Position numbers and translations under genes: made by a program. Shown in pieces: positions 1 to 64,000 of a stretch of 64,000 bases of DNA. Origin of the DNA: Athalassotoga saccharophila (GTDB lineage Bacteria > Thermotogota > Thermotogae > Mesoaciditogales > Mesoaciditogaceae); NCBI RefSeq assembly GCF_009936215.1, contig NZ_AP019551.1, positions 1 through 64,000 of the forward strand. Direction: 5' to 3'. Under the pieces are notes generated by a model that worked only from the letters and a program-made list of their open reading frames with translations, searched no databases and had not been told where the DNA came from. The number at the start of each line of letters is the position of its first letter. Position 1 is the stretch's first letter.

Positions 1-1341
1 ATGGACGTAAGAGAAGAGATAATAAACGCTTTGAAATCGAAAATCTCGAGAAAAATATGGGAAATGTGGTTTAGCACCTTCAGGGTCGAATCTGTAAAGG
101 ACGATCTCATAACTTTTAGCGTTGGAAATCTATTCATAAAAGACTGGATAAGCCAGCGATACGCCCGTCAATTTTCGGAATCAATAAAAGAAGCCATCGG
201 GCACGATGTGCCATATCAGATAAAAGACGAAGTTATCGAAGACTCCCAGACAAAGCAGAATATACCTCTTGTTAGAAAAAGGCCCTTGCTTCTTAGCGAA
301 TTCAACAAAGAATACACATTCGAGAGTTTTGTAGTCGGTCCATTTAACGAAGAAGGATACGATGGGGCCATAGAAGTCGCAAAAAATCCGGGCAAGATGA
401 ACCCATTCTTTCTTTACGGTGGCGTCGGACTTGGTAAGACCCACCTTTTGAACGCAATAGGAAATTATTTGCTTGAAAATGAGCCGGATTTACACGTTAT
501 GTACATGACGGCTGAAAAATTCATGAATGATTTAGTCGTATCGATAAAAAACGGGTCTACAATAGAATTCAGGAAGAATTTAAGAGAGAAATTAGACGTT
601 TTGATGATAGACGATATCCAGATACTCGAAGGAAAAGAGGGCATTCAATCTGAACTTTTTCACACTTTAAATCATTTCATAGACAATCAAAGGCAGATAA
701 TCCTTTGCAGCGACAGAACGCCCGTCCAACTGTCCCAGTTCCAGCCCCGTCTTGTCTCTCGATTGCAGATGGGTCTTATGGTAAAGATAGACAATCCCGA
801 TGTTAAAACGAAATTCGAAATTGCAAAGGCTTTTGCCGCAAGAAATTCAATACCTCTCGATGATCAAATGTTAAAAGAGATAGTGAATGCATCTGACAAC
901 ATAAGGACTCTCAAGGGCATCATAAACAAAATAGCGTTCAAAAGTTCAAAAAGTGCCGTTGACGAATCTGAAATATCGAAAATAGTAAAAGAGATAGCCG
1001 GCGTTCAAATAAAGGATTTTGAAGGTGAAAAGACCGTTGAGAAGGAGATATTCTTCAACGCTCTTTCGATGATCTTCGATATAAGACCGGCAGAAATAGA
1101 CGCTAAATTGAGAACCGCAAAGTTATCGAATGCAAGGCAAATCGGGATGTTCTTTGCAAGAAAGTACCTTGGCAAGACCTTTGCAGAGATAGGGGAATGG
1201 TTTGGGCGGGATCACTCTTCCGTGGTTTACGCCTGTAAAAAGGTTGAAGAATCGGTAAGACTTGACAACGCGATGGTCAAAAAAGTGATATTGCAACTTC
1301 AAGAAATCTTGAAAATCAACACAAAAGAATCCGCGATGTGA
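1..1341 (+). CDS. dnaA: Chromosomal replication initiator DnaA
   Basis: AAA+ ATPase that binds DnaA boxes at oriC and melts the origin. The 446 residues follow the usual order: an N-terminal oligomerisation and helicase-loading domain (about 1-75), a short linker, an AAA+ core with Walker A GGVGLGKT at about 140-147 and Walker B LMIDD near 200-206, and a C-terminal DNA-binding domain with the signature GRDHSSVVYACKKVEE near residue 402. Length is normal for the family. The window starts on its ATG, so the promoter, Shine-Dalgarno site and any upstream oriC boxes cannot be seen. It is followed after 6 bases by an ABC exporter gene rather than the more common dnaN. Confidence 0.98.
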   Translation: MDVREEIINALKSKISRKIWEMWFSTFRVESVKDDLITFSVGNLFIKDWISQRYARQFSESIKEAIGHDVPYQIKDEVIEDSQTKQNIPLVRKRPLLLSEFNKEYTFESFVVGPFNEEGYDGAIEVAKNPGKMNPFFLYGGVGLGKTHLLNAIGNYLLENEPDLHVMYMTAEKFMNDLVVSIKNGSTIEFRKNLREKLDVLMIDDIQILEGKEGIQSELFHTLNHFIDNQRQIILCSDRTPVQLSQFQPRLVSRLQMGLMVKIDNPDVKTKFEIAKAFAARNSIPLDDQMLKEIVNASDNIRTLKGIINKIAFKSSKSAVDESEISKIVKEIAGVQIKDFEGEKTVEKEIFFNALSMIFDIRPAEIDAKLRTAKLSNARQIGMFFARKYLGKTFAEIGEWFGRDHSSVVYACKKVEESVRLDNAMVKKVILQLQEILKINTKESAM

Positions 1342-1347
1342 AATAAG

Positions 1348-3294
1348 ATGCCTCAAAATTACGAACAGGAAGAATACAAATTACCCTTCTGGGACAGTTT
1401 AAAACTTTCATTCTGGGTCTTTAAATATATAAAGCCATACTGGAAGATGATGACCCTTTCAATAATCCTGATGATTTTCGTAAGTTTGATAGGACTTCTT
1501 CCAACAATTCTCACAAGCAACGCGATAAATCTGTACCTAAATCCTTCCAAATACACATTGTCTAACAATCCATCCTATAACTCAATAGAGATAGATGGAA
1601 AATATTTCATCCCCTCTCCACAAGGAGAATATACCGTTCAAAAAGAAGGACAAAATTACATTTTCAAGGGAAATGGCCAAAGTTATGAAATAAGTATATC
1701 TGAGTACAACAAAATAAGATTTAACGGAATTACCCTTATCGCCTTTGAGATATTTTTAATATACCTCATCTCATTTGTGCTTTCGTACATTCAAAATTAC
1801 ACCTCTCAAAGCGTTGGGATAAGGGCTGTAAATGACGTAAGAAACTATCTCTTTGTCCACCTCGTAAACCAGCCCATGAAATTTTTCGATTCCAACATAA
1901 GTGGCAGACTTGTAACCCGTGTCACCAATGATACACAAAATTTGAACAACATGTTCTCAACGATGATTTCGTCCATCTTTAAAGATGCCGTACTTATAGC
2001 CGGCATACTTTACGTTCTGTACATCGTAAACACCAAATTGTTCCTCATCACAATTCCAATTTTTATAGCGGTGGCACTTATAACCTACATCTTTAGGGCC
2101 CTTTCAAGAAAGACTTACAGAACTGTAAGGGCAAAACTCGCTGCCATAAATGGCTTTCTTGCAGAACATCTTAGCGGAATGATCGTTACGGTACTTTTCA
2201 ACAGAGAAAAAGAAAAATCAGAGGAATTTTCGGTCATAAACAACGAATATTACATTGCGGCCATGAAGCAATTGCTCGTTTTTGCAATCTTTAGACCCTT
2301 AATAGATTTCTTGAGGTATCTTGGTACGGCACTTGTTATATGGTTTGGCATCCAGTCGATAATTCACGGTCAACTCGAAATCGGTACTCTTTACGCCTTC
2401 ATAAGTTACATAGGCATGGCCTTTACGCCAATAAACGATCTCGCAGAAAATTTTTCGAATATTCAATCCGCAATGGTTTCAATAGAGAGAATAAGGGCAC
2501 TTTTGAAACTCCCATCACCGGCCCATCCAAAATCAAACGCGAAGATCAAGGACGGGAAAATAGAGGTAAAAAATCTGTGGTTTGGGTATTCCGAAGATAA
2601 CATAATACTCAAGGATATCTCATTTACGGTAGAAAATGGAGGCAGGCTGGCAATCGTTGGCCATACAGGCGCTGGAAAATCAACGATCTCATCGATTTTG
2701 ACGGCCCTTTACCCTTATTCGAAGGGAAGCGTTAAGATCGGAGGTGTAGAGGTAAGAGAGTGCCCAATAGAAGAATTGAGAAGCAAGGTGAATATAGTAA
2801 TTCAGGAGGTAATGCTCTTTTCTGGAACTGTTCTGGACAACATAACGCTTTTTGACAAAAGGATAACTCGCGAAATGGTTACAGAGGCGATAAAGAATTT
2901 GGAGATAGAAAAGTTCATATCATCCCTGCCACACGGTCTTGATACACAGGTTCACGAAGGAGGCACGAACCTTTCGATGGGGCAGAGACAACTCATTTCA
3001 ATGATAAGGGCCTTTGTCAGACAACCGAAAGTTGTTATAATGGATGAAGCAACAAGCAACGTGGACGTTGAAACGGAAGCGCTCATTCAGAAGGCAAGCG
3101 AGAAATTGACTGCCGGAAGGACAACCATAATCATAGCGCACAGGTTATCAACGGTGAGGAACGTTGAAAGGATAATCGTCATAGATGACGGTAAAATAAT
3201 AGAAGAAGGGAATCACGAGGAATTAATGAAAGAAAATGGACTCTATGCAAAATTATACAAACTTCAAAGTTTCGAAGAGTACAAGGTCTCTTAA
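1348..3294 (+). CDS. ABC exporter, fused membrane and ATPase domains
   Basis: Half-size ABC exporter (type IV fold, MsbA/LmrA-like) of 648 residues: a six-helix membrane domain followed by a nucleotide-binding domain. Walker A GHTGAGKST lies at about 438-446, the signature LSMGQ near 542 and Walker B MDEATS near 564. It should pump lipids, drugs or peptides outward as a homodimer or with an unlinked partner, since no second half lies beside it. The first extracytoplasmic loop (about residues 65-130) is unusually long and polar for this class. The substrate cannot be told from sequence. The gene sits 6 bases after dnaA and overlaps trmB, so the genes are probably co-transcribed. Confidence 0.9.
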   Translation: MPQNYEQEEYKLPFWDSLKLSFWVFKYIKPYWKMMTLSIILMIFVSLIGLLPTILTSNAINLYLNPSKYTLSNNPSYNSIEIDGKYFIPSPQGEYTVQKEGQNYIFKGNGQSYEISISEYNKIRFNGITLIAFEIFLIYLISFVLSYIQNYTSQSVGIRAVNDVRNYLFVHLVNQPMKFFDSNISGRLVTRVTNDTQNLNNMFSTMISSIFKDAVLIAGILYVLYIVNTKLFLITIPIFIAVALITYIFRALSRKTYRTVRAKLAAINGFLAEHLSGMIVTVLFNREKEKSEEFSVINNEYYIAAMKQLLVFAIFRPLIDFLRYLGTALVIWFGIQSIIHGQLEIGTLYAFISYIGMAFTPINDLAENFSNIQSAMVSIERIRALLKLPSPAHPKSNAKIKDGKIEVKNLWFGYSEDNIILKDISFTVENGGRLAIVGHTGAGKSTISSILTALYPYSKGSVKIGGVEVRECPIEELRSKVNIVIQEVMLFSGTVLDNITLFDKRITREMVTEAIKNLEIEKFISSLPHGLDTQVHEGGTNLSMGQRQLISMIRAFVRQPKVVIMDEATSNVDVETEALIQKASEKLTAGRTTIIIAHRLSTVRNVERIIVIDDGKIIEEGNHEELMKENGLYAKLYKLQSFEEYKVS

Positions 3295-4174
3295 ATACAT
3301 TTCATTTGCCGAATTCATAGAAATGCCCATTAAGATCGAAGAGGGCAGGCATATTTTGGAAATAGGATTTGGAAATGGAGAAATGCTCACAAGAATGGCA
3401 AGATCGAGGAGATTAGATCACTTCTGGGGCATAGAAAATTCCGAAATATCCTGCATAAAGGCCGCCAAAAGGGCAATAGATTTTGATCTTCAAAATCTTA
3501 AGATCTTTCATGGAGACGCCAAATTCTTGCTTCCCGAACTTTTTCCGGATCATTCACTCGATTTGATACTTTCTTTTTATCCTTTGCCATGGCCAAAGCA
3601 TTCTCAGGAAGGAAAAAGGTTGTTCTCAAAATCCTTTTTCAAAAATGTTCTTGGCCTTCTAAAGGAAGATGGCAAATTCGTTATAGTAACAGACGATAGA
3701 GATTACTTCGAATGGATATCCCAAAATTTAAAAGCGCTTGAAGTGCCTTTTTTTGAAAGGCAGATCAAGTCCTTGAAGGCTACAAAATATGGCCGGAAGT
3801 GGAACGAATTCGGGAGGGATTCATGGTCTTTGGTTATAAAGAGTATGAATTTCAATACAAAAAGAATGGTGGATGGTAAAATGCCACATGTACATTTAAA
3901 GCAGATCGATCTTTCAAAACTCGAAAAGATCTCAAATGAAAAATTCAGCGAAGATGGGGTTGTAGTCCAGTTTAGAGGCCTGTTCAAGGGAAATGATGAA
4001 TATCTTTTAAAGGCAGTCGGAGTGGATCAAGAATTCGTCCAGACTTACTACATAATAATAAAAAGATCTCAGGATGAATGGCTTGCCCGCTTAGATGAAG
4101 GAATAAGGGTCTTTAAAACCCCTGCCGTCAAAAAAAGCATCGATATAATTGGCAGGTACATAACGGGTGATTGA
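3236..4174 (+). CDS. trmB: tRNA (guanine-N7-)-methyltransferase TrmB
   Basis: SAM-dependent methyltransferase that makes m7G46 in the tRNA variable loop. The SAM-binding motif EIGFGNGEM lies at about residues 42-50, and the TrmB motif around FYPLPWPKHSQEGKR follows. After the catalytic domain there is an extra C-terminal region of about 100 residues, as known for TrmB of Aquifex and Thermotoga. The start is uncertain: the ATG at 3236 lies 59 bases inside the ABC exporter gene with only a distant GAGG upstream, and the ATG at 3245 is equally possible. The gene ends one codon before the phosphatase start, so the two look translationally coupled. Confidence 0.9.
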   Translation: MDSMQNYTNFKVSKSTRSLKYISFAEFIEMPIKIEEGRHILEIGFGNGEMLTRMARSRRLDHFWGIENSEISCIKAAKRAIDFDLQNLKIFHGDAKFLLPELFPDHSLDLILSFYPLPWPKHSQEGKRLFSKSFFKNVLGLLKEDGKFVIVTDDRDYFEWISQNLKALEVPFFERQIKSLKATKYGRKWNEFGRDSWSLVIKSMNFNTKRMVDGKMPHVHLKQIDLSKLEKISNEKFSEDGVVVQFRGLFKGNDEYLLKAVGVDQEFVQTYYIIIKRSQDEWLARLDEGIRVFKTPAVKKSIDIIGRYITGD

Positions 4175-4756
4175 ATGAAAAGATTTTACCTTCTCAGACA
4201 TGGTCAGACCGACTCAAATCTTTCTGGAATAATACAGGGTCAGAGCATAGATGTACCTCTAAATGAGGAAGGCATAGAGAAATCGAAAAAAATCGCAGAA
4301 TTGCTAAAGGGACATGTGAGTAGAATTGTCTCAAGCGATCTTTTAAGAGCCTACCAGACGGCGAGAATAATAGGAGAAATACTCGGCGTCGAAATTGAGA
4401 CCGATAAAAGGTTAAGAGAGATGAATTACGGATCGTGGGAAGGCAATTTTCTCGACGAACTCATGAAGACTCCCGAAGGCAAAGTGTGGATGGAAAATCC
4501 TTCGAAGTGGAGAATAGAAAATTCTGAAAGTGTTTTAGACGTTCAAAATAGGATAATACAGGCCATAAAAGAATACGTTCAAAAATATGACGATATCCTC
4601 TTTGTTTCTCATGGAGTAACTATATCTGCTTTTTTGCTTTACGTCAAAGACCTTCCACTCGATAACGTCAAAGAATACATCCCGAGAAATACCCAACTTT
4701 ACGAATTCAAATTCGAAAATGACAGGTTTGAAGAAGTAAAAATCGAGGGGACCTAA
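4175..4756 (+). CDS. Histidine phosphatase family protein
   Basis: Cytosolic phosphatase or phosphoglycerate-mutase-like enzyme of 193 residues. The phosphohistidine motif LLRHGQTDSN is at the N-terminus, a conserved Arg follows in SSDLLRAYQTA, an acidic residue is in LREMNYGSWEG, and the second His is in FVSHGVT. This is the size of the CobC/GpmB-like branch rather than of full glycolytic dPGM, so a small phosphorylated metabolite is the likely substrate, not resolved here. The ATG directly follows the trmB stop. The stop codon lies in the loop of the terminator hairpin that ends the dnaA cluster. Confidence 0.88.
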   Translation: MKRFYLLRHGQTDSNLSGIIQGQSIDVPLNEEGIEKSKKIAELLKGHVSRIVSSDLLRAYQTARIIGEILGVEIETDKRLREMNYGSWEGNFLDELMKTPEGKVWMENPSKWRIENSESVLDVQNRIIQAIKEYVQKYDDILFVSHGVTISAFLLYVKDLPLDNVKEYIPRNTQLYEFKFENDRFEEVKIEGT

Positions 4757-4769
4757 GTCCCCTCGATTT
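4740..4769. terminator. Bidirectional intrinsic terminator
   Basis: Perfect 13-bp inverted repeat, arm AAATCGAGGGGAC, with a 4-base loop CTAA. The loop contains the TAA stop of the phosphatase gene, and the repeat lies directly beyond the stop of the convergent binding-protein gene at 4771. T-rich sequence follows on both strands, so it should end transcription from both sides. Confidence 0.88.
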
Positions 4770-4770
4770 C

Positions 4771-6474
4771 TTATTTCAGGTGTATATTCAAGGCGAGTAT
4801 TTCCGGAGCAACCTGAATAGACCCTACCATGTAGTAAGGATATTGGTCATCCGGGAATCCCGCAAGCGTGCTCGTCTGGTACACGTCCCACATCGGAACT
4901 GGCAGAAGCGCAGCAACTGGCAGATCGTCTAACACTATCCTCTCTATCGTGTATATCGCCTGCCTTTGCAATCTCTGGTCAGATGTCGTGTTGAATACCT
5001 GCAACGCATCTGTTATCAAAGGATTCGTGTATCTTGAGAAGTTAGAAGATGCCACCTGCCCTATCGGTGCCGTCTGTGTCGGACTGAATGCAAAGTAATA
5101 TGGAGTGTATGGATTTATCCCAAGGTTAAGCCATGTTATCGACATGTCAAATGTCCCTGTCTGTAAGGACGAATAATACTGACCAAAGGATTGCTGGACC
5201 GGGTTAACCTGAAGCCCTATCTCTTTTAATTCCTGCGCTATTATCGCCTCTGCCTGCACCCAGTCTGTCCATCCAGTAACAACGCTCAGTGTGAATGTCG
5301 GCAGTACCTTCCCATCCGGACCGGTCAATAGACCCTGCGCGTTCTTCTTAAACCCTATCGATGCCAGCAAATCCTGCGCCGCCTTCGGATTGTACGCAAC
5401 TAACGAGGATGCCAAAGATGTCAGGGTCGGATCTAACCATGAACGAAGCGGATAGGTTATCAGTGTCGGATTGTTGTACTGTGAGAATTGCGGCCCGTAC
5501 AGACTTGTCAGTATGAAGTTCCTGTTTATCGCCATCGAGATCGCTTTCCTGAAGTCCGGTATGTTGAATGGGTATTTCGCATCGTTGAATATCAAATGAT
5601 TGTTCCCGAGTATCGGCCACCATATCTTGTTGTTAGACGGGTCTTTCGAGATGTAAGTCTGTTCAACTCCGGGTATGTAGAGGTTTGACATGTCATATTC
5701 GTGTTTTATGAGCGCGAGTGTGCATGTATCGTTCGAGTTGACGGATGTAACTACCACACTGTCGAGATATGGCCTGCCGGTCATCCAGTAATTCGGATTC
5801 TTCACGTACGTAACTGTGTTCGCAGGCTGGTCAAAACTCTTGAAGAGGAATGGACCGGTACCGACTGGATTCGGGTTTGTGTATTTGGCAGGATCTGAAA
5901 TATTTGCCCATATATGCTCGGGTATTATTGGCTCTCCAACCAAATACTGGAAGAGCGCCATGTTGGGTTGTGAAAGTTTGAAGATGACTGTATCTCCACT
6001 CGCCGTTACACTGACAAGATCATTCGCAGATGACCATATACCGTTAAGGTCTATACTCGGATTGGCCTTTAGATAATTGAATGTGAAGACCACATCCTGT
6101 GGTGTAAATGGAACTCCGTCTGACCATTTGACACCCTGGCGGATTGTGACATCCAATTCTGTGTTGTTGTCTGTCCATTTGTATGATGTGCCGAGCATGT
6201 TAGTAACGTCACCTGTAAGGTTTATGAAAAAGAGTGATTCGTAGATGAAGGATGTCGGAAGTGTCGAGTTGTTTCCCATGAATGGGTTAAGGCTATACTG
6301 GAGAGGACCGTTTGGAAGGATTATCTTAAGAGTTCCCCCGTATTTGACGTTACTTCCCCAGTTGACGATTGCCGGTCCGTACTGAGTTAGGTACGGATAT
6401 GAAACGTCTGCAAATCCGATGCTCATTATGCCTATTAAGGCTATGAGCAGGACAAAAAACTTAACTTTACCCAT
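4771..6474 (-). CDS. ABC transporter solute-binding protein, family 5
   Basis: Extracytoplasmic binding protein of 567 residues in the peptide/nickel/oligosaccharide family (SBP_bac_5). A signal peptide (VKFFVLLIALIGIMSIGFAD) without a lipobox cysteine opens the protein, followed by the family core with KWTDNNTELDVTIRQGVKWSDG and the late motif NNPTLITYPLRSWL. In Thermotoga maritima a protein of this family next to laminarinase (TM0031) binds cellobiose and laminaribiose; the same gene order here (regulator, laminarinase, binding protein) makes beta-glucan oligosaccharides the likely ligand, by inference. No permease or ATPase genes are adjacent, so those must be encoded elsewhere. The ATG has a strong GGAGGGAG site. 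Confidence 0.9.
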   Translation of the reverse strand: MGKVKFFVLLIALIGIMSIGFADVSYPYLTQYGPAIVNWGSNVKYGGTLKIILPNGPLQYSLNPFMGNNSTLPTSFIYESLFFINLTGDVTNMLGTSYKWTDNNTELDVTIRQGVKWSDGVPFTPQDVVFTFNYLKANPSIDLNGIWSSANDLVSVTASGDTVIFKLSQPNMALFQYLVGEPIIPEHIWANISDPAKYTNPNPVGTGPFLFKSFDQPANTVTYVKNPNYWMTGRPYLDSVVVTSVNSNDTCTLALIKHEYDMSNLYIPGVEQTYISKDPSNNKIWWPILGNNHLIFNDAKYPFNIPDFRKAISMAINRNFILTSLYGPQFSQYNNPTLITYPLRSWLDPTLTSLASSLVAYNPKAAQDLLASIGFKKNAQGLLTGPDGKVLPTFTLSVVTGWTDWVQAEAIIAQELKEIGLQVNPVQQSFGQYYSSLQTGTFDMSITWLNLGINPYTPYYFAFSPTQTAPIGQVASSNFSRYTNPLITDALQVFNTTSDQRLQRQAIYTIERIVLDDLPVAALLPVPMWDVYQTSTLAGFPDDQYPYYMVGSIQVAPEILALNIHLK

Positions 6475-6495
6475 GTGACTCCCTCCTTTGATTTA

Positions 6496-7866
6496 TTAAC
6501 TTTGAGCCTGGTAAATTTTTATCGATTTTATGTACATCTTCTGCGGGAAGACGGTCGAATTGTCGGGATTTCCGGGCCAATTTCCGCCCACCGCAAGGTT
6601 GATTATCAAAAAGAATGGATGATCGTATACCCAATCTTGAGAGCCGTAATGCGATTCAACGTAAGATTTGGTAAGGAAGAAGTATAGATGATCGTCCACG
6701 TACCAGCCCATCGCATCTTTGTTCCATATGAATGTGAATGTGTGGTATGTGTCCGAAAAAGTCCCGGATGGAAGTGTATAACTCTGCCCAATTCCAACTC
6801 CTCCAGAAATTGGGCCATGTGCTGTACCGTAAACCTTTGCGGGGTTATTTCCAAGCATTTCCATAATGTCTATCTCTCCGCAGGAAGGCCAGCCCACCTT
6901 ATTTATATTGTCTCCTAACATCCAGAAAGCAGGCCATATTCCCTGTCCTTCGGGAAGTTTGGCAACTATGACAACCTTACCGTATTCAAAAGAGAACTTT
7001 CCCATGGTGTTAATCCTTGCAGAAGTGTAATCGTACGTCCCATACTGGTCGGAGACCTTTTCTTTGTCAGCCTCGATCACGAGATTTCCATTCTCAACGT
7101 ATGCGTTATGATTCGTGTAATACTCAAGTTCGTTATTTCCCCATCCCTTTATTCCCTGTGTCTCGCCATTGCCAATGTCAAAATTCCATATATTCGTGTT
7201 GAGAGAGGTTGCAGAAGAAAAATCTTCATCGAATATCAAATTCCATCCCTTTACGTCTGTCAGGACTGAAGTTGAAACCTGAGTTTCCTCCTTTGATTCC
7301 ATCTGTCCCACCTGCTCTAAAGAAACATCTTTTATCCATATCGTTCCGGTCGCAAGGCCAAGTTCAAATTCAAAACGCGCATGTTCATCTGTGTCTCTGT
7401 ACATCGTAAAAGTGCCTTCATAAGTTTGCCATTCATTTCCAAGTTTAAAGGTCATCCCTCCAGCCATGCCATTCCCGGGATTGTAAGCGGGCCATCCCAA
7501 AGCAGCCGTTCCACCAATTTTTACCTCCACACTTCTTGGAATAGAGGATTTCGCGGTGAAACTGAATTTGTAAATATATCCATGATCGAGAGTAATTGGC
7601 GATTGAAGTAATTGTTCGGCCCAACTGTTAGAGCCAGCACTGTAAAGAGTCGCCTCGAAATATCCATTTCCACTCGTGGCAGTCCCACCACCAGTGGCGT
7701 TAACAAGAAAAGACCAGTTGTGATTTGTGAATATATTTCCATCCGGAGGAATGGAAGATGGCGTGTAAAGAGGCTGGGTAAAATTTCCGTTGCCGATCAT
7801 ATTTTGACCAAACGCTGCAAAACCTAAAAAAACGACGAGAATCAGCATAAAAAAGTATTTTCTCAC
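6496..7866 (-). CDS. Secreted GH16 beta-glucanase (laminarinase-like) with N-terminal carbohydrate-binding domain
   Basis: Endo-acting glucanase of 456 residues. A signal peptide (about 1-20) is followed by a beta-sandwich carbohydrate-binding module of the CBM4/9 type (about 22-185), then a GH16 catalytic domain (about 205-455). The GH16 signature GEIDIMEMLG places the nucleophile at E331, the helper at D333 and the acid/base at E336, all present. Laminarin-type beta-1,3-glucan is the likeliest substrate; lichenase or agarase specificity cannot be excluded. Translation starts at GTG with a GGGGTG site. It lies 4 bases after the LacI gene and 21 bases before the binding-protein gene, so the three form one operon. 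Confidence 0.9.
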   Translation of the reverse strand: MRKYFFMLILVVFLGFAAFGQNMIGNGNFTQPLYTPSSIPPDGNIFTNHNWSFLVNATGGGTATSGNGYFEATLYSAGSNSWAEQLLQSPITLDHGYIYKFSFTAKSSIPRSVEVKIGGTAALGWPAYNPGNGMAGGMTFKLGNEWQTYEGTFTMYRDTDEHARFEFELGLATGTIWIKDVSLEQVGQMESKEETQVSTSVLTDVKGWNLIFDEDFSSATSLNTNIWNFDIGNGETQGIKGWGNNELEYYTNHNAYVENGNLVIEADKEKVSDQYGTYDYTSARINTMGKFSFEYGKVVIVAKLPEGQGIWPAFWMLGDNINKVGWPSCGEIDIMEMLGNNPAKVYGTAHGPISGGVGIGQSYTLPSGTFSDTYHTFTFIWNKDAMGWYVDDHLYFFLTKSYVESHYGSQDWVYDHPFFLIINLAVGGNWPGNPDNSTVFPQKMYIKSIKIYQAQS

Positions 7867-7870
7867 ACAA

Positions 7871-8896
7871 TCACCCCTTTATCTGTCTTACGGATTCCCT
7901 TTCAATTATTTTATAAGGCACTATTATCTCGCGATTTCTCCTGTTGGACGTCGAATAAAGCCTTTCTATCATCAAAGATGCAGCCGTAATTCCAAGTTTT
8001 TCCTTTTGCTGGTCAACGGTCGTTAGCCTTGGAAATGTGTAACTTGAAATAAAAGAATTGTCAAAGCCCATTATCGAAATATCTTCTGGCACCCTTAAAC
8101 TATTTTCTATTGTCGCATTTATTCCGCCAAATGCCATTAAATCGTTGAAAGCAAAGATGGCCGTTATCTTTTTTTCGGATCTTAAAAAATGCTTGACCAC
8201 GTCGTATCCAGAATGAGGTGTAAAATCTCCATCTTTTATAAAGAATTTCGCGTCCGGATGTCTCTGGGCGAATAACTCCACGCCGTTTAACCTATCAATA
8301 GAAGATTGAATCTTTCTTCCACCCGTTATGATCAAAAAATCTCTATGACCCTTGCCGTAGAGATAACTGAGAGCGGTAAAGGCCGCCCTTTTATTGTCGA
8401 TGGTAATGCTGTCAACGTTTATGTCTCCACCTATGTCATTTCTCCAATCAAGAGCGATTATCGGTATTGTAAGGGTCGAAAACATCTCAATCGTTTTGAA
8501 ATCGGGCGTGCAAAGGATAACTCCATCTATTCTTCTTGTAAAGGCAAAGTCGAAGACTATTTCTTTTATGCTATCAAGGTTGTGGGTAACATTTATCATC
8601 ACTTCAACATTTCTTTGATTCGCGTAAATGGAAAGGGCATCAACGATTTCGCCGTAGAATTCAAGGTTAAGGTTTGGAACAACCACGCTTATGCTAAATA
8701 AAGTCTGAGTTTTTAAGTTTCTGGCAAATCTCGATGGTTTGTATTTTAAAATCTTTATTGCCTTCTCGACTTTTTTCTTCGTTTCATTTGAAACATAGGA
8801 AGAAGAATTCAAATACCTTGAAACAGTCGCAGGCGATACACCTGCCATCTTACTTACGTCTAAAATCGTTGGCTGTTTTTTTATTTCGCTTTCCAT
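7871..8896 (-). CDS. LacI-family transcriptional regulator
   Basis: Sugar-responsive repressor of 341 residues: an N-terminal LacI helix-turn-helix (TILDVSKMAGVSPATVSRYL), a hinge helix (ARNLK region) and a periplasmic-binding-protein-like effector domain. I start it at the ATG at 8896, which has GGGAG six bases upstream, rather than at the in-frame TTG at 8914, which has no such site. It is the first gene of the laminarinase operon, so it most likely senses a beta-glucan fragment and controls its own operon through the palindrome in the promoter spacer. The effector is inferred from the neighbours only. Confidence 0.93.
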   Translation of the reverse strand: MESEIKKQPTILDVSKMAGVSPATVSRYLNSSSYVSNETKKKVEKAIKILKYKPSRFARNLKTQTLFSISVVVPNLNLEFYGEIVDALSIYANQRNVEVMINVTHNLDSIKEIVFDFAFTRRIDGVILCTPDFKTIEMFSTLTIPIIALDWRNDIGGDINVDSITIDNKRAAFTALSYLYGKGHRDFLIITGGRKIQSSIDRLNGVELFAQRHPDAKFFIKDGDFTPHSGYDVVKHFLRSEKKITAIFAFNDLMAFGGINATIENSLRVPEDISIMGFDNSFISSYTFPRLTTVDQQKEKLGITAASLMIERLYSTSNRRNREIIVPYKIIERESVRQIKG

Positions 8897-8943
8897 CTTT
8901 CGCTCCCAACTCAAATGATGGCTTTAACATTACTTTTTTATTA

Positions 8944-8972
8944 ATTATAATATGAAACTAATTTCATAACAA
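8944..8972 (-). promoter_or_regulatory. Promoter of the lacI-laminarinase operon
   Basis: On the minus strand, -35 TTGTTA (8967-8972), a 17-base spacer and a perfect -10 TATAAT (8944-8949). Transcription would start about 40 bases before the regulator ATG. Confidence 0.75.
8952..8967. promoter_or_regulatory. Probable LacI-family operator in the promoter spacer
   Basis: ATGAAACTAATTTCAT, two 6-base half-sites (ATGAAA and TTTCAT) around a 4-base centre, fills the spacer between the -35 and -10 boxes of the lacI operon. Position and TGAAA half-sites suit a LacI-family autorepressor, although the usual central CG of such operators is missing. Confidence 0.5.
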
Positions 8973-9110
8973 ATCCAAAATCAGTCAAAATCGAGAAAGT
9001 TAAAGACAAAAGTCTCTTACTTTTCATCTCTCACTTTTTGCTCCGCTCGCTACCAGCCACGCGCTACGTGAAAGCCTTCCCGATCGATAATTCCTTTGGC
9101 ACACGAATCC
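8973..9110. other. Intergenic region with degenerate repeat-like sequence, no gene seen
   Basis: This part of the 326-base gap between lacI and moxR holds no open frame with a start site. It carries GCTACCAGCCACGCGCTAC (about 9042-9060), which resembles the sequence next to the Rpn-gene repeats near 53.2 kb (about 16 of 20 matching positions). Confidence 0.4.
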
Positions 9111-9139
9111 TTGATTTTTAACGCTGAATGTGTTATTAT
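9111..9139 (+). promoter_or_regulatory. Promoter of the moxR operon
   Basis: A -35 TTGATT (9111-9116), 17-base spacer and -10 TATTAT (9134-9139) preceded by TGT, giving an extended -10. The transcript would begin at about 9145, right at the first base of the riboswitch-like helix. Confidence 0.75.
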
Positions 9140-9144
9140 ATTTT

Positions 9145-9206
9145 ATGGTGGAGGAGTTCACCATAAATGCTCGAAAGCCAATGACTCCTAAATGGGAGTC
9201 ATTTTT
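9145..9206 (+). ncRNA. Fluoride (crcB-type) riboswitch-like leader with intrinsic terminator
   Basis: The leader matches the crcB fold: helix P1 ATGGTG (9145-9150) with CACCAT (9159-9164); a short P2, GCT (9169-9171) with AGC (9176-9178), around loop CGAA; and a pseudoknot of GGAGT (9153-9157) with ACTCC (9184-9188). Conserved AATG followed by CTCCTA (9180-9190) is kept. The ACTCC strand is also the end of the 5' arm of a 9-bp terminator, AATGACTCC (9180-9188) with GGAGTCATT (9195-9203), followed by T-rich sequence. So pseudoknot formation and termination exclude each other, as in known fluoride riboswitches. Two core positions differ: the usual GAUG reads GGAG, and the partner U of the changed A reads C, a paired change. 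It may be a variant with altered ligand preference. Confidence 0.72.
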
Positions 9207-9222
9207 ATTTGGAGGGGACAAA

Positions 9223-10173
9223 ATGGATATCGTTGATCTCAAAAATCGTGTTGTTGAGAATATATCAAAGGTTATCTTTGGGAAGTCAGATTCAATTGAA
9301 AAACTTTTGATATCCTTTATGATAGGAGGACACGTGCTTCTCGAAGATGTGCCCGGGACAGGTAAAACGGTCCTTGCGAGGGCCTTTGCGATCTCTTTGG
9401 GACTGAATTTTACACGTGTCCAGTTCACTCCAGACCTTTTGCCAACTGATCTGACCGGTCTTTCAATTTACGATAGAGAAAAAGGGGATTTTGTCTTCAA
9501 ACCGGGCCCGATCTTTACGGACATACTTCTCGCTGACGAGATAAACAGGGCAACGCCAAGGACACAGTCCGCGCTTTTGGAAGCAATGGCCGAAAATCAG
9601 GTTACAATAGACGGAGTTACACACAAATTGAGCGATAATTTTTTCGTAATGGCAACACAAAATCCAATAGAATACGAAGGCACCTTTCCCCTTCCAGAGG
9701 CACAACTCGATAGATTTGCCTTCATGATGAAGATAGGGTATCCAGACAAAAATGGAGAGATGGAAATGTTAACATCCCAGATGGATCATCATCCCATAAA
9801 AGACGTTAAACCCGTTTTGAACAAAGATGAAGTTTATTTCTTAAGGAATGCGATAAAGAATGTCTACGTAGATGACACCATCAAGGACTACATAATCTCG
9901 ATCGTCTCGCATACTCGTTTCAACAAAGAACTTTACTTAGGCGCAAGTCCAAGAGCCTCGATCAATCTCATGAAAGGATCGATGGCTTACGCTCTTTTGA
10001 AAGGAAGAAATTACGTTGTACCAGATGACGTAAAGGCTTTAATGAGGGAGGTGCTTTATCACAGGCTTATCCTGACCTCGGAGGCGAGAGTGAGAATGAG
10101 ACATGTCGATGATGTCCTCGAAGAAATAAAAGAAGAAGTTCCTGTTCCTGTGATAAAAAAAGATGAGGTATAG
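9223..10173 (+). CDS. MoxR-family AAA+ ATPase
   Basis: Cytosolic chaperone-like ATPase of 316 residues. Walker A GTGKT is at 45-49 and Walker B LLADEINRA at about 102-110, followed by the family motif TPRTQSALLEAMAE. MoxR proteins remodel or mature partner proteins, often ones with VWA or DUF58 domains, and DUF58 is the next gene. I start it at the ATG at 9223 because GGAGGGG lies 7 bases upstream. A longer in-frame ORF starting at 9130 would run through the riboswitch-like leader and begins before the predicted transcript, so I reject it. The last 11 bases overlap the DUF58 gene. Confidence 0.95.
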   Translation: MDIVDLKNRVVENISKVIFGKSDSIEKLLISFMIGGHVLLEDVPGTGKTVLARAFAISLGLNFTRVQFTPDLLPTDLTGLSIYDREKGDFVFKPGPIFTDILLADEINRATPRTQSALLEAMAENQVTIDGVTHKLSDNFFVMATQNPIEYEGTFPLPEAQLDRFAFMMKIGYPDKNGEMEMLTSQMDHHPIKDVKPVLNKDEVYFLRNAIKNVYVDDTIKDYIISIVSHTRFNKELYLGASPRASINLMKGSMAYALLKGRNYVVPDDVKALMREVLYHRLILTSEARVRMRHVDDVLEEIKEEVPVPVIKKDEV

Positions 10174-11431
10174 CGTATCTTCGCTTGTTGTTTTCACCAT
10201 TTTAACTATAATTCTTGCTTTCATCGCTTTGGGACCTTTCTTCTTCTTTCTTTTAACTGTAGATATTTTTTTCTGGATATATTTCTTTTTTGTAAGAAAA
10301 GCGGTCAAATCCCTCGAGGTAAGATCGACTGTTTTTCCATCGAGAGTCTTCACGGACGATGAGGTAAAATGCGAAACAAAAATAAAAAATATGTCCAATG
10401 TTCCGCTTTTAATCGAAATTAACGATCTCTCCTCGGATGGCTATCTCGTTTTTGGAAATAAAGAGATGTCCGGCCTTCTTGAAAATGAAATTATGACACT
10501 TTCTTACACCATGAAATTCAGAACGCGCGGAGAACATTCTTTTAACGATATAAAAATACATGTCAACGGTTTTCTCAAGTTGTTCTCGATAGATAGAAAC
10601 GTCTCTTTGGAAAGAAAAATACTCGTATTTCCCCAGATACTTCCGATTGAAAAGATGAATATGCAGCTTATAGACCCGGTCTCTGGCAGAAAGACTGACT
10701 TCAAAATTCTCGAAGATTCATCACGAATCGTCGGAGTAAGAGAGTATTACAACGAACCATTTCAAAAGATTCACTGGAAGGCGAGTGCCCATACGGGAGA
10801 ATTGATGGTAAAGGAATACGAATACACCGGATCTTCAAGGGTAATTATGTACGTTGATTACAATCTGCCAGAGGGGATATACGCAAGAAACGTGTGGGCT
10901 CACATAAGAAAGGATTATGAAGAATACGCATCCATGGCCGCATCTGGATTCGTGAAATATTTTTACGATAGAGGCATTCCGGTGAATTTGAAGGTCATGG
11001 CCGACAAAGTTTACACGGTAAAGGACAAAGATTATATTCCTTACTTAGAAGTTCTCGCGCGTGCAAGAGGCATAGACGATCCTTCCGAATCCCTTTTGCT
11101 TCAAAATAATATAACATCCGACATCTTTTCGATGTCAAGAACGTCCACGATAATAATTATATCGATATACCTTACAGACGAGATTATACCCAAATTACTC
11201 ATGGCAAGGTCTCGAGTTGCACAGTTAAATGTTTTTGTGATCCCATACGGATTTAGGATGCCTTACGAGAAAAAGTACGACACTTATTCAGTTCTGCCTT
11301 CGGAGATAAAAAGGCTAAAGGATAGAAGTGCCGTATTGATCGAAAATAACGTTATGATCCACGTCTTGCTGGATAACGAATCCTTTGACGAGGCGATAAA
11401 GAGATATGAAAAAACGATGGACACTTTTTAA
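10163..11431 (+). CDS. DUF58 membrane-anchored protein
   Basis: Protein of 422 residues with two N-terminal membrane helices (about 8-45), an extracytoplasmic-type beta domain and the DUF58 core. The family motif is visible at about 194-215 (REYYNEPFQKIHWKASA, then ELMVKEYE). The C-terminal half resembles a VWA-like fold, the kind of partner that MoxR ATPases act on. It overlaps moxR by 11 bases and the next gene by 26, which indicates tight translational coupling. The biochemical role of DUF58 proteins is poorly defined; links to envelope stability and stress tolerance are known from related MoxR clusters. I see no clear Shine-Dalgarno site. Confidence 0.88.
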   Translation: MRYSVSSLVVFTILTIILAFIALGPFFFFLLTVDIFFWIYFFFVRKAVKSLEVRSTVFPSRVFTDDEVKCETKIKNMSNVPLLIEINDLSSDGYLVFGNKEMSGLLENEIMTLSYTMKFRTRGEHSFNDIKIHVNGFLKLFSIDRNVSLERKILVFPQILPIEKMNMQLIDPVSGRKTDFKILEDSSRIVGVREYYNEPFQKIHWKASAHTGELMVKEYEYTGSSRVIMYVDYNLPEGIYARNVWAHIRKDYEEYASMAASGFVKYFYDRGIPVNLKVMADKVYTVKDKDYIPYLEVLARARGIDDPSESLLLQNNITSDIFSMSRTSTIIIISIYLTDEIIPKLLMARSRVAQLNVFVIPYGFRMPYEKKYDTYSVLPSEIKRLKDRSAVLIENNVMIHVLLDNESFDEAIKRYEKTMDTF

Positions 11432-12836
11432 CGTATCCTGGCTTATTGCCTTTGTAATACTTCTGAGTTATCTTATGGGAATCGCCTTGATAGGATTCGC
11501 CTTCTTGATCGTGGCAGGAGTCTTTTTGTGGCTTTTGTACAGATCAAAATCTGAAGCGCCATGGGTTGTGTGGATCATTCCATACTTTTTTTCAATCATA
11601 ATCTTTTTATGGTTTTTCAATGGTGGAAATTTTCTCAACTTCGTCTTTCATAACTTCTATCTCTTGCTAAAAGACTGGTTTTCATATCCATTTCCACCGT
11701 CCGGATCTACGATAATCTTGGCTATAGTGTCTTACTTTGTGGTTTATCTTGTGTCTGCCAACATAAGAAAGAAATTTAACTCTTCCATTGTTCTTGCCAT
11801 AACGGCCGCAACAATTGGCATAGTAGCCCAATTTATAAATCCATTTGTAACTTTGGGAATGGCGACTTTATTTCTCTTTTCCATCGTGCTTAACTCGCTA
11901 TATGATGGGATAATTCACAGGTCGACACTTAAAATGGTAGGAATAATTCTGATCGCATTTTTAGCGATATTTTTTGTAACTTTGACGGTAAGGCCGATCT
12001 CACCTTTACAAAACGTATTCACATTTTCACCGTCTACCCCTACCACAGTTCACGCATCTCCATCAAGAGTTATAGTGCATATGCAAAGTGTCCCGGTCTC
12101 TCCTCAACCGGCCAAGAATATCTCTTCAACTTTTTATATGGAATGGGTTTACAACATTTTACTTTACACAGTTGGTATTTTTTCAATAGCCTCAAGTGCT
12201 ATTTTTATTTATTTTTTCATAAAGTACAGAGAGACAAGAAAGAAAAACATAAAAGGTCTCATTACCGTAATATGGATGATCGTATCAATCCTTTTTATTT
12301 TCGTATTGGTACTTTATTTTATAGGAATTCCGAAACATTCCGTGACTCCACCTTTAGAAATGCATGAGCATGAACAAGGCATAACCTATCTTGCGTCAAT
12401 CTCAAACGCTACACCTGTAAAAGTTACGAATTACTCTATCCCTCCCTTTTTCTTTCTGGTGATCCTCTTTATAGTTGGAGCCGTTGTGGTTATGATAATC
12501 TACAACGTATTCAAATACGGAATTCCAATCGAAAGGGCAGGAGAAAAAGAGGAATCTGAAGGAAAACAGGATTTTGAATTCAAAAAGGAGGATTTGAACT
12601 TCTCGGGTCCTCCAGACAAGACAGTTTTGTTCTATTACAACGTCTTAAGAAAAAAAATAGGGGATCCATCGCTGACCCCTTATGAATTCGCAGATTATCT
12701 AAGTAAATACGTTGAAAAAAGCACATCAGAAAAGATGACAGAAATCTTTGTAAAGTTAAGATACGCGCGTAAAAAGATCACAGAGGAAGAATCTCAATTT
12801 TTCAAAGAAACGGTTACGAGTATACTCAAACTTTGA
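11406..12836 (+). CDS. Polytopic membrane protein with C-terminal DUF4129-like domain
   Basis: Integral membrane protein of 476 residues with about ten membrane helices and a cytosolic C-terminal segment (about 395-475, starting DKTVLFYYNVLRKK) that looks like DUF4129. In MoxR-DUF58 clusters this place is usually taken by a TgpA-like protein with membrane helices, an extracytoplasmic transglutaminase domain and DUF4129. Here the two loops that could hold the enzyme (about 205-240 and 310-345) are only some 40 residues long, and I find no Cys-His-Asp pattern, so the transglutaminase is probably missing. It is the last gene of the riboswitch-controlled operon. Domain assignment rests on context and weak motif similarity. 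Confidence 0.75.
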   Translation: MKKRWTLFNVSWLIAFVILLSYLMGIALIGFAFLIVAGVFLWLLYRSKSEAPWVVWIIPYFFSIIIFLWFFNGGNFLNFVFHNFYLLLKDWFSYPFPPSGSTIILAIVSYFVVYLVSANIRKKFNSSIVLAITAATIGIVAQFINPFVTLGMATLFLFSIVLNSLYDGIIHRSTLKMVGIILIAFLAIFFVTLTVRPISPLQNVFTFSPSTPTTVHASPSRVIVHMQSVPVSPQPAKNISSTFYMEWVYNILLYTVGIFSIASSAIFIYFFIKYRETRKKNIKGLITVIWMIVSILFIFVLVLYFIGIPKHSVTPPLEMHEHEQGITYLASISNATPVKVTNYSIPPFFFLVILFIVGAVVVMIIYNVFKYGIPIERAGEKEESEGKQDFEFKKEDLNFSGPPDKTVLFYYNVLRKKIGDPSLTPYEFADYLSKYVEKSTSEKMTEIFVKLRYARKKITEEESQFFKETVTSILKL

Positions 12837-12867
12837 TCAAATCATCTTCGATCAAAGTTTGAGTATA
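12821..12867. terminator. Inverted repeat shared by two convergent gene ends
   Basis: Perfect 18-bp inverted repeat (12821-12838 and 12850-12867) with an 11-base loop. Each arm carries the last codons and the TGA stop of one of the convergent genes, so both proteins end in Ile-Leu-Lys-Leu. There is no clear T run on either strand. It may act as a two-way terminator or as a 3'-end stabiliser. Confidence 0.6.
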
Positions 12868-13937
12868 TCTGGTCTTTTGTAGATTCTCCCGTCGATATTT
12901 ACCTCTTTGTAAGGCCAATTACTTTTTGGATAAAAACTCAAAAGTTTCATTCCATTTTCGAGTTTCACGTATGTGTCTTCTAATTTGGTGCCCGTTATGG
13001 TTGGATTCCATGCAAAGACCATTCCATTTGTTATCTCGAATGGCATATGAGGAGTGGCAACAAGTTCGCGAGTTTTATATCCCGCTATTCCTCCTTGATG
13101 GTGTAATTTCCATTCGTCAGGATAACCGTAAGAGGCATAACTTTTCTCTATCTCAAAGAAGATATGCCCCATCGAGTTCATCCTGTAAGTTGCATCGAGT
13201 ATGTTTGCCTCGACTTCCATGTTTTTTAGGTACTGATTTTCGAATTGAGGATCCTTACCAAATTCGACTGTTCTCGTCGAAGAGATCACAAGGCCGTATT
13301 TTTTGGCACATATAGAGGCAAAGCACCTTTTCCCGATCTTTACCTCGCGCGGAAGGTTATGCCTGTATTTTGTTCTGCTCTCATCACCAAAAACAAGGAC
13401 AAGAAGAGAATCGAGACCATGGGCCGCGACTTCATTCTCGATGATGCCCTTTGCCTGAATTTCGGTCATTTCAGGCTTTATCTCAAGCATTGCCTTTTCG
13501 AGGGCAATCGCACTTCTCTCTCCAACTTCGCCGTATCTTTGAATCTCGTACTCGCTGAGTTTGATCCTCGAATTGAATAGGAAATTCGCGAATTGAGGAT
13601 CTTCTTCGTAAAGGATATTCTGATCGTCGACAATTTTTTTGATACTTTCCCTTGGATCTGTAAACCAGTCGAATTCAACGATCTTGAAATTCGATGGCAA
13701 TTCCTCATTTTTCATTCTCGTTGTTTCTATGTTTTTTGTCAAGATGTAAGATTCGTCAGTAGTTATGAGTGCCCAAGCCGCACCAACGGAATCCGTAAGA
13801 GCGACGTAAGATCGAGCGCCAGAGGTTATCCACGCGAAATTTTCTATTAAGGATAAGACCGCGCCTTTCTTATTTCTCTCTTTGATGTAAGTTTTAACAT
13901 TTTCTATTTTTCTTGCAACGTCTTCTTCCCTTGTCAA
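12852..13937 (-). CDS. M24-family (creatinase/aminopeptidase fold) protein lacking metal ligands
   Basis: Protein of 361 residues with the two-domain layout of Xaa-Pro aminopeptidases: a creatinase-like N-terminal domain (about 1-130) and a pita-bread domain. The conserved H of YRHNLP, HHQGG (H280) and the final E320 are kept. However, the two metal-binding Asp positions read Ser (about 208 and 219, in FASICAKKYG and SSTRTV), and the EPG motif reads NPT (N311). With three of five ligands changed, dinuclear metal chemistry is unlikely, so it may be a metal-free hydrolase like creatinase or a binding protein. It shares a 4-base overlap with the upstream ABC ATPase gene. Confidence 0.82.
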   Translation of the reverse strand: MTREEDVARKIENVKTYIKERNKKGAVLSLIENFAWITSGARSYVALTDSVGAAWALITTDESYILTKNIETTRMKNEELPSNFKIVEFDWFTDPRESIKKIVDDQNILYEEDPQFANFLFNSRIKLSEYEIQRYGEVGERSAIALEKAMLEIKPEMTEIQAKGIIENEVAAHGLDSLLVLVFGDESRTKYRHNLPREVKIGKRCFASICAKKYGLVISSTRTVEFGKDPQFENQYLKNMEVEANILDATYRMNSMGHIFFEIEKSYASYGYPDEWKLHHQGGIAGYKTRELVATPHMPFEITNGMVFAWNPTITGTKLEDTYVKLENGMKLLSFYPKSNWPYKEVNIDGRIYKRPDILKL

Positions 13938-14863
13938 TTTTTATCCCTGCCTTTATCTGTCAATTTTAAAAATAATCTGTCAAAATCACCTTTAGAAGAG
14001 TTTATCGACTTTAGAGATAGATTCGATTGCGCTATCATATTTATTATCATGTCGAGTTCTTGGGTTGTCGTGTAATTAAATACCACCTTTTGTCCTATTT
14101 TTTGTGCCTTTAATCCATTTTTCGAAAAGAGATCGTCTTGAAGATGATCCTCCACCTCTATCGTCAAAGTTTTTTCGGTAAGATTTTTAGAAAGGTCTTC
14201 CAACGTACCGAAAGCGACGAGATTACCGAAGTTAAGAATCGCAACTTTGTTTGCCATCTCTTCGACTTCTTTGAGAATATGGGTTGTAAAAATCACCGTC
14301 TTTCCCCTGCCATTAACCTCTTTCAAAAGATTCTTGATGGCCAGAGCACTCTTGATATCTAAAGATGCGGTAGGCTCATCCAAAAGAATCACGTCAGGAT
14401 CATTCATAAAAGCGCGCGCTATGTTAACTCTCTGCTTCATTCCGAAAGAAAATTCCTTTATCTTTTTATTTCTCCAATCCCACATTTCAACGCTTTTTAG
14501 GAATCTTTCGGCCCTTTCAAAAAGCACTTTTCTTGGAAGATGATACAACCCACCAAAGAAGATCATATTCTCCCACGCACTTAACTTGTCGTAAAGCAGG
14601 AAATTTTCTGGGACTATTCCTATTTTTTCTCTAACCTTTTTCGAATCCTTTTCTATATCGTACCCGCAAATCTCTACCTTTCCGCTGTAACCTTTCAGAA
14701 GTGTCGAAATTATCTTCATGAGTGTGGACTTCCCTGCCCCGTTAGGACCGAGAATGGCAAGGAAATCACCGATTTTAATTTCAAACGAAACATCCTGCAA
14801 CGATTGAAAATTACCGTATTTTTTAGATAAACCTTTAACCTCTATGCAATTCAAAAAAATCAC
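13934..14863 (-). CDS. ABC transporter ATP-binding protein
   Basis: Stand-alone ABC ATPase of 309 residues in the CcmA/NatA-like group. Walker A GPNGAGKST lies near 40-48, the signature FSFGMKQR near 140, Walker B VILLDEPTAS near 160, and the H-loop His in FTTHI. A C-terminal extension of about 90 residues follows, as in ATPases for ABC-2 type exporters. No obvious ABC-2 permease is adjacent; the membrane protein encoded upstream is the only candidate partner. Translation probably starts at GTG (14863), with GAAAGG close upstream. The stop overlaps the start of the M24-like gene by 4 bases. Confidence 0.88.
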   Translation of the reverse strand: MIFLNCIEVKGLSKKYGNFQSLQDVSFEIKIGDFLAILGPNGAGKSTLMKIISTLLKGYSGKVEICGYDIEKDSKKVREKIGIVPENFLLYDKLSAWENMIFFGGLYHLPRKVLFERAERFLKSVEMWDWRNKKIKEFSFGMKQRVNIARAFMNDPDVILLDEPTASLDIKSALAIKNLLKEVNGRGKTVIFTTHILKEVEEMANKVAILNFGNLVAFGTLEDLSKNLTEKTLTIEVEDHLQDDLFSKNGLKAQKIGQKVVFNYTTTQELDMIINMIAQSNLSLKSINSSKGDFDRLFLKLTDKGRDKN

Positions 14864-14918
14864 AAACCTTTCAATTTAAAATCTTCTAAATTATACCAAA
14901 CAAAGTTCAAAGTTCGAA

Positions 14919-15629
14919 TCATGGAATATGCCTTATAACGTTTAAAATGTAATCGACGACTCTTTTGAATGCTTTCGAACTCTCCCTCATCAAAGACTCG
15001 TAGGCTATCTCAAAGAAAAAGGTGAAATAAATAGCACCTATGCTAAAAATCGTGGAAAACGATAAACCGTAAACTGAAAAGACAACCACGCTTCCAAAGA
15101 TCAAGATTAAAGAGGATGGAACGTTAACTCTGCCACGAGAACTTATCTCGAATTTTTCAATGACATTGTGAATAAATTTCAAGAACAATTCTACAATTAA
15201 GGCAGAAAATCCAAAGGCAAGTATTACCCAAAAGTCTTTCAAAAAAGATGGAATCGAAAATCCAACCATCCATGAAAATTTAGAAAGGATAAGAATTAAC
15301 GAAGAAAAAATTGGAATTGAAGAAACGGCAAGTGGATAATCGTAAAATCTTATCAACAAAGACAGAGAAAGCGGTACCATGAATAAAATGAAAAAAAGCG
15401 ATCCGCCTATATCGTTAAAAGTGAATATGAAAACAGAGGAAACGATACTTACCTTTACCCATTCAGACAAAGATCTCCGCCCGGCGTAAAAGAGCGGTAT
15501 GAGACTTAAATAACTTATCGCCGTACCGATTCCAGTGATAAGTTGCATGGTATAGATCAAAGATGTCAGGCCGCCAAGTATAGCGCTTTCTGATATTTCA
15601 AGAATTCTATCAGGCTCGCTTTTAATCAC
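14919..15629 (-). CDS. Polytopic membrane protein of unknown function
   Basis: Not recognised. The 236-residue product has about seven hydrophobic segments, from the first near residue 20 to the last near 210, and a basic C-terminus (SSKAFKRVVDY). It starts at GTG with a strong GGAGGTGG site four bases upstream. It is first in a run with the ABC ATPase and the M24-like protein, so it could be a divergent ABC permease, but it shows no motif to prove that. The A+T-rich region upstream (15650-15690) contains TATAAT on the minus strand without a convincing -35. Confidence 0.7.
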   Translation of the reverse strand: MIKSEPDRILEISESAILGGLTSLIYTMQLITGIGTAISYLSLIPLFYAGRRSLSEWVKVSIVSSVFIFTFNDIGGSLFFILFMVPLSLSLLIRFYDYPLAVSSIPIFSSLILILSKFSWMVGFSIPSFLKDFWVILAFGFSALIVELFLKFIHNVIEKFEISSRGRVNVPSSLILIFGSVVVFSVYGLSFSTIFSIGAIYFTFFFEIAYESLMRESSKAFKRVVDYILNVIRHIP

Positions 15630-15708
15630 ACGACCACCTCCTCTTTAAAGCATGATCGGTGATGCATGACATTATCATATATATTATACATCTTCGAGCA
15701 ACTGATAA

Positions 15709-15738
15709 AATAAATTCCGGCACCTGCCGGAATTTATT
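15709..15738 (-). terminator. Intrinsic terminator of the mac/tolC operon
   Basis: 14-bp inverted repeat, arm AATAAATTCCGGCA, with a minimal loop. It overlaps the stop codon of the permease gene and is followed on the minus strand by TTTTATC. Confidence 0.8.
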
Positions 15739-16951
15739 CGTATCTTAAGGCTTCGACAGGACTCTTCTTTGAGGCAAGATATGCCGGATATAAACCGAAG
15801 AAAAGGCCTATTGCCACAGAGACTCCAAAGGATAAAACTATACTTGGCCAAGTTATGATAACCGTTAGTCCAAGTCCGGATGCAAGATATGTTACAATCG
15901 CCGCTATCAAGAAACTAAGACCAACTCCTATGGCACCGGCAACTATCGTTATGAACATGCTTTCGACCAAGAATTCAACCATTATTCTTCTTCTTGTCGC
16001 CCCCATTGCCATCTTTACTCCTATCTCCTTTGTCCTTTCGGTAACGGAGACAAGCATTATGTTCATTATTCCTATGCCTCCGACTACCATTGATATTGCG
16101 GCTATGGATGCGAGTAACAAAGTCAGCACATCTGTCGTTTGACTTACGGTGGAAAGAATTTGATTCTGACTTATAACCCTGTACTGATTGGTATTTTGCA
16201 GTCTCATGTAAAGTATATTGTTTATCTCATCGACGGCATTAAGGGCAGTTTGGGCCGATTTTGCAGAAGCGATGATTTGAGAGACACCACCATTGAGTTG
16301 GATCAATTTTGCCGCGGCAGTGGTGTATGGAATGATGAGCATGTTATCCGGGTTGAATGTGAGTTTGCTTCCCGTTTGCTGGAGTTCTCCGACTATTGTC
16401 AAAGGCACCTGAAAACTTCCAGTCGATACGTAAACGGTTTGACCGACAGGATCCTCATTTCCAAAGAGAGTTGTTGCGATCGTGTTTCCTATAACGGCGA
16501 CATTGGCATCGCTGTTCTCATCATTTTGATTCAAAAGTCTTCCACTCTGGAGTGGCAAATCCAAAATCGAGAAGGTGTCAGGATAGGCTCCCACAACTGT
16601 GACAACGGTATTTGTGGCCTGATATATGACGTTAAAACTTTTTTGAAGAATTGGAGTAACGTCTGCGACGTCAGGGGCCATCTGCTGGATATTTTGAACG
16701 TCCGTCTCCTGAAGAACACTTGTCAGGGCTACGGCCGCCCTTCCGCCAAATCCTCCCGTGAATCCCGGGGTTATTATTATAACGTTGGATCCTAAAGAAG
16801 AAATCCTTGCCGTTACATTTGCCGTTGTTCCGGCTCCTATAGCGATGGCGACTATCACGGCTATTACTCCTATCACTATTCCAAGCATCGAAAGGAAGGT
16901 CCTTAACTTGTCTTTTCCAAGAGATCTGAATGCCTCAAGCAAAATTTCCAT
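15734..16951 (-). CDS. MacB-type ABC transporter permease
   Basis: Permease of 405 residues with the MacB/LolC layout: one N-terminal membrane helix (about 18-42), a large periplasmic domain (about 45-280) and three C-terminal helices in the FtsX domain. The sequence between helices 2 and 3 has the family motif SVTERTKEIGVKMAMGA. Unlike E. coli MacB, the ATPase is a separate gene, 4 bases upstream. With the adaptor and outer-membrane proteins encoded upstream it should form a tripartite exporter that drives substrates from the periplasm across the outer envelope. Possible cargo includes peptides, macrolides or lipids, which the sequence does not decide. Confidence 0.93.
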   Translation of the reverse strand: MEILLEAFRSLGKDKLRTFLSMLGIVIGVIAVIVAIAIGAGTTANVTARISSLGSNVIIITPGFTGGFGGRAAVALTSVLQETDVQNIQQMAPDVADVTPILQKSFNVIYQATNTVVTVVGAYPDTFSILDLPLQSGRLLNQNDENSDANVAVIGNTIATTLFGNEDPVGQTVYVSTGSFQVPLTIVGELQQTGSKLTFNPDNMLIIPYTTAAAKLIQLNGGVSQIIASAKSAQTALNAVDEINNILYMRLQNTNQYRVISQNQILSTVSQTTDVLTLLLASIAAISMVVGGIGIMNIMLVSVTERTKEIGVKMAMGATRRRIMVEFLVESMFITIVAGAIGVGLSFLIAAIVTYLASGLGLTVIITWPSIVLSFGVSVAIGLFFGLYPAYLASKKSPVEALRYE

Positions 16952-16955
16952 AATC

Positions 16956-17654
16956 TCACCTTATCCTTTCGTCTTTGATTATCGCACCATCTTCGAGAGT
17001 TATTATCCTTGTGGCTTCCTGTCCTACAAGCGGATCGTGCGTGACTATTATTATCGTTTTTCCCGATTCGTTCAACCTTTTAAAGATATCCAAAATCCTT
17101 CTCCACTGATTGGTCGCAAGGTTACCTGTAGGCTCATCGGCAAGGATTACGGCAGGATCATTTGCAAGTGCGCGTGCTATAGCCACTCTTTGCTGCTGGC
17201 CCCCTGAGAGTTGATTGGGTCTGTGAAAGGCCCTCTCTTCTGGCTCTTCAAGACCTACCAATTTTAAAAGTTCCATAGCCCTTTTTCTTCTCTCTGCCCG
17301 TGGTACACCCGCGTATATCATTGGAAGTTCAACATTTTCAATGGCCGTAAGATTCCCTATAAGGTTAAAACTTTGAAATACGAATCCTATCGTTTTGTTT
17401 CTGAACTTTGCGAGTTGAAAGTCATTCATGTCTTTGACTGCCGTTCCTTTGATTATGATATCGCCGGAGGTGGCCCGGTCGAGGCACCCCATTATCTGCA
17501 AAAGCGTTGATTTGCCACTTCCGGAATGGCCCATTATGGCGGTGTAAGAACCTTCTTCTATCGAAAAAGAGACGCCCTTTAAAGCCTCAACCTGAATATC
17601 CCGACCCATATCGTAGATTTTTTTGACATTTTTTAACTCCAAAAGGGCTGCCAT
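16956..17654 (-). CDS. MacB/LolD-type ABC transporter ATPase
   Basis: ATPase of 232 residues: Walker [10 protein letters not shown] near 39-47, signature LSGGQQQR near 145, Walker [12 protein letters not shown] near 166 and the H-loop in IIVTHD. This is the short form that powers a separate FtsX-like permease, whose gene begins 4 bases downstream. The gene sits 6 bases after the adaptor gene in an uninterrupted operon. The protein works on the cytosolic face of the membrane by closing and opening the periplasmic part of the permease. Confidence 0.95.
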
Positions 17655-17660
17655 AAGATA

Positions 17661-18695
17661 TCATCTACCCACGAAACCAAGTCCACGGAAAGCATTATTC
17701 TGGGTTTGTGACAAGGCCTTCATTATCAAAACGTCGCCTTCCTTAACACCGCTTGTAACCTGAACCATCATACCATAGCGATTTCCAAGGACCACTGGTT
17801 GTCTTTGATAACCAGAAGGAGTCTTTAACAGCACATATCTTTGGCCATTTTGATCTGTGAATACGGCTTGAAAAGGAATAAGGAAGCCTTTAGAGGTGCT
17901 TATGATGAGATTCACGTTGCAATCAAGGCCGTAAACAACACCGTATTTTGAAGGATCCTGATCGAATTTTATATTTATAGGTATTACCGTCAATCCACTC
18001 TGGGTCGTCGCAAAGGGCTGGACAAATGAAACTGTTCCTGTAAGTTGCAAATTGTTAAGTTGAGTGAAGGTTATTATGGCCTTCTGACCAACATGTATGT
18101 CCGCAAGATCTACCTCGCTAACGTAAGCGTTAACCCACATATTCGTGTTTTGTATTATAGTTATAAGGTTTGAAGAGGATGTCTGGGCATTGACAAAATC
18201 CCCCGTTGCAACATTTAAAGTTTGTATGAATCCCGTTGCAGGTGATGTTATCGTCGTGTAATTCAAATTCTCCTGCGCAAGTTGAAGCGCGAGTCTGTAC
18301 TGTTCTATCACAGAAGAGGCCGCGCGTGTGAGCAGCGCGTTGTAATAATTGTTAAGGGCCTGGATGTAATTTAACTGGTACTGGGTTGGATTCAACTTTG
18401 CAAGAGGCTGGTTCATCTTCACGAGTTGGCCTTGCTGGACGTAGACATTGGTTATCTGGCCCGAAATGTAAGGGCCTATGTTGTAAACATTGGATGTTAC
18501 CTGTCCAACGAGCGGAAGATAATTTCCTATACTCGTCGCACTTACAGTGTAATTGATGTGAGGTCCATTTATTACCTCTAAGTCCGGATTTGTGGAAGAA
18601 GTTGAAGTTGCGGCAGGTTTTCTGAATTCAAAATACCACACGGCACCGGCTACTACAACTGCTATTATGACTATAACGACAATCCATTTTTTCAA
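17661..18695 (-). CDS. MacA/HlyD-type periplasmic adaptor protein
   Basis: Membrane fusion protein of 344 residues. An N-terminal membrane anchor (KKWIVVIVIIAVVVAGAVW) is followed by lipoyl, hairpin and beta-barrel domains; the split lipoyl motif is seen in GQITNVYVQQGQLVKMNQPLA and TSPATGFIQTLN. The helical hairpin (about 115-145) is much shorter than in E. coli MacA. It should link the MacB-type permease to a TolC-like channel. Translation starts at TTG (18695), overlapping the stop of the upstream tolC-like gene as TTGA, with AGGTGA before it. Confidence 0.92.
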   Translation of the reverse strand: MKKWIVVIVIIAVVVAGAVWYFEFRKPAATSTSSTNPDLEVINGPHINYTVSATSIGNYLPLVGQVTSNVYNIGPYISGQITNVYVQQGQLVKMNQPLAKLNPTQYQLNYIQALNNYYNALLTRAASSVIEQYRLALQLAQENLNYTTITSPATGFIQTLNVATGDFVNAQTSSSNLITIIQNTNMWVNAYVSEVDLADIHVGQKAIITFTQLNNLQLTGTVSFVQPFATTQSGLTVIPINIKFDQDPSKYGVVYGLDCNVNLIISTSKGFLIPFQAVFTDQNGQRYVLLKTPSGYQRQPVVLGNRYGMMVQVTSGVKEGDVLIMKALSQTQNNAFRGLGFVGR

Positions 18696-19984
18696 ATTGT
18701 TTCACCTCCAAAAGGCATCCCTTCCATTTGCATTATTTGAATTTTATTCAACAAGATTTGCTGTTGAACCCTTTCTTGATTCAAAAGTGCTATTTGGTAA
18801 TTTATATTAGCAAGCGCGTAATCATCAAAACTTTCAAGTCCTTTTTCGTAAAGGGCTTGGATTGTCTGAAAATTCTGAAGAACCGTTTGAACGCTATTCT
18901 GGGCCGCTAAAAGATTTATTTGAAGAGTTTTCTGGTTCAAAAAGAGCCCGTTAAGCGACAAAATGTCAGTAGTTGTGGCGTTCTGCAGGTTCTCCTGTCC
19001 TATACTAACATTTGTCAACCTTTGCTGGGATTCCAAGATATTCAATCCTCCATTCAAAATCGAGAAGTTCAAACTCAAAGACAGAGACCACTTTGAAGGA
19101 TTGTTTACCGGCAGTAAAAAGGTTATAGACGGATTTGGAATGAACGGCAGGTACCATAAATCGGCCTGGTATTTGTACGCCTTGTACTGATACTCGAGCG
19201 CCTGAACATCTTGCCTTTGGGATACAATCTGGCCTACATCCACATTCGTCGAAACATTTGAAGTCAGGGATGAAACGAAGGAGATCGTGTCTTTGTACAG
19301 TTCAGTTGAATATGGCGTAAAGTTTGGAAGAGACTGGATGGAAAGCATCGAATTTTTGTAATTTTGAAGAGACGTCTGGGCCGAAAGCAATTGCTGGTAG
19401 GCGTTGTTTTGCTGGGATTGATTCAATGGATTTATCGATTTGTAAACGTCTTCAAGAACTTGTACTTCCTGAGAATAGAGATCTATCATTCTCTGGTAAA
19501 AATACCAGTTAAAGATATTTTGAACGAGTGTGTTTAAATAGGACCATTTTGTGACCTCTAAATTCCACAAGGCGTTAGAATAAGAGGATTTCGCCTCCAT
19601 TAAATTTGCACCGTTTTCGACTATCAAATTCCTTGAAGCGCTTATATAAAGATTACCAAAACTGAAATTGTTCAAATTCAAAGGTAATGATAGTCCTATT
19701 TGAGTGGAATAAAGATTCAAAAGTCCAAATGTGAAATTCAACTGGGACGTGACAGAGACTCCAGATGAATTTAATGTAAGGGCCGATGTTGTAAGACTTA
19801 AGGTCGGGTAAAAGACTGAATTTACGGCATTTAAATTGTTTTGAGCCTGAATTAACTGGAGATTGGCATTTTGGTATGTTGGATTTTGATTGAGACCCAT
19901 ATTATAGATGGACCAAAAATTAACATTTGAAGCAAAGATCATGGCCGGCAAGATAAGAATTGGCACAAGAAGGAATTTTTTCAC
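18692..19984 (-). CDS. TolC-family outer-membrane efflux protein (second copy)
   Basis: Protein of 430 residues with a signal peptide (KKFLLVPILILPAMIFAS) and the duplicated OEP repeat of TolC: long helices rich in Asn and Gln, with heptad-like spacing, around two beta segments. It is close to the normal length of TolC proteins. It should form the channel through the outer envelope for the MacAB-type exporter encoded downstream. Translation starts at GTG, overlapping the stop of the other tolC-like gene as GTGA. Asn, Gln and Tyr content is high, as in exported proteins elsewhere in the window. Confidence 0.88.
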   Translation of the reverse strand: MKKFLLVPILILPAMIFASNVNFWSIYNMGLNQNPTYQNANLQLIQAQNNLNAVNSVFYPTLSLTTSALTLNSSGVSVTSQLNFTFGLLNLYSTQIGLSLPLNLNNFSFGNLYISASRNLIVENGANLMEAKSSYSNALWNLEVTKWSYLNTLVQNIFNWYFYQRMIDLYSQEVQVLEDVYKSINPLNQSQQNNAYQQLLSAQTSLQNYKNSMLSIQSLPNFTPYSTELYKDTISFVSSLTSNVSTNVDVGQIVSQRQDVQALEYQYKAYKYQADLWYLPFIPNPSITFLLPVNNPSKWSLSLSLNFSILNGGLNILESQQRLTNVSIGQENLQNATTTDILSLNGLFLNQKTLQINLLAAQNSVQTVLQNFQTIQALYEKGLESFDDYALANINYQIALLNQERVQQQILLNKIQIMQMEGMPFGGETI

Positions 19985-20991
19985 TTAAGAACCACCTCCG
20001 GCTTCAGGCCTATTGAAAGCAGATAGGAAACCAAGTCATTCCAATAGGTTTGCAGTGCGTTGTAATATGAAAGTTCTGTGTTTAAATAGGGTATTTTATA
20101 CTGGCTTAGATAGGTTGAATGGGATATCAGGCCCGAATTGTAGGCATTCGTGTAAAAGTCAAGGTTATTCTTTGCGATATCCAAATTTGCCTTCGAATTC
20201 AAAACATTTTCATAATCGTATCTGAGTTTTTGAATGGCCGAAGAGTAATTGTTCTGGGAGTTGAGAATCGCATTTTGAAGATTCAAAGAGGCCTGTTCGA
20301 CCTGCATCTGGGCCAACTTGAGAGTATACTGGGACGCATTTGATGGCGTTATTTCAAGGTTATACTTGGCATTTTGAAGATTAAGATTTGCAAGTGTAAC
20401 GTTTGGATCGTTGTTGATCCACATAGTCTGACTTGATGGAATTGTTGAAAGATCTGGGAAGGTGAAATCGATATTCCACTTTAGACCCGTCGTGTTTGTG
20501 AAATTCGAAAGGGCAAAGTTGTAATTCCATGACGCATTTTTGACGCTATTTTGATCTGTATCTACAGTTATTGAAGCCTGCTGGAGAGATATTGTCGATG
20601 CCATAGACTGATTGAAAAGTGCGAGAGTGCTTGCGTAATTCATAGTTGAAACGTCCAAATTCATCTGGGCTATTTCGAGGTTTATCTTTGCAATTTCGAC
20701 TCCAAAGGCCGAACTCAAAATATTTGAATAATAATTTTTGAGATTATTCTGGTATGTTTGAAGGCCTGTGTTGTAGGCGATTTGAGCCGATATGACAGAT
20801 CCTTGATTGACGATTGGAATGGAGGCCTGAATCATGTTCATCTGGTATGTCATACTTGCCTGTTCGAGACTAAGAGTGGCAATATGGAATATCGTATTCG
20901 TCGCCTCGGCACTTTGAAAAAGTTGTGGTAATGTCATCGAAAATGCGTAAACTGGGATGACGAATAGAATGAGTATCAAAAATCTTTTCAT
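19981..20991 (-). CDS. TolC-family outer-membrane efflux protein (first copy, short)
   Basis: Protein of 336 residues with a signal peptide (KRFLILILFVIPVYAFS) and OEP-like helices. It is about 95 residues shorter than the second TolC-like protein and than most TolC proteins, although the frame is intact and its Shine-Dalgarno site (GGAGG) is strong. Two tandem OEP genes ahead of one adaptor and one permease suggest either a mixed channel or a helper protein. The start lies just downstream of the hairpin that follows the Spy-like gene. Confidence 0.85.
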   Translation of the reverse strand: MKRFLILILFVIPVYAFSMTLPQLFQSAEATNTIFHIATLSLEQASMTYQMNMIQASIPIVNQGSVISAQIAYNTGLQTYQNNLKNYYSNILSSAFGVEIAKINLEIAQMNLDVSTMNYASTLALFNQSMASTISLQQASITVDTDQNSVKNASWNYNFALSNFTNTTGLKWNIDFTFPDLSTIPSSQTMWINNDPNVTLANLNLQNAKYNLEITPSNASQYTLKLAQMQVEQASLNLQNAILNSQNNYSSAIQKLRYDYENVLNSKANLDIAKNNLDFYTNAYNSGLISHSTYLSQYKIPYLNTELSYYNALQTYWNDLVSYLLSIGLKPEVVLK

Positions 20992-21008
20992 ATTTCCTCC
21001 TTAAAAAT

Positions 21009-21030
21009 GCGTGCGGCAATCACCGCACGC
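21009..21030 (-). terminator. Intrinsic terminator or attenuator before the tolC genes
   Basis: Minus-strand hairpin GCGTGCGG with CCGCACGC and a 6-base loop, followed by ATTTTTAAGG. It lies between the Spy-like gene and the first tolC gene. The T run ends in the tolC Shine-Dalgarno site, and I see no separate tolC promoter, so partial read-through is likely. Confidence 0.8.
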
Positions 21031-21050
21031 CTTCTTTTTTAAAGGATTCT

Positions 21051-21755
21051 TTACTGGGCTTTAAGTTGAAGCGTCTGAATTAAAGTATCATAGAAAGGTA
21101 AATTGACAAAAGTGTAGACAAGATCCGGAGACCTTAAGATCTGCATTCTTGCATTTCTTCCAAAATTCTGCAAAAGGTTCATCATGTTGTACATCTGCTG
21201 TGGATTAACCTCAACGTTGAATCTGAAATTTCTATTTGGTAAGGCCTGTCCTATTTCATTTCTTGCGTTTGGACCGAGTAATTTGCGCTGCATTTCAAGA
21301 CCTGTTTTCTCGAAATACTGCTGGAGAAGGGTTACCTGCTCGAGTGTGATCGTCGATTTGACTTCAGTTATCAAATTTTCCGTTAATTTCGCGTACTGAG
21401 AATCAAGTTTTGCAATTTCACTCTTTGCCGCGCTTACCTGCGTAGCGTCATTTGCAACAAGGGCATCTCTTAAAGAAGTCAATGCCTTTATTCTCTGATC
21501 CTGAAGGGCATTAACCTGCGTTTTGAAATCTTTGAGATAACTCTCTAAAGCAGAGGCCTGAGCCGATGTCAATTTCATTGCGTTAAATACCTCAAGAAGA
21601 CCGATCTGCGTTTGAAGTTGAACTGCCTGAGACTCCTGAACAAAAGCATTTGCTCCAGAAAGCAATCCACCGAGGGAAAGAGTTGTTGTGGAAGACGCCG
21701 CAAATATTCCCGTCACAAGTACGGGTATGAAGAGAAGAACTAAAAACTTTTTCAT
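21051..21755 (-). CDS. Spy/CpxP-like periplasmic protein
   Basis: Exported protein of 234 residues: signal peptide (KKFLVLLFIPVLVTGIFA), then a mostly alpha-helical body. An LTXXQ-like motif occurs at KLTSAQ (about 57-62), with a weaker one at TLEQVTLLQQYF, the pattern of Spy/CpxP envelope chaperones and metal-sensing proteins. The match is only to the motif and the helical character, so the family assignment is tentative. Position just ahead of the efflux genes fits a role in envelope stress. The AAAGGAGTGG ribosome site can pair with an upstream copy of its complement, see the hairpin entry. Confidence 0.65.
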   Translation of the reverse strand: MKKFLVLLFIPVLVTGIFAASSTTTLSLGGLLSGANAFVQESQAVQLQTQIGLLEVFNAMKLTSAQASALESYLKDFKTQVNALQDQRIKALTSLRDALVANDATQVSAAKSEIAKLDSQYAKLTENLITEVKSTITLEQVTLLQQYFEKTGLEMQRKLLGPNARNEIGQALPNRNFRFNVEVNPQQMYNMMNLLQNFGRNARMQILRSPDLVYTFVNLPFYDTLIQTLQLKAQ

Positions 21756-21758
21756 CTA

Positions 21759-21811
21759 ACCACTCCTTTCGAATTTTTGTTTCTATCTATATGACCTTCA
21801 AAAGGAGTGGT
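21759..21811 (-). promoter_or_regulatory. Hairpin that would hide the ribosome-binding site of the Spy-like gene
   Basis: ACCACTCCTTT (minus strand, 21811-21801) is the exact complement of AAAGGAGTGGT (21769-21759), which contains the Shine-Dalgarno site. The stem is 11 bp with a loop of about 31 bases. A smaller competing hairpin (CCTT with AAGG) lies within the 5' part, so two alternative folds are possible. Confidence 0.5.
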
Positions 21812-21842
21812 ATGTTTTATTTTTTCAAATCTCTTTCACAAC

Positions 21843-22076
21843 TTATTCTTTTCCCCTGTCAGGTGTGTATTTCTCTGCGGGCACTATGGTACTTATGGCC
21901 GCCTTGTATATCATGCTGCTTTGCTTTTGATCCTCTGATTCAACAAGGACAACAAAGGGATCGAAGTCCTTTACGAAGCCCTTTATTTGCACGCCATTTG
22001 TCAGGTATATCTTTACCTCCGTTCTGTTCTTCTGAATAAAACTCAAAAAACTGTCCTGCAAACTTTCTTTCGCCAT
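21843..22076 (-). CDS. hfq: RNA chaperone Hfq
   Basis: Sm-like hexameric RNA-binding protein of 77 residues that helps small RNAs pair with mRNAs. The Sm1 segment with [21 protein letters not shown] and the Sm2 segment ending [10 protein letters not shown] are both present. The start is set to the ATG at 22076 (MAKESLQD), which has GGAGG eight bases upstream; an in-frame ATG at 22097 has no such site. Hfq usually follows miaA in bacteria, but here the upstream neighbours are a tiny candidate ORF and an MFS gene. Confidence 0.95.
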
Positions 22077-22093
22077 AATTTTTTCCTCCATGT

Positions 22094-22189
22094 TCATTTT
22101 TTTATGATAAGTTTGGTCTTTTTCATTCTGCGCCTTTCTATGAACTTAATTATTGGACAGCGCATTTTCCACCTTTCAACTAACTTCAT
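22094..22189 (-). CDS. Candidate small basic protein, 31 residues
   Basis: A short frame that fills most of the gap between the MFS gene and hfq. It starts ATG (22189) behind AGAGGTGATAGA, a good ribosome site that includes the MFS stop, and ends TGA at 22094. The product begins [16 protein letters not shown] and its second half is almost all Lys, Arg and hydrophobic residues. No family recognised. Linked starts and stops on both sides support translation, but so short an ORF could be chance. Confidence 0.35.
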
Positions 22190-22193
22190 TCTA

Positions 22194-23342
22194 TCACCTC
22201 TGTTCAAACCCCTTCGATATCCTCTTTAAGAAAATCAGAAGCGTAAAGACAAAGATCGTGATAAAGACAAAGGTCATCTTCATGCCAAAAAATTCAATAG
22301 TTACACCAAATATTATCGGGATCAAGGTGCCTATCGCCGTCAAAATAGAAAAGAAATAACTATTTGCCCGATTCCTTAACTCTGGTGGAAAGGTTCGGGT
22401 CAACGTCAACAAAGACAATGGATAGGTTAGACCATGTGGAATTCCAAGGATCAAAAAAGAGATTGAATAAATGAATATATTGTTCGAGATCAAAAGAATT
22501 ATAAGGCCTAAGCCTGTCAAAAGTGTCGATACAAGCATTTGTAAAGGTATATTTTGTGGGGGTTTAATCGTTAAAAAAAGCCTGCTTACAAATGATGTAG
22601 AAAAGAAAAGTGAAAACATCAGTGTCACGATGGCATAGTTGACATGAAACATTTCTTTCGCGTAAATGCCTCCAAAGACAGTTATCATCGCAAATGGCAC
22701 ATTGTACATTAAGTTGTTTATGACAGACATCCTAAATCCGACATTTTTAAAGATATGGCTTGCCCTGACGGTGGTAGTTTTGACCTCTTCTTGAGGAAAT
22801 TTTATGAAAAAAGAGAGAATAGCCGTCAGTATTCCGAAGATTCCAAAAAACACGAAGGTTTGTCTCAAAGATATTTTCGTTAGAATCGCAGATTCAATGG
22901 TAGGTCCGACTATCAATGATAAACTAAGCGCAAGCGTGTAAATCGAGACGACCCTCTCCCTTACCCTTTGATCCGGATAAAGGCTTGCAGAAGTGATTAT
23001 ATTTGGCATCAAGGCTCCCAAGACGAATCCCACCGCGATAGAAAGTATCCATACACTTATGAAATTGGCAATGGCAAAAAAAGGAAAAAGTATGGCGTAA
23101 ATGATGGAAGATGTTATAAAGAGTATTCGCCTGTCTTTTGATTTTAGACTGGAATTTATGAATCCACTCATAAAAAAGGTCGATACGGAAAAAATGGCAG
23201 ATATGAGTCCTATCATGACCCCGTTGAAATTAAGATTGTACTTCACAAGCAATGGGATGGTAGTTGCCAACATGTTGTTGCTTGCCCTGACCGCAAAGGT
23301 CATAGAAACTATTACGAGGATGGAATATATTATAGAACTCAA
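22194..23342 (-). CDS. Major facilitator superfamily transporter
   Basis: Secondary transporter of 382 residues with 12 predicted membrane helices and a short central loop. The family pattern between helices 2 and 3 is weak (SLKSKDRRILF). The substrate is not evident. The longest frame starts at a GTG (23357) without a ribosome site; I prefer the TTG at 23342, preceded by GGGGGAAGGA and overlapping the rsmI stop as TTGA, which is typical of coupled genes. Either choice leaves the first membrane helix complete. Confidence 0.82.
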   Translation of the reverse strand: MSSIIYSILVIVSMTFAVRASNNMLATTIPLLVKYNLNFNGVMIGLISAIFSVSTFFMSGFINSSLKSKDRRILFITSSIIYAILFPFFAIANFISVWILSIAVGFVLGALMPNIITSASLYPDQRVRERVVSIYTLALSLSLIVGPTIESAILTKISLRQTFVFFGIFGILTAILSFFIKFPQEEVKTTTVRASHIFKNVGFRMSVINNLMYNVPFAMITVFGGIYAKEMFHVNYAIVTLMFSLFFSTSFVSRLFLTIKPPQNIPLQMLVSTLLTGLGLIILLISNNIFIYSISFLILGIPHGLTYPLSLLTLTRTFPPELRNRANSYFFSILTAIGTLIPIIFGVTIEFFGMKMTFVFITIFVFTLLIFLKRISKGFEQR

Positions 23343-24001
23343 GATTCCTTCCCCCACTCAAGCACAACGGTGATCTCACCGACGGGATCAACTTTTTCAC
23401 AAAGTTCGCACGGAGTGCCCCTGTAAAATGTCTGGTTTATCTTGGTCATTTCCCTCGCAACGAAAACCCTCGAATGTGGAGAGAGTGTGCATATCTCTTT
23501 GAGCGTATCATTTATCCTGTAAGGAGATTCAAAAAAGACCACTGGTATACCAATATCAAACATTTCACGCAAGATCTTTCTGAGTTTAGATCCGCGCGGA
23601 AGAAAGCCCAAAAACACGAAGTGTGAAGCGTTAAGACCGCTCGCGGCCACAGCAGATACAACAGCGCTCGGACCCGGTATGACATCTACCTCTATACCAT
23701 TTTCATGGCATTCATTCACAAGTTTCATTCCGGGATCTGATATAACGGGCATCCCTGCATCGCTTACAAGCGCGTAATTAGTACCCTTTTTCATCTCTTC
23801 CAAAAGATAAGGTATCTTTTTCGATGCGTTGTTATCGTTGAAAGATATAAGCGCTTTAGATATCTCAAAATGAGTTATCAATTTCATCGTTCTTCTTGTG
23901 TCTTCGCACAAAATAGCGTCTACCGATTTCAAAGTCTCCAAGGCCCTGTAAGAAATGTCTGAAAGATTTCCTATAGGAGTTGCCACTATCTTTAATCCCA
24001 T
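23339..24001 (-). CDS. rsmI: 16S rRNA (cytidine-1402-2'-O)-methyltransferase RsmI
   Basis: SAM-dependent methyltransferase of the tetrapyrrole-methylase fold, 220 residues, which modifies C1402 in the ribosomal P site. Visible motifs are VATPIGNLSDISYRALETL at the N-terminus, CEDTRRT, LVSDAGMPVISDPG, and VIPGPSAVVSAVAASGL. The protein lacks the extra C-terminal region found in some longer RsmI proteins. It overlaps the lipoate ligase gene by 10 bases and the MFS gene at its stop. Confidence 0.95.
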   Translation of the reverse strand: MGLKIVATPIGNLSDISYRALETLKSVDAILCEDTRRTMKLITHFEISKALISFNDNNASKKIPYLLEEMKKGTNYALVSDAGMPVISDPGMKLVNECHENGIEVDVIPGPSAVVSAVAASGLNASHFVFLGFLPRGSKLRKILREMFDIGIPVVFFESPYRINDTLKEICTLSPHSRVFVAREMTKINQTFYRGTPCELCEKVDPVGEITVVLEWGKES

Positions 24002-24729
24002 ACTTTGGCCTCTTTTAAATATTTTTCAAAATCAACATCTGTTTTAAGTGGATGAAACTCTATATTTAAAGTCTCGATAAAACCTTCAAGGATTGCCTTT
24101 TTCAATTCGTCCATCGTTATTTTGAGATGTTCTTCGATCGATGTCATCGAATCTTCAAGAATTTTATCGAGACTCTCACTGTTTTTGAATGAATTCGCGT
24201 ATTCTTTCACGTGCGATTTGAAAGGAATGGATCCGTGCTGGAGTATCTTTCCATTTCTTCTTACCTGTGCGCTTCCGACCAATTTTTTGCCATCAACAGA
24301 GATTTCGTAAACAGAAGTTACGGCAAAACACGCTGAGTTTCTCATGTAATTTTTTTTGTCCCTCGAAATACGACAGTCTAAATTCAATCTTTTTAGCCCG
24401 TTCAAAATCGCACGCGAAATCTCGAGATAACTTTCCAAAACGCTTTTATTTGACATAGAAGCAGGTAAGATGACCGAATATGTGAGTTCGTCGTAGTGCA
24501 AAACGGCCCTGCCTCCGCTCGGACGTCTCACAAGATCGAAGCCCATTTTTCTTATAAAATCAATGTTTAGATCCTCTGTACGCTGAAATCTTCCTATGGA
24601 AAGTGCTGGTGGATACCATTCATAAAACCTTAAAATAGGCTCATCTTGGACGCTATCTAAAAGGGCAAGATCGTAAGCCATATTTTTAAATCCATCCATA
24701 ATCCCAGAATCTACTAATTGCCAGATCAT
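23992..24729 (-). CDS. Lipoate-protein ligase A family protein
   Basis: Cofactor transferase of 245 residues with the biotin/lipoate ligase fold. The motif RRPSGGRAVLHYDELTYSV and the lysine motif DGKKLVGSAQVRRNGKILQHGS are both clear. It should attach lipoate or octanoate to the E2 subunits of 2-oxoacid dehydrogenases or to GcvH. It lacks the separate C-terminal LplA accessory domain, so it could be an octanoyltransferase of the LipM/LipL type. It begins one base after rsmG and overlaps rsmI by 10 bases; none of its target proteins is encoded nearby. Confidence 0.9.
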   Translation of the reverse strand: MIWQLVDSGIMDGFKNMAYDLALLDSVQDEPILRFYEWYPPALSIGRFQRTEDLNIDFIRKMGFDLVRRPSGGRAVLHYDELTYSVILPASMSNKSVLESYLEISRAILNGLKRLNLDCRISRDKKNYMRNSACFAVTSVYEISVDGKKLVGSAQVRRNGKILQHGSIPFKSHVKEYANSFKNSESLDKILEDSMTSIEEHLKITMDELKKAILEGFIETLNIEFHPLKTDVDFEKYLKEAKVWD

Positions 24730-25380
24730 TCAACTCTCCAAAACTGTAGATTTTGAATAAACGATAAGATATCTTGAGGCTTCTTTTGACGGATACATAA
24801 CTCTCAAATTCATCGTTCTTTCGAATTTCAAATTTTCCACCCTGACAGTTGATAATTCCTGCTGATCTATCTTTGCTTTAAAGATAGCCACAAGTCCGCC
24901 TTCTTTCAAAAATTTGAGAGAATATCTTAAAGTCCTATCGAGCGGTCCTATTCCTCTCGAAACTACAAGATCAAAATCCTTTTCTTCCAACTCTTCAAGT
25001 CTCGATGTCACAACCTTTATCCTTTCGAATTTCGCCTCATCGACTATTTGTCGCAAAAGGGCAGTCTTTTTGTACGAGGCATCTACAAGCAAAAATTCAC
25101 TCTTTTTGAAGTAAACTGACATTGCCACTCCGGGATTTCCAAAGCCGGTCCCCATATCGAGACAACGCAAAGGATCAACAAGATTTCCAAGTGCTTTTGC
25201 GGCAACAATTGGCTCGACCACAAAAACGTAAGGTATTTCACGGGCCGAAACAGAAGTTAAGGCATGGATATTTCCCCATTTTTCGAGTTTTTTTATGTAC
25301 AGCGTCAATCTATCGATGTCCGCCTGATCGAGATCTATCTGGTTCATCTTCAGAGGCCCTAAAAGTTCCATCTCAATCAT
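24730..25380 (-). CDS. rsmG: 16S rRNA (guanine-527-N7)-methyltransferase RsmG
   Basis: SAM-dependent methyltransferase (GidB), 216 residues, that makes m7G527 in the 530 loop of 16S rRNA. The SAM-binding motif LDMGTGFGNPGVAMSVYF, the ligand segment LVDASYKKTALL, and VVSRGIG are visible. The gene is often linked to mnmG or parAB near the origin, but here it lies between a sugar permease gene (8-base overlap) and the lipoate ligase. The ATG at 25380 or the in-frame ATG three codons later may be used. Confidence 0.93.
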   Translation of the reverse strand: MIEMELLGPLKMNQIDLDQADIDRLTLYIKKLEKWGNIHALTSVSAREIPYVFVVEPIVAAKALGNLVDPLRCLDMGTGFGNPGVAMSVYFKKSEFLLVDASYKKTALLRQIVDEAKFERIKVVTSRLEELEEKDFDLVVSRGIGPLDRTLRYSLKFLKEGGLVAIFKAKIDQQELSTVRVENLKFERTMNLRVMYPSKEASRYLIVYSKSTVLES

Positions 25381-27421
25381 CTACTCCATTTCGAGATATT
25401 ATGCCACTTATTATGTATTTTCTTGCCATCAAAAAGACAACAACAACGATTACGATATTCACAATCGATCCTGCTCCGAATATATTCCATTTTGAATAAG
25501 TAAGACCGTACTGACCCACTAAATTATACATTGTCATTGATACGGGATACAAATTCTGGTTATTCAAAAATATAAGTGGAATCACGAATGAACTCCAACT
25601 GTCTATAAAAACAAATATTATTATAGTCCATAAAACGGGCAAACTCAAAGGAAAAATTATCTTTAACATCCTTGTAAATCCATTTGCTCCGTCTATCATC
25701 GCAGATTCTTCTATATTTTTCGGCAATTCGATCAAAAATGGGTAGAGTAAAAAATACGAAATGGCCGCGGCATGAACGCTAAGAATTAGCGCAACTCCAA
25801 AATAACTGTTCAGAAGATCTAAAAATCTAAAGGTTATTGCAAGAGGAATAAGCGTGTGCATGCCTGTAAAGAGCGATGAGACGAGAATGACAATTCCAAG
25901 TCTCAGTGCACTTTTGTTGTGAACGGCAGCGTATGTTGCCGGAAAGATGGTAAGTATCGCTATGAGAATAGCCATTACGCTTATTATGATGCTGTTGATT
26001 ATCGCTTGGCCAAAATCGTAATTTTGAAAGAGAGAGACAAAGTTATCGAAGGTAAAACCATCCGGTAAAAAAGAAGAGATTGGCAAAAGATTTTCTCTCG
26101 AAAAGCCCATAGCAAAGACATTCCAAACCGGCAGAAAGATTATCACAGTCCATAATCCCATCCATCCGATCTTTAAAATCTTCCAGAAGGCCTTCGATGG
26201 GTTCAAGCGCGAGACGTATATTCTTCCTTCGAAGACAAGCGTTGCAGAGAGAATCAAAGAGATAATGCTCGATATGCTTATACCGCCAAACCCGTTTTGA
26301 GACACGCTTAGAATCAGATATCCAAGATCGATCAAGCCACCTGCCATGATGTATTTTTTGAATTTGCGCCTTTTTAGATACAAAACAAGCGCGACAAAGT
26401 AAAAGAAGGCCGGGAAAATCCCAAAGATGCCAGATCCCATACCCCACAGATCGAATAAAAGATGGACAAGCACAAGTGATAAGATCAAATTTCTTTTCTT
26501 TTTTGAGAATCTGTAATTCCATCCTATAAATGCGAGTAAGACCATCACGATCCCTATTGCCGTTGAATATGCGCCAAGTACACCGTAATTTTGAGTAAGA
26601 CTGAATTTATCATACATTAATACACCAAGCGTTGTCGTCGATCCCACTATTGACTTAAGGCCAAAGCCGGAGACAAGTGCCGGACCTCCGCCCGTCATAA
26701 GAAAGATGGTTGAAAATTCTTTGAAAGACTCAAGAAAAATTATGAAAAGGTATGGAAAGACGACGGGAAAAGTTTGCGGGATGTAAACATTCAAAGCGGT
26801 CTCTAATGGATTGGCTCCTTCCATTTTGACAAGATCTCTTAGGTTTGGAGAGATCGTCTGAAGGCTACTCAATATGACAAGCGTTACCATCGGAATGCCG
26901 AGCCATGCCGCAACAAAAGCACTCCATAAAAAAGCGGCCGGTATATTCGTGGTAAGATCGAATGGCATTCCGAAAATGCGCGAAAGCAATGAGTCTCCAC
27001 CGTATCCCTCTATTAAAGAGGTCCACGAGATCACGCTTATGTAAGATGGGATGGCCCACGGTAGTAAGACTAACGTGTAAAACAAAGAGGAAAATTTTTT
27101 CATAGAGTAAATCGAAATAGCCAGAAGATAAGAGACAGCGATCTCGATTACCATCACGGTCATCGCCCATAGAGCCGTTATTTTAGACGAGAGAATAAAT
27201 CCTGGATCAAAAAAGGCCATTTTAAGGTTTTTGATGCCGGCAAATTTCATCTCCGGTGGGAAGAAATCAAAAAAGGAAATTCCAACTCCCCATACGAAAG
27301 GAAAAAAATTGACGAGAAACAATAAAATTGCAAGGGCTAAAGTATAAACCGGCTTTGCCCTTGCAACTGTTAGAGAAAAAATCAAAAGACTTACCGAAAA
27401 CAAAAGCCAAAAAAAGTTCAT
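25373..27421 (-). CDS. Sugar ABC transporter permease, MalF- and MalG-like domains fused
   Basis: Membrane protein of 682 residues that carries both permease halves of a carbohydrate importer in one chain. The N-terminal half (to about 310) has the EAA-type loop KMEGANPLETALNVYIPQ, and the C-terminal half (from about 415) has a second one, AMIDGANGFTRMLKIIFP, each of which would contact one ATPase subunit. Between them are about four additional membrane helices with a basic loop (YLKRRKFKKY). The gene overlaps the start of rsmG and follows the binding-protein gene with an ATGA overlap. No ATPase gene is nearby, so a shared MsmK/MalK-like ATPase must serve it. Confidence 0.88.
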   Translation of the reverse strand: MNFFWLLFSVSLLIFSLTVARAKPVYTLALAILLFLVNFFPFVWGVGISFFDFFPPEMKFAGIKNLKMAFFDPGFILSSKITALWAMTVMVIEIAVSYLLAISIYSMKKFSSLFYTLVLLPWAIPSYISVISWTSLIEGYGGDSLLSRIFGMPFDLTTNIPAAFLWSAFVAAWLGIPMVTLVILSSLQTISPNLRDLVKMEGANPLETALNVYIPQTFPVVFPYLFIIFLESFKEFSTIFLMTGGGPALVSGFGLKSIVGSTTTLGVLMYDKFSLTQNYGVLGAYSTAIGIVMVLLAFIGWNYRFSKKKRNLILSLVLVHLLFDLWGMGSGIFGIFPAFFYFVALVLYLKRRKFKKYIMAGGLIDLGYLILSVSQNGFGGISISSIISLILSATLVFEGRIYVSRLNPSKAFWKILKIGWMGLWTVIIFLPVWNVFAMGFSRENLLPISSFLPDGFTFDNFVSLFQNYDFGQAIINSIIISVMAILIAILTIFPATYAAVHNKSALRLGIVILVSSLFTGMHTLIPLAITFRFLDLLNSYFGVALILSVHAAAISYFLLYPFLIELPKNIEESAMIDGANGFTRMLKIIFPLSLPVLWTIIIFVFIDSWSSFVIPLIFLNNQNLYPVSMTMYNLVGQYGLTYSKWNIFGAGSIVNIVIVVVVFLMARKYIISGIISRNGVDD

Positions 27422-28563
27422 TTAGCCTGAGAATTTATGTATTCCTGTGCCTTTTGAAGAGACTCGTCGAGAGACATTTGTTTCGTAAGGTACAACTGTA
27501 ACGCGGTCGTTATAGCATTTGAATAAGCATCGTTGAAGATCGTCGTAGTCGGTACGATCAAGGCATTTCTCGCGCTTAAATCCATCACTTTGAAGAAATC
27601 GTTTGAATTCTCCAACTCATGCAAAGCATCGATACTGGCGGGTAATTTGTAGGTTGATTTGCAAAAATACACTTCGTTATCCGGCCTACTTATGTAGTCA
27701 AGAAATGATCTTACAGCCTTGTTATCCGTGAAGATTACAAATCCTTTCGCATCAAAGGTTGGAGGTATCATCTTACCGTCGAGAGTTGGATAGGGAAGTA
27801 TCGTGAAGTCAAGTTTTGACGAAAGGAAATCTGGTATCAAAAATGATCCCTGAATTAACATGCCGGCCTTTCCAGATTTGAAAGACTGGATAAGGGCAGA
27901 TTTATCGTAAGAAACCGCTATTTTTTTGACGTTGAATATATCTTTGTAAAATTCAAAGGCCTTCTTTGTACCGTCGTTGTTGACTATTGGTACACCATTT
28001 TCCATCGGAATTTTGCCTCCGTTAAATGCCGCATAGAAAGAATTGAAAAAGTAAGAAGAAAAAGCGTTCATCGAAAGTCCTACATGACCCGTTTCTTTAA
28101 TTGAGGAGGCAACCTCTTCAAAGTCATTCAAGGTCCAGTCGTAGGGGAGAGATTTTTGGTAAATGCTCCTGTTAAGGTAGACAACCTGAAGATCGGCGTA
28201 ATAAGGATATGCGTAAAGTTTACCATTTAATTTGAAAGCATCCATAAATGCTGGCAAAGTAGAGACTGTCGAGATGGGGGTTATGACTTTCGCATTTGCA
28301 AGCATGCCAATCACGTCATTGCGCACAAGCGCTATATCCGGCAATTGCGTTCCGGCGCTCAAAGAGATCTGGAGTTTTTGTGTCATGTTTGGAATGTAGA
28401 CGAGATTAACGTGATAAAGGGACTGGGATTCGTTGAATTTGTTCACAAGGGTTTCGAACTCCTTTTGTCCCTCCCAACTGAACCATACGTTGATATTCAC
28501 AGTCGCAAATGCATAGATTGAAATGATCAAAAGCGAAGTTATAATGAGTACCTTCTTCACCAT
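27418..28563 (-). CDS. Sugar ABC transporter solute-binding protein, family 1
   Basis: Extracytoplasmic binding protein of 381 residues in the MalE-like group: signal peptide (KKVLIITSLLIISIYAFA), then the fold's opening INVWFSWEGQKEFETLVNKFNES and the motif LPDIALVRND. It should deliver an unidentified sugar to the fused permease encoded directly downstream. The start is set to ATG at 28563, five bases after GGAGG; the longest frame begins upstream at a TTG that lies within that ribosome site. No lipobox cysteine is present. Confidence 0.92.
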   Translation of the reverse strand: MVKKVLIITSLLIISIYAFATVNINVWFSWEGQKEFETLVNKFNESQSLYHVNLVYIPNMTQKLQISLSAGTQLPDIALVRNDVIGMLANAKVITPISTVSTLPAFMDAFKLNGKLYAYPYYADLQVVYLNRSIYQKSLPYDWTLNDFEEVASSIKETGHVGLSMNAFSSYFFNSFYAAFNGGKIPMENGVPIVNNDGTKKAFEFYKDIFNVKKIAVSYDKSALIQSFKSGKAGMLIQGSFLIPDFLSSKLDFTILPYPTLDGKMIPPTFDAKGFVIFTDNKAVRSFLDYISRPDNEVYFCKSTYKLPASIDALHELENSNDFFKVMDLSARNALIVPTTTIFNDAYSNAITTALQLYLTKQMSLDESLQKAQEYINSQAK

Positions 28564-28755
28564 CTTCACCTCCAATACAGATCAAGCAATACAAACAAAG
28601 TTGAAATTCCGAATGATCACTTACTTCAGATGACAGGATGCCTCCAAGTCCGGCGCAGTTTGCAAGAACCAGACATCGAACGGGGCACCTGCCTGAGCGA
28701 CTATTGGTTAAATGAATTTAGTATAGTCAACAATTTGGGACGCAGCGCGTAATCT
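28564..28755. other. Intergenic region with a G+C-richer ORF-like stretch
   Basis: No complete gene. At about 28632-28706 the base composition rises, and the minus strand reads AGAPFDVWFLQTAPDLEA within a 24-codon open stretch closed by TAA on both sides. It may be a decayed gene fragment or chance. No convincing promoter for the binding-protein gene was found. Confidence 0.3.
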
Positions 28756-30117
28756 TCAATTTCTTCTTCGTGCCACCCGCCTATCTTTTTTTACGTACCT
28801 TTTTTCGAAATCACTTCTGTCTCTTATCTTTTCGATCGCTTTGAATTCGCGCTTTCTAAAATTCTTCTCATTCATCTTCAAAAGTGCCGCCACGACTTCT
28901 ACTTCGGAAAACTCCTCGACAAGCATCTTTGCGTTCTCTATATATCTTTTATATCCTTCTCCTTCAAGTTCTTCTCTTATCTTGTTTAAAAGTACGGTCT
29001 TGCTTTTGTTTTCGACATCTTCTATCGATGGTATTTCGAGTTTTTCTATCTTTCCGGCATATCTTTCTATTTCGTGTAATTTGTAAATCTCATGAGAGGT
29101 GACGAATGTGAAAGCAATCCCGCTCTTTCCCATTCTGCCGGTTCTTCCGATTCTGTGGACGTAATACTCGTTGTAATTTGGAAGATCGTAATTGATAACG
29201 ATCTCGACGTCCTTTATATCGAGACCACGAGCCGCTACATCCGTTGCCACAAGTATTTTAACGTTTTTAGATTTAAAAGCATTCATGACTTTGTCCCTTT
29301 GAAATTGTTTTATATCGCCATGAATTGCGTCAGCGAGATAATTGTTTTCTTTTAAAGCAGACGAAAGATCATCGACGGTTTTTTTGGTGTTGCAAAAGAT
29401 CATCGCACTTTGAGGATTGTAAATATCGAGTATTCTAAAGAGCAATTCGTTCTTATCCTTTTCTTTCACGCTAAAGTAGTGCTGGTGGATGCCGCTAACA
29501 GTTAACTCTTTCGAAGGAACTTTTATAAGGATCGGATCCCTTTGAAATTTCTTTGTGATCTCGATTATAGGTTTTGGCATTGTGGCAGAAAAGAGCAGGG
29601 TCTGTCTCTGAGGTGGAACCTCTTCGAGGATTGTTCCAACATCATCTATAAATCCCATGTTAAGCATTTCATCGGCCTCATCTATGACAACCATTTTGAT
29701 GCTGTCCAATTTTATGCTTTTCCTGCGAAGATGATCGATAAGTCTTCCGGGAGTTCCAACTACCACTTTGCTTTTTTTAATGGCCCTTATCTGGTAAGAA
29801 ATCTCTTGGCCACCGTAGACTGTGACAACGTCTCGAGGATCGATGAACTTTTTGAACTCGCCGGTTACCTGAAGTGCAAGTTCCCTTGTGGGACACAAAA
29901 CAAGTATCTGCAAGCCATCTCCCGTTATATTCTCAATTGCCGGAAGGATGTAAGCAAAGGTCTTTCCTGTTCCCGTCTGGGCCTGACCTATTACGTCCTT
30001 CCCCTTCAAAGTTGGCGGTATTGCCAACGACTGGATTGGCGTCGGTGTGTTCACTCCTATTCTCTCAAGTGCGCTAAGAGTGTTCTCCGACAAATTTAAA
30101 TCTGAAAATTTAACCAT
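28756..30117 (-). CDS. DEAD-box ATP-dependent RNA helicase
   Basis: RNA helicase of 453 residues with both RecA-like domains. Motifs in order are the Q motif (TPIQSLAIP), GQAQTGTGKT, PTRELALQV, GTPGRLIDH, VIDEADEML, SATMP, then ATDVAARGLDI and HRIGRTGRMGKSG. A C-terminal tail of about 90 residues ends in a run of basic residues (RYVKKDRRVARRRN) that probably binds RNA. It resembles CshA/DeaD proteins active in mRNA decay and ribosome assembly. I start it at ATG 30117 with AAGGA seven bases upstream; a longer frame to 30147 has no ribosome site. Confidence 0.94.
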   Translation of the reverse strand: MVKFSDLNLSENTLSALERIGVNTPTPIQSLAIPPTLKGKDVIGQAQTGTGKTFAYILPAIENITGDGLQILVLCPTRELALQVTGEFKKFIDPRDVVTVYGGQEISYQIRAIKKSKVVVGTPGRLIDHLRRKSIKLDSIKMVVIDEADEMLNMGFIDDVGTILEEVPPQRQTLLFSATMPKPIIEITKKFQRDPILIKVPSKELTVSGIHQHYFSVKEKDKNELLFRILDIYNPQSAMIFCNTKKTVDDLSSALKENNYLADAIHGDIKQFQRDKVMNAFKSKNVKILVATDVAARGLDIKDVEIVINYDLPNYNEYYVHRIGRTGRMGKSGIAFTFVTSHEIYKLHEIERYAGKIEKLEIPSIEDVENKSKTVLLNKIREELEGEGYKRYIENAKMLVEEFSEVEVVAALLKMNEKNFRKREFKAIEKIRDRSDFEKRYVKKDRRVARRRN

Positions 30118-30156
30118 ACGTGTTTCCTTTCTTTTATAGATATTCAATTATATCCT

Positions 30157-31296
30157 TTATATACTACGATTTTCCATCTCGTTGTGTGAATTTTTCCTCT
30201 TCATCGAAAATGAGAGTATCAATTCCGTCATCACCATGACAGGAATTACGCTGAATCCAACAAAGATACCAAAGGCATTTGAAAGGCCGCTCACGATCCA
30301 TTGGGACAGCGTCGCCCCTATCCCAACGAAAAAGACAAAGATTCCCATGAGATTGCCTATTCCAGCCCCGGCCTTTTCTATAAGCATAAGTTGTATAGTT
30401 GGATACGTACTTGCAAAAAAGAAACCGCTAAATAATATGAAAAACATCGAGATGTATAATTGCGGTATCACTATGGAAAAAATAACGCCAGCAAGGGAAA
30501 ATGTGACTATGAAGATTAACCATATTTCGTTTTTTACCTTGATATAACTTGCAAATAACCTCCCGACGAACATTCCAATCCAGAAGATCGCCGAAGACAG
30601 TGCCGCCGTTGCAACGTTGATATGCCTGAAATTCGTCAAAAAGGTCGTTATCCAAGAAGAGTAAGTCGCTTCATATCCTACGTATATTCCTATCATGGCG
30701 TATATCATTACGAAAAATGCGCTGAATGCGTTGAATTTTTGGGAAGAGACGGCAGGCCTTTCTTTTATATTTCCTATTTTCAAAGACACGACTAATGAGA
30801 TAAACGCTATCACCGATGCGAAGAGATATGAGAATTGCCAGTTAATTCCATATTTTATAAAGAAAGATACGACAAATGGACTTACAAAAGATCCAAGGGC
30901 AAAGAGTGCGTTGACCTTGTTAAGTGTACTCGAAACATTTTCTTCCAAAGATCCGATCAACGCACCTATGCCGGTCTCTATAAAACCCATCCCTATGTTC
31001 GTCGAAAAATTGGCAATGGAAAGATTTAAAAAATCATGGACAAAAAAGAAATAAAAAAGTCCTACCGCTGAAATCAAAGATCCGAGCATCGCTATTCTCT
31101 TAAGACCTATCCTGTGGGCAAAGAGAGCGCATATCAAAGATCCGCCTATGTATCCTCCCGTGCCAAGCATCATAACGTATCCGCTTTGAGAATAATCCAT
31201 GCCAAATTCTTTCATCGCAAGTGGCAGGGCGCTTGGAAGGATCATCACGAAAAATCCAAACGCAAAAAAAGCGAAATAAGAATATTTCTTTATCAT
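30157..31296 (-). CDS. Major facilitator superfamily transporter
   Basis: Transporter of 379 residues with 12 membrane helices and a positively charged loop RIGLKRIAML between helices 2 and 3, in the place of the MFS GX3(D/E)RXGRR motif. Overall layout resembles the FucP/glucose-type or tetracycline-type families, but I cannot name a substrate. It overlaps the upstream cdsA gene by 4 bases, so it is carried at the end of the tsf-pyrH-frr-uppS-cdsA series. The longest distance to a neighbour is 39 bases, to the helicase gene. Confidence 0.87.
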   Translation of the reverse strand: MIKKYSYFAFFAFGFFVMILPSALPLAMKEFGMDYSQSGYVMMLGTGGYIGGSLICALFAHRIGLKRIAMLGSLISAVGLFYFFFVHDFLNLSIANFSTNIGMGFIETGIGALIGSLEENVSSTLNKVNALFALGSFVSPFVVSFFIKYGINWQFSYLFASVIAFISLVVSLKIGNIKERPAVSSQKFNAFSAFFVMIYAMIGIYVGYEATYSSWITTFLTNFRHINVATAALSSAIFWIGMFVGRLFASYIKVKNEIWLIFIVTFSLAGVIFSIVIPQLYISMFFILFSGFFFASTYPTIQLMLIEKAGAGIGNLMGIFVFFVGIGATLSQWIVSGLSNAFGIFVGFSVIPVMVMTELILSFSMKRKNSHNEMENRSI

Positions 31297-32132
31297 GCTT
31301 TAAGTATATGGAAGTTATTCAATATCACAAAGGTTACGTAATACATTGGAACGGAGATCAAAAGACCATCTATCCTGTCCCAAAAACCTCCGTGGCCGGG
31401 CAATATATTGCCGGCATTTTTCAACTGACGATTTCTTTTGAAGACGGACTGTGTTATATCTCCGACCGTGTCAAAGAATGAAAATACGGCCGAAAGCACA
31501 AAGATTGAGATCCAACTGAAATGACGCCAGCCAAAGAATGGGTAAAGTACAGAATCATATATCAAAAAGAAGATTATAAGAAAGACAAAGCCACCTATTA
31601 TTCCCTCTATTGATTTTCCCGCACTTATTCTTTTGATGAATTTATGCTTTCCCCATCTTGACCCGACAAAATACGCGGCCGAATCAAAGACAAAGGCAGA
31701 TCCTAAAGCGCTCAAAGAATAGACCGCATCGAATTGGGCATATATGAGAATGAAAAAAGCAAGGTTAAATGAAAGATACCAAAGTCCCATCGTTCCGTAA
31801 ACTATGTTTCTTTCTATAATCTCGTTGGGATCTTTAAATGCTATCGCAAGAAAGAATCCCAAACTCATAACGAAAGAATAGGCAAGCACTATCATCGCCG
31901 GATTGTGAACCAAAAAACCAAAGACTACGTTGAGTCCGGGTATGGCAATTATGTAAAAGTACCTGTGAAATTTTCTCGATCCGTTAAGCGTTATTTGAAT
32001 GTAATTGTAACCGGCAAGACCCACAGCGATCGCCGAAAGGGCAACGGTACTCCAAAAATTGAAAAAGCACAAAATCGCTAACGGTATTGCCACAGCAGAG
32101 GTTATAAGACGTATTTTTGTCTCTTTTTTCAT
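31293..32132 (-). CDS. cdsA: Phosphatidate cytidylyltransferase
   Basis: Integral membrane enzyme of 279 residues that makes CDP-diacylglycerol, the precursor of all major phospholipids. About eight membrane helices are visible, and the C-terminal family signature is present as KRNRQLKNAGNILPGHGGFWDR. Two signature-related Asp residues (FDSAAYFVG and FFDTVGDITQSVF) lie upstream of it. The gene overlaps uppS by 4 bases and the MFS gene by 4, consistent with one transcript. The uppS-cdsA order is widespread in bacteria. Confidence 0.95.
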   Translation of the reverse strand: MKKETKIRLITSAVAIPLAILCFFNFWSTVALSAIAVGLAGYNYIQITLNGSRKFHRYFYIIAIPGLNVVFGFLVHNPAMIVLAYSFVMSLGFFLAIAFKDPNEIIERNIVYGTMGLWYLSFNLAFFILIYAQFDAVYSLSALGSAFVFDSAAYFVGSRWGKHKFIKRISAGKSIEGIIGGFVFLIIFFLIYDSVLYPFFGWRHFSWISIFVLSAVFSFFDTVGDITQSVFKRNRQLKNAGNILPGHGGFWDRIDGLLISVPMYYVTFVILNNFHILKA

Positions 32133-32785
32133 TGAATTCCTCCGAATCTTCTCTGACGCTTTGAAAAGTCATCAAGGGCCATTTCAAGATCATTTTCCGA
32201 AAAGTCCGGCCACAACACATCTGTGAAATAGAATTCCGTGTAAGCCATCTGCCAGAGCATGAAATTGCTTATTCTCTTCTCCCCGCCGGTCCTTATTAAA
32301 AGATCGGGATCCGGCTGACCGGCCGTGTAAAGATAAGATTCAAAGTTCTCACCTTTTGATTCTTTAGCGGCCTTAAGAATCTCATATCTTCCGCTGTAAT
32401 TGACGGCAAGATTTATAACCATACCGGTACATTTGGAAGTAAGAAGTTCAGAATTGAGACATACATCTCTCGTTTCCGGACTTAACGCGTCTATGTCTCC
32501 AATAAAGTGCAATCTTGCGTTTTTTTCTATCACTTTGTTGATTCTATCGCTTAAATATTTGACAAGAATATGAAAGATCATCTTTATCTCTTCCGGAGGC
32601 CTTTTCCAGTTTTCGGTCGAAAAAGAAAAAAGAGTTAGGTATTTGATCCCTCTGTCATTTGACCATTCAATCACATTCTCGGCCACACTGGCACCCTTCC
32701 AGTGACCTTCGTAGCGTGGAAGGTTCCGATTCGTGGCCCATCTTCCATTTCCGTCCATTATTATTGCAAGGTGAAGTGGAATCAA
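32129..32785 (-). CDS. uppS: Isoprenyl transferase (undecaprenyl diphosphate synthase)
   Basis: Cis-prenyltransferase of 218 residues that makes the lipid carrier for cell-wall and glycan synthesis. The motif [11 protein letters not shown] holds the catalytic Asp, and later [21 protein letters not shown] and [18 protein letters not shown] complete the family pattern. It is a little shorter than the E. coli enzyme (253). Translation begins at TTG (32785), overlapping the frr stop as TTGA. Confidence 0.95.
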
Positions 32786-33342
32786 AACTCCATTATCTCC
32801 TTTTCCTTCTCCTCGAAGATCGTATCGAGTTTTTTCACGTATTCATCCGTTAACTTTTGAAGGCTTTCTTCTAAACTCTTCTCATCATCCTCGCTTATCT
32901 TTCCTTCATCCTTTTGATCTTTCAAGACTTTGAGAATGTCCCTTCTTATATTTCTAACCGCTACTTTACCATTTTCAACGATTTCTTTTGACTTTTTCAC
33001 AAGGCTCTTTCTCTGTTCGGTTGTCGGTGAAGGGAAGTTCAACCTTATGACGGATCCGTCATTTACTGGGGTAATACCGAGTTGGGAGGCCAAAATGGCC
33101 TTTTCGATTAAAGGCAGAAGGGTCCTATCCCACGGCTTTATCAAAAGAGTCCTCGCTTCAGAAACCGATATCGACGCAACCTGTGAGACAGGGGTGGGTG
33201 TACCGTAATAATCCAGTTTAACCTCATCAAGCAAAGCAACAGAAGCCCTGCCGGTTCTTATATGCATAAGTTCTGTTTTAACTGACGCGATCGACTTTTC
33301 CATCTTTTCTCTGGCCTGACTTATCAATGGATTAACTGCCAT
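32782..33342 (-). CDS. frr: Ribosome recycling factor
   Basis: Protein of 186 residues that splits the post-termination ribosome together with EF-G. The family opening ([16 protein letters not shown]), [30 protein letters not shown], and the [13 protein letters not shown] motif are all present. The start is set to ATG 33342, where GGGGAG lies eight bases upstream. The longer open frame to 33399 would run almost to the pyrH stop and has no ribosome site. It lies between pyrH and uppS, the common bacterial order. Confidence 0.97.
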
Positions 33343-33400
33343 TTTCGATACTCCCCTTTCAAGAAATTGATTTCTTTTAATTATATCACACGAATTCAAA

Positions 33401-34102
33401 CTATTTGTTGAAGATAAGCGTTCCTATCTGTTCTCCTTTAAGCACCTTCAGGAAGTTTCCACGGGTGAAGAAGTCCATGACGATTATCGGAATAGAGTGA
33501 GATTTGCACAGGGCAAAGGCTGCAGTATCCATAACTGTGAGATTCAAGTTTATAGCCTCTTCGAATGTTAATCTTTCGAATCTGCTCGCATCGATGTATT
33601 TTTTGGGATCTTTCGAATAAACTCCATCGACCTTTGTTCCTTTTACAAGTAAATCGGCATTCATCTCTGCCGCGCGCAATGCCGCCGCCGTATCGGTTGT
33701 GAACAAAGGATTCGAGGTGCCGCCTGCAAAGATAACAACTTTATTCTCCTCAAAGGCCCTTTCTATAGCATCATAGGTAAGAGTCTCAACAGAAGGCAGA
33801 TCTATTATTTTCGAAAGCACAACGGCACCTATTCCACGCTTTTTCAAGGCAGAAAGGAGATAAATCGAGTTTATAACTGTCCCGAGCATGCCTATCTGAT
33901 CCGCATTTATGGATCCGACATAAGATAACTCCTCTCCTCTGAAAAGATTTCCAGCCCCTATGACTATTCCAAGTTTGACATTCGTTTGAAGGGCCTGATA
34001 TATCTCATCTACTATTATTTCTCCCATTTTGTAGTCTATGCCCTTCTTTCCCTCTCCAGAAAGTACCTCTCCACTCAATTTCAAAAGTACCCTCTTATAC
34101 AT
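33401..34102 (-). CDS. pyrH: UMP kinase
   Basis: Hexameric kinase of the amino-acid-kinase fold, 233 residues, converting UMP to UDP. The phosphate-binding [39 protein letters not shown] and [13 protein letters not shown] motifs are clear. It is downstream of tsf, separated from it by a strong hairpin terminator, and reads on into frr. The ribosome site is GAGGTG. Confidence 0.97.
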
Positions 34103-34130
34103 ATAGCACCTCGTCCAAGGAAATAAAAAA

Positions 34131-34149
34131 GGTGAGCAATACGCTCACC
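34131..34149 (-). terminator. Intrinsic terminator between tsf and pyrH
   Basis: Minus-strand hairpin GGTGAGC with GCTCACC and a 5-base loop, followed by TTTTTTATTT. The tsf stop codon lies inside the stem. It probably lowers pyrH-frr expression relative to tsf through partial termination, because I see no separate pyrH promoter. Confidence 0.85.
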
Positions 34150-34741
34150 CTTGACCTATTTCAAATCTGACAAACCTGCCAATCGAAATATTTTCCCCTA
34201 ATTTTGCTATTGCCTCTTTTATCATGTCTGAAATAGTTTTTGACTCATCGAGGAAGAACTTTTGTTCCATAAGACAATTTTCCTCGTAGAACTTTTCAAG
34301 TTTGTTCTCAACTATCTTCTCAAGTGCCTGTCCCGTCTTTCCGGTTGCTGCATATTGGGCCCTGTATATTTCCTTTTCCTTTTCCAATGTCGCAGGATCG
34401 ACATCTTCCCTGCTTATGTATTTGGGATTTTGCATGGCAATATGTTTGCATATTTCCCTTCCGAGAGATTTGAATTCTTCTGTCTTGGCGACGAAATCTG
34501 TCTCGCAATTCAGTTCTAACATCACGCCAACTCTTCCGTTGAAATGGATGTAATCGATTATCCATCCATTGTTGGCAGCGCGTCCCATCTTCTTGTCCGC
34601 CTTAGATAGACCTTTCTTTCTCAATATTTCCTTGGCTTTTTCCATGTCTCCTCCGCTCTCTACAAGGGCGTTTTTGCAGTCCATCATTCCGGCACCGGTC
34701 ATGTCTCGAAGTTCTTTAACCTTTATAGCAGAAATTTCCAC
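34145..34741 (-). CDS. tsf: Translation elongation factor Ts
   Basis: Nucleotide-exchange factor for EF-Tu, 198 residues, the short form known in Thermotoga. The N-terminal motif ([17 protein letters not shown]) and the core [18 protein letters not shown] are present; one of the two dimerisation subdomains found in E. coli EF-Ts is reduced. Translation starts at GTG with AAAGGAGAGG upstream. The usual upstream partner rpsB is not here; a tRNA-Pro gene and its terminator precede tsf, and a promoter lies just before it. Confidence 0.96.
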
Positions 34742-34775
34742 TGCTTTCCTCTCCTTTCAAATCTATCCGAAAAAG

Positions 34776-34804
34776 ATTTTACCATTTATCCATATCAAAA
34801 TCAA
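34776..34804 (-). promoter_or_regulatory. Promoter of tsf
   Basis: On the minus strand, -35 TTGATT, 17-base spacer and -10 TAAAAT with an upstream TGG (extended -10). It begins inside the end of the tRNA terminator. Confidence 0.7.
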
Positions 34805-34828
34805 AACCCATCCTCAAGGATGGGTTTT
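34803..34828 (-). terminator. Terminator of the tRNA-Pro transcript
   Basis: 12-bp inverted repeat, AAAACCCATCCT with AGGATGGGTTTT, followed on the minus strand by GATTTTGAT. It lies right behind the CCA end of the tRNA gene. Confidence 0.8.
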
Positions 34829-34829
34829 C

Positions 34830-34906
34830 TGGTCGGGGCGACTGGACTTGAACCAGCGACCTCCTGCGCCCCATGCAGATGCGCTAGCCATCTGCGCCAC
34901 GCCCCG
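34830..34906 (-). tRNA. tRNA-Pro (anticodon GGG)
   Basis: 77-base cloverleaf on the minus strand. Acceptor stem CGGGGCG pairs with CGCCCCG and the gene encodes the CCA end. The D arm follows (GGCGCAGATGGCTAGCGC), the anticodon stem-loop has loop ATGGGGC giving GGG, and the T loop reads TTCAAGT inside CTGG and CCAG. The discriminator base A and the initial C fit proline tRNAs. It reads CCC and CCU codons. Confidence 0.95.
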
Positions 34907-34944
34907 ATTACATATAGAATACCATAAAAAAGATGAATTTTCAA

Positions 34945-35151
34945 TTATTTTGTTGAAGAACCGGCTGGAGATTTCTTGAAATCGGTCGTGTAATAACCAT
35001 TACCTTTGAAGACGATCGTCTCAAGATTTCCCATCTGCCTTATCATTTTGCTACCGCACACCTCGCATTTTACTTCATCTGCTTCGGAAAATTTTTTCAA
35101 AAGCACTTCCTCATGCCCACATTTAGGACAGACATATCTGTAAAGTGGCAC
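34945..35151 (-). CDS. FmdB-type zinc-ribbon protein
   Basis: Small protein of 68 residues of the FmdB/putative regulatory family. It opens PLYRYVCPKCGHEE and has a second CxxC (CEVCG), the zinc-binding pair, followed by the FKGNGYYTTDF motif typical of the group and a disordered Ser/Lys tail. The start is set to a GTG at 35151, eight bases after GGAGG, because family members begin with MPLYEY-like sequence; the longer frame to 35202 adds a poorly conserved basic leader. Its role is unknown; the first FmdB gene was linked to formamidase regulation. Confidence 0.85.
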   Translation of the reverse strand: MPLYRYVCPKCGHEEVLLKKFSEADEVKCEVCGSKMIRQMGNLETIVFKGNGYYTTDFKKSPAGSSTK

Positions 35152-35192
35152 CTCGATCGCCTCCATTTTTCTTTTTTTAACTCTCAAGGAAG

Positions 35193-35201
35193 ATTTTAAC
35201 A
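35193..35201 (-). promoter_or_regulatory. Possible promoter of fmdB and tRNA-Pro
   Basis: Extended -10, TGT then TAAAAT on the minus strand. A perfect TTGACA (35230-35235) lies farther upstream, too far for this -10 and with only a weak TAATGA at 17 bases. Confidence 0.4.
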
Positions 35202-35231
35202 TTAACTCATTAACTTACATTTAAGGTTGTG

Positions 35232-36239
35232 TCAATAAATTTTTGCCCTTTCGTACTGAAATGGCCATTCCAAATCTATGCCAGCCTCTTTTGCGCATTT
35301 CAATGGCCAGTAAGGATCTCTCAAAAGTTGGCGCCCGACAAAGACAAGATCGCAATGCGAATTGATGGCAAATTCGGCAAGTTCGTAAGAATTTATAAGC
35401 CCACCGCCAATCGTCGTTAAATGCGTCTGAGATCTTATCTTTTTCGCATTCTCGAGCATGTACCCGGGATAAACCTTTATTTGCTGTTCGTGAACTACTC
35501 CACCACCGCTGACATTCACACCATCTATACGCTTTCCGAGAATCTTAAGTACTTCTACTGTATCCTCAACATCATTTCCGCCTCTCGCGTAATCGGAGGC
35601 CGAAACCCTGACCCACAATGGTTTATGCCAATTTTCTCTTATTCCATCGACTATTTCGGACAAAAACTTAGTTCTATTTTCGATGCTTCCTCCGTACTCA
35701 TCTTCTCTTTTATTCGTAAGAGGCGAAAGAAATTCATTTATCAAATATCCGTGGGCGGCATGTATTTCTATCCCATCAAAGCCTGCCATTTCTGATCTTC
35801 GGGCGGCCATAGAAAATTTCGCGACGATCTCCTTTATCTCGGACTTTGTCATCTCGCGCGGTTTTGAATAATTTTCGCTATACCTTATGGCCGAAGGGGC
35901 AATGGGTTCATCAGTCGCTTTCGACTTTCTTCCGGCGTGGGCAAGTTGAATTGCGATCTTCGATCCGCCTTCATGAACGAGATCTACGAGTTTTTTAAGG
36001 CCTTCTATCTGCTTGTCCTCCCATATTCCCAGATCATTTTTAGAAATCCTCCCGTCCGGATCGACTGCCGTTGCCTCGATGACTATAAGTCCAGTCCCTC
36101 CGACGGCCCTTGTTTGATAATGTGAAAGATGCCATGACTTCACCACTCCCGTCCCGTCGGACGAATACTGGCACATCGCCGGCATGACAATTCTGTTTTT
36201 GAGTTCGAGATCTCCGATCTTTATCTTTTCAAAAAGCAT
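35232..36239 (-). CDS. Old Yellow Enzyme family NADH:flavin oxidoreductase
   Basis: FMN-dependent ene-reductase of 335 residues, YqjM/NamA-like and with a TIM barrel. The N-terminal motif KNRIVMPAMCQYSSDG includes the Cys that tunes FMN in the thermostable YqjM group. The substrate-binding HAAHGYLINEFLSPLTNKR and the FMN phosphate segment GGGLINS, VFVGRQLLRDP are also visible. It reduces activated C=C bonds; the natural substrate is unknown. It begins 10 bases downstream of the PhoH gene. Confidence 0.95.
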   Translation of the reverse strand: MLFEKIKIGDLELKNRIVMPAMCQYSSDGTGVVKSWHLSHYQTRAVGGTGLIVIEATAVDPDGRISKNDLGIWEDKQIEGLKKLVDLVHEGGSKIAIQLAHAGRKSKATDEPIAPSAIRYSENYSKPREMTKSEIKEIVAKFSMAARRSEMAGFDGIEIHAAHGYLINEFLSPLTNKREDEYGGSIENRTKFLSEIVDGIRENWHKPLWVRVSASDYARGGNDVEDTVEVLKILGKRIDGVNVSGGGVVHEQQIKVYPGYMLENAKKIRSQTHLTTIGGGLINSYELAEFAINSHCDLVFVGRQLLRDPYWPLKCAKEAGIDLEWPFQYERAKIY

Positions 36240-36249
36240 GATAGCCTCC

Positions 36250-37494
36250 TTAAAGTATCTCAGAAGCGAGAGTTGAAAGATCCGATCTTACGCCTATAGA
36301 AAGCGTAAGATGACCCGCGATCTTCTGATTTGCGAATTTTGCCGTCACGTAAGAAAGGCCATTCGAAAAGGCATCAAGATAAGGGCTGTCTATCTGGGAA
36401 ATATCTCCGGTTAGAACTATCTTTGTTCCAATACCTGCACGCGTTATTATGGTCTTTACCTCGTGAGGGGTCAGATTTTGAGATTCATCGACTATTATGA
36501 ATTGATGGGGTATCGTCCTTCCCCTTGTGTAACTTAAAGCCTCAACCTGAAGAAAGTTGAGCGAATCTATTTTTGAGATGGATTTTCCCGCATTGTCGAA
36601 TAGAAATTCAAGGTTGTCTCTTATGGGCTCAAGCCATGGCTTCATCTTTTCTTCGGCGCTGCCCGGAAGGAATCCTATGTCCTTTCCCATGGGAATGACC
36701 GGCCTTGTGACGGTGATCTTTTTGTATATCTTCGAGTTTGTAACCATTTCAAGGGCTGCCGCTATCGAAAGAAGCGTTTTTCCAGTTCCTGCTATTCCCA
36801 TAAGAGTAACGAGGTTAAGGTCTGGATCGAGCAAAAGATCGAGTGCCATTGATTGTTCAAAGTTAAGAGGATGTATGCCCCATACATTCGTATTTTGATC
36901 TACCGAGATTGGAATGAATTTCCCATTTTTAAATCTGAATATCTTCGAATCGAATTTAACGAATTCATTTTCCCTTACTTTGTTCTTCACGGGATCGAAG
37001 TTTTGAGGATCTGAATTTACCTCTAAATATCCCCTGAAAAGGGCCATTTCATCTGTTTTGTCCTTTAAATAATCCTGTGCCTCGATTCCGAGGGCATCTG
37101 CCTTTATTCTCATGTTTATGTCCTTGCTGACAAGGATGGTCTTTAGATCGGGAGTTTTTCTGATTATTTCCATGGTGTAAAATAGTATCCAGTCATCCAT
37201 GACCTTGTCCGATAAAAATCTCGGCATTTCTTTGAAATCCTCTATTACCTCGACTTTCAACGTGCCACCGCCGTCTATTTTAACGCCCTTGAACAACTTA
37301 CCATTTTTTCTTAAGTTGTCGAGTTCTCTTGCCACCTGTCTTGCGCTCATTCCGATCTCGCCGGGTCTGCCTTTGAGTTTGTCTATCTCTTCAATGACGG
37401 GCAATGGAATTATGAGATTGTTGTCTTCAAAGGAATGGATCGCATTCGGATCGTGGATCAAAACGTTCGTATCGAGAACGTAATTCTTTATCAT
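36250..37494 (-). CDS. PhoH-like ATPase with N-terminal PIN domain
   Basis: Protein of 414 residues joining a PIN ribonuclease-like domain (about 1-135, with YVLDTNVLIHDP and the Asp of DWILFYTMEII) to a PhoH P-loop ATPase domain. Walker A GIAGTGKT is in the second half, and VDESQNLTPHEV is the Walker B region. These fusions (also called YlaK-like) are thought to be RNA-unwinding nucleases. It sits in a run with an oxidoreductase gene one base upstream and the OYE gene downstream; the context gives no clear job. Confidence 0.93.
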   Translation of the reverse strand: MIKNYVLDTNVLIHDPNAIHSFEDNNLIIPLPVIEEIDKLKGRPGEIGMSARQVARELDNLRKNGKLFKGVKIDGGGTLKVEVIEDFKEMPRFLSDKVMDDWILFYTMEIIRKTPDLKTILVSKDINMRIKADALGIEAQDYLKDKTDEMALFRGYLEVNSDPQNFDPVKNKVRENEFVKFDSKIFRFKNGKFIPISVDQNTNVWGIHPLNFEQSMALDLLLDPDLNLVTLMGIAGTGKTLLSIAAALEMVTNSKIYKKITVTRPVIPMGKDIGFLPGSAEEKMKPWLEPIRDNLEFLFDNAGKSISKIDSLNFLQVEALSYTRGRTIPHQFIIVDESQNLTPHEVKTIITRAGIGTKIVLTGDISQIDSPYLDAFSNGLSYVTAKFANQKIAGHLTLSIGVRSDLSTLASEIL

Positions 37495-37495
37495 T

Positions 37496-38770
37496 TCAAG
37501 CCTCCCCTCTCAACATTCTGCCAATTATCTTTCCATGGCACGTAGCGTAAGTTATCGATCTTGTGTGACCGCTACAGTCACCTATGAATTTGAGATTTCT
37601 ATACCTTTCGTTGTTTATCTTCTTCGAATAGAATTTAACCTCGACTGCGTACATCAAATTATCCGGGTAAGCAATAGCCGGCACAACCTCGCCAAGTTTT
37701 TCTATGAACTCGGCAATTGATATGGCTATTCTTCTTGGGAGGACGAGATTTATATCTCCAAGGATGTAATTCTTTTCACTCAACGTTGGCTTTACCCTTC
37801 CTATCCTTTTTGTTCTTTTATTCTCAAGAAATTCCGCGTAAGTCTGGAGTATAACCTTTCTTCCTCCAGCAAGAATATTTCCGAGTTTACTTATGTATGT
37901 TCCGTATCCTATCGGATCGTTGAATGGCTCGGTGAAAGACGTGCTGCAAAGGACCGCGAAGTTCGTGTTTTCGCTGCTTCCATTCGAATTGGAATGGCCA
38001 TTGACAGTGACGAAATCTTCGTACTCCTCGAGCACCACCTTACCAGATGGGTTGTTACAAAAGGTCCTTACCATGTAGCCGGTCTTTGCCCTCATTCTAA
38101 CCTTGAACTCGTACATCTCTGCGTTCAATTTTTCAACGGCGTGATCTGGCAATTCGTACCTTATTCCAACATCCACTATATTTCCGGATGTAACAAGTTC
38201 TGGATGATCTGCCGTAACGGTTTTTATAAGACCATGTCCGGATCTTCCCACCGCCACAACAACGTAATCGAAGAGTTCTTCAAAGTCCGTGCCAGTAACC
38301 CTTATTTTTTCTCCTTCTAACTTTATATTTTCAACCTTTATGCCAAAATGGAATTTTACATTCTTGAATGAAGAAAATTCATCGTAAATTCTTCCAAGAA
38401 GATTCTTCAATTTATCAGTTCCTATATGATAAAAATAGGCATTGACAGGTTCGAATCCCTTTGAATAAAACTTTTCAAAGAATGGAGAATTCCTGTCAAA
38501 AGATATTCCAGTCTTTACCTCTTTTCTTTCTGCCTCATCGAGTTTTTCAAGATAGAAATTCACGACTTCTTTTTGAGTTTCAAGCGGTATCTCTATCTCT
38601 CCTCCCATGCTTGAGGAGACAAAGAGTTTCCCATCAGATCTTATTCCAGAGATGCTCGAACTGTAGATGTCGGGAGATCTTTCTATCACGTGTATTTCAT
38701 TGTCAGAATCCTTTATCTCATCGATGAATCCTATCGCGGCCGCTCCAAATCCAATGACGCCTATTTTCAT
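37496..38770 (-). CDS. FAD-dependent dehydrogenase-like protein
   Basis: Flavoprotein of 424 residues. An N-terminal Rossmann motif (IGVIGFGAAAIGFIDEI) binds FAD, a central VVAVGRSGH element follows, and the C-terminus has the FAD-binding FIGDCSGHTRSITYATCHGKI. The layout matches the uncharacterised FAD-dependent dehydrogenase group (NAD(P)/FAD-dependent, COG2509-like). I cannot assign a substrate. It overlaps wecB by 4 bases and nearly touches the PhoH gene. Confidence 0.8.
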   Translation of the reverse strand: MKIGVIGFGAAAIGFIDEIKDSDNEIHVIERSPDIYSSSISGIRSDGKLFVSSSMGGEIEIPLETQKEVVNFYLEKLDEAERKEVKTGISFDRNSPFFEKFYSKGFEPVNAYFYHIGTDKLKNLLGRIYDEFSSFKNVKFHFGIKVENIKLEGEKIRVTGTDFEELFDYVVVAVGRSGHGLIKTVTADHPELVTSGNIVDVGIRYELPDHAVEKLNAEMYEFKVRMRAKTGYMVRTFCNNPSGKVVLEEYEDFVTVNGHSNSNGSSENTNFAVLCSTSFTEPFNDPIGYGTYISKLGNILAGGRKVILQTYAEFLENKRTKRIGRVKPTLSEKNYILGDINLVLPRRIAISIAEFIEKLGEVVPAIAYPDNLMYAVEVKFYSKKINNERYRNLKFIGDCSGHTRSITYATCHGKIIGRMLRGEA

Positions 38771-39840
38771 AATTTCTCCTTTATTATTTCAACGATCTTC
38801 TCGGAGGCATTTCCATCGCCATATATGTTATCCATTTCCTCGGGAAGAGGATGGTTAAATACGCCTTCATAGATCATCTCATCGTCTGCGTCGACGAGGA
38901 TATTCCACCGAGATTCTATCAATTCTATCCATCCAGTATCTTTCATCATCACGACACCGGGCACTTTCGCAAAATACGCCTCCTTTTGAAGGCCCCCGCT
39001 GTCTGTAACGACACGAAAGGCATTGCACGTGAGGGCAACGCTTTCGTCATATCCAACCGGATCTATTATTTTTATGTTTTTTGTGAATTTGAAAAGATCG
39101 AATTCGGAGATTCTTTTTTTGGTTCTCGGATGAAGTGGAAGGATTACATCCATCCTTTCAGACACCTTTGATAAACCTTTCAATATGGATTCGAGTCTCT
39201 CTTTTACATCCGTATTGAAATCCCTGTGGATGGTCGAAAGGACGTATTTTTGAGGTTTCAGATCGTACTTATCGAGTACGCTTTTCATATCTGTCTTCTC
39301 TTTTATCTTGATAAAAACATCTAACATAACATCTCCGGTGAAATAAACCCCATCTCTTATTCCTTCGGCCTTAAGGTTTTCTATGGCTTTTAAAGAAGGA
39401 CAAAATTTGAAGTGAGAGATTCTATCAGTCAAAACCCTGTTTATCTCTTCGGGCATGTCCTTCGGTTCCTGTCTTAGACCGGCTTCGACATGGGCGACGG
39501 GAATCTTCAGTTTTGCCGCCGTCAGGGCGCCGGCAAGAGTCGTATTCGTATCTCCGTAGACAAGGACAAGGTCGGGTTTTTCATCGATTAGAATCTTTTC
39601 AAATTCCATCATAATCTTTCCCGTCTGTTCCGCGTGAGTTCCAGATCCGACTCCAAGATTGTATTTCGGATTTTTTATTTCGAGTATCTTAAAGAAAATG
39701 TCTGACATGTTGAAATCGTAATGCTGGCCCGAATGAACAAGAACTTCTTCTATTCCAAATTCTTCCAATTTTTTTCCAATCAACGCTTCTTTTATGAACT
39801 GCGGTCTTGCTCCGACTATAGATACTATCTTCACCTTCAA
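38767..39840 (-). CDS. wecB: UDP-N-acetylglucosamine 2-epimerase (non-hydrolysing)
   Basis: Enzyme of 357 residues with the GT-B fold that interconverts UDP-GlcNAc and UDP-ManNAc. Motifs visible are SIVGARPQFIKEAL, LVYGDTNTTLAGALTAAKL, HVEAGLRQEPKDMPEEINRVL, TIHRDFN, and the late VVTDSGGLQKEAYF. UDP-ManNAc would feed surface polysaccharide or teichoic-type polymers. It overlaps both neighbours by 4 bases, including a glycosyltransferase gene upstream, so it is probably part of a glycan gene set. Confidence 0.94.
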   Translation of the reverse strand: MKVKIVSIVGARPQFIKEALIGKKLEEFGIEEVLVHSGQHYDFNMSDIFFKILEIKNPKYNLGVGSGTHAEQTGKIMMEFEKILIDEKPDLVLVYGDTNTTLAGALTAAKLKIPVAHVEAGLRQEPKDMPEEINRVLTDRISHFKFCPSLKAIENLKAEGIRDGVYFTGDVMLDVFIKIKEKTDMKSVLDKYDLKPQKYVLSTIHRDFNTDVKERLESILKGLSKVSERMDVILPLHPRTKKRISEFDLFKFTKNIKIIDPVGYDESVALTCNAFRVVTDSGGLQKEAYFAKVPGVVMMKDTGWIELIESRWNILVDADDEMIYEGVFNHPLPEEMDNIYGDGNASEKIVEIIKEKL

Positions 39841-40916
39841 CCTCCAATTGTGGCACTTATAACATCCATGAACTTCTCAACACTTTGTTCGGTTCTCCAC
39901 GGTGGCCTGTAACCATTGTAACTCTTTGCTATCTCGATGTCTCTTTCGAGATCGAGTTCTTCTTCATCTACAGAATAGAAATAAAGTTTTTCCGCGAGGT
40001 ACTCTGACAGATATTCCTGTTCCGTCTGTCCCGGCGTCGGCACAAGAAGACCCTTTTTCCCAAGTTCGACCATATCCATTATGGTAGAATATCCAGATCT
40101 CGCTATCACGAACTTTGCCCTGTTCATAAGTTCGTCTCTCAATCCCTTTCCGGCATAATTTATCACTTCAACATTTGGTATTTTCAACTTCTCGGCATTT
40201 TCTGGCATTCCGCGCACAAGCACAACATTTCCCTTTAGAGCGCCTATCTGATCCACTATTTTCTTTTCGAAAACGCTTCTACTCGGCTCTCTTCCGGAAA
40301 GAGAGATGAGATAATCTATATCCTGAGGAAGGTTCATTCTTTGGTAATCTGAAAGAATTCCTATGTATTTGACCTGTTCTGGATCGATGTAAGAAAGGTT
40401 GTGAGAAAGATTTCCGGTTAACCCTCCGTTAAAAGGAAAATCTGGAACGATGAATTTTGTAAAGGAATTTCTGAAGTAATAGTTAAACCTTTCTGTTTGA
40501 TTTTTCAAAACCGAAAGAAAATTAGGTGGAACATACCTTAACTGATGAAATATGAAAAACGAAGGTTTTGACTTATCGAAAACTCCGTATTCGGAATCGG
40601 ATATCAGTACGTCTATGTCAAGATCTCTCGACAATTTAATTACTTCTCTGTGTTCCTTCATTATGGCATTTATAATGGCCGGCATCATCAAAGTGATTCT
40701 CAACCCAAAAGTGCCATTCTTAGTGTAAGGGCTTGGATATTCGACGCTTTCTATGTATTCACATTTGTCTCCGAATTCTTTTTTCAACGCTATTAAAGGT
40801 CTGTCCGAAGTGTATATGAAGAGTTTGTGACCTTCGTCTACGAGTCTTCTCATTATTGGTAAACTGCGCGTCATATGACCTAAGCCCCATGTACACAGGC
40901 CGTATAAGACTTTCAA
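39837..40916 (-). CDS. Glycosyltransferase, MurG-like GT-B fold
   Basis: Protein of 359 residues that begins KVLYGLCTWGLGHMTRSLP, the glycine/histidine motif of MurG- and MJ1255-type glycosyltransferases, and ends with the nucleotide-sugar motif ARSGYSTIMDMVELGKKGLLVPTPGQTEQ. It lies next to wecB and murB, so a role in surface glycan or cell-wall precursor synthesis is plausible, but murG itself is usually longer in its lipid-binding loop and is not implied. Acceptor and donor are unknown. Ribosome site is GAGGTG. Confidence 0.85.
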   Translation of the reverse strand: MKVLYGLCTWGLGHMTRSLPIMRRLVDEGHKLFIYTSDRPLIALKKEFGDKCEYIESVEYPSPYTKNGTFGLRITLMMPAIINAIMKEHREVIKLSRDLDIDVLISDSEYGVFDKSKPSFFIFHQLRYVPPNFLSVLKNQTERFNYYFRNSFTKFIVPDFPFNGGLTGNLSHNLSYIDPEQVKYIGILSDYQRMNLPQDIDYLISLSGREPSRSVFEKKIVDQIGALKGNVVLVRGMPENAEKLKIPNVEVINYAGKGLRDELMNRAKFVIARSGYSTIMDMVELGKKGLLVPTPGQTEQEYLSEYLAEKLYFYSVDEEELDLERDIEIAKSYNGYRPPWRTEQSVEKFMDVISATIGG

Positions 40917-40931
40917 TTTCTAACACCTCGA

Positions 40932-41768
40932 TCAACTTACAATCGTTATTTCAGACTCAAGTTCTACTCCAAATCTCTCTCTCACCCTCTTGACTACCTC
41001 TTCGTAAACTGCTTTGAAATCCTCAAAGGTCGCATTTCCAACGTTGATGAAGAAACCTGCGTGGAGTTTTGAGACTTCTACGCCTCCGACACGGTATCCT
41101 TTCAAATTGGCATTGTCTATTAACCTTGCGGCATACTCATTGGGCGGATTTTTGAAAACACATCCAACGCTTGGGAAGGTTATCGGCTGGGTACTTCTTT
41201 TTCTCGACCAATTTTTTAGACTTTTTTGGAGTACCTCTTCCTTATTTTTTGCGAATTGGAGTTTTAAGACGCATTTTTTTATCCACATGCGTTTTTCATG
41301 AAAGACGGAATGCCTGTAGGAAAAATTCAAATCCTCTGCTTTCATTTCAAAGGTCTTTCCTTCTTCATTTATGACCTCAACGCTTTCAACACATTTTGAT
41401 ATCTCGCCATCGAAGGCGCCGGTGTTCATGAAGATCGCACCGCCGATAGTGCCCGGGATGCCGATCGAGAATTCAAGACCTGAAATGCCACGCTTTATAG
41501 TTTCTGAAAGCAGAATCGAAAGTTTTACCCCGCTCTCCGCGATAACGTATTCCCCGTCAAATTCGTATTTGTTGAGATTTGAGGTCAGGATAAATGGAAT
41601 TTTTATTCCGTCCCTTACGACTGTGTTGGATCCCCCGCCAATGATCTTGAAATCTTTCTTGTTTTCGAGGAAATAAATCAGCAGATCTTCGAAGTGCAAT
41701 AGATCAAGAGGCTTTATCACCTTCGCTTTTCCGCTCATTCTGAAAGTTGTCAGATCGCTTAAGTCCAT
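40932..41768 (-). CDS. murB: UDP-N-acetylenolpyruvoylglucosamine reductase
   Basis: FAD enzyme of 278 residues that completes UDP-MurNAc synthesis. The opening TTFRMSGKAKV, the FAD segments KIIGGGSNTVVRDG and GLEFSIGIPGTIGGAIFMNTGAFD, and the catalytic Ser region (SVGCVFKNP) are all present. The longest frame extends to 41909 inside nth, but family members begin near residue 48 of it; ATG 41768 gives a normal length and has GGAAG five bases upstream. The first 65 bases then overlap nth. It is the compact type II form. Confidence 0.93.
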   Translation of the reverse strand: MDLSDLTTFRMSGKAKVIKPLDLLHFEDLLIYFLENKKDFKIIGGGSNTVVRDGIKIPFILTSNLNKYEFDGEYVIAESGVKLSILLSETIKRGISGLEFSIGIPGTIGGAIFMNTGAFDGEISKCVESVEVINEEGKTFEMKAEDLNFSYRHSVFHEKRMWIKKCVLKLQFAKNKEEVLQKSLKNWSRKRSTQPITFPSVGCVFKNPPNEYAARLIDNANLKGYRVGGVEVSKLHAGFFINVGNATFEDFKAVYEEVVKRVRERFGVELESEITIVS

Positions 41769-42429
41769 CTCTACTTCCGTTACTTTCCTTACCTCCGCTC
41801 CCGCTGATAACAGATTGTCCGTATTCGCACACCTCCTTAAAGGTGCAGGACATACATCTTGGATTTCTCGGTAAACAAACTGTCTGTCCGAAATTGACCA
41901 TCGCTCCATTCAAACGCTTGCGGTATTCTTCCGGCACTATCTCCGTTAAGGCCATTTCAGTTTCGAAGGGTGTTTTAGTCTTTACGATCCCAATCCTGTT
42001 GGCAATTCTGTGTACATGCACATCAACTGCAATAACAGGAAGATCGTAAGAAACAGCCAGAACTATGTTAGCCGTTTTCCTACCGACTCCGCTGAATTTT
42101 ATGAGATCATCCAATGTAGATGGAACCTTCCCATCCCATAGATCGACGATCTCACGAGCGATATTGACTATCCGCTCCGCTTTTTGTTTGTACATTCCCA
42201 CCGACCTTATGAGCCTCTCCACCTCTGAGATTTCCGCTTTGGAGAGTTCGTACGCCGTCGGGAACTTTGAAAAGAGAGCCCGCGATGCCTTCGCTGTATT
42301 GGCATCGCGTGTTCTCTGACTTAAAACCGTACTTATAAGAACTTGAAAAGGATCTTTTGTTTCTTCTTTTCTCGGATACTTTTCTATTATACACAAAAGT
42401 ATCCTTTTTGATAACTCTTTATCTATCAT
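41704..42429 (-). CDS. nth: Endonuclease III
   Basis: DNA glycosylase/AP lyase of 241 residues that removes oxidised pyrimidines. The helix-hairpin-helix GVGRKTAN carries the catalytic Lys (118), followed by the Asp (136) of VDVHVHR. The iron-sulphur cluster ligands are seen as CLPRNPRC, CMSC and CTFKEVC. A Ser/Lys-rich tail of about 35 residues follows the cluster and overlaps murB. It shares 4 bases with the stop of the O-antigen-ligase-like gene. Confidence 0.96.
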   Translation of the reverse strand: MIDKELSKRILLCIIEKYPRKEETKDPFQVLISTVLSQRTRDANTAKASRALFSKFPTAYELSKAEISEVERLIRSVGMYKQKAERIVNIAREIVDLWDGKVPSTLDDLIKFSGVGRKTANIVLAVSYDLPVIAVDVHVHRIANRIGIVKTKTPFETEMALTEIVPEEYRKRLNGAMVNFGQTVCLPRNPRCMSCTFKEVCEYGQSVISGSGGKESNGSRDGLKRSDNFQNERKSEGDKAS

Positions 42430-45400
42430 TTAGTTTCGGATATCATCTTCGTTATAGCAGATATTATATCAGATGTTGAGTCATTTGTTGTAACATTCGT
42501 AAGAATATTGTGGTTCCAATCTTTAACGTACTCCTCGGCCGTCGCTTTCTGAGTTGGATTCGTGAATGCGTACTCGTAAACAGCCTTCAACTGTGAAAGG
42601 AACTGGACGCGTTTTGTCTCGAGTTCTTTGTATTGATTTATGAAATCCTGGGCATTGTTGTATATAGTCGTGTCTCCCTTGTACCTTTCGAGATCTGCGA
42701 CATTCCACTCGTAGGCAGGTTTGAATATCGCAAGCGTGTCGTTGACAGTTGTTAGAGCCTCAGAATACATGTGATTGTCTATGAAATTTTGAGCGAGGGA
42801 GGTAAAGATTCCCATCGTGTTTGTTGGAATTGCCCAGAAAGTTTTTTGCATGTAATAACCTGCCCAGACATATTTTTGAGCGATCTCTTTGATCTTGGCA
42901 TAAGTGGTCGCGTCGAGAGGAGCATTTTGGAGTATGTTGTTTATGTATTCCGAGTAGACCTGATTCCACCCAGAATACCTGTTCCATCCTCCAGGAAGGA
43001 TGAAGATCAATTGATCGTACCAATGTTCCATCTGGGTAAAGGCCTGCTGGGCAAGTTCGTCATGCTTTTGAATTAGCGCTTCGAATTGAGATTTGAACTT
43101 TGGATATTTACTTATCGCATTTTGATATATAGACGCCTGCGATCTGTTCATGCTCGACAAAAGCGCGGAGAATTGACCTATGAGCCTGTAAGAATTTTTC
43201 TCCGCAAAGGACTCGAGAGAGGTCTTTAGATAATCTATGCCGTCCTGATACATCTGCATCTGAACGAGTTGGTTTATATTCAAAGAATTCCACAACTCGA
43301 CAAGTGGTATACCCGAATTGACCATACTCGCTATCAAATCGTAATCTCCCTCGTAATTGAGATTCTTGAACTGGGGATGAATAAATTGTGTTATGTCATT
43401 TCGACCGTAGAAGAGATCCTTTAAAACGTTAAGTTGAGCCGAGGTCGATCCAGAGGACAATGCCTTGTTCAACTCGTTTATTATCTCCTGATCTCTTTGC
43501 GGGAAGGTTGCAAGAAGGCCAAGGTAAAATTCAGAGGTACCGTACGTGTTGTCCCACCTTACCGAATTGAGGAAATCGTCCTTTGCACCGATATAGGATT
43601 GATTTTCGTAATCGTTGAACTGGTTTATAGCGGTCTGAATGCTTTGAAGGTTCGAGTTCAATTGATTCATTATCTGGTTATATTCTTGCTGCCTTTGAGA
43701 TTCGAGTTGGATGGAAGCCTGCGTCTGGTTAAGACCGGGATTAGCGGCAAGAAATTGTTGAATTCTCGACTGTATATAGGTTTGTGGATTCAAATAGGCG
43801 TAATTTCCACTGTAAGATTTTAACTGGTTAATTTCATTTTGAACGGCATTTAACTGGTTGTTAGCCTGAGACGCCGCATTTTGGTAGGCACTTATGTACT
43901 GGTAATTCGTGTTTCCGTAAAGGAAATAAACCTCGCTCACGAAATACATATTCATGAGGATCATGACACCGGCCGAGATTATCAAAGAGGCAAGAGAGGA
44001 GACAGCGAACTTCGCCTTGTTTAAAACGATCTTCCACGTCAGATCTCCATCTTTATTGAAGTAATCGGAGACCAAAAAGGCAAGAAGAATAGTCAAAGTC
44101 ATCGAATCCGGCATGAGATGTTCTGCAAAGGAATACATGCTCGTTATCAGAGTGACCATCGATCCCGCGGAGATGAGCATCATAAGAAGCGCATCGTCCG
44201 AATCCTTCTTCTTTAAGACTCTAAGCACAAACCACAAAAGGCTTCCAAGCGCAAAGGCAAGAGTCAAAATTCCAACGAGTCCGGTCTCGCCGAGCAATTG
44301 AACGTAATCGTTGTGTGCTTTCATGAAGTTGTTCCACGCTATCATAAGGGATGGATGGTGCTCGATCGAAACTCCAAGATAGTAGAGAAAATCCGTTCTG
44401 TAAGTTCCAAGGCCTTGACCTATTACGGGGTGATCTTTCCACTGGTAGACAGATGCCCACCATGCAAGGAACCTTTGCTGTGCGGTCCCGGCATTTGAAA
44501 GTGCCTGCGTTGATGAACTAACCCTACCGGTAAGAGAGAAGGAATTTCCGGTGAATGGACCCGGGATAGAATACAAAAACATTTCTACAAAAACCGCTAT
44601 GATAAAGATTACAAGCAATGTGGTAGATAATTTCCTTAATTTTTTACCTATATCGTCTATCTTCGAATCTTCTTTTTTGACTTTGAAATTCTGGTAATAC
44701 GTGTAAAGAAGCGCCAAAAAGACCACAGAAAGAGGTATTGCTATGAAGACTCCCCTTGTCTGGGAAAAGATTATAACGGCAACCATAAGTATTGCCTCTA
44801 TAGTCGCCAAGATCTTTATGATCATCAATTTTCTGTAAACTTTATCCTTGTCCTTTGATGTATCGTATCCGAGGGTTCTCGATGAGATAAAGTATATCGC
44901 CACAAAGAGCAAAACACCGAGGTAATCTGGAACAAAGTCTGGATTTCCTATCGTAGCCCTTACATTATCCCTGAGATAAGGAGTCCCTATGTGACCGAGC
45001 CATATGTCCCATCCCGCGTAAAAATTCAAAAAGGAATCAAGTACTATAAATCCAGCACTTATAAGAAGCATTCCGAGGATATTTATCATTATCCTCTTGT
45101 CTTTTATCCTGTTCACGAGGTAGACGACGAAGAGGAATGTCATTGCAAAGTAAAGCACCCACATTCCAGAGAACCTCAAATATGGGAAGTTCTCTATCAT
45201 AACACTTATCAAAGAAAGGGCCGTGGCAATCGTGAAAAGGCCCCATCCTATTGCGGGAAGTGGGATGTTTATATTTACCTGCTTCTGCCTTCTAAACTCC
45301 ATTATGACGGCAAAGAACAAAATGAAGATCAAAATCGTGAAAAATGCGTATTTTTGTGTGCTGTACTCGTAGGTTATAGGACCAATTGTGACTATTGGAA

Positions 45401-45476
45401 TGAAAAGTGTTATGAAGTACAGAAGGTACTCTTCAAACTTTGAAATAGATGGTTTAGACTTTACCTGTGTGGCCAT
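42426..45476 (-). CDS. Very long O-antigen ligase-like (Wzy_C) membrane protein
   Basis: Protein of 1016 residues. The N-terminal half has about 12 membrane helices with the Wzy/WaaL pattern: WKDHPVIGQGLGTYR in the long loop near residues 350-370 and HNDYVQLLGETGLVGIL near 390. The second half (about 510-1016) is a hydrophilic extracytoplasmic-type region, rich in Gln, Asn and Tyr, with helix repeats that look TPR- or coiled-coil-like. Ligases of this family join glycans to lipid or protein carriers. A tail of about 500 residues is unusual. It starts with an extended -10 promoter close upstream. Confidence 0.82.
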   Translation of the reverse strand: MATQVKSKPSISKFEEYLLYFITLFIPIVTIGPITYEYSTQKYAFFTILIFILFFAVIMEFRRQKQVNINIPLPAIGWGLFTIATALSLISVMIENFPYLRFSGMWVLYFAMTFLFVVYLVNRIKDKRIMINILGMLLISAGFIVLDSFLNFYAGWDIWLGHIGTPYLRDNVRATIGNPDFVPDYLGVLLFVAIYFISSRTLGYDTSKDKDKVYRKLMIIKILATIEAILMVAVIIFSQTRGVFIAIPLSVVFLALLYTYYQNFKVKKEDSKIDDIGKKLRKLSTTLLVIFIIAVFVEMFLYSIPGPFTGNSFSLTGRVSSSTQALSNAGTAQQRFLAWWASVYQWKDHPVIGQGLGTYRTDFLYYLGVSIEHHPSLMIAWNNFMKAHNDYVQLLGETGLVGILTLAFALGSLLWFVLRVLKKKDSDDALLMMLISAGSMVTLITSMYSFAEHLMPDSMTLTILLAFLVSDYFNKDGDLTWKIVLNKAKFAVSSLASLIISAGVMILMNMYFVSEVYFLYGNTNYQYISAYQNAASQANNQLNAVQNEINQLKSYSGNYAYLNPQTYIQSRIQQFLAANPGLNQTQASIQLESQRQQEYNQIMNQLNSNLQSIQTAINQFNDYENQSYIGAKDDFLNSVRWDNTYGTSEFYLGLLATFPQRDQEIINELNKALSSGSTSAQLNVLKDLFYGRNDITQFIHPQFKNLNYEGDYDLIASMVNSGIPLVELWNSLNINQLVQMQMYQDGIDYLKTSLESFAEKNSYRLIGQFSALLSSMNRSQASIYQNAISKYPKFKSQFEALIQKHDELAQQAFTQMEHWYDQLIFILPGGWNRYSGWNQVYSEYINNILQNAPLDATTYAKIKEIAQKYVWAGYYMQKTFWAIPTNTMGIFTSLAQNFIDNHMYSEALTTVNDTLAIFKPAYEWNVADLERYKGDTTIYNNAQDFINQYKELETKRVQFLSQLKAVYEYAFTNPTQKATAEEYVKDWNHNILTNVTTNDSTSDIISAITKMISETK

Positions 45477-45509
45477 TCTTCATCTACCTTTCCTTCGATC
45501 TTTTTTGAA

Positions 45510-45518
45510 ATTATACCA
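45510..45518 (-). promoter_or_regulatory. Extended -10 promoter of the Wzy_C-like gene
   Basis: Minus-strand TGG followed by TATAAT, 34 bases before the ATG. The -35 is poor. Confidence 0.55.
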
Positions 45519-45536
45519 TTTATAAGACTCTTATTT

Positions 45537-46268
45537 TCACCCGTTTAGTTCATGGCTCAATTCGTAGATAAATGGAAAGAACCGGTGCGAAGATAGATCC
45601 ATCTTTACAAGATCGGGAATGAATGAGACATTTTTTATCCTTTCGCCCGGCCATTCCCTGTAAAATCCGAAGGGATCTATGTGGACGGCCCTTATGCCGG
45701 CCCGATTTGCTCCAAGAATATCAGTGTAAAACATATCGCCAAAGAAGATCGCTTCATCGGCAGAAATCGAAAGTTCGCTAAGGGCCCTTTTGAAGATCGC
45801 CGGATCTGGCTTTTCTATGCCGACGATTTGAGAATCGTATATCTTATCCATAAAAGGTGCAATTCCAGTCTCTTTGAGTACTTGTTCAACCCTTCCATCT
45901 GAATTGGATATGACAGACATCGAATATCCCATGTTCTTCAAGATCTTGAGCGTCTCTATTACCCAGTCAAAGGTATAGGCCCACAGATTTTTGATTTTGT
46001 CCCTCTCATTCGTTTTTTCTATTAAAATCCTTACAGTCTCCTTTGACTTCGTAAAGGCACCGAAAAGTGCCTCGAGAAGATTACCCTCTATAAGTGTAAC
46101 CCTTTCCTTCATGCTTTTGTCTATCAGGTAATCTATCTCGTAAACTCTTTTGAGTATATCCTCCTCTTTTGCATCTATTCCGTATCCTTTCATTAAATTC
46201 GAAAGCCAAAAGAGGTCCGGGAAGACAAGAGTCCCCCCGGCATCGAGCAATATGTATGGCCTTTTCAT
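45537..46268 (-). CDS. HAD-superfamily hydrolase
   Basis: Cytosolic HAD-fold hydrolase of 243 residues. Motif I is ILLDAGGTLVFPD, where the second conserved Asp has become Gly, as in the haloacid-dehalogenase-like branch (DAGGT). Motif II is SVISNSDG, motif III the Lys of GIEKPDP, and motif IV FFGDMFYTDILGANRAG. It probably acts on a small phosphorylated compound, perhaps a sugar phosphate. It overlaps the ATPase gene by 4 bases, and might share its transcript. Confidence 0.9.
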   Translation of the reverse strand: MKRPYILLDAGGTLVFPDLFWLSNLMKGYGIDAKEEDILKRVYEIDYLIDKSMKERVTLIEGNLLEALFGAFTKSKETVRILIEKTNERDKIKNLWAYTFDWVIETLKILKNMGYSMSVISNSDGRVEQVLKETGIAPFMDKIYDSQIVGIEKPDPAIFKRALSELSISADEAIFFGDMFYTDILGANRAGIRAVHIDPFGFYREWPGERIKNVSFIPDLVKMDLSSHRFFPFIYELSHELNG

Positions 46269-48691
46269 GCTTTTTTACCTTTCAGAAGGTAATATTTCAC
46301 GAAATCGTTAACTACAAAGGAGAAAAACGCCGACATTCCTATCACAATCAAAGTATCAGTTATCGGGATAGGCTTAAGTCCCGGGAACCCAAAGGTAACA
46401 AGGAGAGCGACCGCTATCATGTCTATTATCGTTATGTAAAATAAGGATTTACTTGGGAAGGAATACCAGAAATGACCTCTTTCTCTAACGACAAAGACGG
46501 TCATCATACCAAAGTAAAAGAGAATGCTAAAAGAAAAGGTCTTTAAAAGTTCGTAATCTCGAGAAATCCCGAGAGGGCCCAATCCTATGTAAAGAATGGC
46601 GAGAGACTCCAAAACAACGAGTATCCCAAGCACTATCGATGATTTTACAAGACCAGTTATGTTCCATGTATCGGGCTTCTTTGACCATCTCGCATTATCA
46701 GTGGATATTGAAAGCGTTACGAAGTCTATGACGAAGAGCAAAAGCACGACGTCAAAGGCCGAAACTATAAAACGACCCGTTAACAAAAATGCCGCCACGA
46801 CAAAGACAACTATCTGGAAGGTTTTTACGACCTTGTTGAAGATCCATGTTAAAATCCTTTGATATATCTGTCTTCCAACCTTGACGAGATCGACTATGTT
46901 TCCGAGTCCTTCTCCGGTCAAGACAACGCTTGCCGCACCCTTTGCGACGTCTGTAGCACTGCTGACGGCTATACCAACCTCGGCCTGTTTCAAAGATGGA
47001 GCATCGTTAACACCGTCGCCGGTCATACCGACTATATGACCCTTCCTTTGCAAACTTTTCACTATGGAATATTTGTCCTGCGGGTAAATTTCGGCAAATC
47101 CATCGCTCTTTTCGGCGATCTCGGCAGCCTTATCGGGATCTTCTTCCACCAATTTTTCGAATTCCTTCGATGCGGTTATGGAATCCGAGAGGCCAACCTG
47201 ACGTGCCGTCTCTTGGGCTATTGGAAGAGCGTCACCGGTCAACATCTTAACCGATATCCCTAAGTTCTTCAATTCACCTATCAATTTCTTTGCGTCAGGC
47301 CTTGGCATATCGTAGAGGGCCACGAGTCCGACTATTTTAAGTTTATTATCTTCTCCCATTGCAACGGCAAGGGTCCTATATCCCTTGGAAGCGTATTCAA
47401 CGGTCTTTTTGTTCAAATCGTCGATATTCGAGTTGGTAAGTTCTGCGATCACGTTAACGGCACCCTTAACGACACGGAAGGTCTTTCCGTCATGTTCAAT
47501 TACGGCCTCAGTTCTTCTTGTTTTGGGATCGAAAGGGGTGAAGGACTTCTGGCTAAATCCATCTGTTGATATCTTTTTCTCCTTTAGCGCATTCAAAAAG
47601 GCAAGATCTATCGGATCGTGGTTCGCTTCCTGAGAGGCGAGGGATCCGTAAAGTATGACGGTATTTTCATCAAAACCACTCATCGGGATAACGCCGGCAA
47701 CGGAGAGTTTATTCATCGTTATCGTGCCGGTTTTATCCGAGCAGAGCGTGTCCATCGTCGCCGCATCTTCGGAAGCGCTAAGCCTTGTTACAAGCACACC
47801 ACGTTTGACAAGTTCCATAGAACCTATCGCCATGCTTATAGTGAACATGGCCGGCAAAGCAACCGGAATAGAGGAGGCCAAAAGCACAAGGGCCAAGGCA
47901 ACAACGTCGAATAGATTTATTCCGAGGAATATCGCAACGACAAATGCGACTGCTAAGGCTACTCCGACGATTATCAAAAGCCATTTCACAACGGATGAGA
48001 TGACATCTTCGGTGTGAAGCCTCGGCTTTGCAACCTGAACGAGTTCAGTTGTCTTTCCAAAATAAGTCTTGGTTCCTGTCAAAACGACGATGGCAGTCGA
48101 TTCTCCTGACTTGACAATGGATCCAGAAAAAAGCATGTCTGACTTTTCCTTCGAGACTGTCAAAGACTCTCCCGTCAGGGCCGATTGATCTACTTCGACC
48201 TGGCCGTCTATCAATTTAAGATCTGCCGGGACAAAATCTCCTGCCCTAACCCTGACGATATCGCCGGGCACAAGTTCACGTGCCGGAATCATCTCCCATT
48301 TACCATCTCTGAGAGTTCTCGAATTTATCTGTAATTGCTTTTTCAAAGCGTCTACCGCTTTTGATGCTCTTTGTTCCTGGAAGAAGCCAAGAACGGCATT
48401 CAACAAAAGCAACGCTATGATCACGTACATATCGATCATTTTGTTCAAAATGATCGAAAGAACGATCACAGCCTCCAGCATCCACGCCGTCAATCCCCAG
48501 AATTTCTTGGCAAAACTAAGGTATGGATTGGGCTTTTTTTCGGGTACTTCGTTGTAGCCATAAATTTTTACACGGTTTTCTACTTCCTCTTTCGACAAAC
48601 CCTTGCTTGGATCTGTCTCTAACTCTTTTAGAAGATCATCAACCGGCATCTTTTGATAATCTTTTTTTGCGTCTTTTACGTCCTCTGCCAT
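46265..48691 (-). CDS. P3A-type (plasma-membrane) proton-efflux P-type ATPase
   Basis: Ion pump of 808 residues. The phosphorylated Asp (D319) is in CSDKTGTITMNKLS, the actuator motif is VDQSALTGES, and the hinge is MTGDGVNDAPSLKQAEVGIA. It has about ten membrane helices and the N-terminal cation-ATPase domain. Length and the overall motif set match the archaeal and plant/fungal proton-pumping P3A group rather than Ca or Na/K pumps, so it likely exports protons from the cytoplasm. It could support pH control under acid conditions; the transported ion is inferred from subfamily likeness only. Confidence 0.88.
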   Translation of the reverse strand: MAEDVKDAKKDYQKMPVDDLLKELETDPSKGLSKEEVENRVKIYGYNEVPEKKPNPYLSFAKKFWGLTAWMLEAVIVLSIILNKMIDMYVIIALLLLNAVLGFFQEQRASKAVDALKKQLQINSRTLRDGKWEMIPARELVPGDIVRVRAGDFVPADLKLIDGQVEVDQSALTGESLTVSKEKSDMLFSGSIVKSGESTAIVVLTGTKTYFGKTTELVQVAKPRLHTEDVISSVVKWLLIIVGVALAVAFVVAIFLGINLFDVVALALVLLASSIPVALPAMFTISMAIGSMELVKRGVLVTRLSASEDAATMDTLCSDKTGTITMNKLSVAGVIPMSGFDENTVILYGSLASQEANHDPIDLAFLNALKEKKISTDGFSQKSFTPFDPKTRRTEAVIEHDGKTFRVVKGAVNVIAELTNSNIDDLNKKTVEYASKGYRTLAVAMGEDNKLKIVGLVALYDMPRPDAKKLIGELKNLGISVKMLTGDALPIAQETARQVGLSDSITASKEFEKLVEEDPDKAAEIAEKSDGFAEIYPQDKYSIVKSLQRKGHIVGMTGDGVNDAPSLKQAEVGIAVSSATDVAKGAASVVLTGEGLGNIVDLVKVGRQIYQRILTWIFNKVVKTFQIVVFVVAAFLLTGRFIVSAFDVVLLLFVIDFVTLSISTDNARWSKKPDTWNITGLVKSSIVLGILVVLESLAILYIGLGPLGISRDYELLKTFSFSILFYFGMMTVFVVRERGHFWYSFPSKSLFYITIIDMIAVALLVTFGFPGLKPIPITDTLIVIGMSAFFSFVVNDFVKYYLLKGKKA

Positions 48692-48803
48692 TTTTTCACC
48701 TTTACTTTCTTTCTATAATTTAAAAATACACATAACTCACCCGAAATAATCTCAGATAAGTTGGCATACGAAATTGAAATTACCAAGATCTACTTATTTG
48801 ATC

Positions 48804-49463
48804 TCACTTTGAAAAGGCCTTCATCACCTTTGACATATCATCGTCAAATGATTTGGCATCTTTTTGACTGTTTTCGGAGATTATAAGTTTCTCAAGCAAA
48901 TCATACCCTACAGTTATGTACTCAACGCCGCTGCTTACGAGAAAATCGAGTTGATCGGTGGTCTTTACACTCGCCGCAAGCAATTTCGTCCTCGTTTTGG
49001 AAAGTAAATTTAAAATTGTCTTAACGATTCCCTTTGCATCCATTCCATTCGATTCCATCCGGTTGAAATACACCGCCACATAGTCTGCGCCGAGAGAAGA
49101 CCACGCTATCGCCTGAGAGGGCGTGTATACAGCCGTCGCGCACACGCTGTATCCACGATCTACAAGAGATCTTGCGATCTCTATGCCCCCCGAAACAGAC
49201 GGTATTTTTATTATGAGTCTCGACATGTCCAAACTTTCAATCTCTTCAAGAACCTTTTCGGGTTTTTGAGATGGAATCTGCGCGAAAACCTCTCCATCGC
49301 ACATGTCCAACAATTTCGAATAAAAAGATCTCAAATTCTTGTATTCTTTCCAGACCTCTGCACTCTTTAAAAGCGTTGGATTGGTCGTTATTCCATGGAC
49401 ATACCCCAAAGCGAGGGCTTTTTTGATCTCATCTATTTTGGCCGAATCGATGTATAACTGCAT
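48804..49463 (-). CDS. Transaldolase-family protein (fructose-6-phosphate aldolase-like)
   Basis: TIM-barrel aldolase of 219 residues, the short form typical of FSA and thermophile transaldolases. The opening QLYIDSAKIDEIKKAL and the motif GITTNPTLL are at the N-terminus, and the Schiff-base Lys is in IIKIPS (about residue 83). The conserved ASVKTTDQL element follows. It links C3, C4, C6 and C7 sugars in the pentose phosphate network or cleaves F6P. It lies 13 bases downstream of glpK and probably shares its transcript. Confidence 0.9.
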   Translation of the reverse strand: MQLYIDSAKIDEIKKALALGYVHGITTNPTLLKSAEVWKEYKNLRSFYSKLLDMCDGEVFAQIPSQKPEKVLEEIESLDMSRLIIKIPSVSGGIEIARSLVDRGYSVCATAVYTPSQAIAWSSLGADYVAVYFNRMESNGMDAKGIVKTILNLLSKTRTKLLAASVKTTDQLDFLVSSGVEYITVGYDLLEKLIISENSQKDAKSFDDDMSKVMKAFSK

Positions 49464-49476
49464 GATATCATCTCCT

Positions 49477-50895
49477 TTACCATTTTACAGATATCTCTTC
49501 TGCCATTTGCCATCTTTTATAAATTGAATCGATATTTTCCGCAGGTTCAAAAAGATCGAATTCTTTTTTCAGAGGCAAAGCCTCGCTAAGATCATTTCTT
49601 ACCTTCGACATCAAAAAGGCACCGTAAGATGTCATTTCGTGAAATTTTGATCTTTCAACCTTCAAATTCGTGACATTCGAAAGTATCTGAACGAGCAAAG
49701 AATTTTTCGATCCACCACCATCGACGCGTATGGTCGAAAGGCTCAATCCACTTTTTTTGAAGGTATCTATAACCTCGGCCACCGAAAAGGCCATCGATTC
49801 TATTACCGATCTTATGATATTCGCTCTTGTGTGAGAAGAATTCATCCCCACAAAAAGCGCCCTCGCTCCTGGAGCCCATCGCGGTGATCCAAGACCGTCC
49901 AGAGCCGGAACAAAATAAATTCCATCGCTTTTTGCCGGCCGCGCGAGTTCTTCTATTTCTACCTCATCTTTTATAAGGGATATCCTCTTTAGCCAATTTA
50001 TCACCTCTCCGCTTGAGAGGACAGATCCTTCAAATGCGTAATCGACAGTTCCATTCATCGACCATGCGACTGTTTTCAAAAGTCCGTCAAATGGAGGGGT
50101 CTTCGAGTTCTTCGCGTTGACGAGTATAAATGCTCCCGTTCCGTAGGTACATTTAACCTCGCCCGAATTAATGCATAGATTGCCCATCAAAGATGCTTGC
50201 TGATCGCCTAAGACGGCGACAATCTTTCCATATTTGGAATTTCCAAAATCTCCATTCGAATTTATAACTTCGGGCATCGAAAACAAGGGTATTTTAAAGA
50301 CTTCAAGCAACTCTTTGTCCCAATTCATCGTGTTTATATCGAAGACCATCGTGCGCGATGCGTTGGACGGTTCTGTGAAATGATTTCCCGTTAATTTCCA
50401 GACAAGGTATGCATCTATCGTTCCAAACTTCAAATGAGGACTTCCGACGCGCTTTTTTACCTCCTCAACATTTTCTATCATCCATGATATCTTGGAGGCA
50501 GAAAAATAAGGATCGATCAAAAGGCCAGTCTTTGCCCTCACGATAGGCTCATAACCTGCGTCTTTTAACTCTTTGCAAAGGCTCTGGCTTCTTTTATCTC
50601 TCCAGACTATCGCGTTGTAAAGAGATCGTCCGTCTCTGTCGTCCCACGCGACAACGGTCTCGCGTTGATTTGTTATTCCAATCTTACTCGGAGTACACCC
50701 ACATTGATCTATGGCATCTTCTATCGATTCGAGAGTCTTTGAAAAGATCTCTTCGGCATTTTGCTCGACCCACCCAGAAGATGGATAGATCGCCTTAAGT
50801 TGCCTGTTAGACGAAGAAATGATATTTCCGTTTTCATCAAAGATAATTGCCCTTGTGCTTGTTGTACCTTCATCTATAATGAGCGTGTAATCCAT
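49477..50895 (-). CDS. glpK: Glycerol kinase
   Basis: FGGY-family kinase of 472 residues. ATP-binding DEGTTSTRAIIFDENG opens the protein, GITNQRETVVAWD and NAIVWRDKRS follow, then GDQQASLMG with the catalytic Asp and GLGSPRWAPGARALF. It makes glycerol-3-phosphate for lipid synthesis and catabolism. The start is ATG 50895, with GGGAGG seven bases upstream; the longest frame to 50922 lacks a site. The glycerol assignment relies on its FGGY signature and may need separation from other sugar kinases. No glycerol channel or dehydrogenase gene is nearby. Confidence 0.92.
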   Translation of the reverse strand: MDYTLIIDEGTTSTRAIIFDENGNIISSSNRQLKAIYPSSGWVEQNAEEIFSKTLESIEDAIDQCGCTPSKIGITNQRETVVAWDDRDGRSLYNAIVWRDKRSQSLCKELKDAGYEPIVRAKTGLLIDPYFSASKISWMIENVEEVKKRVGSPHLKFGTIDAYLVWKLTGNHFTEPSNASRTMVFDINTMNWDKELLEVFKIPLFSMPEVINSNGDFGNSKYGKIVAVLGDQQASLMGNLCINSGEVKCTYGTGAFILVNAKNSKTPPFDGLLKTVAWSMNGTVDYAFEGSVLSSGEVINWLKRISLIKDEVEIEELARPAKSDGIYFVPALDGLGSPRWAPGARALFVGMNSSHTRANIIRSVIESMAFSVAEVIDTFKKSGLSLSTIRVDGGGSKNSLLVQILSNVTNLKVERSKFHEMTSYGAFLMSKVRNDLSEALPLKKEFDLFEPAENIDSIYKRWQMAEEISVKW

Positions 50896-50896
50896 C

Positions 50897-51388
50897 TTAT
50901 CCTCCCTTACCGCAAATTCCATCCTCGCATTCCATCTTTATCTCGGAAAGTACGCTTTCACCGACGGGATTTTTTATCCCTCCAAGGTGGTATGCAACAT
51001 GCATGTGAAGACATTTCACGTGCCTGAAGTCCTTTATTCCTCCCATTCCTCCCTTAAAAAGGTCTTTAACGTTCTCATCGACAAAACTTTTAATTTTTTC
51101 GTTGGCCTTTAGATGTGCCTCTATCTGCAAATCGAGTAATTCTTTTGAATTCGAAAGAATTTCTTCATACCTTTTTATTCCGCCGTTACTTTCTATCTTC
51201 GAAATCTCCGATCTCATAAATGGACAGGTAAGCCAGTAAAGTGTTGGAAAAGGTTTCCCATCCAAAATCGGAAAGGATCTTATGACAACAGGAAATCCAA
51301 AAGAACAACGCCTTACGACCTCTGACACATTTTTGGGAATTCTATTCAACTGGATTGAAACAACTGACAAATCCTCCAATTCTATCAT
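50897..51388 (-). CDS. DUF501 family protein
   Basis: Conserved protein of 163 residues of unknown role. The family pattern CSFGFPVVIRSFPILDGKP, then PTLYWLTCPF, and a C-terminal region with Cys/His-rich HVKCLHMHVAYHLGG and IKNPVG is visible, possibly metal-binding. The start is set to ATG 51388, overlapping the udk stop as ATGA, with AAGGA upstream; the longest frame (to 51472) lies inside udk. It is followed one base later by glpK. Confidence 0.85.
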   Translation of the reverse strand: MIELEDLSVVSIQLNRIPKNVSEVVRRCSFGFPVVIRSFPILDGKPFPTLYWLTCPFMRSEISKIESNGGIKRYEEILSNSKELLDLQIEAHLKANEKIKSFVDENVKDLFKGGMGGIKDFRHVKCLHMHVAYHLGGIKNPVGESVLSEIKMECEDGICGKGG

Positions 51389-51993
51389 TTGTTGAGCATC
51401 CTTTCGAGTGCTTCGATTATTATAGAAAGACCGGTGTGGTTTTCCCCTCCCCTTGGAAGGATGATATCGCAATCGTACTTTTGCGGTTCTATGAAACTTC
51501 TAAAGGCCGGCGCGACAAACCTTCTGTACTGAAATATTATAGACTCGATAGATCTTCCGCGCTCCTTTGTGTCTCTTTCGATCCTTCTTATCAGTCTTTC
51601 ATCGGCATCCTCATCAACGTAGATGGCCAGATCGAAGAGTTTCCTTATCTCCTTTTTGTATATGACAAGAATCCCTTCGACTATAATAAGATCGCGTGGT
51701 TCAACGTGAATAGTCTTAGATGTGTCCCGTCTATAGGTTACAAAACTGTAATTTGGAACCTCTATCGCCTTCCCATTTTTAAGATCGACAAGGTGCGAAA
51801 GGAAGAGATCGAAATCAAAGGCAGTTGGCGCATCGAAGTTGACATTTCTCGGATCCACGCCTGGCTCTAAGTCTTTGTAATAACTGTCCATGTTGATACA
51901 TACCGCTCTGTTCGAAAATCTATCAAGAATTTTATTCGCGACAGTGGTCTTTCCGGCCCCACTGCCACCTATTATCGCAACGAATGTACTCAT
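51385..51993 (-). CDS. udk: Uridine kinase
   Basis: P-loop kinase of 202 residues that phosphorylates uridine and cytidine. The N-terminal Walker A is GGSGAGKTT, DSYYKDLEP carries the nucleoside-binding Asp, and NFDAPTAFDFDL is the matching substrate segment; LIVEGILVIY is the Walker B region. The gene starts the udk-DUF501-glpK-aldolase run, behind an extended -10 promoter about 16 bases before the ATG, with GAGAGGTGAG as ribosome site. Confidence 0.95.
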   Translation of the reverse strand: MSTFVAIIGGSGAGKTTVANKILDRFSNRAVCINMDSYYKDLEPGVDPRNVNFDAPTAFDFDLFLSHLVDLKNGKAIEVPNYSFVTYRRDTSKTIHVEPRDLIIVEGILVIYKKEIRKLFDLAIYVDEDADERLIRRIERDTKERGRSIESIIFQYRRFVAPAFRSFIEPQKYDCDIILPRGGENHTGLSIIIEALERMLNK

Positions 51994-52008
51994 ATCTCAC
52001 CTCTCGAA

Positions 52009-52017
52009 ATTATAACA
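52009..52017 (-). promoter_or_regulatory. Extended -10 promoter of the udk operon
   Basis: Minus-strand TGT followed by TATAAT. The -35 is weak (TTTAAA at 17 bases). The transcript leader would be very short, about 10 bases. Confidence 0.55.
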
Positions 52018-52115
52018 TATACTGAATCAACTTTAAATTTATAATATATGGCGATATACCTTGATAAGGAGTGAATAACGGAATGTAAATTGATAATTGA
52101 AAATTAAAAATTGAA

Positions 52116-52163
52116 AATTGTCCATTTTCAATTCTCAATTTTTACTACGTATTACCTGCTATC
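52116..52163 (+). repeat. Direct repeat, left copy, flanking the Rpn-type gene
   Basis: 48-base sequence from AATTGTCCATTTTCAATT to ATTACCTGCTATC. The same 48 bases recur without a mismatch at 53166-53213. Immediately to the left is A/T-rich TTGAAAATT-type sequence that can pair with TTTTCAATT in the repeat. Confidence 0.95.
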
Positions 52164-52167
52164 GTCG

Positions 52168-52176
52168 TGTTATAAT
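52168..52176 (+). promoter_or_regulatory. Extended -10 promoter of the Rpn-type gene
   Basis: TGT followed by TATAAT, directly after the left repeat. Ribosome site GAGGTGATC precedes the ATG at 52192. No good -35 is seen. Confidence 0.55.
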
Positions 52177-52191
52177 TAATTGAGGTGATCT

Positions 52192-53100
52192 ATGGCATAC
52201 AAAGATGTGATACTCAAGTATCTTTCCCATATATCCCCGAAAGAAATCGCAGAGTTTGTAGGAGTTGATTCCGAAACAGTCGAGAGCCTTTCAGAGGAGA
52301 TAAAAGACATACGAATCGCAGATTTGCACGCGGACTTTGTCCTTCGAACAGAAGATAAGATTTTGCACGTTGAGTTCCAGCAGGAAATGAGAAGAGATGA
52401 TCTGAACAGATTTTACGTATACAATGCATTGCTTACAAGAGAATTTGACAGGGTCATTGACACATACATAATCTATCTTGGAAATGTCAAGATACCACCT
52501 CAAATTATCTCAGGAAAGATAGTAAGGTTCGAGCCCGAGGTAATAAGAGTGTCCGAGATGGATGCAAAGGATGTACTCGAGAAGGCAAAAAGCGGGCAGG
52601 GGAATATAATCGCGATGGCATTGATGCCTCTTATGAGGAACTGTGACAAAGAGGATATCGTTGAATTAGTCGATACCGAGGCTACGATGAAGATTCCCGA
52701 AGGGTTAAAGGCCGATATACTTACATCGACTCTTTTGATGACCCTTACGGTATACGATGAGGATTTTGTGAAGGAATTAAAAAGGAGGTTGACTGAAATG
52801 TACGATGTAGATATTTTCAAAGAAGACCGACAAAAATTGCTTGAACAATTTGAAAAAGAAAGGCAAGCAGCCATTACAGAAGGAATTATAAAAGGGAAAT
52901 TAGAAGGAAAAATAGAAGGAAAAATAGAGACATTAAGAGAAAGTGTCTCAAGGCTTTTACTTGCCAAATTCAAGGAATTATACACATTGCAAATGAGAGA
53001 GGCTGTTAACAAGGCACCAGAGGATGTGCTTGATTACATAATGGATCACATTTTCGAAATCAGTCTTGAAGATGTCAAGAAAATTCTCTTTATCTCGTGA
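52192..53100 (+). CDS. Rpn-family recombination-promoting nuclease / PD-(D/E)XK transposase-like protein
   Basis: Protein of 302 residues of the Rpn family (recombination-promoting nuclease, often annotated as putative transposase). The PD-(D/E)XK core shows as ADLHADFVLRTEDKILHVEFQQEM, with the Asp, Glu and Gln of the active site. The C-terminal third has repeats of charged sequence (GKLEGKIEGKIET) that look like a coil, as in many Rpn proteins. It is the only forward gene between the udk and flagellar clusters, and lies between perfect 48-base direct repeats, which suggests that it moved in or mediates local recombination. A role in defence is possible but unproven. Confidence 0.85.
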   Translation: MAYKDVILKYLSHISPKEIAEFVGVDSETVESLSEEIKDIRIADLHADFVLRTEDKILHVEFQQEMRRDDLNRFYVYNALLTREFDRVIDTYIIYLGNVKIPPQIISGKIVRFEPEVIRVSEMDAKDVLEKAKSGQGNIIAMALMPLMRNCDKEDIVELVDTEATMKIPEGLKADILTSTLLMTLTVYDEDFVKELKRRLTEMYDVDIFKEDRQKLLEQFEKERQAAITEGIIKGKLEGKIEGKIETLRESVSRLLLAKFKELYTLQMREAVNKAPEDVLDYIMDHIFEISLEDVKKILFIS

Positions 53101-53165
53101 GATAACCAGTCAAGGTTAACAAATTGGGGTTTATGAGAAGTGAGTAGTAAAGAGTAAACAGTTTT

Positions 53166-53213
53166 AATTGTCCATTTTCAATTCTCAATTTTTACTACGT
53201 ATTACCTGCTATC
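53166..53213 (+). repeat. Direct repeat, right copy, flanking the Rpn-type gene
   Basis: Identical to 52116-52163 over 48 bases. The copies are 1050 bases apart, start to start. Confidence 0.95.
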
Positions 53214-53249
53214 TGCCACCCGCTACCTACTACCTGCATTTAGGAATTT

Positions 53250-53267
53250 TTTCAACGCGCGTTGAAA
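53250..53267. promoter_or_regulatory. Perfect 18-bp palindrome before the flagellar rod operon
   Basis: TTTCAACGCGCGTTGAAA reads the same on both strands. It lies 20 bases before the first flagellar gene and is G+C-rich in the centre, in A/T-rich surroundings, so an operator is more likely than a terminator. Confidence 0.5.
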
Positions 53268-53286
53268 GATCTTTTGAGGTGATCGA

Positions 53287-53988
53287 ATGCATACAGGGCT
53301 TTACGACGCAACGATGGGAATGCTTGTCGATCAGGCACAGGTAGACATGATATCGAACAATTTAGCCAATGTGAACACCTATGGATTTAAAACCGATTCC
53401 ATGACCTTTGCCGCGACAATGCAAAGAGAACTTTACAAGGAAATCGTGCCTTCAAAATTCTCACCTATAGGAAAAATGACAAATGCCGTTGTCGTGAATT
53501 CAGTCCTTCCAAATATGAGTGAAGGCGCACTTCAACAGACAGGTAGAAAATTAGACTACGCGATAGACGGAAGCGGTTTTTTTGCCGTCAGAGATGGAAA
53601 TCAAATTCTCTACACAAGAGATGGGAGTTTTAACATTTCTCCAGACGGTGAACTTGTCGATAATATGGGTAGAGAGGTACTCGGTGCGGCACTTCAGCCA
53701 ATAATGGCAGACAGCGGACAAGCACCGGCCGTTTTTAACGTTGCTAATCCTTCCTATCTTCAAAAGGTTGGTGGAAATGCCTTTGTGTCAACTGCCCAGA
53801 GTGGACCTTTCATCCTTGATCCAAATGGAAAAGTGATGCAAGGGTACCTCGAGACATCGAATGTCAACGCCGTCAAAGAAATGGTTGATTTGATAAATGC
53901 ATTTCAGAATTACCAGATAGCGCAAAAGGCTATAACAACTCAGGACTCAATGATGACAACGGGAATAAATGTAGGTAGCGTAACGTAA
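53287..53988 (+). CDS. flgF: Flagellar hook-basal body protein, FlgF-like
   Basis: Rod protein of 233 residues of the FlgE/FlgF/FlgG/FlgK family. The N-terminal helix carries MISNNLANVNTYGFKTDS, and the C-terminal helix QGYLETSNVNAVKEMVDLINAFQNYQ packs with it in the assembled rod. Members without the D2 insert and placed before flgG are normally FlgF, the proximal rod protein. It has no signal peptide and is exported by the flagellar secretion system. It is first in a six-gene operon. Confidence 0.85.
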   Translation: MHTGLYDATMGMLVDQAQVDMISNNLANVNTYGFKTDSMTFAATMQRELYKEIVPSKFSPIGKMTNAVVVNSVLPNMSEGALQQTGRKLDYAIDGSGFFAVRDGNQILYTRDGSFNISPDGELVDNMGREVLGAALQPIMADSGQAPAVFNVANPSYLQKVGGNAFVSTAQSGPFILDPNGKVMQGYLETSNVNAVKEMVDLINAFQNYQIAQKAITTQDSMMTTGINVGSVT

Positions 53989-53999
53989 AGGAGGTCAAA

Positions 54000-54785
54000 A
54001 TGCTTAACTCACTTTCAACAGCGGCAACGGGCATGAATGCCCAGCAATTCATGATAGACACGATATCGAATAATTTAGCCAACGCCAACACAACGGCATT
54101 TAAAGAGAGCAGGGCCGAATTTGCCGATCTTGCCTATCAAAATCTTTACATAGCCGGCACACCAACATCCCAAAACACTCAATCCCCAACTGGTCTCTAC
54201 GTTGGCCATGGAACGAGGCTTGTCGCGACAAACCGTTTATTTACACTCGGAAGTCTTTCTTCGACTGGCAATCCTCTCGATCTCGCGATAGACGGAGACG
54301 GTTTCTTTCAGGTTCAACTTCAAAATGGACAGATAGGCTACACAAGAGATGGAAGTTTTAACCTCGATGGTCAGGGAAGGCTTGTGACAAGTGATGGATA
54401 TGTAGTCGTTCCAAATATAGTGATTCCTCAAAACGCTGAATCGATAAACATAGCGCCAAATGGCACCGTGACCGTAACCCAGCCAGGTGGTACCCAGACT
54501 CAGGTTGGTCAGATCACGCTTGTGAGATTTTTGAACCCTGCCGGATTGGAATCGATAGGAGACAACCTCTACGTGGCAACTCCGGCATCGGGTCAACCAA
54601 TTCAAGGCATTGCGAATCAGGACGGCTTTGGAGCGCTCAGACAGGGCTATCTCGAGACTTCAAATGTCAATGTCATCCAGCAAATGGTAGACATGATAAA
54701 TGCCGAGAGGGCTTACGAATTTGATTCGAAAGTTATCCAGACTTCAGATCAGATGTTACAGGATGTGGCAACACTCAAGCAATGA
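54000..54785 (+). CDS. flgG: Flagellar distal rod protein FlgG
   Basis: Distal rod protein of 261 residues, exactly the usual length of FlgG. The opening LSTAATGMNAQQFMIDTISNN, the middle IDGDGFFQVQ, YTRDGSFNLD, and the end GYLETSNVNVIQQMVDMINAERAYE are all typical. It stacks onto FlgF to make the shaft that passes through the P and L rings. The gap to the previous gene is 11 bases, with AGGAGGTC as ribosome site, and the stop overlaps flgA by 4 bases. Confidence 0.97.
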   Translation: MLNSLSTAATGMNAQQFMIDTISNNLANANTTAFKESRAEFADLAYQNLYIAGTPTSQNTQSPTGLYVGHGTRLVATNRLFTLGSLSSTGNPLDLAIDGDGFFQVQLQNGQIGYTRDGSFNLDGQGRLVTSDGYVVVPNIVIPQNAESINIAPNGTVTVTQPGGTQTQVGQITLVRFLNPAGLESIGDNLYVATPASGQPIQGIANQDGFGALRQGYLETSNVNVIQQMVDMINAERAYEFDSKVIQTSDQMLQDVATLKQ

Positions 54786-55924
54786 AGAAATTTTTAGCCA
54801 TTATCATTTTGATTTCAATTGAAATTTACGCCTTTGGCCTTGGAATAGAACTCACACTCAAATCGAGCACGACGGTTTCATCGGAATATGTAACACTTTA
54901 CGATCTCGCTTCAACGTTCACAGGCGTATCCGTATCAGACCTTAAAAATTTCATCGTCGCCTTTGCGCCACAACCCGGAACATATTATTACCTTGATGCT
55001 CAAAGCATAAAAATAAGGGCTGAACAATCTATAAAATGGCTGAAGGTTATTCCAACCTCAAAAGAGATAATGGTTTATTCTACTGAAGTGCCAGTTGATC
55101 TTTTGAAAATTCAAAATGCGATCGCGTCAAAGGCGGGAACTTCAAATATTTTCGTTGTAAACTTCCAGCCTACGGGAATTCGCAATTCAAATTACGATAT
55201 AGAGGTAAGTAATATCTCTCAATTCGGTCAGAATTGTTTCGCGCTTGTCAAAGTCATTTCTGGCCAAAACGTATCTTATTCGAATGCCACATTCGAGATA
55301 GGCAGGATAGGAATTGCAAAATCTTTCGATGATATATCCCGAATCGCCGCGGCAGATCTTGGAAAGGGAATAACTCTGACAGATGTTTCAAAGGTTCAAC
55401 TTCCCAAGTTCGATGAATTAGCAGTTGGAAGACCATTCAAAATTTCTGGCAAAATGGTAGGCGTTCCGGTCAACGTGATCAAAGATGGAAAAGTTATAGA
55501 TGCGAAAATCATCAAATACGTGCCCGAGGAAATTGAAAATGTCATCGTGGCATCTGTCGATATAAATTACGGACAAAGAATAACTGCCGATATGATAAAG
55601 CAAATGCCAATGGACGTTTACGCGACGACCACGGCATACGCGACGATTCCTTCGAGAATAATTGGAAATCTTACCTTATGGTCATTCAAAGCAGGACAAA
55701 TAATATCGCCACTTGGCATTTCCACGCCTCCAGACGTTATGGCAGGACAGATAATCGTTGCCTATGTCTCTTATAACAGTCTGACGGTAACAACCTTTGT
55801 AAGGGTCATGCAAAATGGTTATATCGGCCAGATTATACCCGTAAGAAATATAGAAAATGGTTATTTGATGTACGGCCTTTTGGAAAGCGGGCCCAAAGTG
55901 AAGATTTACGGAGGTAATTCATGA
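54782..55924 (+). CDS. flgA: Flagellar P-ring chaperone FlgA
   Basis: Periplasmic chaperone of 380 residues needed for P-ring assembly. It has a signal peptide (KKFLAIIILISIEIYAFG), an N-terminal segment, and SAF-type beta-clip repeats in the C-terminal half (IVASVDINYGQRITADMIKQ, then SFKAGQIISPLGISTPPDVMAGQIIVA). It is longer than the 219-residue E. coli protein because of extra N-terminal sequence. The gene overlaps flgG and flgH by 4 bases each. Confidence 0.9.
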   Translation: MKKFLAIIILISIEIYAFGLGIELTLKSSTTVSSEYVTLYDLASTFTGVSVSDLKNFIVAFAPQPGTYYYLDAQSIKIRAEQSIKWLKVIPTSKEIMVYSTEVPVDLLKIQNAIASKAGTSNIFVVNFQPTGIRNSNYDIEVSNISQFGQNCFALVKVISGQNVSYSNATFEIGRIGIAKSFDDISRIAAADLGKGITLTDVSKVQLPKFDELAVGRPFKISGKMVGVPVNVIKDGKVIDAKIIKYVPEEIENVIVASVDINYGQRITADMIKQMPMDVYATTTAYATIPSRIIGNLTLWSFKAGQIISPLGISTPPDVMAGQIIVAYVSYNSLTVTTFVRVMQNGYIGQIIPVRNIENGYLMYGLLESGPKVKIYGGNS

Positions 55925-56532
55925 AAAAATTCATCATTTTATTTCTTTTTATTTCGATCTTCTCATTTGTCTTTGCCGACTCTTTATGGGAAAGTTCAAC
56001 CAATTCTAATTTCAAAAATCTTTTTACCCTTCCGGTCGCGAGCAAGGTTGGAGACACAATAACTGTCATGATTTACGATACGACGAATACCTCCTACTCT
56101 TACAAAAATCCTAATTACACGGGAGGAATACTCTCAATAATAGGAGGGCTTATAAAGTCTGTGACCAATTTCGACATATCAAAATTACTTCCCACAAGTT
56201 CACCTTCATCTTCCATCAACACCAATTCCATCTCCTCACAAAATCAGTCACAATTTGTAACGACACTCTCTGCCGTTGTCACAAAGGTTTATCCGAACGG
56301 GAACCTTGAAATAACTGGAAAGAGAGATATAAAGATAGACAATTCGATGAGGGAGATACAGATAAAAGGCATAGTAAATCCAAATGATATTCAGCCCGGG
56401 AATATAGTCAATTCTTCAAATATAGCAGATCTTGAAATATGGTACGATGGTAATGTCGTCTTTCAAGAAGGCGTTCAAAATGACAGATGGATAACATGGT
56501 TTATGAATTCTTTGGCATCTTTGATCTTTTAA
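55921..56532 (+). CDS. flgH: Flagellar L-ring protein FlgH
   Basis: Ring protein of 203 residues around the rod at the outer envelope. It has a signal peptide (KKFIILFLFISIFSFVFA) without a lipobox Cys, VGDTITVMIYDTTNTSY, then a Ser-rich stretch, and the C-terminal motifs VVTKVYPNGNLEITGKRDIKI and IKGIVNPNDIQPGNIVNSSNIADLEI typical of FlgH. E. coli FlgH is a lipoprotein, so the missing Cys fits a Thermotogota-type envelope. The gene overlaps flgA by 4 bases. Confidence 0.93.
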   Translation: MKKFIILFLFISIFSFVFADSLWESSTNSNFKNLFTLPVASKVGDTITVMIYDTTNTSYSYKNPNYTGGILSIIGGLIKSVTNFDISKLLPTSSPSSSINTNSISSQNQSQFVTTLSAVVTKVYPNGNLEITGKRDIKIDNSMREIQIKGIVNPNDIQPGNIVNSSNIADLEIWYDGNVVFQEGVQNDRWITWFMNSLASLIF

Positions 56533-56545
56533 AGGGGCGATTTAA

Positions 56546-57559
56546 TTGAAAAAGATATCGATCTTTTTTATCACTTTGGTAATTTTAATTTCAATCGTAC
56601 TCGCGGCTGGCGATGTCGTGACGATACAGGACATAACTAAAATAAGAGGTGCTATGGACAACCAATTGTTTGGTGTGGGAGTTGTCGTTGGACTGAATGG
56701 AAATGGAGACAGTGGCCCTGTTCCATCTGAATTGATCGCGAATATGCTCAAAAACTTCGGCGTCGTCGTCGCACCATCGGATCTCAATTCAAAAAATTCG
56801 GCGCTTGTCATGGTAACGGCTAATATACCTCCATTTTACTATCCCGGAATGAAATTGGGAGTTACGGTCTCATCGATAGGAGATGCGAAAAGCCTTCAGG
56901 GAGGAGTTTTACTTGAAACCCCTCTTTACGGTGCCGACGGCAATGTGTACGCCGTGGCTCAAGGTCAACTTTCGATAGGTGGATTCAACACGAATCAAAG
57001 TGTTTCACTTCAACAGAGGTATTCTCTTGTCGCGACAATTCCAGATGGCGCGATAGTTCAAAAAGAGATTCCATCCAGCATAGTTAAGGCCGGCATCGTG
57101 ACATTGCTTCTTAACAAACCAGACGTTGTGACGGCCGCAAGAATTGCACAGGCGATAAATTCAAAGTTCCAGTCCAACATAGCGATAGCCTCCAGCGCCG
57201 GAGCCGTTGATATACAGGTGCCAAATGCTTTTACAAACAATCTAATAGATTTTCTTGCCATAGTTGAACAAATTCAAGTCATTCCAAACCTTCCACAGGA
57301 AATCGTCATAAATGAAAGAACGGGCACGGTCATCTTTGGAGGAGACATAACTCTTCCAGATTTCACGATGAGTTACGGAAATTTCTCCATATCGATCGTC
57401 AACGGTCAATTACAAAATGGTAGCAGTTCTTCTGGAAATACACTCGCAGACCTTGTCAACGCACTTAAAGCCCTTGGCGCCACACCGCAGGACATAATCG
57501 CCATAGCAGAGGCCCTTCACAAAGCCGGAATTCTTCAACAAAATGTGGTGATAATGTGA
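56546..57559 (+). CDS. flgI: Flagellar P-ring protein FlgI
   Basis: Periplasmic ring protein of 337 residues. Signal peptide (KKISIFFITLVILISIVLA), then the conserved QDITKIRGAMDNQLFGVGVVVGLNGNGDSG, ALVMVTANIPPFYYPGMKLGVTVSSIGDAKSL and LYGADGNVYAVAQGQL. The end (INERTGTVIFGGDITLP and NTLADLVNALKALGATPQDIIAIAEALHKAG) is the usual FlgI closing part. Translation begins at TTG (56546), with AAAGGGGCG upstream; no better start exists. It overlaps the next gene by 4 bases. Confidence 0.96.
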   Translation: MKKISIFFITLVILISIVLAAGDVVTIQDITKIRGAMDNQLFGVGVVVGLNGNGDSGPVPSELIANMLKNFGVVVAPSDLNSKNSALVMVTANIPPFYYPGMKLGVTVSSIGDAKSLQGGVLLETPLYGADGNVYAVAQGQLSIGGFNTNQSVSLQQRYSLVATIPDGAIVQKEIPSSIVKAGIVTLLLNKPDVVTAARIAQAINSKFQSNIAIASSAGAVDIQVPNAFTNNLIDFLAIVEQIQVIPNLPQEIVINERTGTVIFGGDITLPDFTMSYGNFSISIVNGQLQNGSSSSGNTLADLVNALKALGATPQDIIAIAEALHKAGILQQNVVIM

Positions 57560-57879
57560 TCATCTCTCCTTTGAGTTTGATGAATTCATCGAATATACAG
57601 GATTTGCCAAAAAATGAACAATTAAAAGTCGTCTCGGCCCAGTTTGTCTCTCTTTTACTGTCAGAAGTCTTTAACGAGATGGAAAAGGGAATATACAAAT
57701 CAAACCTTGTACCGGACCAATTCGGTGAATCTTGGTACCGCCAATGGCTTATGGATATCTACGCGCAGGACGCGGCCGGGCAAAATTTTGGACAATTAGT
57801 TAAACTCGTCGAAACTCAGATTTCAAAAAATCCTTACAAGGAGTTGCCTGACAGAACGGAAAATTTCTCGACAAAATGA
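57556..57879 (+). CDS. flgJ: FlgJ-like rod-binding protein (N-terminal domain only)
   Basis: Protein of 107 residues that matches only the N-terminal rod-capping domain of FlgJ: EQLKVVSAQFVSLLLSEVFNEMEKGI, then the Gly-Gln-Asn core GQNFGQLVKLVETQ. The muramidase domain of E. coli FlgJ is absent, as in many bacteria. Translation starts at GTG overlapping the flgI stop as GTGA. The last 46 bases are shared with the end of the convergent DUF2156 gene. Confidence 0.87.
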   Translation: MIISPLSLMNSSNIQDLPKNEQLKVVSAQFVSLLLSEVFNEMEKGIYKSNLVPDQFGESWYRQWLMDIYAQDAAGQNFGQLVKLVETQISKNPYKELPDRTENFSTK

Positions 57880-58721
57880 TCCGGAAAATAGGATAATTTC
57901 GCCTTTCTAAGTCCTTCGTCTCCGAGGTCTTGTTCTCTGTTTACAAACATGCCGGGATTAAGGTTATTTTTACAAAAGAGATTATTTATTGCCACGTAAA
58001 TTCCCTCATAGGCTTTGTTTGCCTTCTCGATATGAATGACAAAGGTGTTTTGATTTAACATCTCTCCGAGCGTGAAGGCCTGTATCTCTCCATCTATGAG
58101 GATCATTGCCCCCTTTAATTCGAGTTCATCGAAATTTTCAAGGGCAAGTTTTGTGGCCTCAAATTCGTCTAAAAGGTTCATATCGTCTTTGCATCTTTTC
58201 TCCTCGCACCATTTTTTGGCAAGTTCAACAGCCGAGATCGCGTCTTTTCCAGTCATTGGGAGGTATTGGTAATGGTACATTTTTAAAAAATTGGAAAGAT
58301 GGTTTCTTTTTGAATGGTACTTTCTTCCCGCAAGATTTATAAGATCCTCTGCTTTGTAAACGTAATCGAATTGATCTCTCGATGGAATAATTTTAAAATC
58401 ATCGTTCAGAAGTGACGTGAATTTTTTCGCAACTCGGTCAAAAACTATTTCCGAGTTGTGAGATGATATCCATGAAGAAAGGCTTTTGAGATCGTCTATT
58501 TCCAATTTTCCTACAGTCTCCAAAAAATAAGGTCTATCGCCACACATAAAAAGGACCGTATCTTTGAAAACAGTCCATCTAACCTTGAGATGGTCTTTCC
58601 ATATAAAAAGGTTTGTAAAGTTCATCTCCGAATTTTCCGGCTGGTAATTCCATATGCGATCCTTCAAAAATCTTCTGTCTCCTATTTCTATTTCTTTGAA
58701 TTCTGGAAATTTTGGAATCAT
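57834..58721 (-). CDS. DUF2156 / phosphatidylglycerol lysyltransferase C-terminal-like protein
   Basis: Cytosolic protein of 295 residues, with two GNAT-like halves. The motifs KYHSKRNHLSNFLKMY, the ELEL...GAMILIDGEIQAFTLGE segment and the ending FVNREQDLGDEGLRKAKLSYFP are typical of the DUF2156 group. This is the catalytic domain found at the end of MprF-type aminoacyl-phosphatidylglycerol synthases, but the membrane part is absent, so it may use another aminoacyl-tRNA acceptor. Its gene converges on flgJ, sharing 46 bases. A minus-strand promoter is at 58775-58783. Confidence 0.85.
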   Translation of the reverse strand: MIPKFPEFKEIEIGDRRFLKDRIWNYQPENSEMNFTNLFIWKDHLKVRWTVFKDTVLFMCGDRPYFLETVGKLEIDDLKSLSSWISSHNSEIVFDRVAKKFTSLLNDDFKIIPSRDQFDYVYKAEDLINLAGRKYHSKRNHLSNFLKMYHYQYLPMTGKDAISAVELAKKWCEEKRCKDDMNLLDEFEATKLALENFDELELKGAMILIDGEIQAFTLGEMLNQNTFVIHIEKANKAYEGIYVAINNLFCKNNLNPGMFVNREQDLGDEGLRKAKLSYFPDHFVEKFSVLSGNSL

Positions 58722-58738
58722 TCTCCACCTCTCAAATA

Positions 58739-58747
58739 TGATATACT
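58739..58747 (+). promoter_or_regulatory. Extended -10 promoter of cydAB
   Basis: TGA followed by TATACT. The leader would be about 48 bases and ends in a strong AAAGGAGGG ribosome site. No strong -35 is seen. Confidence 0.5.
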
Positions 58748-58774
58748 ATTAAAAATGAAAATGAATATCAATAA

Positions 58775-58783
58775 ATTATACCA
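58775..58783 (-). promoter_or_regulatory. Extended -10 promoter of the DUF2156 gene
   Basis: Minus-strand TGG followed by TATAAT, about 55 bases before the start codon. It overlaps the cydA leader, so the two divergent promoters may interfere. Confidence 0.5.
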
Positions 58784-58800
58784 AAAAAGGAGGGATTTTT

Positions 58801-60174
58801 GTGGATCCTCTATTCTTGTCGAGACTTCAGTTTGCAGTAACTACAGCCTTCCACATGCTCTGGCCTCTTTTGAGCATAGGATTGAGTTTTATGATGGTCA
58901 TTCTCGAGATTCTCTGGCTTAAGACGAAGAATGAGGTCTACTACAGACATGAAAGGTTCTGGTCGAAGATCTTCCTTCTAACCTTCGGCATAGGAGTTGC
59001 GAGCGGGCTGGTGCTTGAATTCGAATTCGGCACAAATTGGGCAGGATTTTCTCAAGTTGTCGGAGGCTTTTTTGGGAATATACTTGGATTTGAAGGTTCA
59101 ATGGCCTTTGCACTCGAGGCCGCTTTCCTGGCCCTCTTCATTTTTGGATGGGGCAGAATATCTAACAGGGCACATCTCGTATCGACTATAATGGTGGCAT
59201 TTGGAGCGTCACTTTCTGCTTGGTGGATAATGGACGCGAATTCGTGGATGCAAACACCAACCGGTGTTAAAATCGTCAACGGATCCGTCGCATCGATAAA
59301 TTACCTTCAGGCAATTTTGAATCCATTTGCCACGATCTCGTTCTGGCACATGTGGATTGCCTGCATAGAAACAACTATATTTTTTGTAGCGGGAATAAGC
59401 GCTTACTACATATTGAAAAATCAAAACACCGAATTCTTTCTCAAAATATTCAAAATATCCGTTATAATCGCGATTTTTGCCACCCCGCTTCAGGTCTACC
59501 TCGGAGATCTCTCGGGAAAGGCCGTTGGAGATTACCAGCCGGCCACTCTTGCGGCGATGGAATCACATTGGAATACAAATCCTGCCGGTACGGGCGCCAC
59601 ATGGCATCTTATTGCCATACCCGACAGATCGAAAGAGACGAATTCATTTGTCATAAACATGCCTATACCCGGTCTTATGAGTTTTCTCGATACCGGATCA
59701 TTCACGGCTCAGGTCAAAGGTCTCAAAGATTTTCCACCCGAGGATAGAGGACCCATAATTCTGCCATTTTACTCTTTTAGATTGATGGTTCTCATAGGAT
59801 TTATAATGGTCTTCATGATGCTATGGGCTTTGTGGTACTGGGTAAAGGGATATTTAAAGTACGAGAACACGTCAAAACATAAATGGTTCTGGAAAATATG
59901 GTACTGGGGCTTTCCCCTTGGCTTTATAGCGACAGAACTTGGATGGATAACCCGTGAGGTCGGAAGGCAGCCGTGGATAATATACGGAATAATGAGAACT
60001 TCCGAAGGCGTCTCAAATCTCACGACAGCACAGGTAATGGTCACATTGACAGCCTTTATAGCAACGTACGTTTTGCTTTTTGTCCTCTTTATCGTGTTTG
60101 TACGTAAGATAATAAAAGCAGGCCCAGATCTCAAAAGCCCGCTTCCTATGAAAGAGGCGAAAGAAAATGCATGA
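58801..60174 (+). CDS. cydA: Cytochrome bd ubiquinol/menaquinol oxidase subunit I
   Basis: Haem-bearing subunit of a terminal quinol oxidase, 457 residues and nine membrane helices. Conserved ligands are visible: H18 (TTAFHMLWP), the Glu and Phe pattern of LEFEFGTNW and FEGSMAFALEAAF, the second haem His in FWHMWIA, and the Met in FRLMVLIGF. EVGRQPWIIYG is typical of the short-Q-loop (cyanide-insensitive-like) form. It starts GTG after AAAGGAGGG. It reduces oxygen to water without pumping, and protects oxygen-sensitive anaerobes. Confidence 0.97.
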   Translation: MDPLFLSRLQFAVTTAFHMLWPLLSIGLSFMMVILEILWLKTKNEVYYRHERFWSKIFLLTFGIGVASGLVLEFEFGTNWAGFSQVVGGFFGNILGFEGSMAFALEAAFLALFIFGWGRISNRAHLVSTIMVAFGASLSAWWIMDANSWMQTPTGVKIVNGSVASINYLQAILNPFATISFWHMWIACIETTIFFVAGISAYYILKNQNTEFFLKIFKISVIIAIFATPLQVYLGDLSGKAVGDYQPATLAAMESHWNTNPAGTGATWHLIAIPDRSKETNSFVINMPIPGLMSFLDTGSFTAQVKGLKDFPPEDRGPIILPFYSFRLMVLIGFIMVFMMLWALWYWVKGYLKYENTSKHKWFWKIWYWGFPLGFIATELGWITREVGRQPWIIYGIMRTSEGVSNLTTAQVMVTLTAFIATYVLLFVLFIVFVRKIIKAGPDLKSPLPMKEAKENA

Positions 60175-61171
60175 ATTTCTCGCAGATCTCTGGTTTTTCA
60201 TCCTCGCATTTGAACTTTTCATGTACGTGATCTTGGATGGCATGGATCTTGGCATAGGCGTGTGGGCACTCTTTGACAAAAATGAAGATCACATCTCAAC
60301 AAGTTTAGCCATAATAGGCCCATTCTGGGACGCAAATGAAACGTGGCTTGTAATGGCCGGAGGGATTCTTTTTGGCGCATTTCCGGCAGTTTACGCAATC
60401 GGTGCGAATGCTCTCTACATCCCGATAATGATTTTAATCTTTGGTCTTATCTTCAGGGCCGTGGCCATAGAGTTCAGAGATCATGCCAAGAATAAAAGAC
60501 TTTGGGATGTTCTCTTCGGCCTTGGAAGTCTCGCGGCGATCTTTGGTCAGGGCTTTGCCGTGGGAGGGCTATTCGGAGGGATAAAGATAGGGCCACATGG
60601 ATTCGCGGGAAGCCCGTGGGACTTTCTGACGCCATTTTCATTCATACTCTCCTTTGGTTTCCTTTTTGGATACATGATGTTAGGGGCTTCGTACACGGTA
60701 TCAAAAACGGAAGGAGAAATCCAAAGGGCAAATTACACAAGGGTTATAATTTCGGCCATACTCTCGACGCTTCTTACCGTTACGGGCCTAATCTTGCTTC
60801 ACTTCTTAAACCTTCCCGAAATGAAGATGTGGTTTTCGAGTCCCGACGAATACATTCTCGCCATCCTTTACATTCTTGCCGCATTCATAATATTAATGAT
60901 AATCCTCAATGCTTTTACAAAGAAACACGAAAAGGGACTATACATGTGGGTTTCATTACTCGTAATCGATATGTTTGTCGCCGGCGTCTTCGAGGTCTTC
61001 CCTTACATAGTTCCTCCAAATATAAAAATAGTCGACGTTGCTTCGCCGGATGAAAGTTTAATAGCGATGCTTATCGGAATAGGGATGGTTATACCCGTTA
61101 TACTCGCATACAACTTTTACGTAAAAAAGCATTTCAGAGGAAAGGTCAAAAAAGGGGCATCTTATTATTAA
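60167..61171 (+). CDS. cydB: Cytochrome bd oxidase subunit II
   Basis: Subunit II of 334 residues, with eight membrane helices that form a pseudodimer with subunit I. The opening WFFILAFELFMYVILDGMDLGIG and the ANETWLVMAGGILFGAFPAVYA stretch are the family signature. The gene overlaps cydA by 8 bases. No CydX- or CydDC-type gene follows; a strong terminator closes the operon. Confidence 0.96.
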   Translation: MHEFLADLWFFILAFELFMYVILDGMDLGIGVWALFDKNEDHISTSLAIIGPFWDANETWLVMAGGILFGAFPAVYAIGANALYIPIMILIFGLIFRAVAIEFRDHAKNKRLWDVLFGLGSLAAIFGQGFAVGGLFGGIKIGPHGFAGSPWDFLTPFSFILSFGFLFGYMMLGASYTVSKTEGEIQRANYTRVIISAILSTLLTVTGLILLHFLNLPEMKMWFSSPDEYILAILYILAAFIILMIILNAFTKKHEKGLYMWVSLLVIDMFVAGVFEVFPYIVPPNIKIVDVASPDESLIAMLIGIGMVIPVILAYNFYVKKHFRGKVKKGASYY

Positions 61172-61197
61172 AAAAGGCGTACGATGTACGCCTTTTT
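61171..61197 (+). terminator. Intrinsic terminator of cydAB
   Basis: 12-bp perfect inverted repeat, AAAAAGGCGTAC with GTACGCCTTTTT, and a 3-base loop. It begins at the last base of the cydB stop and is A- and T-flanked, so it may serve both strands. Confidence 0.9.
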
Positions 61198-61206
61198 ACA
61201 TTATAT

Positions 61207-62118
61207 TTATATTATATAAGGTGAGAGGTTTCTGTATCCTAAGATCAGACCTTTTTTCACCTTTTCTACGCTTCCTTCCCACACCGGATCTTCGTGCTCT
61301 ATGCTTATCACGCCATTATAACCGTTATCGTAAAGCGCAGAGATGAATGATTTCCAGTCTATTTCTCCAAGGCCTGGCAATCTGTACCTCCACCATCCCT
61401 TTCCATTCTTAAAAAGAGGCCCAAAGATGCCGTTATCGTAGAGGCCATCCTGAAGAATCTGGGTATCCTTTGCGTGGGTATGGACTATTTTATCGGCAAA
61501 TTCGTTGACGACATCGACGTAGTCTATATCTAACCAGTAAAGGTGTGACGGATCAAGGTTTAATTTGAGATCCGGCAAGATTTCGAAAATTTCTCTCCAC
61601 AAAGCGGGAGAATAGAATAAATTTCCTTGAACTCCTTCTTTTTGCCATCCAACCATCGGGCAATTTTCTATCATTATCTCGACCTTTTTTCTTTTAGCAT
61701 ACTCGATTATCGGAGGGAAGACCTTCTCTATCTCCTTCATATTTCCGATTACGTCTTTTGTTATATCTCTACCTATAAAAGTGCCTACATATTTGACCCC
61801 AAGCAAATTAGCGGCGTCTATGACTTTTTTTAGATGATCTATGTGCGCATTTCTCACATTCAAATCGGCGTCTAAATTGTTATCGTAATAGGCAAGGGAA
61901 GATATCTCGATTCTGTATTTTTTGAAAAGTTCTTTGAATTCATTTGCCTTTTTCTCATCCAAATTCTTTACATCGAGAGTAGAGGAGGCATAATCTCTTT
62001 TGTTGTCAATTGGCCATGCTCCCACCTCGAGCGCCTGAAATCCCTGATCTGATGCCCATTTAACTGTTTCATCAAGCCCTAAATTTCCGAGAGCAACTGT
62101 TAGAAAGCCTAATTTCAC
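61207..62118 (-). CDS. TIM-barrel sugar (phosphate) isomerase/epimerase
   Basis: Protein of 303 residues in the AP-endonuclease-2/xylose-isomerase-like superfamily. The Glu of IMIENCPM, the His of LDPSHLYW, the DYVDVVNEFADKIVHTHAKD and VISIEHEDPVWEGS motifs are the metal-ligand pattern of the group. It probably isomerises or epimerises a sugar or inositol intermediate, and works with the linked dehydrogenase. Translation starts at GTG with AAGGAG upstream. It is the last gene of the three-gene operon. Confidence 0.88.
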   Translation of the reverse strand: MKLGFLTVALGNLGLDETVKWASDQGFQALEVGAWPIDNKRDYASSTLDVKNLDEKKANEFKELFKKYRIEISSLAYYDNNLDADLNVRNAHIDHLKKVIDAANLLGVKYVGTFIGRDITKDVIGNMKEIEKVFPPIIEYAKRKKVEIMIENCPMVGWQKEGVQGNLFYSPALWREIFEILPDLKLNLDPSHLYWLDIDYVDVVNEFADKIVHTHAKDTQILQDGLYDNGIFGPLFKNGKGWWRYRLPGLGEIDWKSFISALYDNGYNGVISIEHEDPVWEGSVEKVKKGLILGYRNLSPYII

Positions 62119-62132
62119 CTTTTACCACTCCT

Positions 62133-62870
62133 TCATGAATTTATCTTTTTAAGATTTTCAAAACTTATCTTGATACTTTCGAACGGATCCCTGTTGCACT
62201 TGTCCTGCTCGACTATAAGCCATTCAACATTCGATCTCTTTGACTCTGCCACTATGCCGTGAATATCCATTATACCGGTCCCGACCTCGGCAAAATCCCT
62301 TCCGACTCTCTCCATGTCTTTTATGTGAATCAAAGGCATTCTACTTCCAAGTTTTTTTATGTAAGTTATGGGATCGGCTCCGGCGTATTTCAGCCAGTAG
62401 ACGTCTACCTCGAAATAGACGAATTCTGGATCGGTATTTTCTATGAGCAGGTCAAAGCCATAAGTCCCATCGAACCTTTCAAATTCGTGTGCATGGTTGT
62501 GATAACAAAATCTAAGTCCATTTTCCCTGCACACTTTTCCTATACCGTTAAGTTCCTTCGCAAAGGAGATGAAATCTTCCTTTCCGGAATACTTTTGCCA
62601 TGGACAAACTATGAAATGATTTCCTATCTTTATATTGTAATCTATAACATCTTTGAGATCGTCGCGAAGAGTATCGATGGAGACATGACTTCCGGCCGCC
62701 TTCATGTTCAATTCGTCGAGTAAGGATTTAAGATCCTCGGCCTTCATATTTCCATAACCTGCAAATTCCACTCCCTGATAGCCAATCTTTGCAACCTTTC
62801 TGAGAGTGCCTGTAAAGTCCTTAGATGCGTATTCACGCAGGGTGTAAAGTTGAAGCGCTACCGGTATCAT
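62133..62870 (-). CDS. TIM-barrel sugar (phosphate) isomerase/epimerase, second
   Basis: Protein of 245 residues in the same superfamily as its neighbour but only distantly related. Motifs visible are FCYHNHAHEFE with the metal His pair, FEVDVYWLKYAG, LIHIKDMER, and LIVEQDKCNRD. It resembles IolE/IolI/hydroxypyruvate-isomerase-like proteins of sugar operons. Specific substrate is not evident. It starts ATG with GGAGGTGCG upstream, 11 bases after the dehydrogenase gene. Confidence 0.88.
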   Translation of the reverse strand: MIPVALQLYTLREYASKDFTGTLRKVAKIGYQGVEFAGYGNMKAEDLKSLLDELNMKAAGSHVSIDTLRDDLKDVIDYNIKIGNHFIVCPWQKYSGKEDFISFAKELNGIGKVCRENGLRFCYHNHAHEFERFDGTYGFDLLIENTDPEFVYFEVDVYWLKYAGADPITYIKKLGSRMPLIHIKDMERVGRDFAEVGTGIMDIHGIVAESKRSNVEWLIVEQDKCNRDPFESIKISFENLKKINS

Positions 62871-62881
62871 TCACGCACCTC

Positions 62882-63964
62882 CTAAAAATTTACCTGTTTT
62901 CCGGTTCTCGCAGACTCGTATATCGCATCTAAGATCTTTGTAACGACGAAGGCTTCCTGAGGCTTCACAAGCGGATCTTTGTCATTTATGACAGCCTCTA
63001 TCCATTGCCTCGCCTCGACGTCTTGTGGTTCCAGTTTCTCTCCGGAGTAAAAATCAACTCCCTTAAGATCGACTGCCACATTTTTTACGAAAAGTCTCCC
63101 AAACTCCTCTCCATTTATCCTTAGACCATTTTGCATATCGGCGCCGCCTTCTGTACCACACAAAACGGTCTGTGCCTCTCCCACATCTAAGGTGTTAAGC
63201 GCCCAACTTGATTCCAAAATTATGGTCGATCCATCCTTCATTATTATGAAGCCAAATGCCGAATCTTCGACCGTAAACTTTTTAGGATCCCATGGTCCCC
63301 ATGCGTTGGCCGCATTCTTCTTTTTTGCAAGTTCATGGTAGGTCGTTCCAACAACGCTTTTTGGCTCGTAATTGTTCATCATCCAAAGTGTGAGATCGAG
63401 CGCGTGCGTTCCTATATCTATCAAAGGCCCTCCACCTTGTTCCTCCTCGTTAAGGAAAACGCCCCATGTTGGAACGGCCCTTCTTCTTATCGCGTGAGCC
63501 TTTGCGTAATATATCCTTCCAAGGTCTCCTCTGTCGCATATCTCCTTAAGATGCAAAGAATCGGGCCTGAATCTATTTTGATAACCTATCGTTAGTTTCA
63601 TTCCTGTTCTCTTTGCGGCCTCGACCATCTTTTCTGCGTCGATCGCATTCTTGGCCATGGGTTTTTCGCACATCACATGCTTTCCTGCCTCCATCGCCGC
63701 GATAGAGATCTCCGAATGTGATTTGTTTGGCGTGCATACATGGACTACGTCTATACTTTTATCCTTTAGCAAATCTTTGTAATCTTTGTAAACCTTTGCA
63801 TTCTTTGATCCGTATTCCTTTGCGGCCTTCGCTGCCCTCTCTTCGATAATGTCACAAAAGCCAACTATTTCAACCTCTTTAATCTTCGAAAGCGCGGGAA
63901 GATGTTTTCCATTTGCGATTCCTCCACATCCTATTATTCCAACTCTAACCTTTTCCTTTTTCAA
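62882..63964 (-). CDS. Gfo/Idh/MocA family oxidoreductase
   Basis: NAD(P)-dependent dehydrogenase of 360 residues. The N-terminal Rossmann motif is VRVGIIGCGGIANGKHLPAL; the family catalytic segment CEKPMAKNA follows, then the Asp/His motif GGGPLIDIGTHALDLTLW. Substrates of this family include inositols, UDP-sugars and other polyols. With the two downstream isomerase genes it makes a probable catabolic operon for a sugar or cyclitol. Translation starts TTG (63964) with a GGAGGGATG ribosome site. Confidence 0.93.
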   Translation of the reverse strand: MKKEKVRVGIIGCGGIANGKHLPALSKIKEVEIVGFCDIIEERAAKAAKEYGSKNAKVYKDYKDLLKDKSIDVVHVCTPNKSHSEISIAAMEAGKHVMCEKPMAKNAIDAEKMVEAAKRTGMKLTIGYQNRFRPDSLHLKEICDRGDLGRIYYAKAHAIRRRAVPTWGVFLNEEEQGGGPLIDIGTHALDLTLWMMNNYEPKSVVGTTYHELAKKKNAANAWGPWDPKKFTVEDSAFGFIIMKDGSTIILESSWALNTLDVGEAQTVLCGTEGGADMQNGLRINGEEFGRLFVKNVAVDLKGVDFYSGEKLEPQDVEARQWIEAVINDKDPLVKPQEAFVVTKILDAIYESARTGKQVNF

Positions 63965-63994
63965 TTTTCATCCCTCCAAATTAGATATCTTCTT

Positions 63995-64000
63995 ATTATA
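63995..64000 (-). promoter_or_regulatory. Probable -10 box of the dehydrogenase-isomerase operon
   Basis: Minus-strand TATAAT at the very end of the window, 31 bases from the start codon. The -35 would lie beyond the window. Confidence 0.5.

Follow-up and report, generated by a model that had tools for sequence, protein, structure and literature searches.

The Rpn-type gene of Athalassotoga saccharophila NAS-01 described here is enclosed by two identical 48-nt direct repeats, and the locus is probably a mobile defence cassette lodged within a resident heptad-repeat element and moved by recombination between dispersed elements of this kind. The gene lies in the window, the 64-kb stretch of DNA that was analysed (positions 1 to 64,000 of the 1,957,762-base chromosome). 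That identical repeats box an Rpn-type gene had been proposed in a preliminary description of the window made from the letters alone, and this was confirmed, with the left copy ending 28 nt before the gene and the right copy beginning 65 nt after its stop codon (Table 1). The pair is the only exact repeat of at least 24 nt in the window. Its two copies are also the only places in the window where the 7-nt autocorrelation reaches 0.6 (maximum 0.75), the highest value in 100 Markov-1 sequences of window length being 0.55. The NAS-01 genome was closed by hybrid assembly and includes two plasmids, of 43.7 and 43.5 kb (PMC7163026), which makes it unlikely that the 48-nt repeats arose through faulty assembly. 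Judged by sequence reading, the box is flanked by a uridine-kinase-like ORF on the minus strand (udk, 51385-51993) and a flagellar rod-protein-like ORF (53287-53988). The extended -10 promoter formerly placed just inside the left copy is present (TGTTATAAT, 52168-52176), though it lies directly behind that copy and not inside it. Elsewhere in the window, a solo (CYACNNG)-type heptad block occupies intergenic positions 9043-9070.

Table 1. Features of the boxed Rpn-like gene and the surrounding heptad-repeat element (window coordinates)
Feature	Position	Strand	Remarks
Segment without counterpart in G003	52036..53236	.	About 80 bp in G003, including one heptad block
Left part of heptad-repeat element	52083..52163	+	Heptads and core; hairpin predicted in single strand, DNA fold z = -3.6
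(ANAATTG)n heptads within left part	52086-52115	+	Ahead of the 48-nt core
Left copy of 48-nt core	52116..52163	+	Identical to right copy
Cassette leader TGTTATAATTAATTGAGGTG	52168..52187	+	Extended -10 and Shine-Dalgarno; common to five toxin-antitoxin cassettes of the 630-637 kb array
Rpn-like gene (RpnL), 302 aa	52192..53100	+	Predicted PD-(D/E)XK residues D48 and E61-x-Q63; putative motif assignment
Internal Shine-Dalgarno AAGGAGGT of predicted RpnS start	52782..52789	+	From sequence and relatives
Predicted RpnS, 100 aa, intragenic antitoxin	52798..53100	+	In-frame ATG, codon 203; PMC10327210
12-nt periodic stretch	52873..52940	+	Codes four-residue repeats (KLEG/KIEG), first helix of RpnS
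Third heptad block, GAGAAGT-type, cassette 3' end	53137..53165	+	Heptad register by inspection
Right copy of 48-nt core	53166..53213	+	Identical to left copy
Right half of element, remaining (CYACNNG)n block	53214..53236	+	By alignment with complete elements

The 48-nt repeat is the core of a larger element of roughly 107 nt that is built of degenerate 7-nt units. Alignment with the complete elements at 1160, 1465, 1521, 1535 and 1546 kb gives the block order (ANAATTG)n - (CAATTNT)n - (CYACNNG)n, with units that read CAATTNT (or the complement) in one block and CYACNNG in the block that follows. The flanks of the two window copies differ, with (ANAATTG)n heptads before the left copy and more (CYACNNG)n heptads after the right. 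Consequently, the left copy has the first blocks and breaks off within the third, and the right copy lacks the first block and has the third. When the left half of the left copy and the right half of the right copy are joined, the product aligns with complete elements at scores of 51-69; the right copy together with the flank on its own left reaches 31-45, and shuffled sequences reach about 10-14. Because the joined halves score as a complete element, the rpn cassette is seen to sit inside one element whose 48-nt core has been duplicated. Complete elements are predicted to fold into hairpins as single-stranded DNA (z of -3.4 to -4.5), as is the left copy; no such hairpin was found for the right copy. 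The two window cores are identical, whereas the closest further copy is 82% identical over the query; gene conversion could be another source of this identity.

Comparison with relatives supports the earlier suggestion of a small cassette bounded by recombinogenic repeats, and the search for an empty site was successful. In G003, a draft metagenome-assembled genome (MAG) of a sister species in the same genus, the genes that flank the box are adjacent (172 bp apart), and no rpn gene lies between them. The NAS-01 segments 40,003-52,035 and 53,237-64,000 are collinear with G003 at 86-87% identity, and within these 24 kb no large insertion other than the rpn box interrupts the alignment. The G003 site contains one (CAATTNT)n-type heptad block and has neither the 48-nt core nor the (CYACNNG)n block. 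Either gain in NAS-01 or loss in G003 would account for the difference. Collinearity at this site does not extend to two further relatives, G001 and G002. Homologues of rpn in G002, G004 and G007 are unboxed.

The boxed gene appears, from its sequence, to be an Rpn-type toxin-antitoxin gene-within-a-gene, in which RpnL spans the whole frame and RpnS starts at 52798. The window protein alone has no match in Pfam, NCBIfam (PF04754 and TIGR01784 included) or PDB. However, 6 of the 16 members of its homologue alignment match the PF04754, RpnA or TIGR01784 models (best values 5.7e-60 for PF04754 and 6.2e-23 for TIGR01784), and seven match DUF4351; the window protein is assigned to the Rpn family because its homologues match these family models. 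Additionally, residues 229-299 align with the C-terminal domain of the canonical Rpn set in hhalign (42% identity, E 4e-14). D48 and E61-x-Q63, putative residues of a predicted PD-(D/E)XK fold, are invariant within the subfamily alignment. A single-sequence AlphaFold model of the window protein reached a pLDDT of 40, too poor for a structure search, and a search of the genome with PF12784 was uninformative, since it matched nothing, the controls included. The strong internal Shine-Dalgarno sequence is kept in six of seven full-length family homologues. The lag-12 periodicity of the window has its maximum in the stretch listed in Table 1, which begins shortly past the internal methionine, and alignments show that the number of four-residue repeats varies among homologues. 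In all these features (an in-frame internal start with a strong Shine-Dalgarno sequence, a shared C-terminal domain and four-residue repeats of varying number soon past the internal methionine) the gene resembles the published RpnL/RpnS genes (PMC10327210); it departs from that set in an N-terminal half too divergent for PF04754 or TIGR01784. By analogy, RpnL and RpnS would be made and act as in E. coli. Homologues of rpn occur in 12 of 41 Thermotogota genomes. Just past the window end, a paralogue at 65357-66262 (L032) is about 55% identical to the window gene; no repeats box it, and upstream there is just a short (CYACNNG)-type stretch.

The elements are widely distributed, and the search for further repeat copies found them both in the NAS-01 chromosome and in relatives. 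The inventory combines one 72-nt BLAST query with a heptad scan of about 267 kb of stretches around repeat matches. On the chromosome the query has 52 matches, which correspond by eye to about 31 sites, and on the plasmids it has none. These properties are those of intergenic heptamer repeats, namely 7-nt-period direct repeats in several copies per genome. Most sites are solo, about 13 of them in ordinary intergenic regions, and some adjoin ordinary genes. Defence genes adjoin 7 of 20 independent, hand-grouped element loci, an enrichment with P of about 3e-5 if 5% of the intergenic background is assumed to lie beside defence genes and 0.002 if 10% is assumed. In relatives, (CAATTNT)-type heptads lie between genes that read as dTDP-rhamnose (rfb) genes (G007 contig C10, L184 1089-3492, and L185), and the presence of heptads between sugar-nucleotide genes means that the defence link is an enrichment and not a rule. 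A pattern scan of 85,000 genomes returned three further heptad stretches, one of them in a Bacteroidales MAG near core genes, where both heptad types are flanked by what look from sequence reading like genes for subunits of respiratory complex I (L128 3330-3520). Heptad elements thus extend more widely than defence cassettes. Viral contigs contain no match to the heptad A-B pattern. At one orthologous solo site (L166 500-700 and L039 near 1882.98 kb), two species have heptad mosaics that differ from block to block, which suggests fast turnover in 7-nt steps.

The cassette phenomenon is more general than the single rpn box, and reading these units as cassettes is likely to be correct. Between 630.4 and 637.4 kb lies a row of at least eight small toxin-antitoxin-type operons, nearly all in one orientation and with heptad elements between them. 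Pfam matches identify PIN_3, ParE, NTP_transf_2 (an MNT-like nucleotidyltransferase), HicBA, DUF433/DUF5615, DUF2283/PBECR2, HicBA, an ATPase_2/DUF234 protein and a further HicB. The HicA partner of this last HicB looks frameshifted (about 637.19-637.42 kb, L033 16190-16420). Directly behind the left rpn repeat stands a leader, TGTTATAATNAATYGRGGTG, which recurs behind the repeats that precede five operons of the array. With two mismatches allowed, it occurs in 267.5 kb of NAS-01 sequence only at rpn and these five toxin-antitoxin cassettes, at all six places immediately behind a heptad block and in the same orientation. G003 and G002 each have it ahead of one HicB gene. Taken separately, TGTTATAAT and GAGGTGAT occur commonly across the NAS-01 genome (for example at udk and the flagellar gene), and the specific signal is therefore their fixed combination behind heptads. 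One leader match in a viral contig (L210) was set aside as coincidence, having no heptads and an ordinary phage context.

Several cassettes differ in presence or order between species. In G002, three cassettes of the array are found behind dnaJ, in an order permuted relative to the NAS-01 array and with the breakpoints within elements. Nucleotide identity between the two species is 92.6% over 752 nt for DUF2283/PBECR2, 90.0% over 561 nt for the HicB region and 83.8% over 1010 nt for the PIN pair, and the adjacent dnaJ region is 73.8% identical. NAS-01 and G003 have only short heptad sequence at the dnaJ site, which thus mirrors the rpn site, with cassettes in one species and heptads alone in others. 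At the right end of the array, G003 carries a different HicBA pair between heptads. A repeat with VapBC at 695 kb, where the element stands on one side only, is present in G002 and absent from G003 and G001, and neither G002 nor G003 has the solo element that NAS-01 carries at 698.5 kb. In one G003 contig (C126, L170 870-960), the flanks of the NAS-01 element sites at 1465 and 1286 kb are joined with no elements, a junction that could reflect recombination or misassembly and is not counted as evidence here.

CRISPR arrays are associated with the same elements. Two arrays, at 1160.2-1161.7 and 1521.3-1522.9 kb, are bounded by elements on both sides; at 1465, 1535 and 1546 kb, an element marks the distal end of the array. 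Between the 1535- and 1546-kb arrays lies a type I cas operon, in which Cas7 was confirmed by Pfam. G003 lacks both the 1160-kb array and its elements. Several arrays are near-identical and have similar leader regions (L034 9340-10910, L036 15230-16705, L035 4500-17000 and L038 7300-9700); abutting elements, and with two of them boxed, they look as if they had been copied as cassettes. In the MAG FK4.bin83, two CRISPR arrays are separated by a heptad element (L129 120-1190), and the CRISPR repeat and leader sequence are the same as in NAS-01.

The observed repeat identity, empty site, element halves, shared leader and shuffling of cassettes between species can be brought together in a recombination model. 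A cassette would consist of an element, a promoter and RBS leader, the toxin-antitoxin genes and then the next element. It would reach the chromosome either in circular form or, after transformation, as linear DNA bounded by element sequence, and short-homology recombination with a resident element would duplicate the core, here exactly 48 nt. A single crossover between the cassette element and the resident element would leave such a split element with a duplicated core, and the reverse exchange between the cores would excise the cassette. ComEC is present in NAS-01, and transformation may be the source of the DNA. The genome contains no integron integrase above the cut-off (TIGR02249) and no Y1_Tnp, for which the controls matched; these absences favour homologous or strand-annealing recombination as the presumed agent.

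Among the alternatives, we regard it as unlikely, if the strongest of the rivals, that two dispersed repeats landed independently around an ordinary rpn gene and that the box has no function. The solo elements in ordinary intergenic regions, together with solo insertions missing from relatives such as that at 698.5 kb, show that elements can occupy sites on their own. However, independent landing sits poorly with cores that are identical to each other when the next closest copy is far less similar, that are halves of one element, and that are missing as an entire box from G003; the leader, moreover, is common to other boxed cassettes only. Somewhat less probable still is an integron-like capture, in which the elements serve as att sites for a tyrosine recombinase. 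The resemblance to sedentary chromosomal integrons is considerable: both comprise an array of small genes with many toxin-antitoxin pairs, a repeat between cassettes and reshuffled content, and here the elements share one orientation within the array, change order among species and form hairpins. In contrast to such integrons, no integrase was found (generic tyrosine recombinases match weakly and are distant or on plasmids), each cassette has its own promoter, and the elements vary by whole heptads with no fixed crossover dinucleotide. Unlike integron sites, they also occur singly across the chromosome and box CRISPR arrays.

Two further readings seem very improbable. Movement of the hairpin element and the DNA between two copies by an IS200/IS605-like (Y1) transposase acting on peeled single strands, or by another transposase, would fit the single-strand hairpins of full elements and an ORF adjoining the G002 array that by inspection resembles the C-terminal end of TnpB (L183). 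Nevertheless, the missing Y1_Tnp counts against it, and one transposition does not explain the box, since the cassette splits an element. The box also lacks the hallmarks of an insertion sequence or transposon, with no transposase inside and with ends that are direct rather than inverted. The least probable reading, by a small margin of judgement, is that the Rpn nuclease itself mobilises the repeats by a homing or transposase-like action at the element. This draws on the reported ability of Rpn nucleases to raise RecA-independent recombination (PMC5350276), and the preliminary description had offered a related idea, that the nuclease acts on the repeat. This idea was not supported, because many genes other than rpn are boxed by elements, and rpn homologues in relatives, like the 65.4-kb paralogue, are unboxed; furthermore, G003 has elements and no detected rpn (in a draft genome), and the RpnL/RpnS study saw no sign of autonomous transposition (PMC10327210). 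The repeats do occur widely away from rpn: they accompany CRISPR arrays and toxin-antitoxin genes of other kinds, and they also stand alone. Their wide occurrence had been named beforehand as grounds for rejection; it counts against a link between nuclease and repeat, and not against the recombination of cassettes between elements.

Heptamer direct repeats are known from Beggiatoaceae, Cyanobacteria and Bacteroidetes, where they show indels in 7-nt steps, break assemblies and have been given a suggested role in gene rearrangement (PMC4679880). The elements described here share with those TAACTGA-family and mixed heptamers an intergenic position, 7-nt direct repeats, 7-nt-step indels and mixed types. 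They differ in their unit sequences, in having degenerate units and a fixed three-block order, and in belonging to the phylum Thermotogota, and they are concretely linked to defence cassettes for which empty sites and changes of order are seen. The literature, as far as it was covered, contains no description of heptad elements that bound toxin-antitoxin or CRISPR cassettes.

These elements bear on the general question of how mobility is achieved by toxin-antitoxin genes, Rpn genes and stand-alone CRISPR arrays that have no recombinase of their own. Published rpn genes are gained and lost without identifiable flanking repeats or defined ends (PMC10327210), whereas the gene described here has a direct-repeat box and defined ends. 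Both the filled site and an empty equivalent have been identified, shared cassettes can be traced through permuted orders in sister species, and the complete genome of a cultured strain with public raw reads makes excision directly testable. The elements look like docking sites where defence genes are gained, lost and reshuffled. More tentatively, heptad elements may serve toxin-antitoxin, Rpn and CRISPR cassettes as a general docking system that needs no integrase. Each cassette would have a standard repeat-promoter-RBS head, and host recombination would insert, excise and reorder the cassettes at whichever resident element is available. Such a system would give a concrete role to the intergenic heptamer repeats that are known from several phyla but unexplained, and the scattered repeats of those other phyla could be systems of the same kind.
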